Part shown: positions 1 through 53,187 of the stretch, in pieces | Layout of the letters: the number at the start of each line of letters is the position of its first letter | Numbering within the stretch: the stretch's first letter is position 1 | Assembly: GCF_015207985.1 (NCBI RefSeq) | Contig: NZ_JADEVV010000028.1 | Span: 1-53,187 of the forward strand | DNA length: 53,187 bases | Direction: 5' to 3' | Origin: Synechocystis salina LEGE 00031 | GTDB taxonomy: Bacteria; Cyanobacteriota; Cyanobacteriia; Cyanobacteriales; Microcystaceae | Translations under genes and position numbers: made by a program | The notes under the pieces: generated by a model | Told to the model about the DNA's origin: nothing | What the model saw: the letters and a program-made list of their open reading frames with translations, nothing else | Databases searched by the model: none

Positions 1-1832
1 GGGGTAATGGGGAGCGGGGACGGTTGACTAAAGCTACGCCATTCCTGCAGAAAATTTTGGGCACTACCATAGGCGGCACTTTCGGCAGGAATTTGCTGGA
101 GGGCCCGGATGGCCTGCTGGTAGTTACCGGCCCGGGCCTGTTCCTGGGCTAGGGACAAAATTTGGTAACTCCAATTGTTGACCAACTGTAGGCGTTGACC
201 ACCGGCATCGGTGCTGCGGGGCACTTGGCGAATTAGTTGTACCGCCTGGCCCAGGGAATCCACGGTGCGGGAAGAGGCCATTTCCTGGGCTCTCTTCAGG
301 TTATTTTGGGCGTTAATTTCCCCTTGCCACCGGCTAATTTGTAGGCGGGCTTCCCCGGACAGGGCCCGGTTCCTCTCTATCTGACGGGCGGTGCTAATGG
401 CTGCTTCATAATTTTTGGCATTGGCCAAGGCGATCGCCTGGTCGAGGATGGGTTGGTCAGTGCGGCGCTGGATGGTGGCCTGCCATTGATTAATACTTTG
501 GCGAGCCTCGGAGTGTAAAGCTCGGCCGGCAACGATCCGTTCTGCTTGTTGAATAGCCTGTTCTAGATTGCCAGCAGCGGCCAATTGTCTTGCTTGCCGC
601 AGAATGGGGCGGTCTTCATCTATTTGGATCCGTTCTGTCCAGTTGGCAATGTCCCTGGAAGCTTCCTGGTGGCGGGGATTGTCCTTGGTAATTAATTTGG
701 CCTGGGCGATCGCCTCGTTGAGGGCGCTGATGGTGCCAATTTCAGCGGTGTTGCGGGCTTGGGCCAACTGTTGCAGGGCAGTTTCTTCCCGACGCCAATC
801 CTTAACTAATTCTTGGGCAAGGTTGTAGTAGGGGCTATTGCTGTCTGTTAACTTTTCTGCGGTGGTGATGGCTAAACCCAAACCTTCCACAGTGCCCATT
901 TGCGCTTCCAGTCCCGCCGTGGCAAGAATTTGCCAATCGTTCAAATCCTGGGCGGGGAAGTAGGACTCCGGCAAACGACTCAGGGTATTGTTCAAAGTTT
1001 GCCAATCTTGACGCTCAATCATGGTTTCAATGGAGCCGGTCAGTTTATCCACCGCCTGGGCAATTAATTTCTGAGCCTCTTGGTAGGCGTAGCTATCCTT
1101 GGGAATTTTGGCCGCATCCTCGATCGCCTTGAGCCAATTATCAGCACCCCCACGGCGGAGAATGCGATAGGCGTTGTCTAACTTACTGCTCTCTTCCTGG
1201 GCAATTTGAATATTGCGGATGGCTTGGTCATATTTAGTGGTAGCCCAAAAGACATTGTCCAGATTCAACAAACGCACCGCATTACGAAAAGCACTATTCC
1301 AACGGGAGTTACGCAAATCCGCTTCCACTTCAGCATAGATAGTTTCCCCTTCCTGCCAGAGCCCCCGCCAAGCGTTAATTCTTTCCTCCACTAAGTCGTA
1401 GGCCTGCACATGGTCTGGGATTTTTTCTGCAGCGGCGATCGCCTCTTCCAACAATCCTTTTTGGAAATAATCCTCTGCTAGATCTAATAAATCCGTGGCC
1501 CAGGTTTCGATATTGCGGTTAACTTCCACTGCCAAAGGATGATCCTTGGGCAAGGCGGCCAAAAGATTAATGGCCCGCAACAGGCCATCAACGGTTTTTT
1601 CCTCCGCCGATAACTGGGCACAGTAAAGCCGCATGGAGGCCGAAGCCACCGGCCAAAACACCCTGGAACATTGGGGGCTTTTCGGCAAAACTAACAACCA
1701 ATTGGTGGAAACTAGACCGATGCCCCCCGACATCAAAATCAGAAAAATCGCCCAAAACTGTAGGGGTAACCGTTGCAGTGGCAGACCAGATCGAAAATAG
1801 CGGACAACGGGGAGATTAAAGGTCTTATTCAT
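1..1832 (-). CDS. Membrane-anchored helical-repeat protein, C-terminus off the left edge
   Basis: A continuous reading frame runs from ATG at 1832 leftwards through the window edge, giving about 610 visible residues. Residues about 25-50 form one hydrophobic segment, so the rest probably lies on one side of a membrane. The remainder is almost all helical, with degenerate repeats of about 35-45 residues. These carry recurring patterns such as DQAIALANAKNYEAAI, and many units contain a Trp (NWL, DWQ, NWT, QWQ). They look TPR-like but do not fit the TPR consensus well. No catalytic motif is visible. Function is unknown; a scaffold or binding role is only an inference. The frame is certain. The missing C-terminus could carry a domain that changes the reading. 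Confidence 0.85.
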   Translation of the reverse strand, partial: MNKTFNLPVVRYFRSGLPLQRLPLQFWAIFLILMSGGIGLVSTNWLLVLPKSPQCSRVFWPVASASMRLYCAQLSAEEKTVDGLLRAINLLAALPKDHPLAVEVNRNIETWATDLLDLAEDYFQKGLLEEAIAAAEKIPDHVQAYDLVEERINAWRGLWQEGETIYAEVEADLRNSRWNSAFRNAVRLLNLDNVFWATTKYDQAIRNIQIAQEESSKLDNAYRILRRGGADNWLKAIEDAAKIPKDSYAYQEAQKLIAQAVDKLTGSIETMIERQDWQTLNNTLSRLPESYFPAQDLNDWQILATAGLEAQMGTVEGLGLAITTAEKLTDSNSPYYNLAQELVKDWRREETALQQLAQARNTAEIGTISALNEAIAQAKLITKDNPRHQEASRDIANWTERIQIDEDRPILRQARQLAAAGNLEQAIQQAERIVAGRALHSEARQSINQWQATIQRRTDQPILDQAIALANAKNYEAAISTARQIERNRALSGEARLQISRWQGEINAQNNLKRAQEMASSRTVDSLGQAVQLIRQVPRSTDAGGQRLQLVNNWSYQILSLAQEQARAGNYQQAIRALQQIPAESAAYGSAQNFLQEWRSFSQPSPLPIT

Positions 1833-2081
1833 CTGCAATTACAGGGGAGAAAGCTAGTCAGCCTCGGCTATCTAGGCGATCGCCGGCCAGGCTCAAACAA
1901 AACCAAGTTACTAATGGGAGCCATATTTTTCTGGCCAATCTTAACATTAGTTGACCTGGAAGGATTTTAACTGAGAGATGGCGTTAGGCTAGGGTCAGAC
2001 TGCTTTCTCTTACTTATTTTTGTGGCGGGAATCCGGTCAAAATTAACCAGAGTCGTAAAGTTACCGATGGGGGACGGAGCC

Positions 2082-2453
2082 ATGGTTTTCTACAAAAAAG
2101 CGTTTCTTACCATCGGCGCGGTTCACTTTGCTGAGGTGGTGGCCTTTTACCAATCCCTCCTGGAGCAGGAGCCCCTTCCCTACTCCCCGGGACGTTATGC
2201 CCAATTTCAGTTACCGGGCATGGTTTTAGCTATTTTCTCTCCCCATCCAGACCATGCCTGGGAATTTTCTGCCCCTGAACGGAGTGGCTTGAGCCTCTGT
2301 TTGGAAATAGCAGATCTAGCAACGGCGATCGCCAAGATTGCTCAGTTCTATGCCCCCATCAAGGAACAAACTATTATCTATGCCAGCCATGGGCGGGAAA
2401 TTTATCTCTATGACCCAGCGGGAAATCGCATTATTCTTCACGAAAGTTGCTAG
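2082..2453 (+). CDS. VOC (glyoxalase/dioxygenase fold) protein, probably non-catalytic
   Basis: A small protein of about 123 residues with a single VOC-type unit. It starts with a beta strand and helix (FLTIGAVHFAEVVAFYQSLL) and ends with the typical YDPAGNRIILHE turn. Catalytic VOC enzymes bind metal through His/Glu at set strand positions. Here the usual Glu in the last strand is Ile and no His sits in the central strand, so I infer a binding rather than metal-dependent role. In-frame starts also exist at 2022 and 2067. ATG 2082 was chosen because the fold begins there, but no start has a convincing ribosome site. A small substrate-binding or resistance-type protein is possible. Confidence 0.65.
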   Translation: MVFYKKAFLTIGAVHFAEVVAFYQSLLEQEPLPYSPGRYAQFQLPGMVLAIFSPHPDHAWEFSAPERSGLSLCLEIADLATAIAKIAQFYAPIKEQTIIYASHGREIYLYDPAGNRIILHESC

Positions 2454-2579
2454 ATCTTATTCGCCAGTTAGCTCGCAATGGACTCTAACCGGGCGATCGC
2501 CAATTTGAAAAAAGGCATCGGGCAAAACTGAGGTTACACTGTGGAGGACTGCCCAATTTTCCTCCCCTGACCCAGGCCA

Positions 2580-3737
2580 ATGGTTCTATCTACCGTTAAC
2601 CTTACCCTGATTGAAGAACTTGCCGCCCAAGCCCTGGCCCTGGAAGACCTGACTCCCCAACAGGGTTTGCAACTCCTACAATGTAACGACCCCCAAAGTT
2701 GGGAATTAATCAAACAATATGGCGATCGCCTACGGCAGAAATTAGTGGGGGAAACGGTCACCTATGTGGTCAATCGCAACATTAACTTCACCAATATTTG
2801 CGAGCAACATTGTAATTTTTGCGCCTTTCGTCGGGATGACGGGCAAGCGGGGGCCTACTGGTTAAATGACTCGGAAATTTTCAACAAAACTAAGGACGCA
2901 GTGGCCCAGGGAGCAACGGAAATTTGCCTCCAGGGGGGGTTAAATCCCCAGGCAAAAATTAACGGTTCCAGCTTGGCCTATTACGTCAACTTGGTGGAAA
3001 CCATCAAGGGACAATTTCCCCAACTCCATCTCCACGGTTTTTCTCCCCAGGAAATTCAATTTATTGCCCGCCAGGATGATTTGACCTATGGAGAAGTGCT
3101 GATGGCCCTCAAATCCGCTGGGCTGGATTCCTTACCCGGTACGGCGGCAGAGGTATTGGTGGACCGGGTACGGCGTATTATTTGCCCCGAAAAAATCGAC
3201 AGTCAAACTTGGTTGGAGATCATTGGCTTAGCCCATCGCCACGGTTTACCCACCACCAGTACCCTCATGGCTGGCCACATTGAAACCCCAGAGGAGATTA
3301 TTACCCACCTCAATCGCCTGCGACAAAGACAACAAACCAGTTTGGCCCGAGGTTATGCCGCCAGTATTACTGAATTTATCCTCCTGCCCTTTGTGGGGGA
3401 AAAAGCGCCCCCTAGCCTGAGGAAAAGGGTCGGTAGAGACCAGCCAGATTTAAATCAAGCCCTGCAAATTATGGCGATCGCCCGTTTGTATCTAGGAAAA
3501 TGGATCGTCAATCACCAACCAAGCTGGGTCAAACTAGGGCTAACGGGGGCCACCACCGCCTTGGCATGGGGCTGTAACGATTTGGGGGGCACTTTGATGG
3601 AAGAACACATCACCACCATGGCCGGGGCCAAAGGGGGCACTTGCCTGACCGCAACCCAACTGCAAAATGCCATCATAGCCATGGGCCGTCCCCATCAACA
3701 GCGCACTACCCTCTACAAGCATCTCAAGACGAATTAA
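2580..3737 (+). CDS. cofH: FO synthase subunit 2 (CofH), radical SAM
   Basis: CofH joins 5-amino-6-ribitylaminouracil with tyrosine, and CofG then completes the deazaflavin FO. In cyanobacteria FO serves as the antenna chromophore of some DNA photolyases. The 385-residue length fits the family. The radical-SAM cluster motif CEQHCNFC sits at residues 74-81 (Cys74, Cys78, Cys81) and is followed by [13 protein letters not shown], typical of CofH. The family glycine-rich stretch CLQGGLNP comes next, and the MQNT-like C-terminal domain is complete. No cofG lies in the window, so the partner must be elsewhere. The Tyr-lyase ThiH is related, but the motif spacing and C-terminal part favour CofH. Confidence 0.9.
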
Positions 3738-3873
3738 AATAAAATTGACCTAAAATAATTCTTTAAGCGTTTAAGCAGGTAATCAGTTGAAGCTCTGATT
3801 TCATTTTTCCTTTGCTTGAGTTAGCCACAGCGGATCTTTACTCGGATTAGCAAGATTGACATTAGTAATTTCT

Positions 3874-4458
3874 ATGAATCTATCAAATCCTACTGCCCTC
3901 ACTGCCCGCTTTGGTGATGCTCTGGTATTGGCTAACCAATTACATGCTGAACAATACCGTAAGGGTTCCCGGGTGCCCTACGTCAGTCATTTGTTGGGGG
4001 TGACGGCCCTGGTGTTGGAAATGGGGGGCAATGAAGATGAGGCGATCGCCGCCTTACTCCATGATGCGGTGGAAGACCAAGGAGGCATGGAAACTTTAGC
4101 TATGATCGAAAATAAATTTGGCCAAACGGTGGCGACCCTAATCAGGGCTTGTTCCGACAGTACGAGCGTGCCCAAACCTCCCTGGGAACAACGCAAACAA
4201 GAACATTTAGCAAAAATGCGTCAGGTTTCCCTCGCGGTGCTGAAAATTTCTTTGGCAGATACCCTCCAGAATGCCCGCACCATCGCCATTGATTTACGTC
4301 GCCATGGGGATGAAATTTGGCAAAAGTTCAATCGGGGTAAATCCGGTATTCTTTGGTACTATCAATCTCTCTGGAGCATTTACCAAGACCGTAACCCCAA
4401 TGCCTGGTCCAATGAGTTGATTGATATCATCGATGGGTGGCGCTATGGCAAGTTGTGA
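3874..4458 (+). CDS. HD-domain phosphohydrolase, SpoT-hydrolase-like
   Basis: A stand-alone HD domain of 194 residues that resembles the N-terminal hydrolase of RelA/SpoT proteins. Visible metal ligands are His in VPYVSH, the HD pair in ALLHDAVED and the distant Asp in SLADTLQNAR. No synthetase or TGS domain follows. Members of this group include small (p)ppGpp hydrolases (Mesh1-like) and other nucleotide phosphohydrolases; the actual substrate cannot be read from sequence. A TTG start at 3856 would add six residues. ATG 3874 is preferred as the stronger start codon and lies at the beginning of the fold. The cupin gene follows 33 bases downstream, possibly on the same transcript. Confidence 0.8.
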   Translation: MNLSNPTALTARFGDALVLANQLHAEQYRKGSRVPYVSHLLGVTALVLEMGGNEDEAIAALLHDAVEDQGGMETLAMIENKFGQTVATLIRACSDSTSVPKPPWEQRKQEHLAKMRQVSLAVLKISLADTLQNARTIAIDLRRHGDEIWQKFNRGKSGILWYYQSLWSIYQDRNPNAWSNELIDIIDGWRYGKL

Positions 4459-4491
4459 TAATTTTTAGCAGAAGTAATAAGGATTGCGAAA

Positions 4492-4872
4492 ATGGCTAAA
4501 TCAACCATCACTTACTGGAACCCATTAACTTCAAACAATCAAAACGAGTGGCATTCCATTGAAGGTCTTGAAGGCATGGCCGAAGAACTAACCCTTAGTA
4601 TTGATTGCGAATCGGGGGAATATACTCGTTTAACCCGCTTCTTTCCCCGGGCCGACACAACGCCATTGGGAAGTAAAAGTCATGAATATCCTGAAGAGAT
4701 CTTTATCGTGAGCGGTCGCCTATATGATTGTGCTTTTGAAATGTGGTTGGAAACTGGCCATTACGCAAGCAGACCCCCCGGCGAAATTCATGGGCCCTTT
4801 AAAACGGAGGAAGGGTGTGTGGTTCTTGAAGTGTCCTTCCCAAATAAAATCAGTAATCCACCAAATACTTAG
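4492..4872 (+). CDS. Cupin-domain protein, ChrR-like
   Basis: A 126-residue single-domain beta-barrel protein. The segment SHEYPEEIFIVSGRLYD matches the first cupin motif (His, then Glu, then Gly). RPPGEIHGPFKTEEGCVVLEV matches the second (PxxxxHxP), giving a plausible metal site of His/Glu/His. This pattern is common in ChrR/anti-sigma C-terminal cupins and in sensors of oxidised or dioxygenated compounds. The zinc-binding anti-sigma half of ChrR is absent, so it is probably a free enzyme or sensor. It follows the HD-domain gene closely on the same strand. Specific function is unknown. Confidence 0.75.
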   Translation: MAKSTITYWNPLTSNNQNEWHSIEGLEGMAEELTLSIDCESGEYTRLTRFFPRADTTPLGSKSHEYPEEIFIVSGRLYDCAFEMWLETGHYASRPPGEIHGPFKTEEGCVVLEVSFPNKISNPPNT

Positions 4873-5023
4873 CAAAAAGTGTATTTGGGTCAATTTTACG
4901 GCAAATTCCGAATTAACCTGATGCACATAAAACAGTTGTAACGCCCATTCTGTAGAGTTTTTACCGTGCCACCCTGATACCGCCACCGCTGTATTGGGGT
5001 GGAATTGCCATCGAAGCAAAGAA

Positions 5024-5090
5024 GTTAGACAACGATCGCCAAAGTTAGACATGGGCGTAAACAGGAACGTAGATCTGCCCCTGGGATAGT
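5024..5090 (+). promoter_or_regulatory. EPS promoter element, copy 1 (upstream of the PGT operon)
   Basis: Three octamers lie at exact 12-bp steps: GTTAGACA (5044-5051), CGTAAACA (5056-5063) and CGTAGATC (5068-5075). A further GTTAGACA lies at 5024-5031. A -10-like GATAGT (5085-5090) starts 17 bp after the start of the last octamer. The same layout recurs before two other EPS genes. The spacing suggests an activator bound along one side of the DNA and overlapping the -35 region. The predicted transcript start is about 5097, leaving a leader of about 55 nt before ATG 5152. Confidence 0.7.
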
Positions 5091-5151
5091 AGGAATAGGT
5101 CAACGGAGCCCCCTCCCAGACCGATGCCTCCTTCACCCCCTGGTAATCATT

Positions 5152-6111
5152 ATGGCTAGCGCTGTTCAACTAATTGAAATGCCCGCTCTGTTTGGTCAAG
5201 CAGAAGTAGTTGCTCTCCATGATCAGTTAAGAAATTGGCTCCATCAAGAAATTAACGTAGAAGCCCAACTGCAACGAGTAATTTTTGATTTTGCTAAAAC
5301 CCAGGGGTTGGATAGCAGTGCCATCATTTATCTACGACGGTTAGGGCGTTGGGCCCAGGCCCGGGGCATTGAAATTATGGGTTGGAGCGTGGGGCCAAAA
5401 GTACAGACCCTTTTCCAGCAAGCTGGCATTGACGAGTATTTAACCCTGCCAGCGATCACCAACCAAGTGATTGCCCCAGAAGAAAAATTAGCGCTGGAAG
5501 TCCACCCCTCAGTCCAGTCCAAGGCAAAACGGTTGATGGATATGGTAGGGGCAGTTATGGGTTTGGGAATCACCGCTCTGTTATTTGTTCCCCTGGCGAT
5601 CGCCATTAAGTTAGATAGTCCTGGCCCAGTGCTTTATTCCCAACTGCGCTGTGGCTATCGGGGTAAACAATTTCGGATTTGGAAATTCCGTTCCATGGTG
5701 GTCAATGCCGACGACCTGAAACAGAAAGTAGAAAACCAAATTGAAGGAGCATTTTTCAAAAACGAAAATGACCCCCGCATCACCAAATTGGGTCACTTTC
5801 TACGCAAAACCAGCCTGGATGAATTTCCCCAATTTTTCAATATCCTATTGGGAGAAATGAGTTTGGTGGGTACCCGCCCCCCCACATTGGATGAAGTGGA
5901 CCAGTACGAAATCCACCACGGTGAACGGCTGGAAGTCAAACCTGGCTTAACGGGGGAATGGCAGGTCAATGGTCGCTCCTCCATCAGTAATTTTGAAGAA
6001 GTGGTAGCCCTGGATTTGCAGTACCAACAAAAGTGGAGCATTTGGCATGACCTCAAGCTCCTGGTGAAAACCATCACCGTAGTATTTTCTAAACATAGCG
6101 GTGCTTGCTAG
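5152..6111 (+). CDS. STAS-domain phosphoglycosyl transferase starting EPS synthesis
   Basis: A two-part protein of 319 residues. Residues 1-105 form a STAS domain that keeps the canonical switch site LDSSA (Asp54-Ser55-Ser56), the position phosphorylated in SpoIIAA-type antagonists. Residues about 125-319 are a bacterial sugar transferase of the monotopic small-PGT type: one membrane helix, then SPGPVLYSQ, WKFRSM, NDPRITKLG, LDEFPQ, SLVGTRPP and KPGLTGEWQVNGRS. The enzyme moves a sugar phosphate to undecaprenyl phosphate, the first step of a Wzx/Wzy EPS pathway, at the inner membrane. It heads the operon that runs to 13360. The STAS fusion suggests phospho- or partner-controlled priming, which is an inference. 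No WcaJ-type N-terminal multispan domain is present. Confidence 0.9.
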   Translation: MASAVQLIEMPALFGQAEVVALHDQLRNWLHQEINVEAQLQRVIFDFAKTQGLDSSAIIYLRRLGRWAQARGIEIMGWSVGPKVQTLFQQAGIDEYLTLPAITNQVIAPEEKLALEVHPSVQSKAKRLMDMVGAVMGLGITALLFVPLAIAIKLDSPGPVLYSQLRCGYRGKQFRIWKFRSMVVNADDLKQKVENQIEGAFFKNENDPRITKLGHFLRKTSLDEFPQFFNILLGEMSLVGTRPPTLDEVDQYEIHHGERLEVKPGLTGEWQVNGRSSISNFEEVVALDLQYQQKWSIWHDLKLLVKTITVVFSKHSGAC

Positions 6112-6159
6112 GTTGCCATTTTCCATCATTGCCTACCCCCACTAAGTTTCCCCTTCCCC

Positions 6160-7092
6160 ATGGCTACTACCCTTTCGCCCCATCTCTCCACCACTGCCCA
6201 AGCCAACCGGTTGCCCAACTTCTTCATTGTTGGCGCGGCCAAAGCTGGCACCACCGCCCTGCACCATTACCTCCAACAACATCCCGCCATCTATATGACC
6301 CCAGGCAAAGAAACTAACTTTTTTGCCTACGAAGGACAGCAGTTAAATTTTCGGGGCCCAGGGGATGAGGCGGTGGCAGATTTTTCCATCACTAATCTGG
6401 CTGATTACCAAGCCCAATTTCAAGGAGTAACTACCGAAACGGCGATCGGGGAAGCCTGTCCTTTATACCTTTACGATCGCCAGGTAGCCCAGAGAATCCA
6501 GCACCATTGCCCCACCGCAAAAATTATTATTATTCTGCGGGAGCCAGTGGCCCGGGCCTATGCCAACTATCTCCATTTAGTGAGAGATGGCCGGGAAACA
6601 ACCTTGGATTTTGCCCAGGCCCTAGCCCAGGAACCGGAGCGGACGGAAGCGAACTGGGAATGGTTTTGGCACTATCAACAGGCCGGCTACTACGCCGAGC
6701 AGGTGCGGCGATACTATGACCTTTTCCCTGCCAACCAAATTCGAGTTTACCTCTACGAAGACTTGCGGCGCGACGCCCAAGGGTTAATGAAAGATATTTT
6801 TACTTTCCTAGGAGTTGATGCCCAATTCCTGCCGGATTTCAGTGAACGGCCCAATAAATCAGGAATGCCAAAAAATCCCTGGCTCCATGGCCTGTTGACC
6901 AAACCCAATGTCCTCAAAACCCTTGTCAAGCCCCTATTACCGCAAAAACTAAGGCAGTCCATCCAGCATAGTAATTTGATTACGCCCCCCCTCGATCCGG
7001 TGCTGAAGCAACAATTGCAAACCCAGTACCGAGAAGATATTCTGGCCTGTCAAGCGCTGATCAAGCGTGACCTAACCTCCTGGCTACCATGA
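6160..7092 (+). CDS. PAPS-dependent sulfotransferase, likely EPS-modifying
   Basis: A 310-residue Sulfotransfer_1-type enzyme. The 5'-phosphosulfate loop is FIVGAAKAGTTALHHYL at residues 22-38. The 3'-phosphate site is REPVARAYANYL at 127-138. The family usually has Ser where this protein has Ala135, a small departure that may affect PAPS binding. There is no signal peptide, so it acts in the cytoplasm on a lipid-linked sugar before export. Its place between the PGT and a glycosyltransferase makes a sulfated exopolysaccharide the most likely product. It ends in an ATGA overlap with the next gene, showing translational coupling. Protein or small-molecule sulfation is less likely given the neighbours. 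Confidence 0.88.
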   Translation: MATTLSPHLSTTAQANRLPNFFIVGAAKAGTTALHHYLQQHPAIYMTPGKETNFFAYEGQQLNFRGPGDEAVADFSITNLADYQAQFQGVTTETAIGEACPLYLYDRQVAQRIQHHCPTAKIIIILREPVARAYANYLHLVRDGRETTLDFAQALAQEPERTEANWEWFWHYQQAGYYAEQVRRYYDLFPANQIRVYLYEDLRRDAQGLMKDIFTFLGVDAQFLPDFSERPNKSGMPKNPWLHGLLTKPNVLKTLVKPLLPQKLRQSIQHSNLITPPLDPVLKQQLQTQYREDILACQALIKRDLTSWLP

Positions 7093-8069
7093 AAACTATC
7101 TGGCATTTAATTGGCGATCGCCGGCCGGGAGGCTCAAACCACCTGGTCCGCAATCTGTTGAATTCTTCCCTGGGAGAGAGTTTTGCTAGCCAAACCCTGA
7201 CCCTGGAGCAAGGGCTAAAGCGAGTCAAGGGGGAGTTACCAGACGCTATCATTTTCCATTACGCCAGTGCTTGGAAATATTTACCTGCCCTGTGGCGACT
7301 GCAGACCATGGCACCGGTACATATTTGTGAGCATCACTACTGTGCTGGCTTTGAACAGCATCAAGTTAAATCTCTCCAGCGCTTCCGGCTTTTACTTAAA
7401 ACTGCCTACGGATTGGCTGATGGGGTGATCAGTGTTTCCCGAGCCCAAAAACAATGGCTAATCGGCCATAAATTAGTGCATCCAGCCAAGGTAAAGGTTA
7501 TTCGCCCGGCATCTCCCCTGGCCAACTTTTTGGCTTTGCCCCTGAAACCCCCCAGCTCGACCTTAACCCTGGGGGTATATGGACGGTTTGCGCCCCAAAA
7601 AGGCTTCGATCTCTTGTTAAAGGCGATCGCCAATGTGCCCCCGGATCTCCCAATCAGAATCAAATTGGGGGGCTACGGTGAGGATGAAGCCTTGATTAGG
7701 CAATTAACTGCTGCCCTGCCTGCAGTGCAATTGGTGGGGCCAGTGGAAGATGTACCAACTTTTTTGGCCGATTGTGACGGGGTAATTATTCCCTCCCGTT
7801 GGGAACCTTGGGGCTTGGTGGCATTGGAAGCCAAAGCGGCCGGAAAAGGTATCATCGCCACCGCCGTGGATGGACTGTCGGAACAGGTAGAGGGGTTTGG
7901 TCTGCTTTGTCCCCCAGAAGATCTGGAAATGTTGACCAAGGCGATCGCCAAGGTAAGTCCAAAACAGTTACAACAATGGGGCCAGGAAGGAAGGATAGCC
8001 GTGACCAATGCTTGGGAAAAATGTGTACAGGAATGGCATGACTATCTGACGGCGGCCATAGAGCCATAG
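7089..8069 (+). CDS. GT4-family glycosyltransferase of the EPS operon
   Basis: A 326-residue GT-B fold enzyme. The N-terminal half is short and degenerate (IWHLIGDRRPGGSNHLVRNLL). The C-terminal half has the usual features: GVYGRFAPQKGFDLLLKA, KLGGYGEDEALIRQL and the EX7E nucleotide-sugar site in PSRWEPWGLVALEAKAAG. It should add one sugar to the lipid-linked intermediate on the cytoplasmic face. Donor and acceptor cannot be told from sequence. The start ATG overlaps the sulfotransferase stop (ATGA, 7089-7092), so the two are translated together. Confidence 0.88.
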   Translation: MKTIWHLIGDRRPGGSNHLVRNLLNSSLGESFASQTLTLEQGLKRVKGELPDAIIFHYASAWKYLPALWRLQTMAPVHICEHHYCAGFEQHQVKSLQRFRLLLKTAYGLADGVISVSRAQKQWLIGHKLVHPAKVKVIRPASPLANFLALPLKPPSSTLTLGVYGRFAPQKGFDLLLKAIANVPPDLPIRIKLGGYGEDEALIRQLTAALPAVQLVGPVEDVPTFLADCDGVIIPSRWEPWGLVALEAKAAGKGIIATAVDGLSEQVEGFGLLCPPEDLEMLTKAIAKVSPKQLQQWGQEGRIAVTNAWEKCVQEWHDYLTAAIEP

Positions 8070-8185
8070 ATTAGGGCAATGGGAGCTAGCTAACTAGCGG
8101 AATGTCGTTGGCAATCTCTTACAATGAAGCCTTTACAGTCAAATCAATCCGGTGTCCAGGGACGGTTAGGGGAGAAGAAACCCGG

Positions 8186-9466
8186 GTGAAGGAATTAATC
8201 GCCAAGCTTAAAGCCAAATTTAGCCACAAAGACGGTACTTTTGTGCGGAACCTCGGTTGGCTGGGGGGATCGGGGGCGATTATTCGGGTTTCCCGGTTGA
8301 TTGCAACGGTTATCCTAGCCCGGTTTTTGACCAAGGAAGATTACGGCCTGGCGGCGTTGGTGTTAACCACCAATGAGTTTGTGCGAGTTTTTACCCGTAA
8401 CGGGGTGGTCATTCGCCTGATCCAAACTGAAGCAGAGCGGCTGGAAGAGTTGGCCGAATCGGCCTACTGGCTCAATTGGCTGATGTTTATTGGGTTATTT
8501 ATGGTGCAATGTTTAGTGGCGTTCCCCATTGCTGCTTTTTACGACAATCAACGCCTAATTTTGCCCATCTGTGCCATGGCAGTGAACCTGCTCACCATTC
8601 CCCTGGGCATTATCCAAGCGGCCCTAATTCAGCGGGAAGGACGGTTTAAAATTATTGCCCTGGCGGAGTTAAGCCAAATTTCCAGCGACAATATCCTCTC
8701 CGCCATCTTTGCCCTGTTGGGGTTTGGTCTCTGGGCGATTATTTTGCCTAAAATTTTAGTAGCCCCCATTTGGGTTTACTTTATGCGCCGCTACCATCCT
8801 TGGCGACCCTCCAAAGGATTTCACCGTCATCACTGGGGGGATTTAATTGGCTTTGGCAAATCGGTGTTGGGGGTGGAACTGTTGAATACTCTGCGTAGTA
8901 ATTTGGATTACCTAATCATTGGCCGCTTTTTGAGCGTGGAGGCTTTGGGGGTTTACTATTTTGCGTTTAATGCTGGTCTAGGTATTAGTTTGGGCATTAT
9001 CACTTCCATTAAAGCGGCTCTACTCCCCCACCTGTGCGACGTGCGGGATAACTTGGCCCAGTTCCGGGCCCGCTATTGGCAGAGTCAAAAAACCATTGCC
9101 ATGGTGATTATTCCCTTTGTGCTTCTGCAAGCCAGTTTGGCTCCTTTTTATGTGCCCCTCGTTTTTGGCGATCGGTGGGCTGGAGCCATTCCTATTTTGA
9201 TGTTAATTTGTCTATCGGCCATTCCCCGACCCTTTGCCGATGCTGCTTCCCAATTATTGCTAGCGGTGGATAAGCCCCAATGGGACCTTTGGTGGAATTT
9301 AATTTTTACTACCCTTTTTGCTGGTTGTTTAATGTGGGGAGTGCAAGGGGGCAATGTGGGGGTGGCGATCGCCGTTTTGGCCAGTCATTGGCTCTGTTTA
9401 CCTCTATTTTCGCTTTGGGCCTCCCGCACAGTATTTCGACGTTTGGCTTTGGCCGGGGAAGTATAA
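8186..9466 (+). CDS. Wzx-type lipid-linked oligosaccharide flippase
   Basis: A MATE/MOP-superfamily membrane protein with roughly 12 hydrophobic spans, beginning with GGSGAIIRVSRLIATVILARFLTKEDYGLAAL, of which the ARFLTKEDYGL stretch is typical of Wzx/RfbX proteins. It flips the finished repeat unit across the inner membrane for polymerisation. The frame stays open upstream to ATG 8102 (454 residues). GTG 8186 is preferred: it has a purine-rich AGGGGAGAAG ribosome site just ahead, and the extra 28 residues do not look like a flippase N-terminus. It ends directly before the OPX gene, with no gap. Confidence 0.88.
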   Translation: MKELIAKLKAKFSHKDGTFVRNLGWLGGSGAIIRVSRLIATVILARFLTKEDYGLAALVLTTNEFVRVFTRNGVVIRLIQTEAERLEELAESAYWLNWLMFIGLFMVQCLVAFPIAAFYDNQRLILPICAMAVNLLTIPLGIIQAALIQREGRFKIIALAELSQISSDNILSAIFALLGFGLWAIILPKILVAPIWVYFMRRYHPWRPSKGFHRHHWGDLIGFGKSVLGVELLNTLRSNLDYLIIGRFLSVEALGVYYFAFNAGLGISLGIITSIKAALLPHLCDVRDNLAQFRARYWQSQKTIAMVIIPFVLLQASLAPFYVPLVFGDRWAGAIPILMLICLSAIPRPFADAASQLLLAVDKPQWDLWWNLIFTTLFAGCLMWGVQGGNVGVAIAVLASHWLCLPLFSLWASRTVFRRLALAGEV

Positions 9467-10534
9467 ATGATGGGGCGTTGGTTGCTTACTTTGGGATTAC
9501 TTGCACTGGGTTGGCAACAAGGGGTCTGGGCCCTGCCCTTTTCCCCAGGCGATCGCCTAGAAGTTTCCATTCCCAACGAAAAATATTTTGCCGGCGTTTA
9601 TGTGGTCAACCAGGCCGGGGCGATCGAAGTGCCTTTTTTGGGTCCTGTGGCCGTGGGGGGTCTAGAAAGTGCCGCGGTGGAGAAAAAACTCCATCAATTG
9701 CTAACCAATCAGGGTTATTTTCCCCCGGATAAACTCCAGCTATCAGTGCAGGTCCTGCAATGGGCGCCGGTACAGGTAACGGTGGCAGGGGACGTATTCC
9801 AGCCAGGGCGGGTACTAATTGAAAATCCTGGAGAACCCAGCAACGAAATTACAGTGCCCCCAGAAAGTCAGTCGGTGACGGGGGATTATCCCTTTTGGCG
9901 CTACGGCATTAACGCACTCCGGGCCGTGGGGGGCGTTTTACCCACAGCGGATGTGGCCAATATTGTGGTGCAACGGGGAGAGGAAGAAATTCCCCTAGAT
10001 CTGTCGGGAGTATTTACTGGGGATGCGGTGGCCGATATTCCCCTCATGGCTGGCGATCGCCTAGTGGTGCCCAGCGCTGGCCAGGTGCAACCGGCCTTGG
10101 CCCGTCCCTCTCAAATCACTCCCCCTGGTATTAAGGTATTTATTTCCAACCTCACCGTACCCGCCAATAGTAATGCCACCTCGGCAGTGGGGAACCAACA
10201 AGAAGGCATCACCTTTCCCTATGGGGCCCGCTTTAGTCAAGCAGTGGTGGCGGCCAACTGTGTGGGGGGTACTGTCAATGTCAACGCTGATCGCCGGGCT
10301 ATTTTGGTGCGGGTGGATACGGCCAGTGGAGCAACCCTGGTCACCGAAAAACCGGTGGAAGAATTGGTGCGTAATTCCCACAGCAACACAGACAATCCCC
10401 TGCTCATGCCAAGGGACGCCATTGCTTGTTACGATTCCGGTATGACCAACACTAGGGATATTTTCCGCTCCATCACTGATTTCCTCAGTCCCCTAGACCC
10501 CTTTTTGATTTTCCGTAATCTTTTCTTCCGTTAG
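9467..10534 (+). CDS. Polysaccharide export protein, OPX (Wza-like)
   Basis: A 355-residue secreted protein. A signal peptide (residues about 2-22, ending near VWA) is followed by the polysaccharide export domain: FSPGDRLEVSIPNEKYFAGVYVVNQAGAIEVPFLG, split here only by description. A SLBB-like unit follows (PVQVTVAGDVFQPGRV). There is no lipobox Cys, unlike E. coli Wza, which is common among cyanobacterial OPX proteins. It should form the periplasmic/outer-membrane exit for EPS together with the PCP protein encoded next. A hydrophobic tail (PFLIFRNLFF) may touch the outer membrane. ATG 9467 directly follows the flippase stop; ATG 9470 is equally possible. Confidence 0.87.
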   Translation: MMGRWLLTLGLLALGWQQGVWALPFSPGDRLEVSIPNEKYFAGVYVVNQAGAIEVPFLGPVAVGGLESAAVEKKLHQLLTNQGYFPPDKLQLSVQVLQWAPVQVTVAGDVFQPGRVLIENPGEPSNEITVPPESQSVTGDYPFWRYGINALRAVGGVLPTADVANIVVQRGEEEIPLDLSGVFTGDAVADIPLMAGDRLVVPSAGQVQPALARPSQITPPGIKVFISNLTVPANSNATSAVGNQQEGITFPYGARFSQAVVAANCVGGTVNVNADRRAILVRVDTASGATLVTEKPVEELVRNSHSNTDNPLLMPRDAIACYDSGMTNTRDIFRSITDFLSPLDPFLIFRNLFFR

Positions 10535-10565
10535 GGGTTTTAACTACACCGTTAGGTTAATCGCT

Positions 10566-12092
10566 ATGGCCACCACTTCCTCCTCCCCAACTAAGGACCG
10601 GTTTCCCAACGGTAATGAATCTGAAGCCCTTAACTCCCCCGAAGATGGTGCCATGGACAATGTTGAAGTAGGGGAAATGGATGGAGAAGAGGACATCGCA
10701 ACAATTAAACCAAGATTAAACTTGCCTTTGGGGCGCATTGCTAAATATTTAACTTTGGCAGTGGGGGCCAATACATTACTGTGGGCGGGAACGTTAAGTT
10801 ACCTGAAGCACACCGCTCCCACCTACACCAGTGAATTAGTGGTGCATGTCGCTGGTAATGCCCTGGGGGTAAACCTCAACCTCCCCGACGTGGGCCAGGC
10901 GGCCACTTCCACCACCTCCGCCTTTGGCAGTTCTTCCGACCCAAGGGAAAATTACAAATTACTAGCCCTGGGGGATACGGTGATTCAAGAAGCGGCGGCC
11001 AGTGTGAGCATAGAAGTTGAAGAATTTGGTGAGCCGAAAATTATCCTCATTCCCAACACCACCACCATCCGCATTTCCCAATCGGGCCCAAGTCCCAAAA
11101 TTGCCCAACGCAAAGCCCTTAGTCTGTACCAAACCCTAGAAAGACGGCTTAATACCCTCAGGCAAATTGAACAAGAAAAACGGGATGGGGCTATTACTTC
11201 TGCCCTGGAGGATTCCCAAAACAAACTTACCCAGGCCCAAGCCCAGTTATCAAACTATAAAGCCCAGTCTGGCTTGAGTTCTTCCCAACAGGTGACTAAT
11301 TTGATCAGCACCATCGAGACTCTCCGCAAACAACGGGCGGAAAAGGTGGCCCAAAGTCAACAAATTGGCGATCGCCTACAAAGTTTGACCTTAGCGGTGC
11401 AGTTAGCGCCGGAACAGGCTCCCACGGTGTTGGCCCTGCAAACAGACCAATATTTTCAGAAAAGCTTGCAGGAATATACCACCACCAGCACAGAGTTAAA
11501 TGCTCTGTTGGAAGAGCGGGGGCCCAACTATCCCGATGTAGTGCAACTCAAACAAAAGCAAGGGGCAGCCCTGGCCACAGTACTAGAACGGGGCAAAGCT
11601 CTGTTGGGTAAGGCCATTACCCTGGAGGAGATTGAACGGTTAAATTTGGACAATAGTAACGAGTCCGGTGTGAAGCGGGGGGAACTCTTTCAACAACTAA
11701 TTACCCTCCAGGCTGAGTATGAGGGCATTAGGGCGGAGGTGGATGCGTTAACCCAACAGGTGAGCGAGCTAGAAGCTCGGCTGAAAATTATGGTGCAAAA
11801 GGAATCAGTGCTGGAAAACTATCTCCGTAAAGTGCAAATAGCAGAGGCCATTTTTACTTCCACCCTGGCCAAGGCCGATTTGGGCAAAAGTGACCCTTTT
11901 GGTTCCTTTCCCCTCATGCAATTGGTGGAACCTCCCACCTTGCCCGATACCCCCTCCGCTCCCAAAACTAAGCTGGTTCTGGCCGGGGCGGCGATCGGCT
12001 CTGTTCTGGTTACCTTCGGCCTGACATTACTGTGGTGGCGCAACACAATTTTAGTAGTACTGACCAAAATTTCTCGCCAAATCCTCGCGTGA
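10566..12092 (+). CDS. Polysaccharide co-polymerase (Wzz/PCP) without kinase domain
   Basis: A 508-residue inner-membrane protein. An acidic N-terminus of about 55 residues precedes a first membrane helix (YLTLAVGANTLLWAGTL). A large periplasmic region follows with long coiled coils (residues about 200-420). The second helix is near the C-terminus (LVLAGAAIGSVLVTFGLTLLWW). Before it lies the PCP hallmark Pro-rich stretch VEPPTLPDTPSAPKTK. No Walker motifs or Tyr-rich tail are present, so this is a PCP without the Wzc autokinase. It controls chain length and links polymerisation to OPX export. The acidic N-terminal extension is unusual. It overlaps the next gene by GTGA. Confidence 0.88.
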   Translation: MATTSSSPTKDRFPNGNESEALNSPEDGAMDNVEVGEMDGEEDIATIKPRLNLPLGRIAKYLTLAVGANTLLWAGTLSYLKHTAPTYTSELVVHVAGNALGVNLNLPDVGQAATSTTSAFGSSSDPRENYKLLALGDTVIQEAAASVSIEVEEFGEPKIILIPNTTTIRISQSGPSPKIAQRKALSLYQTLERRLNTLRQIEQEKRDGAITSALEDSQNKLTQAQAQLSNYKAQSGLSSSQQVTNLISTIETLRKQRAEKVAQSQQIGDRLQSLTLAVQLAPEQAPTVLALQTDQYFQKSLQEYTTTSTELNALLEERGPNYPDVVQLKQKQGAALATVLERGKALLGKAITLEEIERLNLDNSNESGVKRGELFQQLITLQAEYEGIRAEVDALTQQVSELEARLKIMVQKESVLENYLRKVQIAEAIFTSTLAKADLGKSDPFGSFPLMQLVEPPTLPDTPSAPKTKLVLAGAAIGSVLVTFGLTLLWWRNTILVVLTKISRQILA

Positions 12093-13360
12093 ACGATCCC
12101 ATCAAGCCCGAAAATTTTCCCGAACGGCTGGTTTGGTACAGCATGGTCTATATCTATGGCTTTTACCTCCTGGGGGCCATCTACATTGTCGGGTCGGTGT
12201 TGGGGGTAATTCTGGGACTATACGTAGGGCTGAAATGGTGGTTGCAAACGGAAGCCACCCCGGAAGCGGAAAAAATTAAAATCCATTGGCTAATCTGGGT
12301 TTGGATCATTGGCATGGCCATGATGCAGATGGCCCTGATAATTGGGCATTTGGATTTTGACCTGCCCACAAGCACCATTATTAAGTCCTCCATTGGCTGG
12401 CTCAAGGGATGGGCGGCCCTAGCCTTGTATCCCCTGGCGGGCTGTTTACCCATTCGGCCCCGACTGATTTACCGAGCCGTTTGTGTGATCTGTTTGCAAA
12501 CCCTGCTCATTTCTCCCCTACTAATCATTGCGCCCCTACTCCATTTCCCCGAAATTCTCTATGTTTCTCCCCTCAAAGCGGTGGGAGGCCCAGGCACAAC
12601 TTTTTTTGATGTTTCTTTTTACGAAGTGGATTTTGACGGTTCCATTCGCCAACGATTGTTTACCCCCTGGGGGCCGGCGTTGGGCTTTGTGGCTAATATC
12701 TATTTTGTGCTCGCTCTCAAGGAGAAAAATAAAAAATGGCGTTGGTTTGGCATTATCGGTTCCCTCTACCTGGCCCAAATTTGTAAGTCCCGCTTGGCGA
12801 TCGTTTCCCTGATTTTGACCCCTATTTTCACCTTTTGCCTGGCCCGTCTCAGTCGTCCCTTTACCCTCATGGTGTTGGGCATAGGGAGTACCATTACCGG
12901 CATCATGGCGCCCTGGTTATTCAACTTATTAGATACCGTAATGCGAAAATTCACCGAGGCCCGGTCGGAATCTAGCCGAGTCCGCACCACCTTGAAGCAA
13001 ATTGCCGGTTATCGCTGGGAAACGGAAGCTCCCATTTGGGGCCATGGCATTGTGGAATCGGGACCCCACGTGGTGGAATATATGCCCATTGGCTCCCACC
13101 ATACTTGGTATGGTTTGTTATTTGTCAAGGGCATTGTTGGTTTCTATGCTTTGGCCATTCCCATGGTTCTTAGTCTTTTTTTGTTGCTAATTAAGGCTCA
13201 ACGCTATGCAGTAGCGGAGGCGGGATTGGCAGTATTATTTATTCTTTTTCTCTACACCTTTGGGGAAAATTTAGAAATCCTCGCCTATCTTTATTGGCCT
13301 GGTCTAATTATCATGGGACTGGGTTTTTATGCTTCTGGCGATCGCCCAGATTATCAATAA
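12089..13360 (+). CDS. Wzy-like EPS polymerase / O-antigen ligase-type membrane protein
   Basis: A polytopic membrane protein of 423 residues with about ten hydrophobic segments. A large loop contains the Wzy_C/O-antigen-ligase region (SRLAIVSLIL; later GHGIVESGPHVVEYMPIGSHHTWYG), and the paired His residues resemble ligase/polymerase active-site loops. It most likely joins lipid-linked repeat units into the EPS chain on the outer face of the inner membrane. The open frame extends to ATG 12032, 61 bases inside the PCP gene. The GTG at 12089 is preferred because it forms a 4-base GTGA coupling with the PCP stop, like the ATGA coupling earlier in the operon. It is the last gene of the operon and converges with the NACHT gene 15 bases away. 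Confidence 0.85.
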   Translation: MNDPIKPENFPERLVWYSMVYIYGFYLLGAIYIVGSVLGVILGLYVGLKWWLQTEATPEAEKIKIHWLIWVWIIGMAMMQMALIIGHLDFDLPTSTIIKSSIGWLKGWAALALYPLAGCLPIRPRLIYRAVCVICLQTLLISPLLIIAPLLHFPEILYVSPLKAVGGPGTTFFDVSFYEVDFDGSIRQRLFTPWGPALGFVANIYFVLALKEKNKKWRWFGIIGSLYLAQICKSRLAIVSLILTPIFTFCLARLSRPFTLMVLGIGSTITGIMAPWLFNLLDTVMRKFTEARSESSRVRTTLKQIAGYRWETEAPIWGHGIVESGPHVVEYMPIGSHHTWYGLLFVKGIVGFYALAIPMVLSLFLLLIKAQRYAVAEAGLAVLFILFLYTFGENLEILAYLYWPGLIIMGLGFYASGDRPDYQ

Positions 13361-13375
13361 GTCAATGTCAACTAG

Positions 13376-15742
13376 CTAAGGTAAGTTGCCAGAAATTGAT
13401 GGTGCATAGGTCAAGAGATTATTTTCCAGTTCTGCCTGCACAGTGGGGCTAACGTAACAACCACTGTGGAGACATTTATGGAAAAAAACTAGCCCATGGT
13501 AGTATTGCCGCAAAAGATTACTTTGGCTGGGGCTTAGTTCAGCTACACAACCAAGCTGATGATGTTGACACACGATGGTTTTCATCCCCCGGTACCAATC
13601 TGGCCCCTGCATTCGCCACCATTGCAACAAGGAAGATTTCTCTTCCATGGGGGAAGGTAGTTGCTCTTTGCAAATTTGTAACGCTTTCGTCAAGGCAGGA
13701 GTGAGGGAAAATTTTCTTTCAATATCAAGGGCAAAACCAAGGTTTAAATACTGTTCAAAAGTAGGATTTTGGGCGAGGGACTGGGCTAAGGAGAGAATGC
13801 GGATCAATTGTAAATCTAGGGAAATTTCTTCGTGGGGATTTTCGCTCAAACTCCGGTCTAGACGGGTAGCTAAATTAAGTCCAAAATCGTAGAGAATGCC
13901 CAAATAAAAAGCCCTAATGGCCACTGGTTTATGGTTAGTTTGGAGCAATTTACTTTTGGTATCTAAATATTTTATTACAGCAATTAAACCATCATCACTG
14001 GCTACTAGGCGATCGATCTCGAATTTCAGTTGCAGTAAAAAATCATCCGCTAGGGGAACAAGGGAAATCGCCAGAGCAATAACTTCCTGCCAATGGGGAT
14101 CGGTGAGCCGTTGGGCAATAATTTCTGGGTCATTAACGACGGAATCTGCAATGGCTAATTTTTTGCGAAAAACCCACTGTTGAGCCGTTAGGTATTCCTG
14201 AAAAATGACATGGGAAAAGCAATACACTGCCTTGGCTTGCTCCACCAAAAGCCCATGTTGCACTTGAATAGCTCGTAGGACATTTTCGCTTTTGAGCCAC
14301 AGCAAATCTCCACTAATGGGGGCGCTGGCAATGCTAGCTAAATATTGTTGAATAATTAATAAAACTTGATCTTTTTCAAAATAAAAATAACCCTGCGCAA
14401 ACATGCGGGCAGCTATTTCTGATAATAGTTTTAACTTTTGGAGCAGAGTTAACTCGTTATAGCCATAGTCTGTTTGAAATGCCTGGGAGCGGGAACCCCG
14501 GTTAAGCAGAACGTTTAGCCCTTCTTTATACAGTTTGGCGGGTTTACTGGGCAGTTGAGTCCTTTCTTGGAAAGCACAGCAAATTAACTCTAGTAAGAGG
14601 GGCGTTTTGGCTAGTTCGAGGACAAAGCGATTTTCTGGTCGTCGAAGATGGGCTAATAACTGGTCGCTTTTGCTAATTTTACCATTGTCTTCAGGGACAC
14701 CGGACTGGTTAAACCAATTGTCAATATAGGATCTAATTTGTTGCTCATTGGCATTGGCAACTTCCAGGTATGTAAAACCAGTAAAAAAATAATTTTGAGC
14801 AGCAATGCGGGAAGTAATTAAGATATTATTGTTCGGAAAAGATTGCACAAACTCCTGGATTTTTTGCAGAAATTTTTCACTGGTTTTGCGGGGAATTTCA
14901 TCCAATGCGTCCAACAGTAACCAGAATTTGCCCTGTTGCAGTAACTCAGTTTGTAGCTCCGGAGTAATCTCTTCGATCGCCAATAGGGTTTGGAGGTAAT
15001 CTGCCACACTCCAATCTGGTTCATGCTGTTGGTAGCGTTCAATGTCCCGCAGGGGGATGAAAACGGGGATATGATCGGGCTGAATTTGGCTGTTGTAACA
15101 CTGTAGAGCTAGGTACTTCAACAAGGTAGTTTTGCCGGAGCCGGGCCGGCCCAAAATGACCAAATGTCCATGGTGGTCGATGGCCTCCTGAATGGATAAA
15201 CCGATGGGCTGGGGCTGGGTCACACCTTGGAGTAAAGACCCTTGTAAATCGTCCACCTCCAACCATTGTTGGTGGCTAAGGTGGGGCAACAAACTCAGAT
15301 CGGTGTAAATGTCGTCTAAGGCAAACTGCTGAGTCAAATTAAAAGAAGATTGCACCCTGCTGTACTGTTTACAGAACTGGTGCCTCAACTTAGCTTTGAC
15401 TGCTAAATAAGTTTCCTCCAAGCTTGGTGGGGGCTGGGACTCGGTGGCTTCCATAACCGGGCGATCGCCTTCCTCGGTGACAACGCCATCATTCCCAATG
15501 TCAGGGTCGTCGTCCCCCTGGGGAAGGTCCGCAATTTCTTCCCAATCCAAGCCCAACTGGAAGCATAGTTCCATAAAAATGTAACGCTCCACTGGCCGCC
15601 CGCTGAGAAACTTCCAGACCGAATTACGGGTGGAAAGTCCGGCTTCAGTGGCCAAATAGGCTTGGGTCCAGCCCCGCCTGGTCATGGCCTGCTTTGCCCT
15701 GGCCTGACCGCTAGACGAAGACTTGAGGGAGCGTTTGCTCAT
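13376..15742 (-). CDS. HTH-NACHT STAND ATPase, probable EPS regulator
   Basis: A 788-residue signalling ATPase. Residues about 12-75 resemble a phage-type helix-turn-helix (QAMTRRGWTQAYLATEAGLS). A linker with an acidic, Pro-rich part follows. The NACHT module has Walker A GRPGSGKTT (residues about 198-206) and Walker B LLLDALDEIP (about 275-284). The rest is a helical C-terminal half with no evident WD40, TPR or LRR sensor repeats. STAND proteins switch on nucleotide-driven oligomerisation. The same core occurs in bacterial NACHT antiphage proteins. Its setting, 96 bases after a response regulator gene and inside an EPS locus, favours a transcriptional regulator of EPS genes. ATG 15742 is preferred to the TTG at 15769. 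Confidence 0.85.
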   Translation of the reverse strand: MSKRSLKSSSSGQARAKQAMTRRGWTQAYLATEAGLSTRNSVWKFLSGRPVERYIFMELCFQLGLDWEEIADLPQGDDDPDIGNDGVVTEEGDRPVMEATESQPPPSLEETYLAVKAKLRHQFCKQYSRVQSSFNLTQQFALDDIYTDLSLLPHLSHQQWLEVDDLQGSLLQGVTQPQPIGLSIQEAIDHHGHLVILGRPGSGKTTLLKYLALQCYNSQIQPDHIPVFIPLRDIERYQQHEPDWSVADYLQTLLAIEEITPELQTELLQQGKFWLLLDALDEIPRKTSEKFLQKIQEFVQSFPNNNILITSRIAAQNYFFTGFTYLEVANANEQQIRSYIDNWFNQSGVPEDNGKISKSDQLLAHLRRPENRFVLELAKTPLLLELICCAFQERTQLPSKPAKLYKEGLNVLLNRGSRSQAFQTDYGYNELTLLQKLKLLSEIAARMFAQGYFYFEKDQVLLIIQQYLASIASAPISGDLLWLKSENVLRAIQVQHGLLVEQAKAVYCFSHVIFQEYLTAQQWVFRKKLAIADSVVNDPEIIAQRLTDPHWQEVIALAISLVPLADDFLLQLKFEIDRLVASDDGLIAVIKYLDTKSKLLQTNHKPVAIRAFYLGILYDFGLNLATRLDRSLSENPHEEISLDLQLIRILSLAQSLAQNPTFEQYLNLGFALDIERKFSLTPALTKALQICKEQLPSPMEEKSSLLQWWRMQGPDWYRGMKTIVCQHHQLGCVAELSPSQSNLLRQYYHGLVFFHKCLHSGCYVSPTVQAELENNLLTYAPSISGNLP

Positions 15743-15838
15743 GAATTTTTCCACAACAACAGTTAGCAAACAAAAACGCCATTACCCCACCACTATCAAC
15801 TCGGCTGCAGGGGGGAGGGGGCGGTCGGCTATCCTTTA

Positions 15839-16771
15839 TTATCCATCGATTTCCTGGAGTAGGAATCCCAGAAGATGGGAAAGATTTTCTATTTGTTGGG
15901 GAATTTCTACTTCTGCAAGATCAAGATCCGATCGCCATTGGATAATCACTCGTCCTAGGGGCTGACCCCGCCAAGCAACGGGCTGGACCGCCGTGGGAAA
16001 TAGGGCCATGGAAGGCAACTTGGTTGACCAATGGTTCTTTGCCGGGGGAGTCACACCGGCTTTAAACACAATGCCTCCATCTATTTGCAGGGAAACTAAG
16101 GCGGCAAAGTCATCATTAATGGCGGTGAAATCAATCCCCATAGACTCCACTTCCGGATCGATAACCACGAAGGGAATGGCATCGGCGATCGATGTCACCA
16201 GCACAATGCGCAATCCGTTGAAAAGTTTTAATGCCCCTGTGAGCATGGTGTTGAGGTAATTTTGGTTAGGACTAGTCTGGGCCAAAGACCGCCAATTTTC
16301 TTGCCAGAAACTATCCCAGCTCCTACGGGAAACCAACTCCTTTTGGGTTGCTTCTACTTCGTTGAACAAGGATTTGACATTAATTAGTTGATGAATGCGA
16401 CGACGGAAAGAAGACCAATGGATCGGCTTATTGATGTAGTCCGTTGCTCCGGCCGTAAAGGCTTTATCAATGGATTCTTGATCATCCAAAAAAGTGATCA
16501 TTAAAATGGGTACTTTATCCCCTCCAGGCAGAAGACGGATTTGCTCGCAACAGGTGAAACCGTCCATACCGGGCATAATCGCATCCAACAGTACAATGTC
16601 CGGCTGTAACTGGATAAATTTATCGAGGCACTCCTGACCGTTAGTGGCTTCCGCCAGCCCATAATTATCTTCTTTAAGGGCCATCAACAGTAGCGATCGG
16701 GTGACTCTATCGTCTTCAACCACAAGAACCTTAAAAGTGCGTTGCCCACCAGCCAGATCATCAGACAACAT
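15839..16771 (-). CDS. Response regulator with non-DNA-binding C-terminal domain
   Basis: A 310-residue protein. The receiver domain (residues about 12-130) is complete: acidic pair Glu19-Asp20-Asp21, phospho-acceptor Asp63 in LLDAIMPGMDG, Thr93, and Lys115 in INKP. A helical linker follows (about 130-165). The C-terminal alpha/beta domain (FNGLRIVLVTSIADAIPFV...) looks GAF-like or V4R-like, and I see no HTH or output enzyme motif. It is therefore likely to pass its signal by protein contact. The natural candidate is the NACHT STAND protein encoded next in the same direction. No histidine kinase lies beside it; the MASE1 hybrid kinase at 37595 is one possible partner but is unlinked. Confidence 0.85.
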   Translation of the reverse strand: MLSDDLAGGQRTFKVLVVEDDRVTRSLLLMALKEDNYGLAEATNGQECLDKFIQLQPDIVLLDAIMPGMDGFTCCEQIRLLPGGDKVPILMITFLDDQESIDKAFTAGATDYINKPIHWSSFRRRIHQLINVKSLFNEVEATQKELVSRRSWDSFWQENWRSLAQTSPNQNYLNTMLTGALKLFNGLRIVLVTSIADAIPFVVIDPEVESMGIDFTAINDDFAALVSLQIDGGIVFKAGVTPPAKNHWSTKLPSMALFPTAVQPVAWRGQPLGRVIIQWRSDLDLAEVEIPQQIENLSHLLGFLLQEIDG

Positions 16772-17144
16772 TATTGTGAATAAACCCTAAATTAACGAGA
16801 GATGATTGGGACCACTGCTTGCCTAAAGAAAAAATCCCACTATTGCCTGATTTTTCGGGAAAATAAAGCCCCACAGACCACCAAAAATAGTTTCCGTGCT
16901 GAGGAGGAGTGGTTTTGTCTTCGTTTCCTGCACGGGTTCGGCCCGGTAAACGGTGAGATAGGCTTGACGTACAAACTTCATTCTAACTATTTTGGGCAGG
17001 GCATTTCACCCCATTGGGTTAGACGTTTGGAACCGATTAATCAGAAGTTAGACAAATTTACCCTGAAGTTAAACATTGGCGTCAACAGAAACGTAGATCC
17101 TCGTCCTCCATCATGGGAGTTATGGAAAACGTTTCGCCCCGAGG
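16772..17144. other. Divergent 373-base intergenic region holding EPS promoter copy 2
   Basis: This gap separates the leftward response-regulator gene from the rightward GT2 gene. The part near 17018-17114 holds the conserved octamer array. A more classical promoter pair, TTGACG (16964-16969) with TATTTT (16988-16993) at an 18-base spacing, points rightward and would read across the array. On the response-regulator side I see no octamer copy. An open frame of 149 codons crosses the region (16802-17251) but has no recognisable protein features and overlaps the GT2 start, so I treat the gap as regulatory. Confidence 0.6.
17018..17114 (+). promoter_or_regulatory. EPS promoter element, copy 2 (upstream of GT2)
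   Basis: GTTAAACA (17068-17075), CGTCAACA (17080-17087) and CGTAGATC (17092-17099) stand at exact 12-bp steps. The -10-like CATCAT (17109-17114) starts 17 bp after the start of the last octamer. Extra GTTAGAC boxes lie at 17018 and 17047. The 12-base GAAGTTAGACAA at 17045-17056 is identical to that in copy 1, where it sits one base closer to the array. The predicted transcript start is about 17121, shortly before ATG 17145. Confidence 0.7.
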
Positions 17145-18194
17145 ATGCCTACGATGAAACTGGTCTCTGTGATTATTCCCCTCCACAACACCGAAGCCTA
17201 CATTGCCGATACAATTCGTTCTGTGCTGGCCCAAACCTATACCAATTTTGAACTCATAGTTGTGGATGATGAATCCAGCGATCAGAGTGCGGCGATCGTG
17301 CGTCAGTTCAAGGACCAACGAATTAAACTAATTCATCAGAAAAATCGGGGACTAGCGGGGTCGCGCAACACGGGAATTCGCCATGCCCAAGGGGAATATC
17401 TCGCTTTTTTAGATGCGGATGACCTCTGGTTGCCAGAAAAATTGGCCAGCCACGTTGAACATTTAGACCAAAATCCCCACATTGGGGTAAGTTTTAGCCG
17501 TTCTTCCTTCATTGATGGTCAAGGTCAACCCTTGGGAATCCATCAAATGCCCAAGTTAAAAAACATTGATGCCGGCCATCTCCTCTGCCGTAATCCCGTG
17601 GGCAACGGTTCCGCTCCAGTGATCCGTCGCCAGGTATTGAATGATATTAGTTTTTTGGACGATCGCCATGGTTTTCCCGAGTTCTGTTACTTTGACGAAG
17701 CGTTCCGGTTGCGGTCAGAAGACATTGAGTGTTGGATTCGCATTGCTATCGTGACCGACTGGGTAATAGAAGGCATTCCCGCTGCGTTGACTCTCTACCG
17801 TGTCAATAATCAAGGACTGTCGGCGGATGTGGAGTTACAATTCCAGTCCTGGCTCCAGGTAATGGAAAAAACTGCCCAGTATGCACCAGCATTGGTGGCC
17901 CGATGGGGCAAACCGGCCAAGGCTTATCAACTGCGTTACCTGGCTCGGCGGGCAGTGCGTTTCCAAGACACAGACCATGCTCTGAATTTATTAGGCCAGG
18001 CCCTCAGCACCCATTGGCAAATTATTCTGGTGGAACCCCGTCGCACCGGCCTGACCATTGCCGCTGCCTGTTTGCTCAAAATCTGTCCCCCTACTTTTTA
18101 TCAATCCATCGAGGCGATCGCCATTAAAGTTACCGGAGCTCTGCAGGCCAGAAAAATTGAACGGGAAGCCAACGCTTCGTCCCAACTGGCCTAG
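17145..18194 (+). CDS. GT2-family glycosyltransferase of the EPS locus
   Basis: A 349-residue enzyme with a GT-A fold. The N-terminal nucleotide-binding part shows SVIIPLHNTEAYIADTIRSV and VVDDESSDQS. The metal-binding DxD is in AFLDADDLWLPEKL. The family acceptor region contains SEDIECWIRI. The C-terminal 80 residues are helical and may sit on the membrane. It likely adds a sugar to the EPS repeat unit in the cytoplasm. ATG 17145 and ATG 17154 are both usable; neither changes the domain. It has its own promoter array and a second array follows it, so it may be transcribed partly alone. Confidence 0.88.
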   Translation: MPTMKLVSVIIPLHNTEAYIADTIRSVLAQTYTNFELIVVDDESSDQSAAIVRQFKDQRIKLIHQKNRGLAGSRNTGIRHAQGEYLAFLDADDLWLPEKLASHVEHLDQNPHIGVSFSRSSFIDGQGQPLGIHQMPKLKNIDAGHLLCRNPVGNGSAPVIRRQVLNDISFLDDRHGFPEFCYFDEAFRLRSEDIECWIRIAIVTDWVIEGIPAALTLYRVNNQGLSADVELQFQSWLQVMEKTAQYAPALVARWGKPAKAYQLRYLARRAVRFQDTDHALNLLGQALSTHWQIILVEPRRTGLTIAAACLLKICPPTFYQSIEAIAIKVTGALQARKIEREANASSQLA

Positions 18195-18227
18195 GGAATT
18201 TACTAGGAATTTCATCAAAAGCATTAG

Positions 18228-18274
18228 GTTAGACAATTACGTAAACACGACTGTAAACATGCCCCCCTCATACT
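18228..18274 (+). promoter_or_regulatory. EPS promoter element, copy 3 (upstream of the Alg14/Alg13-type pair)
   Basis: GTTAGACA (18228-18235), CGTAAACA (18240-18247) and TGTAAACA (18252-18259) stand at exact 12-bp steps, and this copy is closest to the consensus. A -10-like CATACT (18269-18274) starts 17 bp after the start of the last octamer, as in copies 1 and 2. The extra upstream GTTAGACA box of the other copies is absent. The predicted transcript start near 18281 leaves a leader of about 35-45 nt before the next gene. Outside the array the three regions do not align. Confidence 0.7.
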
Positions 18275-18324
18275 GAAAATTAAGGAAAACGGGGTATGCC
18301 CCCACCATCAATGGGATGCAGACA

Positions 18325-18777
18325 ATGAAACTTTTACTGATTAGCTCCAGCGGCGGCCACTTCAATGCCCTATGTCAACTGACTTCCTTCTGGCAAAACC
18401 ACGATCGCCAATGGGTCACCTTCCCCACCGCCACCACCCGCAACTACCTCGCCCAGGAAGAAGTCCATTGGGCCTTTGGCCCCACCAACCGAAATTTGCC
18501 CAACCTCTGCCGCAATCTGGGTTTAGCTGTCCGCATTATCTATCAGGAACGGCCGGACATGGTGATCACCACTGGGGCCGGGGTAGCGGTGCCCTTCCTT
18601 TTATTCGCCAAACTGTTGGGCATTAAAACTATTTTTATTGAATCTTTCACCAGGGTTAATGACCTCAGCCTCTCTGCCAAATTAATTCTGCCCTGTATTG
18701 ATGTGCTTTATGTGCAGTGGAAACAGTTACAACAGCGTTATCCCCAAGCTAAGTTAATCGAAGTTTTAGCCCAGTAA
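18325..18777 (+). CDS. Alg14/PssD-type glycosyltransferase subunit
   Basis: A 150-residue protein matching the membrane-anchoring Alg14-like half of a split GT-B enzyme. It has the opening strand and glycine turn MKLLLISSSGGHFNAL and the stretch DMVITTGAGVAVPFLLFAKLLG, followed by FIESFTRVNDLS. In bacterial EPS systems (PssD, EpsE-like) this subunit binds the membrane and pairs with an Alg13-like catalytic partner, which is encoded next. The pair adds a hexose or uronic acid to the lipid-linked precursor. ATG 18316 would add three residues; ATG 18325 matches the usual family start. Confidence 0.85.
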   Translation: MKLLLISSSGGHFNALCQLTSFWQNHDRQWVTFPTATTRNYLAQEEVHWAFGPTNRNLPNLCRNLGLAVRIIYQERPDMVITTGAGVAVPFLLFAKLLGIKTIFIESFTRVNDLSLSAKLILPCIDVLYVQWKQLQQRYPQAKLIEVLAQ

Positions 18778-18858
18778 ATAGCAATAATCTGATTATTTTT
18801 GCATCTTTTCTATTTAAATTTACTAAACCTAACACCCTTCTCAAACTCCAATAAAACC

Positions 18859-19464
18859 ATGATTTTAATTACCGTCGGTACAGAAAAATTTCCCTTCAAC
18901 CGCCTCCTGCAATGGATTGATTATCTAATTCAACAGCAGTTTATTGATCCCCAACAAGAAAAAGTACTAATTCAATACGGCAGTTGTACATTTCTGCCCC
19001 AAGGGGGAGAAAAATATCAAGTTTTGGCAGAAGCAGATTTTAAAACCATGCTAGACCAGGCCCGGCTAATTATTTCCCACTGTGGAGAAGGCAGTTTCGA
19101 TATTCTCGCCAAACTAAACAAACCCTTTATTTTGGTTCCCCGTAGCCATGGGTTCGATGAACATGTGGACAACCATCAAGTGGAACTGGCCCAAGCCTTA
19201 GCCGAAAAGGGAGTGCCCATTGCCTATACCCCCGGTGATTTGGTGCGGTTTCTGGCCAATCCTGTCCATGTTATCGTCCCGGCCCCCAGTCATTACTACG
19301 CCCAGGCTAGTCAGTGGTTAACCCAGACAGCCCAGACCACTCACTCACCTCGCAGAAGTTCTGTTTACCCAGGCTGGATCAATGCTGTAGTCGAATTTGC
19401 TAAGGGCCTGGCCCGTCGTCTGCCAGGGTTGGCCCAGGAAGACCAATGTTTTTCTCCAAGGTAA
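18859..19464 (+). CDS. Alg13/PssE-type glycosyltransferase subunit
   Basis: A 201-residue partner of the Alg14-like protein. Family features are the start MILITVGTEKFPFNRLLQWID, given here only as the opening strand, and IISHCGEGSFDILAKLNKP, the nucleotide-sugar loop. LVPRSHGFDEHVDNHQVELA, the conserved C-terminal binding helix, follows. Together the two proteins form one functional GT-B enzyme. The frame is open to TTG/ATG codons from 18799, but the fold begins at ATG 18859. The last 40 residues (RRSSVYPGWINAVVEFAKGL) extend beyond the usual end and are basic. It is separated from the alg14-like gene by 81 bases. Confidence 0.85.
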   Translation: MILITVGTEKFPFNRLLQWIDYLIQQQFIDPQQEKVLIQYGSCTFLPQGGEKYQVLAEADFKTMLDQARLIISHCGEGSFDILAKLNKPFILVPRSHGFDEHVDNHQVELAQALAEKGVPIAYTPGDLVRFLANPVHVIVPAPSHYYAQASQWLTQTAQTTHSPRRSSVYPGWINAVVEFAKGLARRLPGLAQEDQCFSPR

Positions 19465-19524
19465 TCTGCCGATAACTCGTCATCCCCTCCCTAACCATAT
19501 TGTTCACCTTACCAACACTCCACT

Positions 19525-19839
19525 ATGAATACTTCCTCCTTAGCCCCGGTCCCTGACCAACTAGAAATTGTTAATCAACCAATCTATTGCCCGTCGGAGC
19601 ACATTGCCCCCCACGAAATGTTCGACTGGATTCACCATGCCCCTTTCTCCACATTGATTGTTGATTTGGGACAGGTAAAAACTATCCATAGCAATTTACT
19701 GATGGTCCTAGCCAAAGCCCAGCATCAGGCAAGAAAAATCAGCAAAACCATTGCCCTGACTTCCGTTTCCCCAGAATGGAAAATTGTCCTGGAGATTTCC
19801 AAACTGGATGGTCTATTTCCAATCTTGTCGTCGTTGTAA
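19525..19839 (+). CDS. Stand-alone STAS-domain protein
   Basis: A 104-residue single STAS domain of the anti-sigma-factor-antagonist type. The core strand-helix is TLIVDLGQVKTIHSNLLMVLAKA. The switch site, DS in SpoIIAA-like proteins, is His55-Ser56 here, so the phosphorylatable Ser is kept but the preceding Asp is lost. It closes the EPS locus, whose first gene carries a second STAS domain fused to the sugar transferase. A partner-switch link between the two is possible but unproven; no anti-sigma kinase gene is in the window. It converges with the GGDEF gene about 60 bases away. Confidence 0.75.
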   Translation: MNTSSLAPVPDQLEIVNQPIYCPSEHIAPHEMFDWIHHAPFSTLIVDLGQVKTIHSNLLMVLAKAQHQARKISKTIALTSVSPEWKIVLEISKLDGLFPILSSL

Positions 19840-19897
19840 GGCCAGTTATTATTCACATTCAACCAATTCTCAACTGGGGCGGTAATATGGCGTTGAT

Positions 19898-21655
19898 TCA
19901 CTCCTCGGCATAGTTGAAGAGAAAATATTGATTCCTGCCTGCCTGTTTGGCGCAATATAAAGCTTGGTCTGCTTGTTTAAGCAGTGTTTCCTTGTCACCT
20001 TCAAATTCAGAATGGGCCACAGCAATGCCAATACTACAGGTGACATTGGCGACCGAATCCACTGCTTGGTGGGGAATACCTGGGGTTTGCAGGGCAGTTT
20101 TAATTCTTTGGGCAATGGCGATCGCCCCGAGTTGGTCTACTTCCGGCAATACTAGGACAAATTCCTCGCCGCCGTAACGGGCGACAAAATCAGACCCTGG
20201 TTGACGGATGCAACTTTGCAATATTTGGGCAATCTCCGTGAGACAAATATCTCCCTGGCAGTGGCCATAGTGGTCGTTATAGAGTTTGAAATGGTCCACA
20301 TCCACCATCATCACTGTTAAGCGCTGGCCCCTCTGGAGGAAAATTTGCCATTCGGCGGCAAATTGTTGTTCAAAGTAACGACGGTTAGGGATATGGGTCA
20401 GGCCATCAATGTGGGCTAGTTTATTGAGTTCAACATTGGCCAATTCCAAGGATTTGTTAACGGCGGTCAATTTGTCAGTTCTTTTCTGCACTTCATTTTC
20501 TAAACTTTTTACTGCTTGGTAGAGGGATTGTTGGGCAATTCTCTTTTCTTGAATAATGGCGGAGAAAAATAATGCTGTCATGGAAATCACCGCCGTAAAC
20601 ATCTGTAGGAATATTACCGAATTATTGCCGGAGTCATAGTTGAACACACCTTGACCTTGGGCAGTGGCAAAAATAGCAAAAAAAGCGAAAAATGCCACAA
20701 AAACACTAGCAAAGAAGTCGCCAAAATGAAAAACCACAAATAGAATTAGTGGCAAAAACATGTAGGCGAGTGGGTAGGATTTATAAAACGATAAAAACCA
20801 GACTAAAACGGTTAAAGCAATGGAAATAATTAATTTATTATTGAATATATGATGACGACGAAAACGATAAAAGCGAATATTAATTAACACCGGCGTGAAG
20901 ACAATAATTGCCAGCACGCTATTAGACCACCAAGTTATCCAAGAGTAGAGAATGTTTTCCTTGGCAACAATGCCCAAACACAGCAGCGTGGTAACACCAA
21001 TAACCGCTGACAAAAACGGACCAATGACAGCCCCCTGGACAAAAGCAATGGTGGTGGAAACCCTTTGGAATGGATTGAGGACGGCCAATGGTTCTCGTAT
21101 ACTCTCACTGTCCTTGATAATAGGGAACGATTCCCTTTGGGCTAAGGACCTCAGTTTTCTTTTTAGCCATAGATCCCCCACAAAGGGTTGAAGAATATTG
21201 GCAAAAGCAAAGGCTGTTTCTAGCATCAGAAATTGAGCAATGCTGGGGGGGGGATCAAAGGTAGAAAATACTGAAACTAAACCTAACACTGAGCCAAGAA
21301 TAATACCTGGGGTGACCCAATGGCCGAAGTGAAAAAACACTCCAAAGGTAAGGGCAGAGGGAAACCAAACGGGGGTAATTCTTCCCGGTAATAGGGTGCT
21401 AACTAGCTGATCACTTAGCTTAATGCCTACAACATAAAACAGAGCTACCAGAAGATTTAAGAGAATATTATGAAGCAGGGGACTCTGCAAAAAACTCGCA
21501 CTGCCACTGCCCTTAATCCAGCGGACTAGTTCACGATGGTGGATGGGAAACCAGTAACCCTGTTTATCCATAATTGCACTGCCCCCACAGCTTAAAATTT
21601 CCCGATGCTTCAGTGTGCCAATCTGTCGATAGCTTTGCAGTATAGCGTCCGACAT
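19898..21655 (-). CDS. MASE1-GGDEF membrane diguanylate cyclase
   Basis: A 585-residue protein. After a soluble N-terminus of about 65 residues there are eight to ten membrane spans of the MASE1 sensor type (ISDQLVSTLLPGR-like region; ITPVWFPSALTFGVFFHFG). A short coiled coil and a GGDEF domain follow (HIDGLTHIPNRRYFEQQF; MVDVDHFKLYNDHYGH; RYGGEEFVLVLP). The active-site GGEEF is intact, so cyclic di-GMP synthesis is expected. The upstream inhibitory I-site RxxD reads PGSD, so product inhibition may be lost. Its position next to the EPS genes fits a role in EPS or motility control, which is an inference. The leftmost Met is used; the 28-residue soluble leader before MDKQGYW could be shorter. 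Confidence 0.88.
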   Translation of the reverse strand: MSDAILQSYRQIGTLKHREILSCGGSAIMDKQGYWFPIHHRELVRWIKGSGSASFLQSPLLHNILLNLLVALFYVVGIKLSDQLVSTLLPGRITPVWFPSALTFGVFFHFGHWVTPGIILGSVLGLVSVFSTFDPPPSIAQFLMLETAFAFANILQPFVGDLWLKRKLRSLAQRESFPIIKDSESIREPLAVLNPFQRVSTTIAFVQGAVIGPFLSAVIGVTTLLCLGIVAKENILYSWITWWSNSVLAIIVFTPVLINIRFYRFRRHHIFNNKLIISIALTVLVWFLSFYKSYPLAYMFLPLILFVVFHFGDFFASVFVAFFAFFAIFATAQGQGVFNYDSGNNSVIFLQMFTAVISMTALFFSAIIQEKRIAQQSLYQAVKSLENEVQKRTDKLTAVNKSLELANVELNKLAHIDGLTHIPNRRYFEQQFAAEWQIFLQRGQRLTVMMVDVDHFKLYNDHYGHCQGDICLTEIAQILQSCIRQPGSDFVARYGGEEFVLVLPEVDQLGAIAIAQRIKTALQTPGIPHQAVDSVANVTCSIGIAVAHSEFEGDKETLLKQADQALYCAKQAGRNQYFLFNYAEE

Positions 21656-21752
21656 TGGAGTAAGTATAGGCTTAATTGCCTAGACTTTTTATTTGTGCTA
21701 AAAAGGACCGGGGCGAACTGGGAAAAGTTGTGCTGGCAAAATATAAAGATGA

Positions 21753-21824
21753 AGCCGAAGATGGGATTTGAACCCACGACCAACTGATTACGAATCAGCT
21801 ACTCTACCACTGAGCTACTTCGGC
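21753..21824 (-). tRNA. tRNA-Thr(CGU)
   Basis: On the minus strand the 7-bp acceptor stem GCCGAAG/CTTCGGC encloses a full cloverleaf. The D arm is GCTCAGTGGTAGAGT. The anticodon stem-loop has loop TTCGTAA (anticodon CGT, reading ACG). The T arm is GTGGGTTCAAATCCC. The CCA tail is not encoded. The gene lies between the GGDEF gene and pheA. Confidence 0.95.
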
Positions 21825-21885
21825 ACGACCTAATTCCTCTGCAAAATGATAACATTTTCTGTACCAGCTTTCCTGGGGAGAATTT

Positions 21886-22779
21886 ATGCCGCCATTGGTC
21901 GTTGCACATTTGGGGCCAAGGGGAACCAACACGGAAACCGTCGCCCTGGTTTATGGGGAACAATATCAGGGGCGCACTGGGCAGGAGGTGAAATTTTTGC
22001 CCTGTCCTAGCATTGGTAAAACCCTGGAGGCGGCGGCCCAAGGCTTAGTAGATGTGGCGATCGTGCCGGTGGAAAATTCGACGGAAGGGGGCATTGCCAT
22101 TACCTTGGATGGCCTTTGGGCGGCGGAAAATTTGAAGATACAACAGGAATTGGTGCTGCCCATCACCCATGTTTTGCTCAGCCGAGGGAAACTTTTAGTA
22201 GATTTAACTAGGGTTGTGTCCCATCCCCAGGCCTTGGGGCAATGCCAGAAATGGTTGAGCGCCCATCTTCCCCAGGTGAGTTTAGTGCCGGCCAACTCCA
22301 CCACCGAAGCGATTCAGATTATTGGCGATGATCCCACAGCAGCGGCGATCGCCTCTCCCAGGGCCGCCACCCTCTTTGATCTCCCTGTACTACACACAGA
22401 CATTCAAGATTACCCCGACAATTGCACCCGCTTTTGGGCGATCGGGGCGGAGGGCCATTTAACAGGGAGCCATACCACCCTGGCGTTTAGTGTGCCCCGC
22501 AATGTGCCAGGGGCCTTGGTTACCCCTTTGCAACTCCTAGCCCAGAGAAAAATTAACCTCAGCCGCATCGAGTCCCGCCCCACGAAGCGATCCTTGGGGG
22601 AATATGTCTTCTTTATGGACTTGGAAGCTAGCCAAACGGAACCCAGACTCCAAGAAGCTTTAGAAAGACTAAAACAATACACGGAAGTGCTAAAAATTTT
22701 TGGCAGCTACCCCACAAAAGTCCTACAATTGGCCGACCTCCAGCATTTCCACCCACCGGGTTGGCCTAGTCCCTTGTAA
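21886..22779 (+). CDS. pheA: Prephenate dehydratase
   Basis: A 297-residue enzyme that turns prephenate into phenylpyruvate in phenylalanine synthesis. The catalytic domain shows AHLGPRGTNTETVAL, PVENSTEGGIAITLDGL and the family TRF motif in CTRFWAIG. The C-terminal ACT domain (residues about 200-285) carries the phenylalanine-binding ESRP motif (RIESRPTKRSLGEY), so feedback inhibition is expected. Chorismate mutase is not fused, as is usual in cyanobacteria. It starts 60 bases beyond the divergently oriented tRNA-Thr. Confidence 0.95.
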   Translation: MPPLVVAHLGPRGTNTETVALVYGEQYQGRTGQEVKFLPCPSIGKTLEAAAQGLVDVAIVPVENSTEGGIAITLDGLWAAENLKIQQELVLPITHVLLSRGKLLVDLTRVVSHPQALGQCQKWLSAHLPQVSLVPANSTTEAIQIIGDDPTAAAIASPRAATLFDLPVLHTDIQDYPDNCTRFWAIGAEGHLTGSHTTLAFSVPRNVPGALVTPLQLLAQRKINLSRIESRPTKRSLGEYVFFMDLEASQTEPRLQEALERLKQYTEVLKIFGSYPTKVLQLADLQHFHPPGWPSPL

Positions 22780-22817
22780 CCATAGCCCTTTGTTGATTTT
22801 TCCAATTCTTGTTGTTT

Positions 22818-23480
22818 ATGAGTGATCCCGTCGCCTCCATCAAAGCACTACTTGATTCAGAAAGTTTCAGTGATAAAGTCCGGGGTTTGAATCAACTGCG
22901 GGCCCTGGAGCCAGCCCAAGCATTTCCCCTGCTGAAACCTTTGGTCAACGATGCCAATCCTCGCATCCGCTATGCCGCTGTTAGCCAACTGGATCCGGTG
23001 GGTAATGCTGATTTGGAACAATCATTGCAACTGCTGCGCGATCGCCTGTTTAACGATCCAGAAATTGACGTGCAATCGGTGGCGGCGGATGTGATCGGAG
23101 GGCTGAAATTAACCGCAGCCTATCCCGACCTGAAAAAAGCCTATGAAGAAACCCCGGAATGGCTCCTACAAATGAGTATTGTGGCCACCCTGGGGGAAAT
23201 GGGGGATAGCCGGGGCTTCGACCTGCTCAAAATTGCCCTCAGCTCGGAAAATAGCTTAATTCGCACTGCGGCCATTAGCGCCTTGGGGGAACTGGGTAAC
23301 CCCGATGCCTTTCCCCTGTTGGTGCCCCTAGCCCAGGACGAAGACTGGCAAGTGCGCTATCGGTTGGCCCTGGCGGTGGGTCATCTGGAGCATCCCGATC
23401 GCCAAAGTTTACTGCAACAGCTAGCCCAGGATAAGGCAGAACAAGTGGCCAGCACAGCCCGGGAATTATTGGCCGCCTAG
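22818..23480 (+). CDS. nblB: HEAT-repeat protein of the NblB / phycobilin-lyase-like family
   Basis: A 220-residue all-helical protein built of about six HEAT-like repeats (ANPRIRYAAVSQL, DVQSVAADVIGGL, SLIRTAAISALGEL, WQVRYRLALAVGHL). This is the family called 'phycocyanin alpha phycocyanobilin lyase related', which includes NblB, a chromophore-detaching factor in phycobilisome breakdown. From memory, the PCC 6803 gene in this position is one of two nblB genes (nblB2). A binding or chaperone role on phycobilisomes is likely; actual lyase activity is not shown by sequence. The ATG at 22818 is used rather than the TTG at 22809. It follows pheA by 38 bases. Confidence 0.8.
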   Translation: MSDPVASIKALLDSESFSDKVRGLNQLRALEPAQAFPLLKPLVNDANPRIRYAAVSQLDPVGNADLEQSLQLLRDRLFNDPEIDVQSVAADVIGGLKLTAAYPDLKKAYEETPEWLLQMSIVATLGEMGDSRGFDLLKIALSSENSLIRTAAISALGELGNPDAFPLLVPLAQDEDWQVRYRLALAVGHLEHPDRQSLLQQLAQDKAEQVASTARELLAA

Positions 23481-23525
23481 GCTGGGTTAAGCTGGAAAGT
23501 CCCTTGAACATGCCTGGGTTTATTT

Positions 23526-24464
23526 ATGTTTTTCAGTGTTGTCATTCCCACCTATAACCGTTTGCCGATCCTGGAAAAATGCCTGCGGGCCCTGGAAAAA
23601 CAGACCTTTAATCAAGACTTAATCGCAGGCTATGAAATCGTGGTGGTGGATGACGGCTCCACCGATGGCACCCTAGCTTGGCTGGCAGAACATCGCCAGG
23701 AATTGCCCCACGTACGGCCATGGGAGCAGGATCACCAGGGTCCCGCCGCCGCCCGTAACCTGGGAGTGAAGCAGGCCCAGGGGGACACCATCATTTTTAT
23801 TGACAGTGATTTGGTGGTGACGGAGGTCTTTCTCCAAGCCCACGCTGAAGGTTTACAACGGGGCAAAGCACAATACAACTCGGATCGGGTTTTTACCTAT
23901 GGGGCTGTGGTCAATACCTGTAACTTTGACTCTCCCGAATCGGAGCCCTATAAACTAACCGATTATTCCGCCGCTTTCTTTGCCACCGGCAACGTGGCGA
24001 TCGCCAAGCAATGGTTACTAGAAGCAGGTTTATTCGACACCGGCTTTCAACTGTACGGCTGGGAAGATTTGGAATTGGGAGTCAGACTGAAAAATTTAGG
24101 CTTAAAACTCGTTAAATGCCCCCGGGCAGTGGGTTACCATTGGCATCCTCCCTTTAGCCTGCAACAAATCCCCAAATTGATTGACCAGGAAGTACAAAGG
24201 GGACGCATGGGGGTTTTGTTCTACCAAAAACATCCCACCTGGGAAGTGCGGCTGATGATCCAAATGACTAGGCTCCATTGGTTACTGTGGGGATTACTTT
24301 CCTTGGGAGGACGCTTGAATGAAAAAACAATGGCTCCCCTCCTCCAATGGCTCATTGACCATGGTCGACCCCAACTAGCCCTAGAAATCGCCCGAATTTT
24401 CCTCAATTGGTATAACGTCCAAGGGGTATATGCCGCCTTTGCAGAAAGCCAAAGCTCCCATTAA
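23526..24464 (+). CDS. GT2-family glycosyltransferase
   Basis: A 312-residue enzyme of the GT-A fold. The N-terminus reads SVVIPTYNRLPILEKCLRAL, followed by VVVDDGSTDGTLAWL. The metal site DSD is in IIFIDSDLVV, and the catalytic-base region is LYGWEDLELGVRLKNLG. A C-terminal helical part (about residues 240-300) may lie against the membrane. It resembles chondroitin-polymerase-like and cell-surface glycosyltransferases. The acceptor is unknown, and it lies outside the EPS locus with pheA and the NblB-like gene. It starts 45 bases after the HEAT-repeat gene, so it may share a transcript. Confidence 0.88.
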   Translation: MFFSVVIPTYNRLPILEKCLRALEKQTFNQDLIAGYEIVVVDDGSTDGTLAWLAEHRQELPHVRPWEQDHQGPAAARNLGVKQAQGDTIIFIDSDLVVTEVFLQAHAEGLQRGKAQYNSDRVFTYGAVVNTCNFDSPESEPYKLTDYSAAFFATGNVAIAKQWLLEAGLFDTGFQLYGWEDLELGVRLKNLGLKLVKCPRAVGYHWHPPFSLQQIPKLIDQEVQRGRMGVLFYQKHPTWEVRLMIQMTRLHWLLWGLLSLGGRLNEKTMAPLLQWLIDHGRPQLALEIARIFLNWYNVQGVYAAFAESQSSH

Positions 24465-24776
24465 AACAGGTTGAAGCCCTGCAAATCTGATGGGTTTAGT
24501 TGGGTTTATGGGCAGAATATCAACAATTTTTCCCCGACTTACAAGGTTAATTCTTAAGAAATTTTGACTTAGGGGCACCGCTTTCCCAAAATTCCCTATC
24601 ATTTAAGCTAATCCTGCTCATTCAATTTAGTTACACACTGTTACAGTGAATTGAGTCTTTTAGCTCAATAAAGGCTGCTTTTCCCCGTTGGTCAACCGGA
24701 CTAACAACCCGTTACTGCTGAGCTCCTTGGTCAGAATGGGTATTTTCTAACTTAACTGTCACTTTGGAGACATTAC
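24465..24776. other. 312-base gap upstream of the acidic membrane protein, with a palindrome
   Basis: No gene is visible. An inverted repeat CACTG-TTA-CAGTG occupies 24636-24648. It is flanked by TCAATT (24622-24627) and AATTGA (24649-24654), which are mutual complements at unequal distances. This could be an operator for the downstream gene. The leader ends with TTTGGAGAC shortly before ATG 24777, a good ribosome site. A sequence without T tract means it is unlikely to be a terminator. Confidence 0.5.
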
Positions 24777-26540
24777 ATGGAAACTTTATCTTTGGTGTTG
24801 GGGGTAATCATCGGGCTAGTCGTTGGTTTTGCCGGTACCTATTTCACCCTGGTTACCAAACTTCAGAAAAAGTTGGATAGCACTAAAAGCAAATTGGGCC
24901 GTGCCAAAAGTGCCAGCGAAGATACCGAAACGCTCCAATTTCAGTTGGAGGCTCAAAAGGGAGAAACCCAAGCCCTCCAAGCTAGACTGGAATCCCTGGA
25001 GTCCAACCATCGTAACCAGCTAGATGAGCTCCAAGCAACCCAAGCAGCAGCCCTAGCCCAGTTGACGGCGGAAAAAACAGCCCTAGAAGATGAGCTTAAT
25101 TCCCTCAGGGAAAGCGGGCCCGCAGAGGGGCAGTGGCCCCCCGACCAAAGCGATGAAGTTGTCGCTCTCCAAGCTCAGTTACTGGCCATGGAGCAGGAAC
25201 ACCAAGCCACAGTCCAGGCCCTCCAGAATCAATACCAAGCTGAAATTGAGGCCCTCCAGCAGTCTTCTCCCCCAGTACCCGAGCCTTTGACGGAGGATTT
25301 TGCTCCCCCGGCGATCGCCGAATTTACGGAAACCCTAGACGCAGAATTTGAGCCAGCGGCCGAACCCGTTGCAGAATTCATGGAGGCCACCGTTGCCGAA
25401 GAAACAGCCCCGGATCAGGAAGGAAACTGGGTTGATGACTACGCCACTGCGGAACCAGAAGTAGAACCCCTAGACCAGCAGGAGCAACCAGAGGAACCGA
25501 TGGCGGAGGAGGAAGGTTTTTCTCCTTTTGATGCCCCTCCCACTGAAACCACCGACACAGAAGCGGAAGCCGACTTAGAAAATTGGGTTGATGCTCCCGC
25601 TGAAGCCGACTCCTTTGAATCTTTTGATGGCGACCAAGTAGAAGCTTCCCTGCCGGATATGGATTTTGGCGAGGGGGAACAAAATCTTGGGCCAATGGAT
25701 TTAGAAACCGAATTACCAGACATCAGCGAGGAGGGCATTACCGACCCCGAACAGCAATCAGCAGAGCTATTTGGCGGGGAAACGCTAGAAGCGGCGGCAA
25801 CGGAACAAAGTGATGACCAATTTCTAGCCGAATTGAGTGGCGAAGAATCAACGCCAGAACTCCCTTTATTCACCGAGACGCCGGCGGAAACCTTGGGGGA
25901 ATTGGAAGACTTCGGTGAAGATCTTTCCTTTACACCCGACTCCGGTGATGACTTGAATTTGTCTGAAGATTTACTGGCCAGTCTGGATACAGGCAGCCCG
26001 ACCCCTGAGCTAAACACTGAAGAAATTCTGCCGGGGGAAGGAGGTGCTGAGGTCGATGACCTTGACTTTCTCTTGGAATTACAAACAGAGGATGCAGAGC
26101 TTTTCCCTGGGCAGAATGAAGATGAGTTCCTACCGGAATTTTCCAACGAGGAGCCCATCAGCGCCGGTTTTGCCAGCATGGAAATATTAGCTGAAGGGAG
26201 TGGCGATTTTCCAGACCTGTTGGAGGCCAACCCGGAAACCCATGGGGGAGATCCTTTCGTTAATGTTTTGGATGAAGACCCTAATTCCTCTGACAACGAT
26301 CTACTAGCCCTACTGCAAATCGATGAAAGCAGTGCAGACCAAGCTAAGTTACACCAGGGCGACGATGACGATCTTTTTCCCGGTTTAGCGGATATGCTCG
26401 GCGAAGACCCCTCCAGTGGCAGCGGCGAATTGGATGATCTGGATGCCCTGTTGGGTGATACTAGTTCTTCCGGCGGCGATGCTGGAACTTCAGTTTCCCT
26501 GGACGATTTTGACTTCGGCTCTAGCGATCACGATCCCTAA
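24777..26540 (+). CDS. Membrane-anchored, highly acidic coiled-coil protein of unknown function
   Basis: A 587-residue protein in three parts. Residues about 4-30 form one membrane helix (LVLGVIIGLVVGFAGTYFTLV), with a basic patch straight after. Residues about 30-165 are coiled coil (LQARLESLESNH, VVALQAQLLAMEQ). The last 420 residues are a very acidic, Ser/Thr/Pro-containing low-complexity tail with recurring short motifs such as LDDLDALL, DLFPGL and EDFGEDL. Those motifs resemble loose repeats with alternating Leu/Phe and Asp/Glu. No catalytic motif is visible. The tail is probably disordered and could recruit basic partners. It has its own promoter region and a strong terminator, so it is transcribed alone. 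Confidence 0.85.
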   Translation: METLSLVLGVIIGLVVGFAGTYFTLVTKLQKKLDSTKSKLGRAKSASEDTETLQFQLEAQKGETQALQARLESLESNHRNQLDELQATQAAALAQLTAEKTALEDELNSLRESGPAEGQWPPDQSDEVVALQAQLLAMEQEHQATVQALQNQYQAEIEALQQSSPPVPEPLTEDFAPPAIAEFTETLDAEFEPAAEPVAEFMEATVAEETAPDQEGNWVDDYATAEPEVEPLDQQEQPEEPMAEEEGFSPFDAPPTETTDTEAEADLENWVDAPAEADSFESFDGDQVEASLPDMDFGEGEQNLGPMDLETELPDISEEGITDPEQQSAELFGGETLEAAATEQSDDQFLAELSGEESTPELPLFTETPAETLGELEDFGEDLSFTPDSGDDLNLSEDLLASLDTGSPTPELNTEEILPGEGGAEVDDLDFLLELQTEDAELFPGQNEDEFLPEFSNEEPISAGFASMEILAEGSGDFPDLLEANPETHGGDPFVNVLDEDPNSSDNDLLALLQIDESSADQAKLHQGDDDDLFPGLADMLGEDPSSGSGELDDLDALLGDTSSSGGDAGTSVSLDDFDFGSSDHDP

Positions 26541-26580
26541 AATTTTTCCCTAACTTTACTCGTAAAAAATTGACCATAAA

Positions 26581-26614
26581 GCGGATAAACCCAGTGGGCC
26601 TATCCGTTTTTTTT
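26581..26614 (+). terminator. Rho-independent terminator of the acidic membrane protein gene
   Basis: CGGATA (26582-26587) pairs with TATCCG (26601-26606), and an inner CCCA/TGGG pair strengthens the stem. A run of eight T (26607-26614) follows. It lies 40 bases past the stop of the 24777 gene and also separates it from the convergent thioredoxin-fold gene. Confidence 0.85.
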
Positions 26615-26629
26615 GGCCGGGATAATTGG

Positions 26630-27235
26630 TTAATCAACTAATTCGCTATTAAATTCGTTGTAGGTGCGCTGTTTGAGCTCAACGGACTCCGACCGGGGCA
26701 ACAGATCAAACAGATCCCGCAGCACATCATCCACCACTTCAAATTTCAGCACCCCTTGGGCATCAAATATTTTTTTGCCGTTTTTATCTAGGATCACCGT
26801 TTGGGGAACCCCACCGCTGTAATAGTAACCAGGTTCATCTCGACGGAAACGTTTTTGATCGGGAATACCATCAACGGATACGGGGATAATGCTAGCGACC
26901 CGGCCGTAAAATTCCTGCATGCGGGAAACAATGAAGGCATATTGTTTGCAATCTTTACTGTCATCGAGGTAGTAAACCAAAATGACTGGTAACTCACGCT
27001 CAAAGGATTCTTTCAAATTTAAGCGGGGCGGCACCAGGGAACCATTGCCAGCATAAACAACAAAAATGTTGCCATCGTAACGGTCATCTTCCAAAGCGGC
27101 GATCGCCGTACCGTGATCGGCCAGGGATAAGGGCAGAGTGCCCCAAAGGCCCAACAGTAGAACAGTAAAAGTAAAGGTAACTACGAGAAAGCGGCGACAA
27201 CGGGCCAGCCAAGGCAAACACACAGACATAATCAT
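26630..27235 (-). CDS. Lumenal/periplasmic thioredoxin-fold protein with a single active-site Cys
   Basis: A 201-residue protein. A basic N-terminus and hydrophobic stretch (FLVVTFTFTVLLLGLWGTLPLSLADHG, described here as residues about 16-40) form a signal peptide or anchor. The thioredoxin fold follows: PVILVYYLDDSKDCKQYAF, then the cis-Pro loop GGVPQTVILDKNGKKIFD. At the CXXC position the sequence reads SKDC, so only one Cys remains and disulfide reduction by a dithiol mechanism is unlikely. Related cyanobacterial proteins are, as I recall, annotated as thylakoid photosystem I accumulation factors. That name is plausible but not shown here. It diverges from the J-domain gene next door. Confidence 0.8.
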   Translation of the reverse strand: MIMSVCLPWLARCRRFLVVTFTFTVLLLGLWGTLPLSLADHGTAIAALEDDRYDGNIFVVYAGNGSLVPPRLNLKESFERELPVILVYYLDDSKDCKQYAFIVSRMQEFYGRVASIIPVSVDGIPDQKRFRRDEPGYYYSGGVPQTVILDKNGKKIFDAQGVLKFEVVDDVLRDLFDLLPRSESVELKQRTYNEFNSELVD

Positions 27236-27291
27236 CGTGGAAAAAACTCAGTCTAAAATAGGGCAAAGCCTTTTCCAATGTAAACTTTCCC

Positions 27292-27822
27292 GTGTCTTCT
27301 AATTCCTATTCCAGCCAATCTCGACCCAGGCCGGGAGGATTTCCTTCCCCTTTTGCGGATAGCTATTACGGTGTGTTAGAACTGCACCCCGCCGCTTCCC
27401 CGGTGGCCATCCGTCGAGCCTATCGGGAGTTGAGCAAGCGTTACCATCCAGACACTACTCTGTTGGCCCCGGACATTGCCACGGTCAAATTCCAGCGCTT
27501 GAATGAGGCTTACGCCGTTTTAAGCAATCCCGATCGCCGTTCTGTGTATGATTTGCAAATCGGCTATTCCCGGTGGAATGTAATTCAAGTACCGCCGGAT
27601 CAACCCCGGGGGCAAAATCCAGCAACATCGACAACCCTAGGGAAAAATTCAGCCTATCTGGATGCCAGCGATCGCCCTTTGTCGGCGGGGGAGTTTTTTG
27701 CTTTGGCTCTGTTGGGGCTCACCTTGGGGGGATGTTTAGCCTTGGCCCTGTTGATTGCCTGGCTGAGGGGAGATCCTTTGATAATTCCCAGCTTGTTACC
27801 ATGGTTTATCAACCTGGGGTAA
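27292..27822 (+). CDS. J-domain protein with C-terminal membrane helix
   Basis: A 176-residue DnaJ-type co-chaperone. The J domain covers residues about 24-92 (SYYGVLELHPAASPVAIRRAY) and keeps the catalytic HPD in KRYHPDTT, so it should stimulate an Hsp70. A Pro/Asn-rich linker follows. Residues about 138-162 form a single membrane helix (FALALLGLTLGGCLALALLIAWL), placing it as a membrane-tethered J protein. There is no zinc finger or substrate-binding domain. GTG 27292 is the start. It diverges from the thioredoxin-fold gene, with only 56 bases between them. Confidence 0.88.
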   Translation: MSSNSYSSQSRPRPGGFPSPFADSYYGVLELHPAASPVAIRRAYRELSKRYHPDTTLLAPDIATVKFQRLNEAYAVLSNPDRRSVYDLQIGYSRWNVIQVPPDQPRGQNPATSTTLGKNSAYLDASDRPLSAGEFFALALLGLTLGGCLALALLIAWLRGDPLIIPSLLPWFINLG

Positions 27823-27943
27823 GGGAGTTTAATTACAACCCAAACAGATCCCATCCCATTCCCCCTGGCGGGTAGATTATCCTAATCCACGCCAAACAAA
27901 GCCCCCATCTCCCATTGACCTAACGTTAATTCTAAAAAATCCT

Positions 27944-28723
27944 ATGGCGTCCTCCCATCTTTTTTCCTGGCCCCAACGCTTGACTGTCATGGCTGTAACC
28001 GTTGCCTGGGGTCTGAGCTTGCCGGTGTTGGCCCAAACCAAGTCGGCGGTGCAATGGTACAACGATGGGGTGGATAAATTGGCGGCCCAAAATTTCTCCG
28101 GGGCGATCGCCGATTTTACTGAATCCCTCAAACTCAATGACCAGGATGCCGATGCTTATTACAACCGGGGCTATGCCAAACACGTTTTGGGACAGTACCA
28201 AGCGGCCATTACGGACTACAACCAGGCTATTAGTTTAAATCCCCAATTTGCCTATGCCCTAGGTAACCGCTGTTACGCCTATTTTTTATTGAGTCAGTAC
28301 GACAAAGCTATTGAAGATTGCAGTAATGCCATCGAAATTAACGCCAATTATGCAGATTTCTACGTTTATCGGGGTAATTCCCAGTCCCAATTAGGCAATG
28401 AAACCACGGCGATCGCCGACTATAACGACGCCATCCGTATTAATGCCCAACATGCCAACGCCTATTACAATCGGGCCCTGACCCATAACCGTCTCAAGCA
28501 AGACCAACAGGCCCTGGCGGACTATAACCAAACTATCCAGTTGGATCCCAATGCGGCTGAAGCCTATTTCAACCGGGGCCTAACCCAATACCGTTTGGGG
28601 GATGAATCGAAGGCGATCGCGGATCTGACCAAGGCGGCCTCGTTGTTCAGTGCCCAGGGGAAAGGTGACATGGCCCAAAAAGCGGAGGCTATCCTCACCC
28701 AAATCCGAGCCATTGAGGCTTAG
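27944..28723 (+). CDS. Secreted TPR-repeat protein
   Basis: A 259-residue protein with a signal peptide (residues about 1-29, cleavage near VLAQT) and then about six consecutive tetratricopeptide repeats. Each follows the ADAYYNRGYAKHVLGQYQAA pattern, with the typical DYNQAI helix ending. It probably works in the periplasm or thylakoid lumen as a protein-binding scaffold. The partner is unknown. TPR proteins in cyanobacteria often assist photosystem assembly, which is only an inference here. The gene lies 121 bases downstream of the J-domain gene on the same strand. Confidence 0.88.
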   Translation: MASSHLFSWPQRLTVMAVTVAWGLSLPVLAQTKSAVQWYNDGVDKLAAQNFSGAIADFTESLKLNDQDADAYYNRGYAKHVLGQYQAAITDYNQAISLNPQFAYALGNRCYAYFLLSQYDKAIEDCSNAIEINANYADFYVYRGNSQSQLGNETTAIADYNDAIRINAQHANAYYNRALTHNRLKQDQQALADYNQTIQLDPNAAEAYFNRGLTQYRLGDESKAIADLTKAASLFSAQGKGDMAQKAEAILTQIRAIEA

Positions 28724-28761
28724 CTTGTACTCTTGAAAATCTGTGACCCAAACTCGTCAAC

Positions 28762-29049
28762 TCAACAGGCTTGCACTAACACATAGGGTTGAACAATTAG
28801 GGTTTGAAATTCCCGTTCTGGTTGATCATTCCAATCGGTTAATTCCTGCTCGGTGGGTTTATGGATCAGTAATTCACTAATCCAATGATTGACTTGGTTA
28901 ACTTCATCCTTGGCGATCGCCAGGCCGACGGAGAGCAAATCTAAACTACCATCCACCACAATCACCGCATCCCTTTTGGCATGGGGAATGATGGTGCCCC
29001 AATCCATGGGGGCCAATTCTTCTTGTAACTGTTTTTGAATATCGGTCAT
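28762..29049 (-). CDS. DUF2288-family protein
   Basis: A small cytoplasmic protein of 95 residues from ATG 29049. The core (ELAPMDWGTIIPHAKRDAVI, then VVDGSLDLLSVGLAIAKDE and a QVNHWI helix) matches my memory of the DUF2288 family, which is widespread in proteobacteria and cyanobacteria and has no assigned function. The frame is open upstream to a TTG at 29112, which would add 21 residues that do not look conserved. It converges with the TPR gene. Confidence 0.75.
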   Translation of the reverse strand: MTDIQKQLQEELAPMDWGTIIPHAKRDAVIVVDGSLDLLSVGLAIAKDEVNQVNHWISELLIHKPTEQELTDWNDQPEREFQTLIVQPYVLVQAC

Positions 29050-29172
29050 TGATTTTGGATCAATAATGCTGTCGGTATTTTGCCAGTTGTTGGCATTTGT
29101 TAAATTGGGCAAGGCTATCGTCCTAGGCTCTCTCTAAGCAAAAGCAAGCATTAGTCTCAAGTTTACTAACCC

Positions 29173-29886
29173 CTAACTTTGGGTTTTTAACTTATCGCTG
29201 TACTGCTGGCGAAATTTACGCAGTTTGGGCAAATCGTGGACTAACACATAGGGATGGGCTGGGTTGCGTTGGACAAAATCTTGGTGGTAGTCCTCCGCCG
29301 GATAAAAAGCGTCAAAATCATTCACCTCCGTGGCGATCGCCTGGTCAAAGGCCTGACTTTCTTCTAGCTGGTCAATGTAGGCTTGGGCCACCTGCTTTTG
29401 TTCGGGAGTGGTGGCAAAGATGGCCGAACGATATTGACGGCCCTGGTCTACCCCCTGACGATTGACCTGGGTGGGGTCGTGGCCAACGGAAAAGAAAATT
29501 TTCAACAGTTCGCCGTAACTTACCTGGGCGGGGTCGTAAACGATTTCAATGGATTCCGCATGGTCAGTGCCACCGCCGCTCACCCTGGCATAGTTGGCCG
29601 TCGCCTCAGTACCGCCGCTGTAGCCCGTTCGTACATCCGTAACCCCCCGTACTTCCTCGAACATGGCTTCCAGACCCCAAAAACAGCCCCCGGCAAAAAT
29701 AGCCCTTTCGGTTCCATTGTTGGGACTAGATACCAGAGCCGTATCCACCACCGGATCGGGGATGACTTTAGAAAAAGGATTGATTAAGTAACTACCTACG
29801 GCGATCGCCACCCCCACCAGGGCCAGGGTGAACCAGAAACTACGCCGACGTAGGGATTGAGCCAGATTGACACTAAAAACTAACAA
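29173..29886 (-). CDS. msrA: Peptide-methionine (S)-S-oxide reductase MsrA, membrane-anchored
   Basis: A 237-residue MsrA. The active-site Cys is in GGCFWGLEA, followed by the family signatures RTGYSGG, GHDPTQVNRQG and YHQDF. It reduces methionine-S-sulfoxide in damaged proteins. Residues about 14-38 are hydrophobic (FWFTLALVGVAIAVGSYLI), so the enzyme is probably anchored with its catalytic part in the periplasm or thylakoid lumen, unlike soluble MsrA. The start appears to be a TTG at 29886 that overlaps the end of the upstream ATPase gene by 14 bases, suggesting translational coupling. A later start would remove the anchor. Confidence 0.9.
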   Translation of the reverse strand: MLVFSVNLAQSLRRRSFWFTLALVGVAIAVGSYLINPFSKVIPDPVVDTALVSSPNNGTERAIFAGGCFWGLEAMFEEVRGVTDVRTGYSGGTEATANYARVSGGGTDHAESIEIVYDPAQVSYGELLKIFFSVGHDPTQVNRQGVDQGRQYRSAIFATTPEQKQVAQAYIDQLEESQAFDQAIATEVNDFDAFYPAEDYHQDFVQRNPAHPYVLVHDLPKLRKFRQQYSDKLKTQS

Positions 29887-30961
29887 TTAGATAACCTCCT
29901 TGGAATTTGGCCCCGGCCACTGCTTTGCCCCGTAAGTTACCGGGTAGGTCAATGTTGCGCCGTTGATCCCCCGCTTCAATGGTCAATTCTGGTCCCGACT
30001 GGGTTAACTTCACCTGGCGCTTATCAAAGCCGGGCAAAAATATCTTTACTTGCCGAGCATTAACGTCAATTTCCAACGGTCGGGGGGCAGACCCCATGGC
30101 TTGGGGATTGGGTAACGCATCCATGAGAGGTTGCCAATTACCTTGGCTATAGGTAGGTAAAGCTGCAACGGTCAACGGATTAAACAGACTGGCATCCACA
30201 CTGCCGTTGCCCAGGGGAGTTTGAATCACCCCCTTGACCGTTATCCCCACTTGCTGGGCTCCGCCCCAATAGCTCTGAGCTGTTTTTTGGGCCAGGGTGT
30301 CAGTGCTAGTAACCAAGTAGGCCGCAAACCGACTCGGGTCGGCGATCGCCGTTTTACCCTGCTGGAGCAAATTCTGGGGGCCATCGGGGTGGTTAAGCAT
30401 TTGGTCTGGACTCCAGTTCACACTCAGCACCGCACTGGCCACTGGTTGCACAAAGGGGGAAAGGGTCTGCACCACTTCTGAATCTGCCAATACTTTCTGG
30501 AAGCGCCGCCAATACCAACTGGCAATTTCCGGAATGCCCAACATCCTCAGGGTAGAGAGGTTGCCGGGGCCGTCGTAAATCAGCACGTCATAGCGACCGC
30601 TGAGTTCGTATTCCCGCAGGGCATTGAGCACCAACACCTCGTCCATGCCCGGCAGCACCCCCAATTCTTCCCCATAGATATTTTTCAAAGCCGGCGATCG
30701 GAGATACTGGGCTTCCACTTCCTTAAGCTTTTCCCAGCCCCTTTCCAGCAGATGGGTGGAACTGAGCAGTAAACCATCAATGTTTGCCTCCACCCCCTGG
30801 GCCGTTTCCGACAGGGTTGCTCCCCATTGCCACGCCAAACTAGGATCTTGCCCCAGCACCAGCACCCTCTGACCCGCCTGGGCCAGCTTTTTAGCCGCGG
30901 CGATCGCCACCGTCGTCCGGCCAACGCCACCTTTTCCTAAAAAAGTTAGAACTAATGCCAC
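29873..30961 (-). CDS. Get3/ArsA-type ATPase with C-terminal Hsp20-like domain
   Basis: A 362-residue protein of the anion-transporting ATPase family. The deviant P-loop is GKGGVGRTTVA at residues 9-19. Switch-like regions are VLGQDPSLAW and VLIYDGPGNLSTLRM. The last 60 residues (FLPGFDKRQVKLTQSGPELTI) form the small ArsA-HSP20 beta-sandwich found in bacterial and plastid Get3-like proteins. Membrane-protein handling is more likely than arsenite export, since no arsenic genes are nearby and no paired metal-binding Cys are seen. It is co-oriented and overlapping with msrA, so the two share a transcript. Confidence 0.88.
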   Translation of the reverse strand: MALVLTFLGKGGVGRTTVAIAAAKKLAQAGQRVLVLGQDPSLAWQWGATLSETAQGVEANIDGLLLSSTHLLERGWEKLKEVEAQYLRSPALKNIYGEELGVLPGMDEVLVLNALREYELSGRYDVLIYDGPGNLSTLRMLGIPEIASWYWRRFQKVLADSEVVQTLSPFVQPVASAVLSVNWSPDQMLNHPDGPQNLLQQGKTAIADPSRFAAYLVTSTDTLAQKTAQSYWGGAQQVGITVKGVIQTPLGNGSVDASLFNPLTVAALPTYSQGNWQPLMDALPNPQAMGSAPRPLEIDVNARQVKIFLPGFDKRQVKLTQSGPELTIEAGDQRRNIDLPGNLRGKAVAGAKFQGGYLIVSF

Positions 30962-31079
30962 AGCAATTTCCTAAAATCTAGCGACCATAACCAATATTCC
31001 CGAATCAGACCGCAAAAAATACCTCAACGGCGATCGGGAGGGTGTAGTCAAAACCAATGGGGGAGAGCGAAACCAATTA

Positions 31080-31277
31080 TTAAATGGCTTTGAGTTCGTC
31101 CTCAAAAAACCAGGTGGCGGTGCGGTCATCAAAGGAAACCACGGCCCCGATGCCACTGCCATCCGTCATTTTAAAATCCTTAACGACACCGACTTTACCC
31201 AGTTTACCCACCACATCGGGGGAAACCCGGTCCCGCAGACGGTAAACCTTAACTTTTTGACCTATTTCAATCGTCAT
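31080..31277 (-). CDS. petP: Cytochrome b6f subunit PetP (DUF2862)
   Basis: A 65-residue soluble protein with an SH3-like beta fold (IGQKVKVYRLRDRVSPDVVG, GKVGVVKDFKM, TATWFFEDELKAI). This matches PetP, the small cyanobacterial and red-algal subunit that binds the stromal face of the cytochrome b6f complex and affects linear versus cyclic electron flow. Its length and the C-terminal FFEDEL are characteristic. It lies in a gap between the Get3-like and transaldolase genes and is probably transcribed separately; 118 bases separate it from the ATPase gene. Confidence 0.85.
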   Translation of the reverse strand: MTIEIGQKVKVYRLRDRVSPDVVGKLGKVGVVKDFKMTDGSGIGAVVSFDDRTATWFFEDELKAI

Positions 31278-31522
31278 ATTGCTTAAATAGTGGCTAAGTA
31301 AAGAAACATTGCAATCCCCCCCAGTTTAGCGGAATCTGCGCCCTCCCTTGCCCCTAGACTGGCGTCAAATCAGCAAAAAAATTGCGCCACCATTTAGCCA
31401 AGGAAAATTATGACGGTGGCAGGAAATCAGGGGAAAGCAATAGGGCCATAGATTTCCCCCCGATCATTGACGATGGCCCATCTCTGGCAATGATTTTGCT
31501 TGCCAATTATGAAGCTAACCTA

Positions 31523-32698
31523 TTAACCCACAGAAGCCAAACGGAAAGCGGCCCCCAAACCAGCAGACATTTCAGCCGCGGTAATCTTGCCATCATGGTC
31601 CCGGTCTAAAGCATCAAAAACCACATCGGTGCCGGCCCATTCTTCCCTGGTAATAAAACCATCCCCATCTAAATCGTAGGCATGGAAGATTTCTTCTGCC
31701 CCATGTTTGATGTGCTCTTGGCCGTCCAGAACCTTTAACCGTTCTTCCAATAAGTGCTCCAAAACTTCTAAAGCTTTGGTAAATCCGGCAATGCCTTCGG
31801 CCAGTTTTTCCGACGCCATGGGATCTTCGGCATGCATTTTGTCGAAGGTGGCCTTGTCCATGGCAATTTTTTCAATGTCCTGGGGCACGGTGGCTGGATC
31901 AAGTTTGCGGGGCAGATCCTCTTCAGTGTTGCGCAGTTGGTCTAATAGCTGGGGGGAAATGGTCAACAGGTCACAGCCGGCCAATTCGGTAATTTCGCCG
32001 ATGTTGCGGAAACTGGCCCCCATGACTTCAGTTTTGTAACCAAAGCGTTTGTAGTAGTTATAAATGACGGTGACGGACTGCACCCCAGGATCTTCATGGC
32101 TGGCATATTCTTTGCCGGTCGATTTTTTATACCAGTCTAAAATGCGCCCCACAAAGGGGGAAATGAGGGTGACTTTAGCTTCGGCACAGGCGATCGCCTG
32201 GTGGAGTCCAAACAGTAAGGTGAGGTTGCAGTGGATGCCTTCTTGTTCCAACACTTCCGCCGCCTTAATACCTTCCCAGGTGGAAGCAATTTTGATCAGA
32301 ATGCGTTTTTTATCAATGCCAGCTTTGGCATATTCCCCAATCAGGTAGCGGGCTTTGGCAATGGTGGCTTCCGTGTCGTAGGAAAGACGGGCATCGACTT
32401 CCGTGGAAACCCGACCGGGGATAATTTGTAGAATTTTGACCCCAAAAGCCACGGCCAAACGGTCAAAGGCTAGGCGGACAATGTCTTTGATAGAGGCATT
32501 TTCCCCCGCTTCGTCCTTAGCTTTGAGCAGGGTGCTGTCCACAATTTCCTGGTATCGGGGCATCTGGGCCGCCGCCGTAATCAAGGAAGGATTAGTGGTG
32601 GAATCCCTAGGGGTAAAGGTTTCAATGGCTTGGATGTCGCCGGTGTCGGCCACCACCACCGTAAATTGTCGCAGTTGTTCGAGGAGATTCTTACCCAT
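31523..32698 (-). CDS. tal: Transaldolase with C-terminal EF-hand pair
   Basis: A 391-residue protein. Residues about 1-325 are a class-I transaldolase of the pentose phosphate pathway. The Schiff-base Lys is in [16 protein letters not shown], and the phosphate-binding region includes [12 protein letters not shown]. Residues about 335-385 hold two EF-hand loops, [12 protein letters not shown] and [12 protein letters not shown], each with the Asp/Asn/Gly spacing of a calcium site. Calcium could therefore tune carbon flux. The same fusion is, as I recall, found in other Synechocystis and some cyanobacteria. It diverges from aroK, with a 269-base gap between them. Confidence 0.93.
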
Positions 32699-32967
32699 AA
32701 TGGCAATTAAAAAAGTTCAACGTCTTTCCCTCCAATGGTAATGGTGATTCCCGAAAGCGAGGCCTTGATTTAGGCTGATGAAAAATGTTTGACTGATTTT
32801 TCCATGCTGTCATTGTCGGCCAGCCCCGCTCCAGTCGCCCTAGGGCTGGGTAATTTCAGCAACAATGGTCAGTTGAAAGACCCACCCTGGGGAATGATGA
32901 TAAATTCTGCCAAAATTATCCAAATCTAGGCGTAAACATTTTTTGTATTGCTACCGCAACCTTTGCC

Positions 32968-33537
32968 ATGGGCCAAAACTTAATCAAAGAACAATTACAA
33001 GGGGTTAACCTGTTTCTGATCGGCATGATGGGCAGTGGGAAATCCACCGTTGGCCCCCTATTAGCGGAACAGTTGGGGTATCGTTTTTTCGATGCGGATG
33101 TCTTGATTGAGCGGGTGGCCGGTAAGGCGATCGCCGACATTTTTGCCGAGGATGGGGAAGATACTTTTCGGGATTTGGAAACGGAGGTGTTGGGGCATCT
33201 GGCCGCCCAGACCAGAAGTGTGATTGCCACCGGCGGGGGAGTAGTGCTCAGACGACAAAATTGGAGTTATTTGCACCACGGCCTGGTCATCTGGCTCGAT
33301 GGTTCACTGGAATTACTATTGGCTCGACTCCAGGGAGATGAAGGCAGACCTTTGCTCCAGGTGGAAAATCTAGAAGAACGGTTAGGAGATTTAATTACCC
33401 AACGGCAACCCCTCTACGCCCAGGCTGACCTACGGTTTCCCCTGCAACCAGATCAAGACCCTCCGGCGATCGCCGCCGAACTGTTGGCCATTATTCCAGG
33501 GTTACTTAAACCCCAATGCAGTGCGGAACAGAATTGA
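32968..33537 (+). CDS. aroK: Shikimate kinase
   Basis: A 189-residue kinase that phosphorylates shikimate in aromatic amino-acid synthesis. The P-loop is [11 protein letters not shown], the shikimate-binding Asp is in DADVLIE, and the Gly-rich motif is ATGGGVVLR. Arg-containing LID and adenine-binding segments ([15 protein letters not shown]) are present. The length is typical. ATG 32968 is used. The divergent transaldolase shares its upstream region, and a tRNA-Ser gene follows 57 bases later. Confidence 0.94.
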
Positions 33538-33594
33538 TCAAATAATGTCGCCCTGGCGGCCATGGTAAGATGATTTACTGACCTTTGACCTCTC

Positions 33595-33679
33595 GGAGAG
33601 GTGGCAGAGTGGTCGAATGCGCCCGACTTGAAATCGGGTTTGGGGAAACTCAACGTGGGTTCGAATCCCACCCTCTCCG
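33595..33679 (+). tRNA. tRNA-Ser(UGA)
   Basis: Class-II tRNA of 85 nt. The acceptor stem is GGAGAGG/CCTCTCC with discriminator G. The anticodon loop CTTGAAA carries anticodon TGA (reads UCA). A long variable arm, TGGGGAAACTCA, and T arm GTGGGTTCGAATCCC confirm serine identity. CCA is not encoded. Confidence 0.96.
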
Positions 33680-33869
33680 CTTGCTTGACTTGAATGAATC
33701 GGAATCTAATCCAGGGCGCTCTGGCAACGGCACAAGCAAATCCTGGGTAATTATTTTATAATCTAGTTTTTTTAAGAACTTTTTACGGAGTTTCAGCCTT
33801 AAAGCATCTTTATCCATCCTGACACCAACCGTTTTAACATCTAGTCTTTAGCCCGCAATTTAGGAAACA

Positions 33870-35006
33870 ATGGTGAAGCCCCTCCGCTTAAACGATCGCC
33901 ATCAGCAAATTCTCCGAGCCACCGTTCAGCACTACATTGCCACCGCCGAGCCCGTGGGGTCTCAAACCCTGGCCCAGGAGTATCAATTTGCCGTCAGTTC
34001 CGCCACCATTCGCAATGCCCTCGGACAACTGGAAAAAGCGGGTTTACTTTATCAGCCCCATGTGTCCGCCGGCCGAGTTCCCTCCGATTCCGGCTACCGC
34101 ATCTACGTAGATAATCTCCTGACCTGGAGCGATCGCCAGAGCCGCACTGTTAAGCAAAAGTTAGAAAATGAAATTAGCGGTGATAATTGGCACTTTGAAG
34201 CCCTAATCCAGAGAATGGGGCAAATTTTGGCTAGTTTAAGCGGCTACATCACCCTAATTACCTTTCCCCAAACGGAAACAGTACATTTGCGCCATCTACA
34301 ATTGATGCTGTTACCGTCCCATCAAATATTAATTATTCTGGTCACCGACAGCTATCATACCCATTCCCTTACCCTGGATCTGCCCGCCACCATGGAAGCC
34401 AAGGAGGAAGGGGAATTGGAACAGGAATTAGCAATTTTTTCCAACTTGCTCAACGCCCAATTGCGGGGTAAAAACCTTTCTGAGTTGAGCCATTTAAATT
34501 GGCAAGAACTAGACCAAAAATTTAGCATCTATGCCGATTTTCTCCAGGGTTTGCAACAACAAATCAAGCCCCTCCTGCAACGACGCATGGCTGGGCCCCT
34601 AGTAGTCCATGGAGTTTCCAAGGTAATTCAGCAACCGGAGTTTTCCCAGTTGGAACAGGTGCAAATGCTGTTGTCTTTGTTAGAACAGGAACAGGAGCAA
34701 TTATTTTCCCTCCTATTTGACCCTGATGACTGTTGGGATAGTCTGGGCAATTTGGGCCAGGAAACCAGTCTACTGATGGGGGAAATGGCCCCCCGGTCCC
34801 GTCCCGTGGTAACCCTCCGTATTGGGGCAGAAAATCCCTTGGAATCCATGCATCCCTGCACCTTGGTGTCGGCGATTTATCGTCAAAAAAAGGTACCAGT
34901 GGGAAGTGTGAGCATTCTGGGGCCTACCCGTATGGTGTATCAACAAACCATTCCCCTGGTAGAACAGGCCGCTGAATGTTTATCGGAAGCATTGAGCAAA
35001 AATTAG
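33870..35006 (+). CDS. hrcA: Heat-inducible transcription repressor HrcA
   Basis: A 378-residue repressor. The N-terminal winged helix is clear (LNDRHQQILRATVQHYIATAE and the recognition part VSSATIRNALGQLEKAGLLY). The HrcA dimerisation/GAF-like domain follows to the C-terminus, ending with GSVSILGPTRMVYQQTIPL. HrcA binds CIRCE operators (TTAGCACTC-N9-GAGTGCTAA) ahead of groESL-type genes. I found no CIRCE copy in the window, so its targets are elsewhere. The gene has no obvious operon partner and converges with cysH. Confidence 0.95.
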   Translation: MVKPLRLNDRHQQILRATVQHYIATAEPVGSQTLAQEYQFAVSSATIRNALGQLEKAGLLYQPHVSAGRVPSDSGYRIYVDNLLTWSDRQSRTVKQKLENEISGDNWHFEALIQRMGQILASLSGYITLITFPQTETVHLRHLQLMLLPSHQILIILVTDSYHTHSLTLDLPATMEAKEEGELEQELAIFSNLLNAQLRGKNLSELSHLNWQELDQKFSIYADFLQGLQQQIKPLLQRRMAGPLVVHGVSKVIQQPEFSQLEQVQMLLSLLEQEQEQLFSLLFDPDDCWDSLGNLGQETSLLMGEMAPRSRPVVTLRIGAENPLESMHPCTLVSAIYRQKKVPVGSVSILGPTRMVYQQTIPLVEQAAECLSEALSKN

Positions 35007-35057
35007 GCAGAGCCCCAGGCAACAGGTTAGTAACTTTTTCGAGTGCCATTAACCGTT

Positions 35058-35807
35058 CTACAAGGAACTGGAATCCAAACTTTGGCCAGCTTCCGGCGAT
35101 AAGGGCAAATGTAAACCACATTCCTGTTTGAGACCGTGGAAACGGGTGTCCCTTTCATCTTCATCGTGGGCCGTCAGGGGCCGGCTAGAATGCCAATCCC
35201 CCACGGATACATAGCCTTGGTCAAAAAAGGGATGGTAGGGTAGATCGTGGGCTGTCAGGTATTCATAAATCATCTTAGAAGTCCAGTCCAAAATGGGTAA
35301 TACCTTGTATTGATTGCCCTGGAGATCCACTGGTTTTAAGTTCTGACGGTGGCGGGTTTGGTCCCTCCTTAACCCCGTCAACCAGGCGATCGCCTCTAAC
35401 TCTTTTAAAGCCCTCTGCATCGGTTCTACTTTGCGAATCTGGTCATAGCGATTGAGGGATTCCACATCCTTCTGTTGCCAGAGTTTACCGTAGAGCGCTT
35501 CCATGCGGGCCGGACTGAGGGGAGATTGGTAAACCTTTAAATTCAACTGCAATCGTTTGGTCAATTGATCGGCAAACTGATAGGTTTCCAACGGCAAATA
35601 GCCCGTGTCGATCCAGATAACAGGAATATTGGGCGCAATACTGGTCACCAAATGGAGCATCACCGCCGCCTGAATGCCGAAACTAGTGCTCATCACCAAG
35701 CCGGGGCCAAAGGTCTGGGCAGCCCAGGTAATGATCTGTTGGGCGGTGGCATTTTCCAGATCCGTTTGTAGGGTAGGTAGATCGAGCTTAGTCAGAGTAT
35801 GGGACAT
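35058..35807 (-). CDS. cysH: Phosphoadenylyl-sulfate (PAPS) reductase
   Basis: A 249-residue enzyme of assimilatory sulfate reduction. The nucleotide loop is [15 protein letters not shown], the substrate Arg region is [13 protein letters not shown], and the catalytic Cys is in KQECGLH. APS reductases also carry CC...CxxC iron-sulfur ligands; the equivalent places here ([13 protein letters not shown] and the ECGLH context) have no paired Cys. PAPS rather than APS is therefore the substrate, with thioredoxin as donor. PAPS is also the donor for the EPS sulfotransferase, so the two compete for it. It lies 145 bases from hemJ on the same strand. Confidence 0.93.
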
Positions 35808-35952
35808 CAGTGAGTGATGGAAAATATTTGGGTAAAAGTATAGGTAACGGACAAAGCGCTGGCGGAGTTAGGGGGTGAGCATGGAGCTTAGATTAAACTC
35901 AACTCCCTTACTTATTGAGTAGTTACGGCCACTATTTCAGCCACGTCAGCCA

Positions 35953-36534
35953 CTAATTCTGAGCCGAAGCCGCCTTTTGCTGTTCAGTTAGTAGTTCCTG
36001 GTCCCGGCGACGTTTTTTGGCATAGAGTTGAATTGAAGCAGCCATGGCAATGACCAAAGCCACAATTAACCAGGTGGTGGCATCCAGGGGTAAATTACCC
36101 TTAAACACCGCCAGTAGGACAATTACCACGAGCAAAATAGTCGGGGCCTCATTTAACGCCCGGAACTGTTGCCCACTCCATTGGGATTCTCCCTGGGCCA
36201 GCTTTTTCATCACCCGACCACAGTAGAAATGGTAGAGCAAAAGTAGAGCCACAAAGGTGAGTTTGATGTGGAGCCAACCGGATTTGAGAATTTCTGGTTC
36301 TGTGGAAATGAGACCGATCGCCATGGCTACGGTAACCACCATGCCAGGGGTAGTGATGATGTTGTAAAGCCGCTTTTCCATCAACTCATACTGTTTTTTG
36401 AGGATAGTTTTGGCTGGTTCCGGCTCCTGGTCTGCTTCAGCGTGATAGACAAAAAGCCTTACTAAATAAAATAATCCAGCAAACCAAACAACAATGCCAA
36501 TCAGGTGGAAGGCTTTAAACCAGTAGTAGGCCAT
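35953..36534 (-). CDS. hemJ: Protoporphyrinogen IX oxidase HemJ
   Basis: A 193-residue membrane protein with about four to five helices. Family features are YYWFKAFHLIGIVVWFAGLF with its essential His, the YNIITTPGMVV loop, and GWLHIKLTFVALLLLYHFY. It oxidises protoporphyrinogen IX for heme and chlorophyll synthesis in cyanobacteria that lack HemG/HemY. The frame continues 17 codons upstream to 36585, but ATG 36534 gives the known length and begins at the fold. A 145-base gap separates it from cysH. Confidence 0.93.
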   Translation of the reverse strand: MAYYWFKAFHLIGIVVWFAGLFYLVRLFVYHAEADQEPEPAKTILKKQYELMEKRLYNIITTPGMVVTVAMAIGLISTEPEILKSGWLHIKLTFVALLLLYHFYCGRVMKKLAQGESQWSGQQFRALNEAPTILLVVIVLLAVFKGNLPLDATTWLIVALVIAMAASIQLYAKKRRRDQELLTEQQKAASAQN

Positions 36535-36919
36535 GGTAAAAGTTGACGGTGGACAAAGAAGGGAGAAATACTCGCACTTGGGCATTCTCCAGGGACAGGG
36601 TAAGTAATCAGCCCATACCCAAGGGGGCCATTATATCGCCTTGCCCAGTCCCAAATCATTTTGCATTGCCCTATTCAAAGGCAAAGTCTTGTTCCCGACC
36701 CCGAGGAGACTTGGTTCAGCCATCAAATCTCTGCATTGGTAATGGTGGAAGCCAAGGGAGCGCATCAAAACCGGTTGCATTGAAAGTGCCTTAACCATTT
36801 AAAGCCAACATGAAGTCTGAACCGCTGGCCATTGAATTCCCAATAAATTAGCAAAATTAGCTCACTTTTAGTGCAATTACTGCAAAATATTGACAACTTT
36901 TTGCCACCAAGTAACGCAA
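36535..36919. other. 385-base gap without a recognised gene
   Basis: Between hemJ and the acetyltransferase. A frame of 83 codons (36543-36794) shows no domain, no ribosome site and a biased composition (Pro, Ser, Arg), so I do not call it. The last 100 bases are AT-rich and probably carry the acetyltransferase promoter. No repeat or terminator stands out. Confidence 0.5.
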
Positions 36920-37402
36920 GTGAACAACATTCATCTACGCCCATATCACCCTTCAGATTTAAACAATATTATTCACATCTTCACCGAGGCTGTCCATCAG
37001 TTAGGAATTAAACATTATTCCCCAGCCCAACTGAGTGCTTGGGCCCCCTCCAAACCAGACCGGCAACGGTGGCACGATCGCCTGGAATCCATGGTGGTGG
37101 TGGTGGCTGAGCAGGGGGCAACCATTGTCGGCTTTATTGGCTACGATGGCGCTGGACTAGTTGACCTGCTTTTTGTCCATCCAGCCTTTACCCGCCGGGG
37201 CATTGCCACTATGCTGATACAAGCAGTGGAGCGGTTGGCCTTTACTAACGGGGTAAGTCAACTTCAGACCAAAGCAAGTATGGTGGCTCGGCCATTTTTC
37301 GAGTCCAGAGGATTTGTGGTGATAGCGGAAGAAACCGTTACCATAAGGGGAGAAAATTTACGGCGATTTGCCATGGATAAAATCATCAAACCAACTCAAT
37401 AG
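36920..37402 (+). CDS. GNAT-family N-acetyltransferase
   Basis: A 160-residue acetyltransferase. The GNAT strand-loop appears as VDLLFVHPAFTRRGIATMLI, where RRGIA is the acetyl-CoA pyrophosphate loop (Q/RxxGxG/A). The fold opens with NIHLRPYHPSDLNNIIHIF and ends with the usual FFESRGFVV strand. The substrate is unknown; protein, amino acid or drug acetylation are all possible. The frame is open to TTG 36890. GTG 36920 is preferred because it puts the first beta strand near the N-terminus. It stands alone, with AT-rich flanks. Confidence 0.8.
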   Translation: MNNIHLRPYHPSDLNNIIHIFTEAVHQLGIKHYSPAQLSAWAPSKPDRQRWHDRLESMVVVVAEQGATIVGFIGYDGAGLVDLLFVHPAFTRRGIATMLIQAVERLAFTNGVSQLQTKASMVARPFFESRGFVVIAEETVTIRGENLRRFAMDKIIKPTQ

Positions 37403-37594
37403 ATTGTGGGACTAATGCTAGAACTCGTCCCTAAGCAAAAAGATAGGTAACCAGTTCCCCTGTCTTGTCAGACTGTGATCAAAAGAACATTTAGGTCTAT
37501 CTAAGCTTGTCAGTATCTTTGGGAAAAATTAGGAAAATTTATCACATTTTAGATCATGATTTAAGTATTTTTCCACCAAACAATAGAAGATAAA

Positions 37595-40099
37595 ATGCGA
37601 ATTAATAATACTTTTTTCAACAGCTTGGTTGCTTTTCGATTAATGTTCTGGCAAAAGCAAGTCATAACGGCGATCGCCATCTATGGAGCCACCTACATTT
37701 CCCAATTATTTATTACCTATGCGGGCACTGCTTCATCGCCAATTTGGATTCCTACCGGTGTTGCTGTCGGCTTTTTATCCATTTGGGGCTATCCAGTCTG
37801 GCCGGGCATGTTGGGGGGATTGCTATTGGGGGAAGCCATGGCCCTGCATGCGTTGGAAAGCACCGCCAATTTGATGTTAACCGTGGCAGTTACCGGGGTA
37901 GTCGGTTTAGCCAATCTTTTTTCAGTCTACCTTAGTGATCGCCTCACAGCGGACAATTACCTATTTTCTAAAATCAAAAATATTATTAGATTTATTATTT
38001 TTGTTTGCTTTGGCAGTCGTTTACCCGCCGCCATTATTTGCTCACTTTTATTATATTCATTTGACAAAATTCCTTTCAATTTATATTCTGAAGTTGCCTA
38101 CACCTGGTTATTGAGCGATGCCTTTGCGCTGTTGATTATCACTCCTTTTATTATTGCTTGTAATCATAACTTTAAATCGTTTATTAACTTGCTACAAGAA
38201 CAATGGCTAGAAGCAATCAGCATTGTTTTTTGCGTTTTATTAATTGTTAAAATTATTGCCAATGGTTATCCCATTGAATATCTACTCATTCCCTTCCTGC
38301 TTTGGTCAGCCTTTCGCTTCACCGAAGTTGGTTCTTCTTTATTAACAATTGTTGTTTCTGCCCTATTAGTATTAATCCTTGCCCTAGACCAAGAAAAAAT
38401 CGCTATCAAAAATCAACTTTTATTGTTGCAGTCGATTTTGGCCTGCATTAGTATGACCACCCTGATTTTAAATGCGGTTCTCAGTGAAAATGAAAGATCA
38501 AAAAATCAACTGTTTACTACCAATCAAATATTAATAGAGCAAAATCAAAAACTCCAAGAACTCTATCAACAAAGGGAATTAGAAAGAGCCCAAAGGGAAA
38601 AAATTCTCATAGAATATAATGAATCGCTCCAAAAGCAAGTTGACCTAGTCAAAGCAAAAGAAATAGCTGAAAGTGAAGCTAAGGCCAAAAGCACTTTTGT
38701 GGCCAATATGAGCCATGAACTGCGTTCTCCCCTCAATGCCATTATTGGCTTCTCCCAGTTAATGTTGCGTACCCAAAACTTACCAATGGAGCAATATGAA
38801 AATGCAGGTATTATTCAACGTAGCGGAGAGTATTTATTAAATTTAATCAATAATATCCTTGATTTTTCTAAAATTGAAGCGGGTAAAACCCATTTAAACC
38901 GCTATCATTTTGATCTTTATCTCCTACTGGATGACCTGGAGGATATGCTCCATCTCAAAGCAGCTAATGAAGGCATAGAACTAATTTTTATTCGCGATCA
39001 AGATCTACCCCGATACGTTTATGGTGACGAAATTAAGCTAAGACAAATTTTGCTAAACCTCCTCAGCAACGCAATTAAATTTACAGTAGAAGGGGAAGTA
39101 GTGCTAACTAGTAACTTTAGGAATGTGGAGCAAGGGGAATTGATCGATGAAGAGACGGAAACGGAACCCAAAAGTAAATATTGGTTAGACTTCACCATTA
39201 AAGATACGGGCAAAGGCATTAGCGAGGTGGAATTAAGTCATTTATTTGAAGCTTTTTCCCAAACAGAATCGGGGCGCAATGCCCAAGAAGGCACGGGATT
39301 AGGCTTAGCAATTACCCGTCAGTTTATTAATTTAATGGGAGGGGAGATTACCGTTAGTAGTGTGGTTGACCAGGGAACCACCTTTAGCTTTTCGATTTTA
39401 GTTGATTTGGGGGAAATAACTTTAAGTCGGGAACCGAATTCTGCGAAAAAAGTTCTCGCCCTCACCCCGGGGCAACCTGTCTATAAAATTCTGGTGGTGG
39501 ATGATAAGAGTGTGAATCGTCAATTATTAATTAAACTCCTCGCTCCCTTTGGTTTTGAGGTCGAAGAAGCTAGTAACGGCCGGGAGGCGATCGCCCTCTG
39601 GGAAAGCTGGGAGCCCCATTTAATCTTTATGGACATGAGAATGCCGGTGATGGACGGCTATGAAGCGACCAAACACATCAAGGGTCAGGTCAAAGGCAAT
39701 GCAACGGCGGTGGTGGCCCTAACGGCCAGTGTGCTAGAGGAAGAAAAGGCAATTGTGCTTTCGGCCGGATGCGATGATTTTCTCCGTAAGCCGTTCCGGG
39801 AAAATACCATTTTTGACGCCTTGACCAAACATTTAGGGGTAACATATGTTTATGAGTCAGCCCCAGACAAGAACGATGGCCAAGGAGACACAGCATTGAA
39901 ACCAGAGAGTTTGCTAATTATGTCCCAGGATTGGTTGACTCAGTTATCTCATTATCTTTTGGAAGCTGACACTGAGCAAGTAATGAAATTGATAGCGGAA
40001 ATTCCAGCCTCAGAGTCAGAATTAGAGCAAAATCTAACTAAATTGGTGCGTAAGTTTGAATTCGAAAAAATTCTCGATCTAATTGAGCCGTTATCGTAG
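37595..40099 (+). CDS. MASE1 hybrid sensor histidine kinase
   Basis: An 834-residue protein. Residues about 20-295 contain the MASE1 sensor with eight or so membrane spans (IWIPTGVAVGF; RFTEVGSSLL). A coiled coil (about 300-365) joins the HisKA domain with phospho-His374 (ANMSHELRSPL). The HATPase has the N box (LLNLLSNAIKFT), DTGKG and GTGLGLAI. The attached receiver domain (about 630-750) has phospho-Asp680 in FMDMRMPVMDGYE. A C-terminal stretch of about 60 residues looks like a remnant of a phosphotransfer region without a clear His. The response regulator follows 8 bases later and is its likely partner. The sensor part is AT-rich compared with its neighbours. Confidence 0.92.
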   Translation: MRINNTFFNSLVAFRLMFWQKQVITAIAIYGATYISQLFITYAGTASSPIWIPTGVAVGFLSIWGYPVWPGMLGGLLLGEAMALHALESTANLMLTVAVTGVVGLANLFSVYLSDRLTADNYLFSKIKNIIRFIIFVCFGSRLPAAIICSLLLYSFDKIPFNLYSEVAYTWLLSDAFALLIITPFIIACNHNFKSFINLLQEQWLEAISIVFCVLLIVKIIANGYPIEYLLIPFLLWSAFRFTEVGSSLLTIVVSALLVLILALDQEKIAIKNQLLLLQSILACISMTTLILNAVLSENERSKNQLFTTNQILIEQNQKLQELYQQRELERAQREKILIEYNESLQKQVDLVKAKEIAESEAKAKSTFVANMSHELRSPLNAIIGFSQLMLRTQNLPMEQYENAGIIQRSGEYLLNLINNILDFSKIEAGKTHLNRYHFDLYLLLDDLEDMLHLKAANEGIELIFIRDQDLPRYVYGDEIKLRQILLNLLSNAIKFTVEGEVVLTSNFRNVEQGELIDEETETEPKSKYWLDFTIKDTGKGISEVELSHLFEAFSQTESGRNAQEGTGLGLAITRQFINLMGGEITVSSVVDQGTTFSFSILVDLGEITLSREPNSAKKVLALTPGQPVYKILVVDDKSVNRQLLIKLLAPFGFEVEEASNGREAIALWESWEPHLIFMDMRMPVMDGYEATKHIKGQVKGNATAVVALTASVLEEEKAIVLSAGCDDFLRKPFRENTIFDALTKHLGVTYVYESAPDKNDGQGDTALKPESLLIMSQDWLTQLSHYLLEADTEQVMKLIAEIPASESELEQNLTKLVRKFEFEKILDLIEPLS

Positions 40100-40107
40100 T
40101 AATTGTC

Positions 40108-41469
40108 ATGGAAAAAGCAGATGAAAACAAGGGAAATATTCTCTTGGTAGATGACTTACCCAACAACTTGCAATTGTTGAGTGATTTACTGATTAATTTG
40201 GGCTACACAGTGCGGAGCGTTACCAGTGGTAAAATGGCCCTGAGAACTTTGCAGGTTAAACGTCCAGATTTGATTTTACTGGATATTAAAATGCCAGACA
40301 TGGACGGCTATGAAGTCTGTGCAATGATTAAAAAAGAAGAGGAATTACAGGATATTCCCATTATTTTTATCAGCGCCCTGGGGGATACCTTTGATAAAGT
40401 TAAAGCTTTTGAATGTGGTGGCGTAGACTATATCACCAAACCTTTTCAAATTGAAGAAGTGGTGGCTCGGATTGAGGGTCAGCTTACCATTCAAAGGCAA
40501 CGGGTCGCCCTCAAAAGAGAGGTGAGAAAACGCCGGGAAGCAGAGGAAGTCCTCTACCAATCGAGGGCCTTACTTTCCAGTGTCTTAAATTCTGCTTTAG
40601 ATGGTATTGCAGCCATGCAAGCGGTGCGTAACCCCCAAACGGGGGATATTGAAGATTTTCGCTGTTTGGTGATTAATCCCATTCTTTCCAAAGCTTTTAA
40701 CCGCAGCCGGGAAGATTTAATTGGTCGGGTACTGCTGAAGCGTTTTTTACAGCGTTTAGATCCTCAACTTTTTGATCAATTTGTTAATTTGGTCGAGACA
40801 GGTACTTTCTTAACCCAAGATATTTATTTTCCCATTGCTGATTCTGATTGGTATCATTTTGTGGCGGTGAAGTTAGGGGATGGTTTTGCCGTAACGGTGC
40901 GAGATATCACTGATCGAAAAAGAATGGAATTGGAATTACAAGCAGCTAACCAACAGTTGCAATTATTAGCGAATATTGATGGTTTGACCCACATTGCTAA
41001 CCGCCGTCGTTTTGATGAGTATTTAGCCCAGGAATGGCAAAGACATTGTCGTGAACAAAAACCATTGGCTTTAATTCTGGTAGATATTGATTATTTCAAA
41101 GCTTACAACGATTTATATGGTCATCAACAGGGGGATGATTGTTTGCAAAAAGTAGCCCATACTTTGGTGGATATTGCCAAACGCATTACTGATTTGGTGG
41201 CCCGCTACGGCGGCGAGGAATTTGTAGTGGTTTTACCTAATACGAATCAGCAAGATGCTTTGGCTATGGCAGAAAATATGATCGAGGCGATCGCCGCTTT
41301 GGCCATTCCCCACGAAGGTTCTTCAGTCAGTCAATATGTGACCATTAGCACTGGCATTAGTAGCATAATTCCCACTGCAAAAGACACCGTTGAAAGGATC
41401 ATTAGCGAAGCAGATCAGGCTTTATACAGTGCTAAATCCCAAGGACGGAACCGGGCTTGCTTGGGGTGA
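40108..41469 (+). CDS. Response regulator with PAS-like linker and GGDEF domain
   Basis: A 453-residue diguanylate cyclase. The receiver domain (residues about 10-125) has phospho-acceptor Asp59 in LLDIKMPDMDG and Lys in ITKPF. A PAS-like domain follows (about 150-270; VLNSALDGIAAMQAVRNPQ...). The GGDEF domain (about 290-450) has IDGLTHIANRRRFDEYL, VDIDYFKAYND and RYGGEEFVVVLP. The I-site is kept as RITD five residues before the active loop, so product inhibition is expected, in contrast to the 19898 protein. It should make cyclic di-GMP when phosphorylated by the adjoining hybrid kinase, with which it shares a transcript. Confidence 0.93.
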   Translation: MEKADENKGNILLVDDLPNNLQLLSDLLINLGYTVRSVTSGKMALRTLQVKRPDLILLDIKMPDMDGYEVCAMIKKEEELQDIPIIFISALGDTFDKVKAFECGGVDYITKPFQIEEVVARIEGQLTIQRQRVALKREVRKRREAEEVLYQSRALLSSVLNSALDGIAAMQAVRNPQTGDIEDFRCLVINPILSKAFNRSREDLIGRVLLKRFLQRLDPQLFDQFVNLVETGTFLTQDIYFPIADSDWYHFVAVKLGDGFAVTVRDITDRKRMELELQAANQQLQLLANIDGLTHIANRRRFDEYLAQEWQRHCREQKPLALILVDIDYFKAYNDLYGHQQGDDCLQKVAHTLVDIAKRITDLVARYGGEEFVVVLPNTNQQDALAMAENMIEAIAALAIPHEGSSVSQYVTISTGISSIIPTAKDTVERIISEADQALYSAKSQGRNRACLG

Positions 41470-41513
41470 TTTTATGTCCGTAAAACTCTTTCTTCAGACA
41501 TTTCAACCACTGA

Positions 41514-42563
41514 TCAAGCATGAAAATGTTGAAATCCTTGTTGCAAAGATAGCTTTTCCTTTACCCCATTGCCAGAGGTTAAAAATACCTCCGTTCCTGC
41601 AGCGATTTGGCCGATGACTCGAGGACAACGGTCAGGGGGTAAATCCAAAGAGGCGATCGCCGTTAGCCATTGTTGTGCTGCCACAGGAGGTAGGGCCAGG
41701 ATCAATTCAAAATCTTCACCGCCATAGAGAGCCCATTCCCTGGCTGTTTTCAGGCCGACCCAATCGGTTAATCCCTGAGGAATGGGGAGTTTTTCTGCCC
41801 ATAGTTCTGCCCCCACTTGGCTGGCTCGACAGATTTGTAAGACAGCGTCAGCAAGACCGTCACTACTGTCCATGGCGCCAATGGTAGTTTCCAAACTTAG
41901 AAGAGAAGGCACTAGGTCTAAGCGGGGTTGGGGACGTTGGTGGGCCCTTTGCCATAAATTCCTCTGCTCCGTAGTTACCAACTCCTCACGGTGGGTATGG
42001 AGTAGGCAGGCTAAACCGGCTCGGGAAGCTCCGTGGTCGCCCGTGGCAATGAGCCAATCGCCTACCTTGGCTTGGTGACGATACAGGGCTTTACCCTGGG
42101 GGACTTGACCCAAAACCGTAATGCTAATGGTTTTTACTGGCGATCGGGAAACATCTCCCCCCAGGATAGGGGTCTGCCAAGGCTGCAAAGCAGCGGTTAA
42201 ACCTTCATAAACTGCTAAAACCCAGCCCAAAGTAGTGGAGGGAGGTAATGCCAGGGCCACGGTGATACCAATTGGGGTAGCCCCCATAGCCGCTAAATCG
42301 GATAAATTGGCCGCCGCTCCCCGCCAACCAACATCAAAGGCCGAGGTGGTCTGCTCACTGAAATGGACATTCTCCACCAACATATCCGTGCTCACCACCA
42401 GGGCATCTTTGCGAGGTAAATCCACAATGGCGGCATCGTCCCCGGTTAATTCTGCAGGGGAAAATTTTTGTAATTGGGTCAATAGGGCCTGTTCTCCCAA
42501 CTCCCCTATGGTTTGCTCCGGCTGGGGCGGGATGGATCGGTCGGGTGGAAATGGTTGGGACAA
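41514..42563 (-). CDS. thiL: Thiamine-monophosphate kinase
   Basis: A 349-residue kinase that phosphorylates thiamine monophosphate to thiamine diphosphate. The first metal site is in ELTGDDAAIVD, and the second is STDMLVENVHF. The family motifs GDVSRSP, TGDHGASRAGLACLL and MDSSDGLADAVLQICRAS (substrate and Mg2+ binding) are in order, ending with ALYGGEDFELILALP. The length fits. It converges with the GGDEF regulator gene and shares a gap of 100 bases with the VOC gene. Confidence 0.94.
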   Translation of the reverse strand: MSQPFPPDRSIPPQPEQTIGELGEQALLTQLQKFSPAELTGDDAAIVDLPRKDALVVSTDMLVENVHFSEQTTSAFDVGWRGAAANLSDLAAMGATPIGITVALALPPSTTLGWVLAVYEGLTAALQPWQTPILGGDVSRSPVKTISITVLGQVPQGKALYRHQAKVGDWLIATGDHGASRAGLACLLHTHREELVTTEQRNLWQRAHQRPQPRLDLVPSLLSLETTIGAMDSSDGLADAVLQICRASQVGAELWAEKLPIPQGLTDWVGLKTAREWALYGGEDFELILALPPVAAQQWLTAIASLDLPPDRCPRVIGQIAAGTEVFLTSGNGVKEKLSLQQGFQHFHA

Positions 42564-42663
42564 AGACAGAGACGAAGTTTAGGTTTTCGATGAAAATTTG
42601 GCAGAAGCGCCCATCAACCATTAAAACAGGGACAGTGTTGATTTTTGAGCGTCTTCTCCTACC

Positions 42664-43116
42664 ATGACTCTTTCCTCCGGTTTACCTCTGGGCAGTTTAC
42701 GGCGTGTGCACCACATCGCTTTGAACGTTAAAGATATGGAAAAATCCTGCCATTTCTACGGCCATATTTTGGGACTAAAACCTTTGGTGGGGGAAGAGGT
42801 GCCCGTTACCCTTAAAACCATGGTGGAAGAAGGAAAAGTAAGCAATTTCATCACCCCCGACGGCACTGTAATTGACCTGTTTGCGGCACCGGATTTATCT
42901 CCCCCAGCGGTGGATCCCCGCCAATCCTTCACCCGCACCGATCACTTGGCCTTTGACATTGCCCCGGCCCAATTCGACCAGGCGATCGCCGTGTTAGAAG
43001 CCCACGGGGTGGCCATTGCGTCAGGGCCGGTAACCAGACCGACGGGTAGGGGAATTTATTTTTACGACCCAGATGGCTTTCAGGTAGAAATTCGCTGTGA
43101 TCCCATGGCTTTATAA
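42664..43116 (+). CDS. VOC-family metalloprotein (glyoxalase-like)
   Basis: A 150-residue two-unit VOC domain. The expected metal ligands are all present: His in VHHIALNVKDM, His in TDHLAFDIAP and Glu in FQVEIRCD, so a metal-dependent reaction is plausible. It has the core GHILGLKPL and FYDPDGF turns of the family. It resembles glyoxalase I-type or dioxygenase-type proteins; the substrate is not evident. Compared with the first VOC gene in the window, which lacks these ligands, this one looks catalytic. It starts 100 bases after the divergent thiL. Confidence 0.82.
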   Translation: MTLSSGLPLGSLRRVHHIALNVKDMEKSCHFYGHILGLKPLVGEEVPVTLKTMVEEGKVSNFITPDGTVIDLFAAPDLSPPAVDPRQSFTRTDHLAFDIAPAQFDQAIAVLEAHGVAIASGPVTRPTGRGIYFYDPDGFQVEIRCDPMAL

Positions 43117-43213
43117 ACAGATCTTGACAGTAGCGCCCCCAAAACTAGTAAAGCCATTTCTTGGCCCGTTCGATATGTTAAATCTGGAGAGAGATTTTCC
43201 TTCCTAGGCTTGC

Positions 43214-44731
43214 ATGTTAGATAAACGCTGTAGCGGTATTTTGCTCCATCCCACCTCCTTGCCCAGTCGTTTCGGCATTGGGGACTTGGGGGACGGTGCT
43301 TTTCAGTTCATCGATTTTTTGGCGGACGCAGACCAGAGTGTATGGCAAATATTGCCCCTGGGGCCCACCGGCTTTGGTAATTCTCCTTACCTTTGCTATT
43401 CTGCCCTGGCCATTAATCCTTGGTTGATTAGCCTTGATCGCCTAGCCGAAGAAGGATTTTTGCCACCGGGTTTACTAGACCAAGCCCCTCCCTTTACCAA
43501 TCCCAGAGTGGATTATGACCAGGCGATCGCCTATAAATCCCAGGTTTTAAAACAGGCCTTTGCCCAATTCCGCACCAACATAGGCCCAGCCGTTGAGCAG
43601 GAATTTGAAGAATTCTGCCAAGCCCAAAGCCATTGGCTAGAAGCCTACTCCCTGTTCATGGCCATCAAAGAAGCCCACAATGGAGCCGGTTGGCACCAAT
43701 GGGATAAAGATATCGCCTGGCGGGAACCGGAAGCTCTGAAAGTCTGGGGCGATCGCCTGAAGACAGAAATTTTATACCATCGATTTTTGCAATTTCTTGG
43801 TTTTCGCCAATGGCAAGAGGTCAAAGCCTACGCCAACCAACGACACATAGCCATTTTTGGGGATCTACCCATCTACGTTGCCCACGACAGCGCTGACGTT
43901 TGGGCCAATCCGGAAAACTTTTGCCTCGACCCCGAAACCGGAGAAGCGGCCATGATGGCCGGGGTGCCACCGGACTATTTCAGTGCCACAGGGCAACTCT
44001 GGGGCAATCCGGTGTACGACTGGGAGACCCTCAAGACTACAGGGTTTGCTTGGTGGATTAAGCGTTTCAAAGCCAACTTGCAATATTTGGATATTGTCCG
44101 TATTGACCATTTCCGGGGCTTCGAGTCCTATTGGGGAGTGCCCCAGGGGGAAACCACTGCTGAAAATGGGCAATGGTATCCAGCGCCAGGCAAAGAATTT
44201 TTCCAAGCTTTGGGCAAAGCCCTCGGCAATGATTTGCCCATTGTGGCCGAAGATTTGGGCGTAATCACTCCGGAAGTGGAAGCGCTACGGGATGAATTCA
44301 ATTTCCCCGGCATGAAAGTGCTCCATTTTGCCTTTGATTCCGACCGGGGTAATCCCTTCTTGCCCTTCAATTACAGCAATTGCAATGCGGTGGTCTACAC
44401 CGGCACCCACGACAACGACACCACGGTGGGCTGGTTCGAGGCCCGCTCGGAGGAAGATCAACAAAAGGTGATTAATTACCTCGGCTGTGTGTGCGATGAA
44501 GGCATCCATTGGAGCATGATCCGATTGGCGTCTAGTTCCGTGGCCACCCTGGCAATTTTCCCTCTCCAGGATATTTTGGGTTTAGGCAATGACTGCCGCA
44601 TGAACTTACCGGGCACGGCGGCGGGTAACTGGGGTTGGCGTTACCATCCTGACCAACTCAACGATTGGCTATCGGGGCATTTGAGTTTCATCACAGAACT
44701 TTATGGAAGGCGCATTTACCATACGGACTAG
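43214..44731 (+). CDS. malQ: 4-alpha-glucanotransferase (amylomaltase)
   Basis: A 505-residue GH77 enzyme that transfers glucan chains between oligosaccharides in glycogen use. The start MLDKRCSGILLHPTSLPSRF is typical. Catalytic residues lie in VRIDHFRGFESYW (nucleophile Asp), VAEDLGVITPEV (acid/base Glu) and YTGTHDNDTTVGW (stabilising Asp). The length fits bacterial amylomaltases. The following spmA gene starts 119 bases later and may share its transcript. Confidence 0.95.
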   Translation: MLDKRCSGILLHPTSLPSRFGIGDLGDGAFQFIDFLADADQSVWQILPLGPTGFGNSPYLCYSALAINPWLISLDRLAEEGFLPPGLLDQAPPFTNPRVDYDQAIAYKSQVLKQAFAQFRTNIGPAVEQEFEEFCQAQSHWLEAYSLFMAIKEAHNGAGWHQWDKDIAWREPEALKVWGDRLKTEILYHRFLQFLGFRQWQEVKAYANQRHIAIFGDLPIYVAHDSADVWANPENFCLDPETGEAAMMAGVPPDYFSATGQLWGNPVYDWETLKTTGFAWWIKRFKANLQYLDIVRIDHFRGFESYWGVPQGETTAENGQWYPAPGKEFFQALGKALGNDLPIVAEDLGVITPEVEALRDEFNFPGMKVLHFAFDSDRGNPFLPFNYSNCNAVVYTGTHDNDTTVGWFEARSEEDQQKVINYLGCVCDEGIHWSMIRLASSSVATLAIFPLQDILGLGNDCRMNLPGTAAGNWGWRYHPDQLNDWLSGHLSFITELYGRRIYHTD

Positions 44732-44850
44732 GATCAAATCGATCAATTGAGGGAGGTTGGGAGTGTTTTGGCCCATCTCCTGGCTCACCCCCATTGAAAC
44801 AAGGTTCCTGCTTTCCCCGTCTGGGATGGGGGAAGTTTACCCCAGGGGTT

Positions 44851-45462
44851 ATGCTCAACTACATTTGGTTCGCAATTATTTTGCTGTCGGTGGTGGCCGG
44901 GACAGTAACGGGCAAAATTGACGCAGTGACCGAGGCTGCCATTGACAGTGCCGGGACAGCGGTGGAACTTTCCCTTGGCCTGATTGGCATTATGGCCCTG
45001 TGGTTGGGCATGATGAAAATTGCCGAAGCGGCCGGTTTGGTGGAACTAATTGCCAAGTTGGTCAGACCCATTACCCTCAAGCTATTTCCCGATGTGCCCC
45101 CCGATCATCCGGCGATCGGCTCCATTGTGCTCAATATGTCCGCCAACATTTTGGGGCTGGGCAATGCGGCCACTCCTTTGGGCTTGAAAGCGATGCAGGA
45201 GTTGGAAGAAGTTAACCCCCGTAAAGATACGGCCACCGATGCCATGTGTATGTTTTTGGCCATTAATACTTCCAGTGTGCAATTAATTTTGCCCGCTACG
45301 GTGGTGGGCTTAATGGGCACCGCGGCCAATGACATTTTTTTCTCCACCATTTTAGCTACCACCTGTTCCACTGTTACCGCTATTATTGCGGCTAAACTTT
45401 TAGCTCGGCTCAAAATTTTTGCTTTTCCTACTAACGTAGAACCAGAAGAAGAATTTAATTAG
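44851..45462 (+). CDS. spmA: Spore maturation protein A-like membrane protein
   Basis: A 203-residue membrane protein of the SpmA family with a nucleoside-gate domain (SLGLIGIMALWLGMMKIAEAAG) and the highly conserved NMSANILGLGNAATPLGLKAM. About five membrane spans. The family is found far beyond spore formers. Its job in cyanobacteria is unknown but may be membrane transport of a nucleoside- or envelope-related compound. The frame is open upstream into malQ (44665), but ATG 44851 after the CAGGGG ribosome site is the natural start. spmB follows directly. Confidence 0.9.
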   Translation: MLNYIWFAIILLSVVAGTVTGKIDAVTEAAIDSAGTAVELSLGLIGIMALWLGMMKIAEAAGLVELIAKLVRPITLKLFPDVPPDHPAIGSIVLNMSANILGLGNAATPLGLKAMQELEEVNPRKDTATDAMCMFLAINTSSVQLILPATVVGLMGTAANDIFFSTILATTCSTVTAIIAAKLLARLKIFAFPTNVEPEEEFN

Positions 45463-45486
45463 TTTTGTTGGGTCAATTAAAAAACA

Positions 45487-46035
45487 ATGCTGGAATCCGT
45501 CGCCGATATTTTTAACACCGGAGCAAAATATGTTATTCCCTTTTTGCTCTGTGGCATTCCCTTTTATGGCCTAGTAGTCAAAAAAGTTAAAGTTTACGAA
45601 GTTTTTGTGGATGGGGCCCAGGAAGGGTTCACCATTGCAGTGCGCATTATTCCTTTCCTGGTGGCCATGCTAGTGGCGATCGCCATGTTTCGGGCTTCGG
45701 GCATGCTGGATTTATTACTGATGGTGCTTAGTCCAGTATTAAGCTTGATCAACTTTCCGCCCGATAACTTGCTTTTAGCCCTGATGCGCCCCCTTTCCGG
45801 TAGTGGTTCCTTTGGCTTATTTGCAGATTTGGTGGAGCAACATGGCCCGGACTCTCTTACTGCTAAAACTGCGGCCACTATGTTTGGCTCAACAGAAACC
45901 ACCTTTTACGTACTGGCAGTTTACTTTGGCTCAGTGGGCATTAAAAAAATTCGCTATGCTCTTTTGGCGGGGTTAATGGCCGACGTGGTGGGAATTTTTT
46001 CGGCGGTTTATATCTGCCAATTTTTGTTTGGTTAA
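45487..46035 (+). CDS. spmB: Spore maturation protein B-like membrane protein
   Basis: A 182-residue membrane protein with four to five spans. SpmB features are FLLCGIPFYGLVVKKVKVYE, GAQEGFTIAVRIIPFLVAML, LMRPLSGSGSFGL and TMFGSTETTFYVLAVYFG, which mark the second half of the SpmA/SpmB nucleoside-gate pair. It is separated from spmA by 24 bases and almost certainly works with it. In Bacillus the pair affects spore core dehydration; that role cannot apply here. It converges with bvdR after a 26-base gap. Confidence 0.9.
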   Translation: MLESVADIFNTGAKYVIPFLLCGIPFYGLVVKKVKVYEVFVDGAQEGFTIAVRIIPFLVAMLVAIAMFRASGMLDLLLMVLSPVLSLINFPPDNLLLALMRPLSGSGSFGLFADLVEQHGPDSLTAKTAATMFGSTETTFYVLAVYFGSVGIKKIRYALLAGLMADVVGIFSAVYICQFLFG

Positions 46036-46061
46036 TTATTATTTAGTTAGACTAAACACAG

Positions 46062-47048
46062 TTAATTTTCTACGGTATTTTGGCAAGCTTGGGCACAGAG
46101 ATCCGCCACTTGCAAGGCGTATAAACTCGCATCTAAATCCACATAAAGGGACTTGCCAGTGGTTAAATAATCCAACACCGCTTCCGTATCCTGTTTAAAT
46201 AGTCCCCGACGACTACCAACGGTAATTTCGGTTGCCGTTTGTGCTTGAATTAACTTCCCCGTTTCCCCCACAAAAATTAAGGTGCCTTGGTCGCCGTGGA
46301 GAGTAAAAGTTCGTTCGCTCTGGTGAAATATGTCCCCTTTGCCGTAGATAACCTCGGCTTTGAGGCCACCCTTAAACTGGAGATAAGCTGTGGCTAAGCA
46401 AGCGCGAAAATACTCCGGATTAGCCTGGGGCCAAAAACGACATTGGGCATTTACTTGGTCCACCGCACCGAATAAATCTGTAAACCGACTGATGCGGGAC
46501 AGGGCCGCCACCAGGGGAAAACCAAATTGTCCATGGTGATAGGTCCAGCGTTGGGGAGCGGGATTTTGTCCCATGATGGTGCTGTAGCGGGCGTAGAAAA
46601 CCTCACCAATTTTGTCTAGGTTCTGGCGAATGGCTTGGTGTACTCCCCCCAATAGTTCAATATGTTCCACATGCAGTAATTTGCCCTTTTCTTGGGCTAA
46701 CTGTTGTAGTTTTTTACCCATGGCATAGGTCAGAGCCAGGGGATATTCCAACACCACATGTTTCCCTGCTTGTAAGGCCGCCTCGGCGATCGCCCCGTGG
46801 AGCTGGTTAATGGTGGCAATGAGCACTAGATCTATCTCTGAGTCATTAACTAATTCTTGCCAAGATTGCCGGGGGCTAACCCCAAAAGTATCCGCAAATT
46901 TAGCCGTATTGGCCTCACTATTCCCCCAAAAGCTCACCAACTGACTGCGGCGATCGCCTTGGAAAACTTCCGCCCGGCGTTGGGCCGCATAGCCAGTACC
47001 GACAATTCCTACCCGCACCGGCGTAGCAACAGTAAAATTTTCAGACAT
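46062..47048 (-). CDS. bvdR: Biliverdin reductase
   Basis: A 328-residue enzyme of the Gfo/Idh/MocA fold that reduces biliverdin IX-alpha to bilirubin with NADPH. The dinucleotide loop is VGIVGTGYAAQRRAEVF and the sugar/linear-tetrapyrrole side has EYPLALTYAMGKKLQQLA and HVEHIELLGG. The sequence agrees with my memory of the PCC 6803 BvdR at nearly all conserved positions, with scattered substitutions. The frame continues 13 codons upstream, but ATG 47048 gives the known start MSENF. It lies downstream of the NarL-type regulator on the same strand, 62 bases away. Confidence 0.92.
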   Translation of the reverse strand: MSENFTVATPVRVGIVGTGYAAQRRAEVFQGDRRSQLVSFWGNSEANTAKFADTFGVSPRQSWQELVNDSEIDLVLIATINQLHGAIAEAALQAGKHVVLEYPLALTYAMGKKLQQLAQEKGKLLHVEHIELLGGVHQAIRQNLDKIGEVFYARYSTIMGQNPAPQRWTYHHGQFGFPLVAALSRISRFTDLFGAVDQVNAQCRFWPQANPEYFRACLATAYLQFKGGLKAEVIYGKGDIFHQSERTFTLHGDQGTLIFVGETGKLIQAQTATEITVGSRRGLFKQDTEAVLDYLTTGKSLYVDLDASLYALQVADLCAQACQNTVEN

Positions 47049-47110
47049 AGTACCTTGGGAAAAATCAAAAAAGACCGGTTGAACCAATAATCGCCGTGAA
47101 TTTGCCAGCG

Positions 47111-47806
47111 CTATTCCGTTAAGCCGTGTTGCAGTGCAAAACGAACCAACTCAGTGCGGCTATTGGTGCCGGTTTTGGTGAATAAACGACTTACATACTT
47201 TTCGACGTTACGGACACTAGTCTTTAACTGGGCCGCAATTTCCTTATTCATTAGGCCCTGGGAAACCAAATCTAAAACGCTCTGTTCCCTGGGGGTAAAA
47301 TCCAGCTTAATTGGCGACGGAGTGGTGTGGATGCCGCTGGGTTGGCCAATTTGCTCCTTCAGGGCCCGGATTTCTTGGTAAATTTCCTGCAACTTAGCCG
47401 ATTCACTGCCCGCATCGCTACTAGCCTGTTGGCGAGCTAACAAGTTGCGGACGATCGCCTCCAACTCATCGGGGTCAAAGGGCTTGGATAGAAAAGCGTC
47501 ACAGCCAGTTTGATAGCCCTGAATGCGATCGCCAGTCATCCCCCGGGCCGTGAGGAACACCACCGGCAGGGACTGGAAGCGGGCATCTTCCCGGAGCTTT
47601 TGCAAAAACTGATAACCATCCACCTGGGGCATCATAATGTCGGAAATTACCAAAGCAGGCAAATGGTGCTGGAGGTAGTCCCAAGCTTCCGTGGCATTGG
47701 CCGCTAAGTCCACCTTAAAATCACCACTATCTTCTAGGAATGCCTGCACGGATTCCCGTACACCGGGTTCATCATCAACTAACAACAGGGAAATGGGTTC
47801 TGCCAT
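47111..47806 (-). CDS. NarL/FixJ-type response regulator
   Basis: A 231-residue regulator. The receiver domain (residues about 5-125) has the acidic pair in LLVDDEPG, phospho-Asp in VISDIMMPQVDGYQFL and Lys in LSKPFDPDEL. A linker follows with a helical section. The C-terminal LuxR-type helix-turn-helix reads TPREQSVLDLVSQGLMNKEI and then AAQLKTSVRNVEKYVSRLF. It should bind DNA as a dimer when phosphorylated. No kinase is adjacent. ATG 47806 is the natural start; 49 further open codons upstream are unlikely to be translated. Confidence 0.92.
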   Translation of the reverse strand: MAEPISLLLVDDEPGVRESVQAFLEDSGDFKVDLAANATEAWDYLQHHLPALVISDIMMPQVDGYQFLQKLREDARFQSLPVVFLTARGMTGDRIQGYQTGCDAFLSKPFDPDELEAIVRNLLARQQASSDAGSESAKLQEIYQEIRALKEQIGQPSGIHTTPSPIKLDFTPREQSVLDLVSQGLMNKEIAAQLKTSVRNVEKYVSRLFTKTGTNSRTELVRFALQHGLTE

Positions 47807-48158
47807 GGCGGTAATGCAGTCATGCAAAGGGAAACAGGGCCGTTTAGTAGGAGGCGATCGTAGCAGGTTGCCAGACTGGCTGATTCCTCCCCCCATCAGC
47901 CTATCACGGGGGATAAACTCAGGAAAAACTAGCCTGTGGGGCCGTAAACCCAAGCCGACCCAGGTTTGGGCAATCCATTCTTAAGAAACCGCTGAGAAAC
48001 TTCCATTCCTGCCCTTAAAGCTTGCTTGGGCTGGTCTATCATCTAAAAACCGGCGGTGTGGAAAAGCTTTTTGCACGGATTCTTAGGTAAAATCGCCCCT
48101 GTTAAAATGGCAAAAGTGAAAATTTCTGTAAATCCTTGCTAATGCGTATTTGGAGACG
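47807..48158. other. 352-base divergent gap between the NarL regulator and hhoA
   Basis: No gene seen. The half near hhoA is AT-rich, with two TAAAAT hexamers that could be -10 elements for hhoA, and its leader ends in TTTGGAGACG, a good ribosome site that fixes the hhoA start at 48159. A HIP1-like GGCGATCG lies on the regulator side. No palindrome or terminator stands out. Confidence 0.5.
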
Positions 48159-49343
48159 ATGAAATATCCCACCTGGTTACGCCGCATCGGCGGTTACTTA
48201 TTGGCTTTTGCAGTGGGCACTGCTTTTGGTATCGCTAATCTGCCCCATGGGGTGGCGGCGGCGGACAACTTAGCCCCAGCTTCCATGGTCACAGCCCAGG
48301 CATCGGTGCCCCTAACAACAGAAAGTTTTGTGGCGGCGGCGGTGTCCCGCACAGGGCCGGCGGTAGTGCGTATCGACACGGAAACGGTGGTAACCCGTCG
48401 CACTGACCCCATTTTGGATGATCCGTTTTTCCAGGAATTTTTTGGTAGATCCTTCCCCGTGCCCCCCCGAGAAAGGCGCATTGCTGGGCAGGGTAGTGGC
48501 TTCATTATTGATAACAGCGGTATTATCCTCACCAACGCCCATGTGGTGGATGGAGCGAGCAAGGTGGTAGTAACCCTCCGGGATGGTCGTACCTTTGACG
48601 GTCAAGTGCGGGGCACCGATGAAGTGACGGATTTGGCGGTGGTGAAAATTGAGCCCCAGGGGGCCGCCCTACCAGTAGCGCCTTTGGGGACCTCCAGTAA
48701 TCTGCAGGTGGGGGATTGGGCGATCGCCGTGGGCAATCCGGTGGGACTGGATAACACAGTTACCCTGGGAATTATTAGCACTCTCGGGCGATCGGCCGCC
48801 CAGGCGGGAATCCCCGATAAGCGAGTGGAATTTATCCAAACCGATGCCGCCATTAATCCTGGTAATTCCGGTGGCCCCTTGCTCAATGCCCGGGGAGAAG
48901 TGATTGGTATTAATACCGCCATCCGAGCCGATGCCACTGGTATTGGGTTTGCCATTCCCATTGATCAAGCTAAAGCGATCCAAAATACCCTTGCCGCTGG
49001 CGGTACGGTGCCCCATCCCTACATTGGGGTGCAAATGATGAATATCACGGTGGATCAAGCCCGGCAAAATAATCGCAATCCCAACTCCCCTTTCATTGTT
49101 CCGGAAGTGGATGGCATTTTGGTAATGCGGGTACTGCCTGGAACCCCCGCTGAAAGGGCCGGTATCCGGCGGGGAGATGTAATTGTGGCGGTGGACGGTA
49201 CTCCCATTAGCGATGGTGCCCGCCTACAGCGCATAGTAGAACAAGCCGGTTTAAACAAAGCTCTTAAACTTGAACTGCTCCGGGGCGATCGCCGTTTAAG
49301 CCTAACCGTACAAACCGCCCAACTCCGTAATCCCACCAGTTAA
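48159..49343 (+). CDS. hhoA: Periplasmic serine endoprotease HhoA (Deg/HtrA family)
   Basis: A 394-residue protease. A signal peptide (residues about 1-38, ending near GVAAAD) leads to a trypsin-like domain with catalytic His in NAHVVDG, Asp in VTDLAVVK and Ser in NPGNSGGPLL. A single PDZ domain (about 290-385; VLPGTPAERAGIRRGDVIVAVDG) follows. It degrades or refolds damaged extracytoplasmic proteins under heat and light stress. The sequence agrees with the 394-residue PCC 6803 HhoA in length and nearly all residues I recall. ATG 48159 fits the ribosome site; a TTG three codons upstream is rejected. msrB follows 32 bases later on the same strand. Confidence 0.95.
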   Translation: MKYPTWLRRIGGYLLAFAVGTAFGIANLPHGVAAADNLAPASMVTAQASVPLTTESFVAAAVSRTGPAVVRIDTETVVTRRTDPILDDPFFQEFFGRSFPVPPRERRIAGQGSGFIIDNSGIILTNAHVVDGASKVVVTLRDGRTFDGQVRGTDEVTDLAVVKIEPQGAALPVAPLGTSSNLQVGDWAIAVGNPVGLDNTVTLGIISTLGRSAAQAGIPDKRVEFIQTDAAINPGNSGGPLLNARGEVIGINTAIRADATGIGFAIPIDQAKAIQNTLAAGGTVPHPYIGVQMMNITVDQARQNNRNPNSPFIVPEVDGILVMRVLPGTPAERAGIRRGDVIVAVDGTPISDGARLQRIVEQAGLNKALKLELLRGDRRLSLTVQTAQLRNPTS

Positions 49344-49375
49344 GTTTCCCGTACCTCACCCATCCGACTTTAACC

Positions 49376-49888
49376 ATGAAAAGACGTTACCTTTTAGAAG
49401 TGGGCACCGCCTCCCTAGGGGGCATCTGGCTCTCTCAGTATTTAGGATCTGCCCAGCCGAAACAACAGCAACCTCTACCCATGACTAAGACCCAAGACAC
49501 CTTCCCCATCACCAAAACCGATGCCGAGTGGCAAGCCCAGTTGAGCCCGGAAGCTTACAAAGTGTTGCGTAAACATGGCACTGAACGGGCCGGTAGTAGT
49601 CCCTTGGACAAAAACTACAAAGCCGGTATTTATGAGTGTGCGGGTTGCGGCACCCCCATGTTTACCTCGGAAACCAAATTCGACTCTGGTACGGGTTGGC
49701 CCAGCTTTTACCAACCTATTGAAGGGGCAGTGGGCTACACCACCGACCGCTCCTTTTTTATGACCCGCACTGAAGTCCATTGCAGTCAGTGTGGCGGCCA
49801 TCTAGGCCACGTTTTTGACGACGGCCCCCAACCCACCGGCAAACGCTATTGCATGAATGGTGTTTCCCTCAAGTTTGTCGGCGCTTAG
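49376..49888 (+). CDS. msrB: Peptide-methionine (R)-S-oxide reductase MsrB, exported
   Basis: A 170-residue MsrB. Zinc ligands are two CxxC pairs, CAGC (in YECAGCGTPMF) and CSQC (in VHCSQCGGHLGH). The catalytic Cys is in RYCMNGVSLKF, and SGTGWPSF is the substrate loop. It reduces methionine-R-sulfoxide. The N-terminus MKRRYLLEVGTASLGG looks like a Tat-type signal with paired Arg and a short hydrophobic core, so it probably acts outside the cytoplasm, like HhoA just upstream. Together with the anchored MsrA in the window, both stereoisomers can be repaired outside the cytoplasm. Confidence 0.93.
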   Translation: MKRRYLLEVGTASLGGIWLSQYLGSAQPKQQQPLPMTKTQDTFPITKTDAEWQAQLSPEAYKVLRKHGTERAGSSPLDKNYKAGIYECAGCGTPMFTSETKFDSGTGWPSFYQPIEGAVGYTTDRSFFMTRTEVHCSQCGGHLGHVFDDGPQPTGKRYCMNGVSLKFVGA

Positions 49889-49944
49889 GTTTTGTCTTGG
49901 TTTTGTCAACTTCGATTTTTCAGCGTTAATCATCGCTTATTACT

Positions 49945-51381
49945 GTGAGTTCTTACCGTCCCCAACCTCGGTCAACTCGACGGAGAATGACTAAAAAGTC
50001 ACCGAAAGCTAACAGCGGCCTTTTCCCCGCCCTGGTGCTGGTGGGTTTGATCGGGGCAGGGATTTGGTATTTCAGTCCCAATGGTGGTTCCAAAAGTTTG
50101 CCCCCCGTTAATCTAGGGGCGATCGCCGATAAGTTGCCCCAGGGGATTAATCCTAAGACCCTCGTAGTAACCCAACGGGTGGACAATCCCATTGCCGGTA
50201 ACACTAACAGTTTTTCTGGGGATAGAGGGGAAGGATTAGACCAATTAGCTCGTACTATTACTTACCAGGGTACTTCCGTCAAGGAATTGGCTAATTTAAT
50301 CCGTCCTTTAGCCAACAATGACTGGGAAAAAGCCCGCCTAGCCTATAGCTGGATTACCCAAAATATCGCCTACGACGTGCCCATGGCCGAAACCCGCAAC
50401 ATTGACGACCTCCGGCCGGAGACAGTCCTTGCTCGGGGAGAAACCATTTGTTCTGGTTACTCCAATCTGTATCAGGCTTTGGCTAAGGAATTGGGGCTAG
50501 ACGTGGTGATTATTGAAGGCTTTGCCAAAGGGGGAGATGTGATTGTGGGGGATGACCCCGACGTTAACCATGCTTGGAATGGGGTCAGCATTGACGGCCA
50601 ATGGTATTTACTTGATACCACCTGGGGAGCGGGCATTGTTAGCAATGGTAAGTTTGAGGCTAAATTTAACCCCAACTATTTTGCGACGCCGCCGGAACAG
50701 TTAATTGTGAGCCACTTTCCCCGGGAGACCCAATGGCAATTACTGCCCCAACCCTACGATCGCCAAGCGTTTGATCAGTTACCAGCCCTCACCCCTAGAT
50801 TTTTCCGGGATCAAATAGCATTAGTTAGTCATCCCCAAAATGACATCGTAGCCGGTGGGGATTTGGAAGTAACCCTCCGCACAGGGAACGATGTGCAAGT
50901 GGTGGCCCAACTGATGGATAACAACGGTCAACCTCTGGATAAGCAATATACCCTCAGCCAAAGTCAGCAGGGGCAAGTAACGGTCAATGCCGCCTTTCCC
51001 CAACCGGGGCAATATCAGTTATTGATCCTGAGCAAAAACTCCCAGGAAGAAACCTATTACCAGGCGATCGCCTACGATGTGACAGCGCAAGGAGCGGGGC
51101 AACCATTTCCCAGTACTTACGGCACGTTTAGCGAAAAGCAAGTAAGGCTAATTTCTCCCTTAGGGCGGACTTTACCCCAAAACCAGGCCAGCTATTTCCA
51201 AATTCAGGTGCCGGGGGCAGAAACAGTGGTATTGGTGAACCAAGATCGACGGGAGCTAATTCCCCTCAACCGCACAGGGGATATTTTTACCGGCTCGGAG
51301 ATCATTCGCTTTGATAACGTAACCGTAGCGGCCCAATTTCCCGGCAGTAACCAGTTTTGGAGCTTACTGGAATACGAATAG
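49945..51381 (+). CDS. Membrane-anchored transglutaminase-like cysteine protease-fold protein
   Basis: A 478-residue protein. A basic N-terminus and one membrane helix (ALVLVGLIGAGIWYF, about residues 28-45) anchor it. The transglutaminase core (about 105-235) has catalytic Cys in GETICSGYSNLYQALAKELG, His in DVNHAWNGV and Asp in WYLLDTTWGAG. Two further beta-sandwich regions follow, resembling the C-terminal part of the Kyphoscoliosis/transglutaminase family. Peptidase, transferase or cross-link-remodelling activity in the periplasm is possible. GTG 49945 is used; ATG 49987 would lose 14 basic residues. Convergent with ycf54, 21 bases apart. Confidence 0.88.
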   Translation: MSSYRPQPRSTRRRMTKKSPKANSGLFPALVLVGLIGAGIWYFSPNGGSKSLPPVNLGAIADKLPQGINPKTLVVTQRVDNPIAGNTNSFSGDRGEGLDQLARTITYQGTSVKELANLIRPLANNDWEKARLAYSWITQNIAYDVPMAETRNIDDLRPETVLARGETICSGYSNLYQALAKELGLDVVIIEGFAKGGDVIVGDDPDVNHAWNGVSIDGQWYLLDTTWGAGIVSNGKFEAKFNPNYFATPPEQLIVSHFPRETQWQLLPQPYDRQAFDQLPALTPRFFRDQIALVSHPQNDIVAGGDLEVTLRTGNDVQVVAQLMDNNGQPLDKQYTLSQSQQGQVTVNAAFPQPGQYQLLILSKNSQEETYYQAIAYDVTAQGAGQPFPSTYGTFSEKQVRLISPLGRTLPQNQASYFQIQVPGAETVVLVNQDRRELIPLNRTGDIFTGSEIIRFDNVTVAAQFPGSNQFWSLLEYE

Positions 51382-51401
51382 AGAGTGTTTGAAAAGCTTC
51401 C

Positions 51402-51722
51402 CTAACCCAGGGAGGCAAGGGGGTCGGGAATGGTATCAGACGGAGCTTCAAATTCCCCGGTGAGAACATATTCCAACCGCAGTTTGACCCAGACAATAAA
51501 AGACTTATTGGTGGAAATAATCGCTACATTTTTTTCAGGAGCTTTCGCCTTGGCTTCGGCCAGTTCCGGTGCATTAATAAAGGCTGGTTGAATGACTTGC
51601 CAAAAGTCAATTTCCTTATTTTTTTCAGCATAATCCCGTCGCCGTTCCTTCAGTACCTCTTCAAAGGGTTCCTCTTCCAGGAGAAATTTTTGACTTGCCA
51701 AGGCGTAATAATAGGTAGCCAT
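51402..51722 (-). CDS. ycf54: Mg-protoporphyrin monomethyl ester cyclase accessory protein Ycf54
   Basis: A 106-residue soluble protein matching Ycf54 (DUF2488). The start MATYYYALASQKFLLEEEP, then VLKERRRDYAEKNKEIDFWQ and FIVWVKLRLEYVLTGEF are family-typical. Ycf54 is needed for the oxidative cyclase (CycI) that forms the fifth ring of chlorophyll. The frame is open upstream to 51788, but ATG 51722 is the conserved start. It is next to pdxJ on the same strand, 93 bases from its end. Confidence 0.93.
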   Translation of the reverse strand: MATYYYALASQKFLLEEEPFEEVLKERRRDYAEKNKEIDFWQVIQPAFINAPELAEAKAKAPEKNVAIISTNKSFIVWVKLRLEYVLTGEFEAPSDTIPDPLASLG

Positions 51723-51814
51723 ATAGTTTGTTTTATAACTGATAAATACTGATTGACTATACCGCTGGGTAGGGTCGTCAATGCCCAACTTTCCACCCTA
51801 CCATGGGCTTGGCG

Positions 51815-52540
51815 CTAAAATGGCAGGCCCAACATGGCTAATTTCATTTCCCGCACTGCCCTTTCCATGCCCACCAGAATGGCTCGGCTCATGATGCTGT
51901 GGCCAATATTCAATTCTTCCATGCCCGGTAATTCCGCCACGGGACGCACATTCCAATAGGTCAGTCCATGGCCGGCGTTGATGCGTAGTCCCAGTTCCAG
52001 GGCAATGTCACAGGCAATGGCTAGGGAGCCCAATTCCCTGGCTTGGTCGTCGGCGGTGGAGGCGTTAGCGTACTTCCCCGTGTGTAATTCGATAAATTTA
52101 GCTCCGCTTTGGGCGGCGGCTTTCAGTTGGGGCACATCGGGGTCGATGAACAGGCTAACGGGGATCTGTTGGGATTGCAACTGCTCAACCACCCCAAGCA
52201 GATAGTCCAGGTTACCAGCCACGTCTAAACCCCCTTCCGTGGTCACTTCTTCCCGCCGTTCCGGTACTAGGGTGACGTAGTCGGGCTTTAAGTTGAGGGC
52301 AATGCCTACCATTTCCTTGGTGGCGGCCATCTCTAGGTTTAAATGGGTACGCACCGTTTGGCGCAATATTTCCACGTCCCGTTCTTGGATGTGGCGACGA
52401 TCTTCCCGTAAGTGGGCTGTGATGCCATCGGCTCCGGCTAGTTCGGCCAACACAGCGGCGGCGATCGGGTCTGGCTCCACCGTTTGACGGGCTTGGCGAA
52501 TAGTGGCTACATGGTCGATGTTGACCCCCAATGTTAGCAA
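51815..52540 (-). CDS. pdxJ: Pyridoxine 5'-phosphate synthase
   Basis: A 241-residue TIM-barrel enzyme that closes the pyridoxine ring from 1-deoxyxylulose 5-phosphate and aminoacetone phosphate. The start [15 protein letters not shown] is diagnostic, with the phosphate-binding [33 protein letters not shown] and [12 protein letters not shown] later. Length and motif order are complete. It is divergent from ald, with 154 bases between them. Confidence 0.95.
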
Positions 52541-52694
52541 GGCAAACCTCTCAATGATTTTGTTGATCTAAGCAGACCTACTATTTTAGGGGAATTTATG
52601 GCCAATCCCTAGTTATAGCCCTAGTCCATGGCATCGGTGGAAATGTCTGATTTAATGGGGTTGTCGGCATAGTATCCCCCTTGCAGAGATCGGT

Positions 52695-53187
52695 ATGGAA
52701 ATTGGTGTTCCCAAGGAAATTAAAGACCAGGAATTTCGGGTGGGGCTGACCCCCAGTAGTGTGCGGGCATTGGTGGCCCAGGGCCATGAGGTCTTTGTGG
52801 AACAAGGGGCCGGGGTAGGTTCTGGTTTCCCCGATGGGGCCTATGCCAAGGTGGGAGCCCAGTTGGTTTCGACAGCCAAAGAAGCTTGGCAGAAGGAACT
52901 GGTGGTGAAGGTGAAAGAACCTCTCCCCAGGGAATATGAATATTTAACCCTGCCGAAGTTGTTGTTCACCTATCTCCATTTAGCAGCGGAACGTTCCCTA
53001 ACGGAAGCTTTAATTAAATCAGGCATTACGGCGATCGCCTACGAAACGGTGGAACTGGCCAATGGTCAATTGCCGTTGTTGGCTCCCATGAGTCGCATTG
53101 CCGGTCGGTTGGCGGTGCAAATGGGGGCCCATTACCTGGAAAAGCAACAGGGTGGCCGGGGAGTTTTACTGGGGGGCGTGCCGGGGG
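52695..53187 (+). CDS. ald: Alanine dehydrogenase, N-terminal part
   Basis: The first 164 residues of alanine dehydrogenase, cut by the right edge. The start MEIGVPKEIKDQEFRVGLTP is typical, with the pyruvate-site residues of the N-terminal domain: the Arg in FRVGLT, VKVKEPL (Lys), the TYLHLAAE stretch (His) and ETVE further on. The NAD-binding domain lies beyond the window. The enzyme interconverts L-alanine and pyruvate plus ammonium. The ATG at 52695 is the conserved start. Confidence 0.93.
   Translation, partial: MEIGVPKEIKDQEFRVGLTPSSVRALVAQGHEVFVEQGAGVGSGFPDGAYAKVGAQLVSTAKEAWQKELVVKVKEPLPREYEYLTLPKLLFTYLHLAAERSLTEALIKSGITAIAYETVELANGQLPLLAPMSRIAGRLAVQMGAHYLEKQQGGRGVLLGGVPG

Follow-up and report, generated by a model that had tools for sequence, protein, structure and literature searches.

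Octamer arrays in a Synechocystis salina polysaccharide cluster as probable operators of an XssQ-like NACHT activator

Introduction

Which protein reads the evenly stepped rows of octamers that precede three separate exopolysaccharide genes in Synechocystis salina LEGE 00031? The window analysed here, a 53,187-nucleotide stretch (contig NZ_JADEVV010000028.1), had been interpreted in a sequence-only reading as carrying promoters bound by an activator that overlaps the −35 region. That reading missed that the activator is known (XssQ), that arrays 1 and 2 flank its gene, and that the first box is the published XssQ site. In the part of PMC8205485 available to us, the XssQ box of PCC 6803 (pSYSM) is given as AAGTTXXAC, single or tandem; binding of purified XssQ by EMSA is shown for one promoter, xssE; expression of the target genes drops in an xssQ mutant; and XssQ and XssR together suffice in another cyanobacterial host.

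Results

Layout of the arrays

The octamers of the three arrays, the hexamers GATAGT, CATCAT and CATACT, each starting 17 bp after the start of the last octamer, and the distal box shared by arrays 1 and 2 were all found where they had been described (Table 1). Transcript starts were predicted 12 bp past the first base of the NANNNT hexamer, and the probable start codons downstream lie at 17145 or 17154 (array 2) and at 18316 or 18325 (array 3). The published site AAGTTXXAC is exact in the first box of arrays 1 and 2; the first box of array 3 reads AGGTTAGAC, with one mismatch, which is why an exact search misses this array. No TTGACA-like −35 was found at 16-18 bp from the −10 hexamers, and no consensus −35/−10 promoter overlaps the three window arrays. 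If the hexamer corresponds to −12, the last octamer sits in the −35/−10 spacer and not on the −35 itself. Two mechanical 149-aa ORFs over arrays 1 and 2 (4720-5169, minus strand; 16802-17251, plus strand) were taken as spurious because both run into conserved gene starts.

Table 1 Arrays, hexamers and associated genes in the window
Feature	Position	Strand	Details
Distal box, array 1	5024..5031	+	GTTAGACA; 20 bp upstream of box 1; offset −61 from −10
Array 1	5044..5075	+	5044-5051 GTTAGACA, 5056-5063 CGTAAACA, 5068-5075 CGTAGATC; pitch 12 bp
Putative −10, array 1	5085..5090	+	GATAGT; predicted start ~5097
Priming sugar transferase with STAS domain, XssP-like	5152..6111	+	Pfam; 63% to XssP; downstream of array 1
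Sulfotransferase	6160		follows the priming transferase
Glycosyltransferase	7089		follows the sulfotransferase
XssQ-like activator	13376..15769	−	HTH aa 10-83, NACHT NTPase 203-355, NCH2 693-787
XssR-like response regulator	15839..16771	−	Pfam receiver domain; 49% over 181 aa to PCC 6803 XssR
Additional box upstream of array 2	17018-17025	+	GTTAGACG
Distal box, array 2	17047..17054	+	GTTAGACA; 21 bp upstream of box 1; offset −62
Array 2	17068..17099	+	17068 GTTAAACA, 17080 CGTCAACA, 17092 CGTAGATC
Putative −10, array 2	17109..17114	+	CATCAT; predicted start ~17121
GT2 glycosyltransferase	17145..18194	+	Pfam; downstream of array 2
Array 3	18228..18259	+	18228 GTTAGACA, 18240 CGTAAACA, 18252 TGTAAACA
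Putative −10, array 3	18269..18274	+	CATACT; predicted start ~18281
Alg14-like glycosyltransferase subunit	18316..18777	+	PF08660 above cut-off; downstream of array 3
GT28 C-terminal domain gene, Alg13-like	18799-19464		PF04101 above cut-off; follows the Alg14-like gene; product presumably Alg13

Specificity within the genome

The pattern GTTARACA-N4-CGTMAACA has three exact matches in the 3.97-Mb genome (G000), all in the window, with none on the other strand and none for the reversed control; with up to two mismatches there is no excess (16 versus 23 in the control). Since this pattern derives from the three window sites themselves, a model trained on PCC 6803 is the fair test. Built from five PCC 6803 XssQ promoters only, such a model scores window arrays 1, 3 and 2 at 34.7, 32.4 and 29.1 in their exact registers, and the next independent window site at 10.7, leaving the arrays as the only strong matches. 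Profile R1, whose training set includes the window arrays, gives genome-wide E-values of 7.5e-9, 7.8e-7 and 9.5e-9 for arrays 1, 2 and 3; its next match has E 0.079, and the many equally scoring genome matches that would have spoken against the arrays did not appear. The window arrays are not chance occurrences.

Exact matches to the pattern in G015, G021, G027 and G052 have no fitting third box and were set aside as chance. An array-like match at L083 16354 (score 21.7) was dropped because it lies inside a 209-aa ORF. The profile matches on G006:C17 resemble partial tandem repeats.

The xss promoters of PCC 6803 can be read in the same layout

The five published PCC 6803 XssQ promoters are readable as three to four octamers, in registers picked by eye, with NANNNT at 17 bp from the start of the last box. 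Across all eight promoters (three in the window, five in PCC 6803), A2 and T6 of the −10 hexamer are invariant. Several PCC 6803 box steps are 11 bp rather than 12, and xssA has a weak third box. In the converse test, a window-trained model clearly found three of the five PCC 6803 promoters, with xssL barely over background and xssE unlisted. A sixth pSYSM promoter is predicted in the xssO-xssP interval (L105 16698-16746, minus strand, E 1.1e-4). The available part of the published description (PMC8205485) does not give the full layout read here: three to five octamers, stepped mostly by 12 bp, with the start of the last one 17 bp ahead of a putative weak [CG]ATACT-like −10, and no consensus −35. 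It states neither the pitch, nor how many boxes there are, nor how far they stand from the −10.

An XssQ homologue encoded between the arrays

Homologues of both XssQ and XssR are encoded near the window arrays, the XssQ-like gene between arrays 1 and 2 and probably starting at aa 10 of the ORF. Its product is 38% identical to PCC 6803 XssQ overall, with 78% in the HTH and 34% in the remainder, so that the HTH is conserved about twice as strongly as the rest of the protein. NACHT and NCH2 domains lie above the Pfam cut-off (PF05729, PF22727), and the best folds are those of NLRC4, NLRP3 and NOD2 (E ~1e-10; whole-chain TM 0.2-0.4), which places the protein in the STAND/NACHT class. HTH_31 and HTH_3 match only below the Pfam cut-off (E 0.004 and 0.013), and the HTH model resembles 434 repressor/Cro, SinR and C.AhdI with weak E-values (best 5.9e-3). 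As modelled, XssQ is a NACHT/STAND activator with an architecture like that of an animal immune receptor and a lambda-repressor-like HTH. Pfam recognised in it neither an OmpR-type winged HTH nor the bacterial transcriptional activation domain of SARP/AfsR, and in the XssR homologue no DNA-binding domain, only the receiver.

No XssS orthologue stands beside the window cluster; the best G000 matches are on other contigs (44-47%), and a partial match to the XssS kinase region in the window (38600-39364, 41%) is 19 kb off. XssS lies close to the cluster in G001 and G002. The missing XssS bears on the signalling input, not on the operator.

Recurrence in other cyanobacteria

Intergenic stretches from 97 other XssQ loci (the set after removal of 17 duplicates or close relatives, with duplicates judged from contig extent and position) were searched with a box matrix trained on the eight promoters only. 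The search yielded 25 triplets at pitch 12, HIP1-bearing arrays included, and the reversed control yielded none; keeping coding DNA in reduced the excess, to 34 versus 15 at threshold 15 and to 12 versus 5 at threshold 18. For NANNNT the counts were 26/68 at +17 and 19/68 at +29 (17+12), against a mean baseline of 8.1% over all distances except 17. Pitch 9 was also in excess (15 versus 3); many of these cases are distal boxes of Nostoc-type arrays (~9), and others are simple repeats or coding DNA. The constant phasing that had been claimed is thus borne out in that pitch 12 and distance 17 peak in independent loci, but with pitch 11 in PCC 6803 and ~9 in Nostoc distal boxes, exact phasing is not strict.

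HIP1 (GCGATCGC), considered as a confounder, occurs in 23/76 distinct arrays, always at offset −22, and in none of the arrays of the eight discovery promoters. Other species, too, have distal boxes at −61 (z 3.8, 6/22 rows, after 7/29 rows from G013 and G026 were dropped). The 29 rows comprise 27 of the 39 non-training R1 hits at E<=0.0171 (12 left out) and two weaker hits from the same clusters; G020 and G026 are close to the model-building G013, and G026:C145 57275 is nearly a repeat of G026:C99.

Among 155 genomes of the class, 19 of the 20 array-bearing ones encode the XssQ HTH, G166 being the exception; arrays occur in 19/68 genomes with the HTH versus 1/87 without (p 4e-7, uncorrected for phylogeny). 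At a stricter HTH cut of E<=1e-30, chosen afterwards (the search cut was 1e-12), the counts are 19/43 versus 1/112. Arrays at E<=0.01 are absent from 24 of these 43 strong-HTH genomes, a weak absence because scoring was limited to the 37 best first-look candidates in each genome. G003 has an XssQ-like gene and no array at E<=1 with R1, a search in which at most 99 candidates were scored per genome; in searches of more than 40 genomes, scoring covered a part of the candidates. A single-protein scan of genome contigs gave no match, whereas an alignment scan did.

Linkage in the class sample held for 24/33 array hits, with the model-feeding G000, G002 and G050 left out. At the named loci, xssQ is no more than 1 kb away for 21 of 32 array hits, in a zone that makes up 11.7% of flank length, and all 21 point away from the gene; L188, L194 and L223 in this count overlap model-building loci. 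Of 44 hits in all, a separate listing covers 32, which differ from the 32 of the E<=0.01 set. When 25 ORFs, hand-picked among those downstream of arrays, were compared one-way with 12 window proteins, there were 19 matches, at 48-70% identity, to the priming, GT2, Alg14 or Alg13 protein and three to XssR. The reading of the arrays as activator-bound promoters is supported, as the five PCC 6803 promoters can be read in this layout and genes homologous to the three window genes carry arrays in other genomes.

Three other explanations were weighed. It is unlikely that XssQ reads only one or two AAGTTXXAC boxes and that octamers 2-4 are degenerate promoter by-products: all 8 promoters share the C of the middle box, as do all 80 pooled rows (duplicates included), the pitch-12 excess is missing from the reversed control, and conservation across the pooled arrays is higher at the −29 and −17 boxes than at the −41 box. 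Binding by an OmpR/PhoB-type response regulator at a Pho-box or HLR1-like direct repeat, rather than by XssQ, is less likely still; such regulators typically use direct repeats of ~8 bp that overlap the core promoter, but XssR shows a receiver domain only and the arrays track the XssQ HTH in 19 of 20 array-bearing genomes. The published EMSA, moreover, used purified XssQ, and its targets fall in the xssQ mutant (PMC8205485). Recent promoter duplication without constrained spacing, to which two features common to arrays 1 and 2, the distal box and a third octamer CGTAGATC, might point, is contradicted and highly improbable, as had been anticipated: the flanks of the three arrays differ, and homologues of all three window genes (priming, GT2 and Alg14) are preceded by arrays in G001 and G002 although their XssQ proteins are only 41% and 38% identical, so the three arrays are old.

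Discussion

Layout, conservation of the layout and association with XssQ are direct observations, and the three arrays most likely form docking rows for XssQ. We consider it highly probable, as a whole, that they are operators of the homologue encoded at 13376-15769. One N-terminal HTH would occupy each octamer, and the NACHT domains would form a head-to-tail multimer, with 12-bp direct repeats letting at least three sites fill together; the oligomer is suggested by the fold class. The promoter-proximal HTH, at about −29 to −22 between −35 and −10, would replace the −35 element, and bound XssQ, through a contact with sigma or RNA polymerase that we infer, would recruit the polymerase to the weak [CG]ATACT-like −10. 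Genes for sugar priming, sulfation and glycosyl transfer would then be on only with activated XssQ, probably via XssR.

Known systems offer partial parallels. PhoB at the Pho box also has direct repeats that take over from the −35 and keep a constant spacing to the −10, but it is a response regulator with an 11-bp pitch and no NACHT domain. The DNA-binding domain, sensor and box sequences of E. coli MalT are unrelated to those of XssQ. MalT is, as described in the available part of PMC4381067, a STAND activator whose multimers bind several boxes cooperatively and recruit RNA polymerase. AfsR/SARP of Streptomyces, in the part of PMC10936776 available to us, binds direct repeats from −40 to −19 over the −35/−10 spacer of a promoter with a weak −10 (CACTGT); it differs in its OmpR-type DNA-binding domain, two 11-bp repeats and side-by-side dimer, whereas XssQ has a lambda-repressor-like HTH and three to five octamers at mostly 12 bp. 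The most likely mechanism is that XssQ multimerises on the repeats and takes over the role of the −35 in a manner close to that of AfsR. The xss promoters of PCC 6803 (PMC8205485, available part) are alike in the first box, the target-gene classes, the activator and response regulator homologues and the re-read geometry; unlike the PCC 6803 system, the window cluster includes an OPX gene of its own and lacks an adjacent XssS. More tentatively, and with the odds somewhat against it, XssQ may represent a pan-cyanobacterial NLR-like activator: a head-to-tail NACHT multimer with one lambda-repressor-like HTH per 12-bp step and the last protomer standing in for the −35, serving as one code for surface polysaccharide, secreted-protein and, in a subset of genomes, sigma-factor genes from Synechocystis to Nostoc.

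With the layout, a loosely defined published motif becomes a precise promoter code of box, pitch and spacing to the −10, able to predict XssQ targets in other cyanobacteria, among them targets that a strict match to that motif overlooks. The array DNA would be a simple read-out of the number and order of NACHT protomers that might bind, making STAND multimerisation testable through spacing mutants, and the arrays offer a modular switch for making sulfated polysaccharide.

XssQ-type promoter arrays in a polysaccharide cluster

The three arrays in the window are a real, conserved promoter architecture of XssQ, the NACHT/STAND activator of the xss polysaccharide genes in Synechocystis PCC 6803. 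They lie in a Wzx/Wzy-type polysaccharide cluster, as annotated from ORFs and Pfam domains (table below). No orthologue of the sensor kinase XssS was found adjoining this cluster. The cluster has its own OPX-like gene, unlike the xss cluster of PCC 6803, which PMC8205485 describes as having none.

Arrays, genes and neighbouring features of the polysaccharide cluster
Feature	Position	Remarks
Priming sugar transferase	5152	STAS domain; 63% identity to XssP
Sulfotransferase	6160	
GT	7089	
Wzx-like	8102	
OPX-like export gene	9467-10534	
Probable PCP	10566	GNVR below the Pfam cut-off
Putative Wzy	12032	No Pfam match; called from position and sequence only
NACHT protein	13376-15769	Strand opposite to the 5152-12032 genes; 38% identity to PCC 6803 XssQ
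Receiver-domain response regulator	15839-16771	Same strand as the NACHT protein; 49% over 181 aa to XssR
GT2	17145	
Alg14-like	18316	
GT28-C, Alg13-like subunit	18799	
MASE1-GGDEF protein	19898-21655 (-)	Adjoins the cluster; likely diguanylate cyclase
Array 1	5044/5056/5068	Hexamer GATAGT at 5085
Array 2	17068/17080/17092	Hexamer CATCAT at 17109
Array 3	18228/18240/18252	Hexamer CATACT at 18269

The sequence-only reading had described octamers at 12-bp steps, each array followed by a -10-like hexamer 17 bp past the start of the last octamer, and inspection found all three arrays exactly so. The register of the first two octamers occurs three times in the 3.97-Mb genome, always in the window, and never in a reversed control; with two mismatches allowed in this two-octamer pattern there is no excess (16 genome matches versus 23 in the control). 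A sequence-only profile of 19 arrays, with the window's three in its training set, gives those three E-values of 7.5e-9 to 7.8e-7 and the next match in the genome 0.079, so that the window arrays alone stand out in this genome.

Cross-prediction with the XssQ regulon of PCC 6803

In PCC 6803, XssQ is reported to activate xssA-E and xssL-P, and in EMSA on xssE native DNA competed but mutant DNA did not (PMC8205485); in S. elongatus, XssQ and XssR are described as enough for induction (PMC13125312). Neither array pitch nor distance to -10 was found in the accessible parts of these XssQ descriptions. The five target promoters on plasmid pSYSM can be read as three or four octamers at a pitch of 11 or 12 bp, picked by eye and alone no clean test, and in these by-eye registers all five have a loose -10 hexamer (NANNNT) 17 bp past the last octamer start. 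An alignment of the five with the window's three, anchored at their last boxes, has just two columns past the box that never vary, out to +49: an A at +18 and a T at +22. The first clean test of the array reading was cross-prediction between window and PCC 6803. A model from PCC 6803 only scores the window arrays 34.7, 32.4 and 29.1, the next independent site reaching 10.7, and a window-only model ranks xssN (34.3), xssP (31.5) and xssA (28.9) highest in PCC 6803, followed in fourth place by a sixth, unreported site (16.1); xssL (10.3) barely exceeds the background of 9.6, and xssE is absent from the top 14.

The sixth array-like site lies on pSYSM between xssO and xssP (locus L105 16698-16746, minus strand; GATACT -10; E 1.1e-4), outside the five promoters of PMC8205485, and has a counterpart in Synechocystis B12 (L106 2765-2813); a short ORF is the sole ORF seen after it.

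Independent test of pitch and -10 distance

A single-octamer matrix, built from 26 boxes of the window and PCC 6803 only, was applied to 97 XssQ loci in which ORFs of at least 150 aa were masked (356 kb unmasked). At threshold 15 in this masked sequence, 16 of the loci together contained 25 triplets spaced 12 bp apart, against none in the reversed control. Pitches of 8, 10, 11 and 13-16 yielded 0-5 (controls 0-4), pitch 9 yielded 15 versus 3, and the mixed pitches 11/12 and 12/11 yielded 10 versus 1 and 5 versus 2. In unmasked sequence the pitch-12 contrast shrank, to 34 versus 15 triplets at threshold 15 and to 12 versus 5 at threshold 18. Of 68 box-only matches, 26 have NANNNT at +17 and 19 have it at +29, against an average of 8.1% across distances 8-44 other than 17; the strict form [CG]AT[AC][CA]T occurs 9 times at +17, 10 times at +29 and at most twice at any other distance. 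Pooling 76 distinct arrays gives the -10 consensus [C/G]ATACT, with A and T partly selected by the model and the chosen registers.

The HIP1 palindrome GCGATCGC is present in 23 of the 76 arrays, spread over many other genera, always at offset -22 from the -10 and bridging the last two boxes. Distal boxes at about 9-bp pitch, for example CGTATACAACTTATACAAGTTATACG, occur just upstream of xssQ in four Nostoc loci (L231, L217, L229 and L232).

Conservation of the arrays and association with XssQ

Scanned over 41 loci, the eight-promoter model selected arrays above 18.0, the top score in 82 simulated loci, in seven genomes (G002, G026, G036, G041, G048, G050 and G054), with near-copies in G004 and Synechocystis B12 counted apart and a weaker array in G013 (16.7). 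The 19-array profile, searched over 58 genomes, also recovered many arrays outside its training set; of the 39 non-training matches with E<=0.0171, 27 were fetched for inspection, along with two weaker matches. No ORF of at least 150 aa encloses any of 40 arrays, these 29 and 11 more. Compared with 12 window proteins, 22 of 25 chosen downstream ORFs match one (priming enzyme 5, GT2 7, Alg14 2, Alg13 5, XssR 3). The arrays are conserved at homologous genes, G001 and G002 having them before all three window gene types. In the genus of G013, G020 and G026 they precede GT2, priming and Alg13-like genes, as well as a small ORF followed by a sulfotransferase-like gene. Elsewhere they stand before genes for a DUF4114 protein, a TPS-domain protein, a GT2 with a glycosyl-hydrolase domain and an epimerase; the ORF closest to an array is in several cases distant, small or missing.

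Two arrays stand upstream of sigma-70 family genes with Pfam regions 1.2, 2, 3 and 4, one at a distance of 366 bp (L138 4490, G036) and the other at 642 bp (L154, G054, contig position 49627), which may mean that a sigma factor belongs to some XssQ-type regulons.

Across 155 genomes of the class, 68 encode the N-terminal DNA-binding domain of XssQ (HTH, E<=1e-12) and 20 have an array (E<=0.01), 19 of them among the 68 (Fisher 4e-7, without correction for kinship); 14 of 24 non-training array matches are on the same contig as an HTH gene and within 40 kb of it. As a counter-example, G166 has an array-like match and no HTH match. Within 80 named loci, 21 of 32 matches at E<=0.01 fall no more than 1 kb from xssQ, a zone making up 11.7% of flank length, and all 21 point away from xssQ. 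In the 58-genome set, 18 of the 48 genomes with an XssQ match have an array at E<0.01, compared with 0 of the 10 that have no such match (p 0.02, kinship uncorrected). Many XssQ-bearing genomes, and G003 among them, yielded no array among the candidates scored in the profile searches.

XssQ and a proposed mechanism

The XssQ model (pLDDT 81) has its best fold matches in NLRC4, NLRP3 and NOD2 (E ~1e-10, whole-chain TM 0.2-0.4). The HTH model (pLDDT 86) is similar in fold to 434 repressor/Cro, C.AhdI and SinR, with E-values that are weak even at best (5.9e-3). Window and PCC 6803 XssQ share 78% identity in the HTH and 34% in the remainder, a sequence contrast that would fit, as expected, a conserved operator with a drifting sensor side.

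With the hexamer placed at -12, the octamers would cover about -53 to -46, -41 to -34 and -29 to -22, and 12 bp per step would turn neighbouring sites by ~50 degrees, with bound protomers presumably winding around the DNA. AfsR, as described in PMC10936776, is likewise a STAND activator with repeats near a weak -10, although its repeats are two, of 11 bp, at -40 to -19, where it contacts RNA polymerase; MalT reportedly requires multimerisation to bind its boxes cooperatively (PMC4381067). By analogy with this AfsR placement and MalT multimerisation, we propose that an XssQ multimer on the repeats may stand in for the -35. The activator XssQ and its core box were already known; what is added here is the array rule and its reach.
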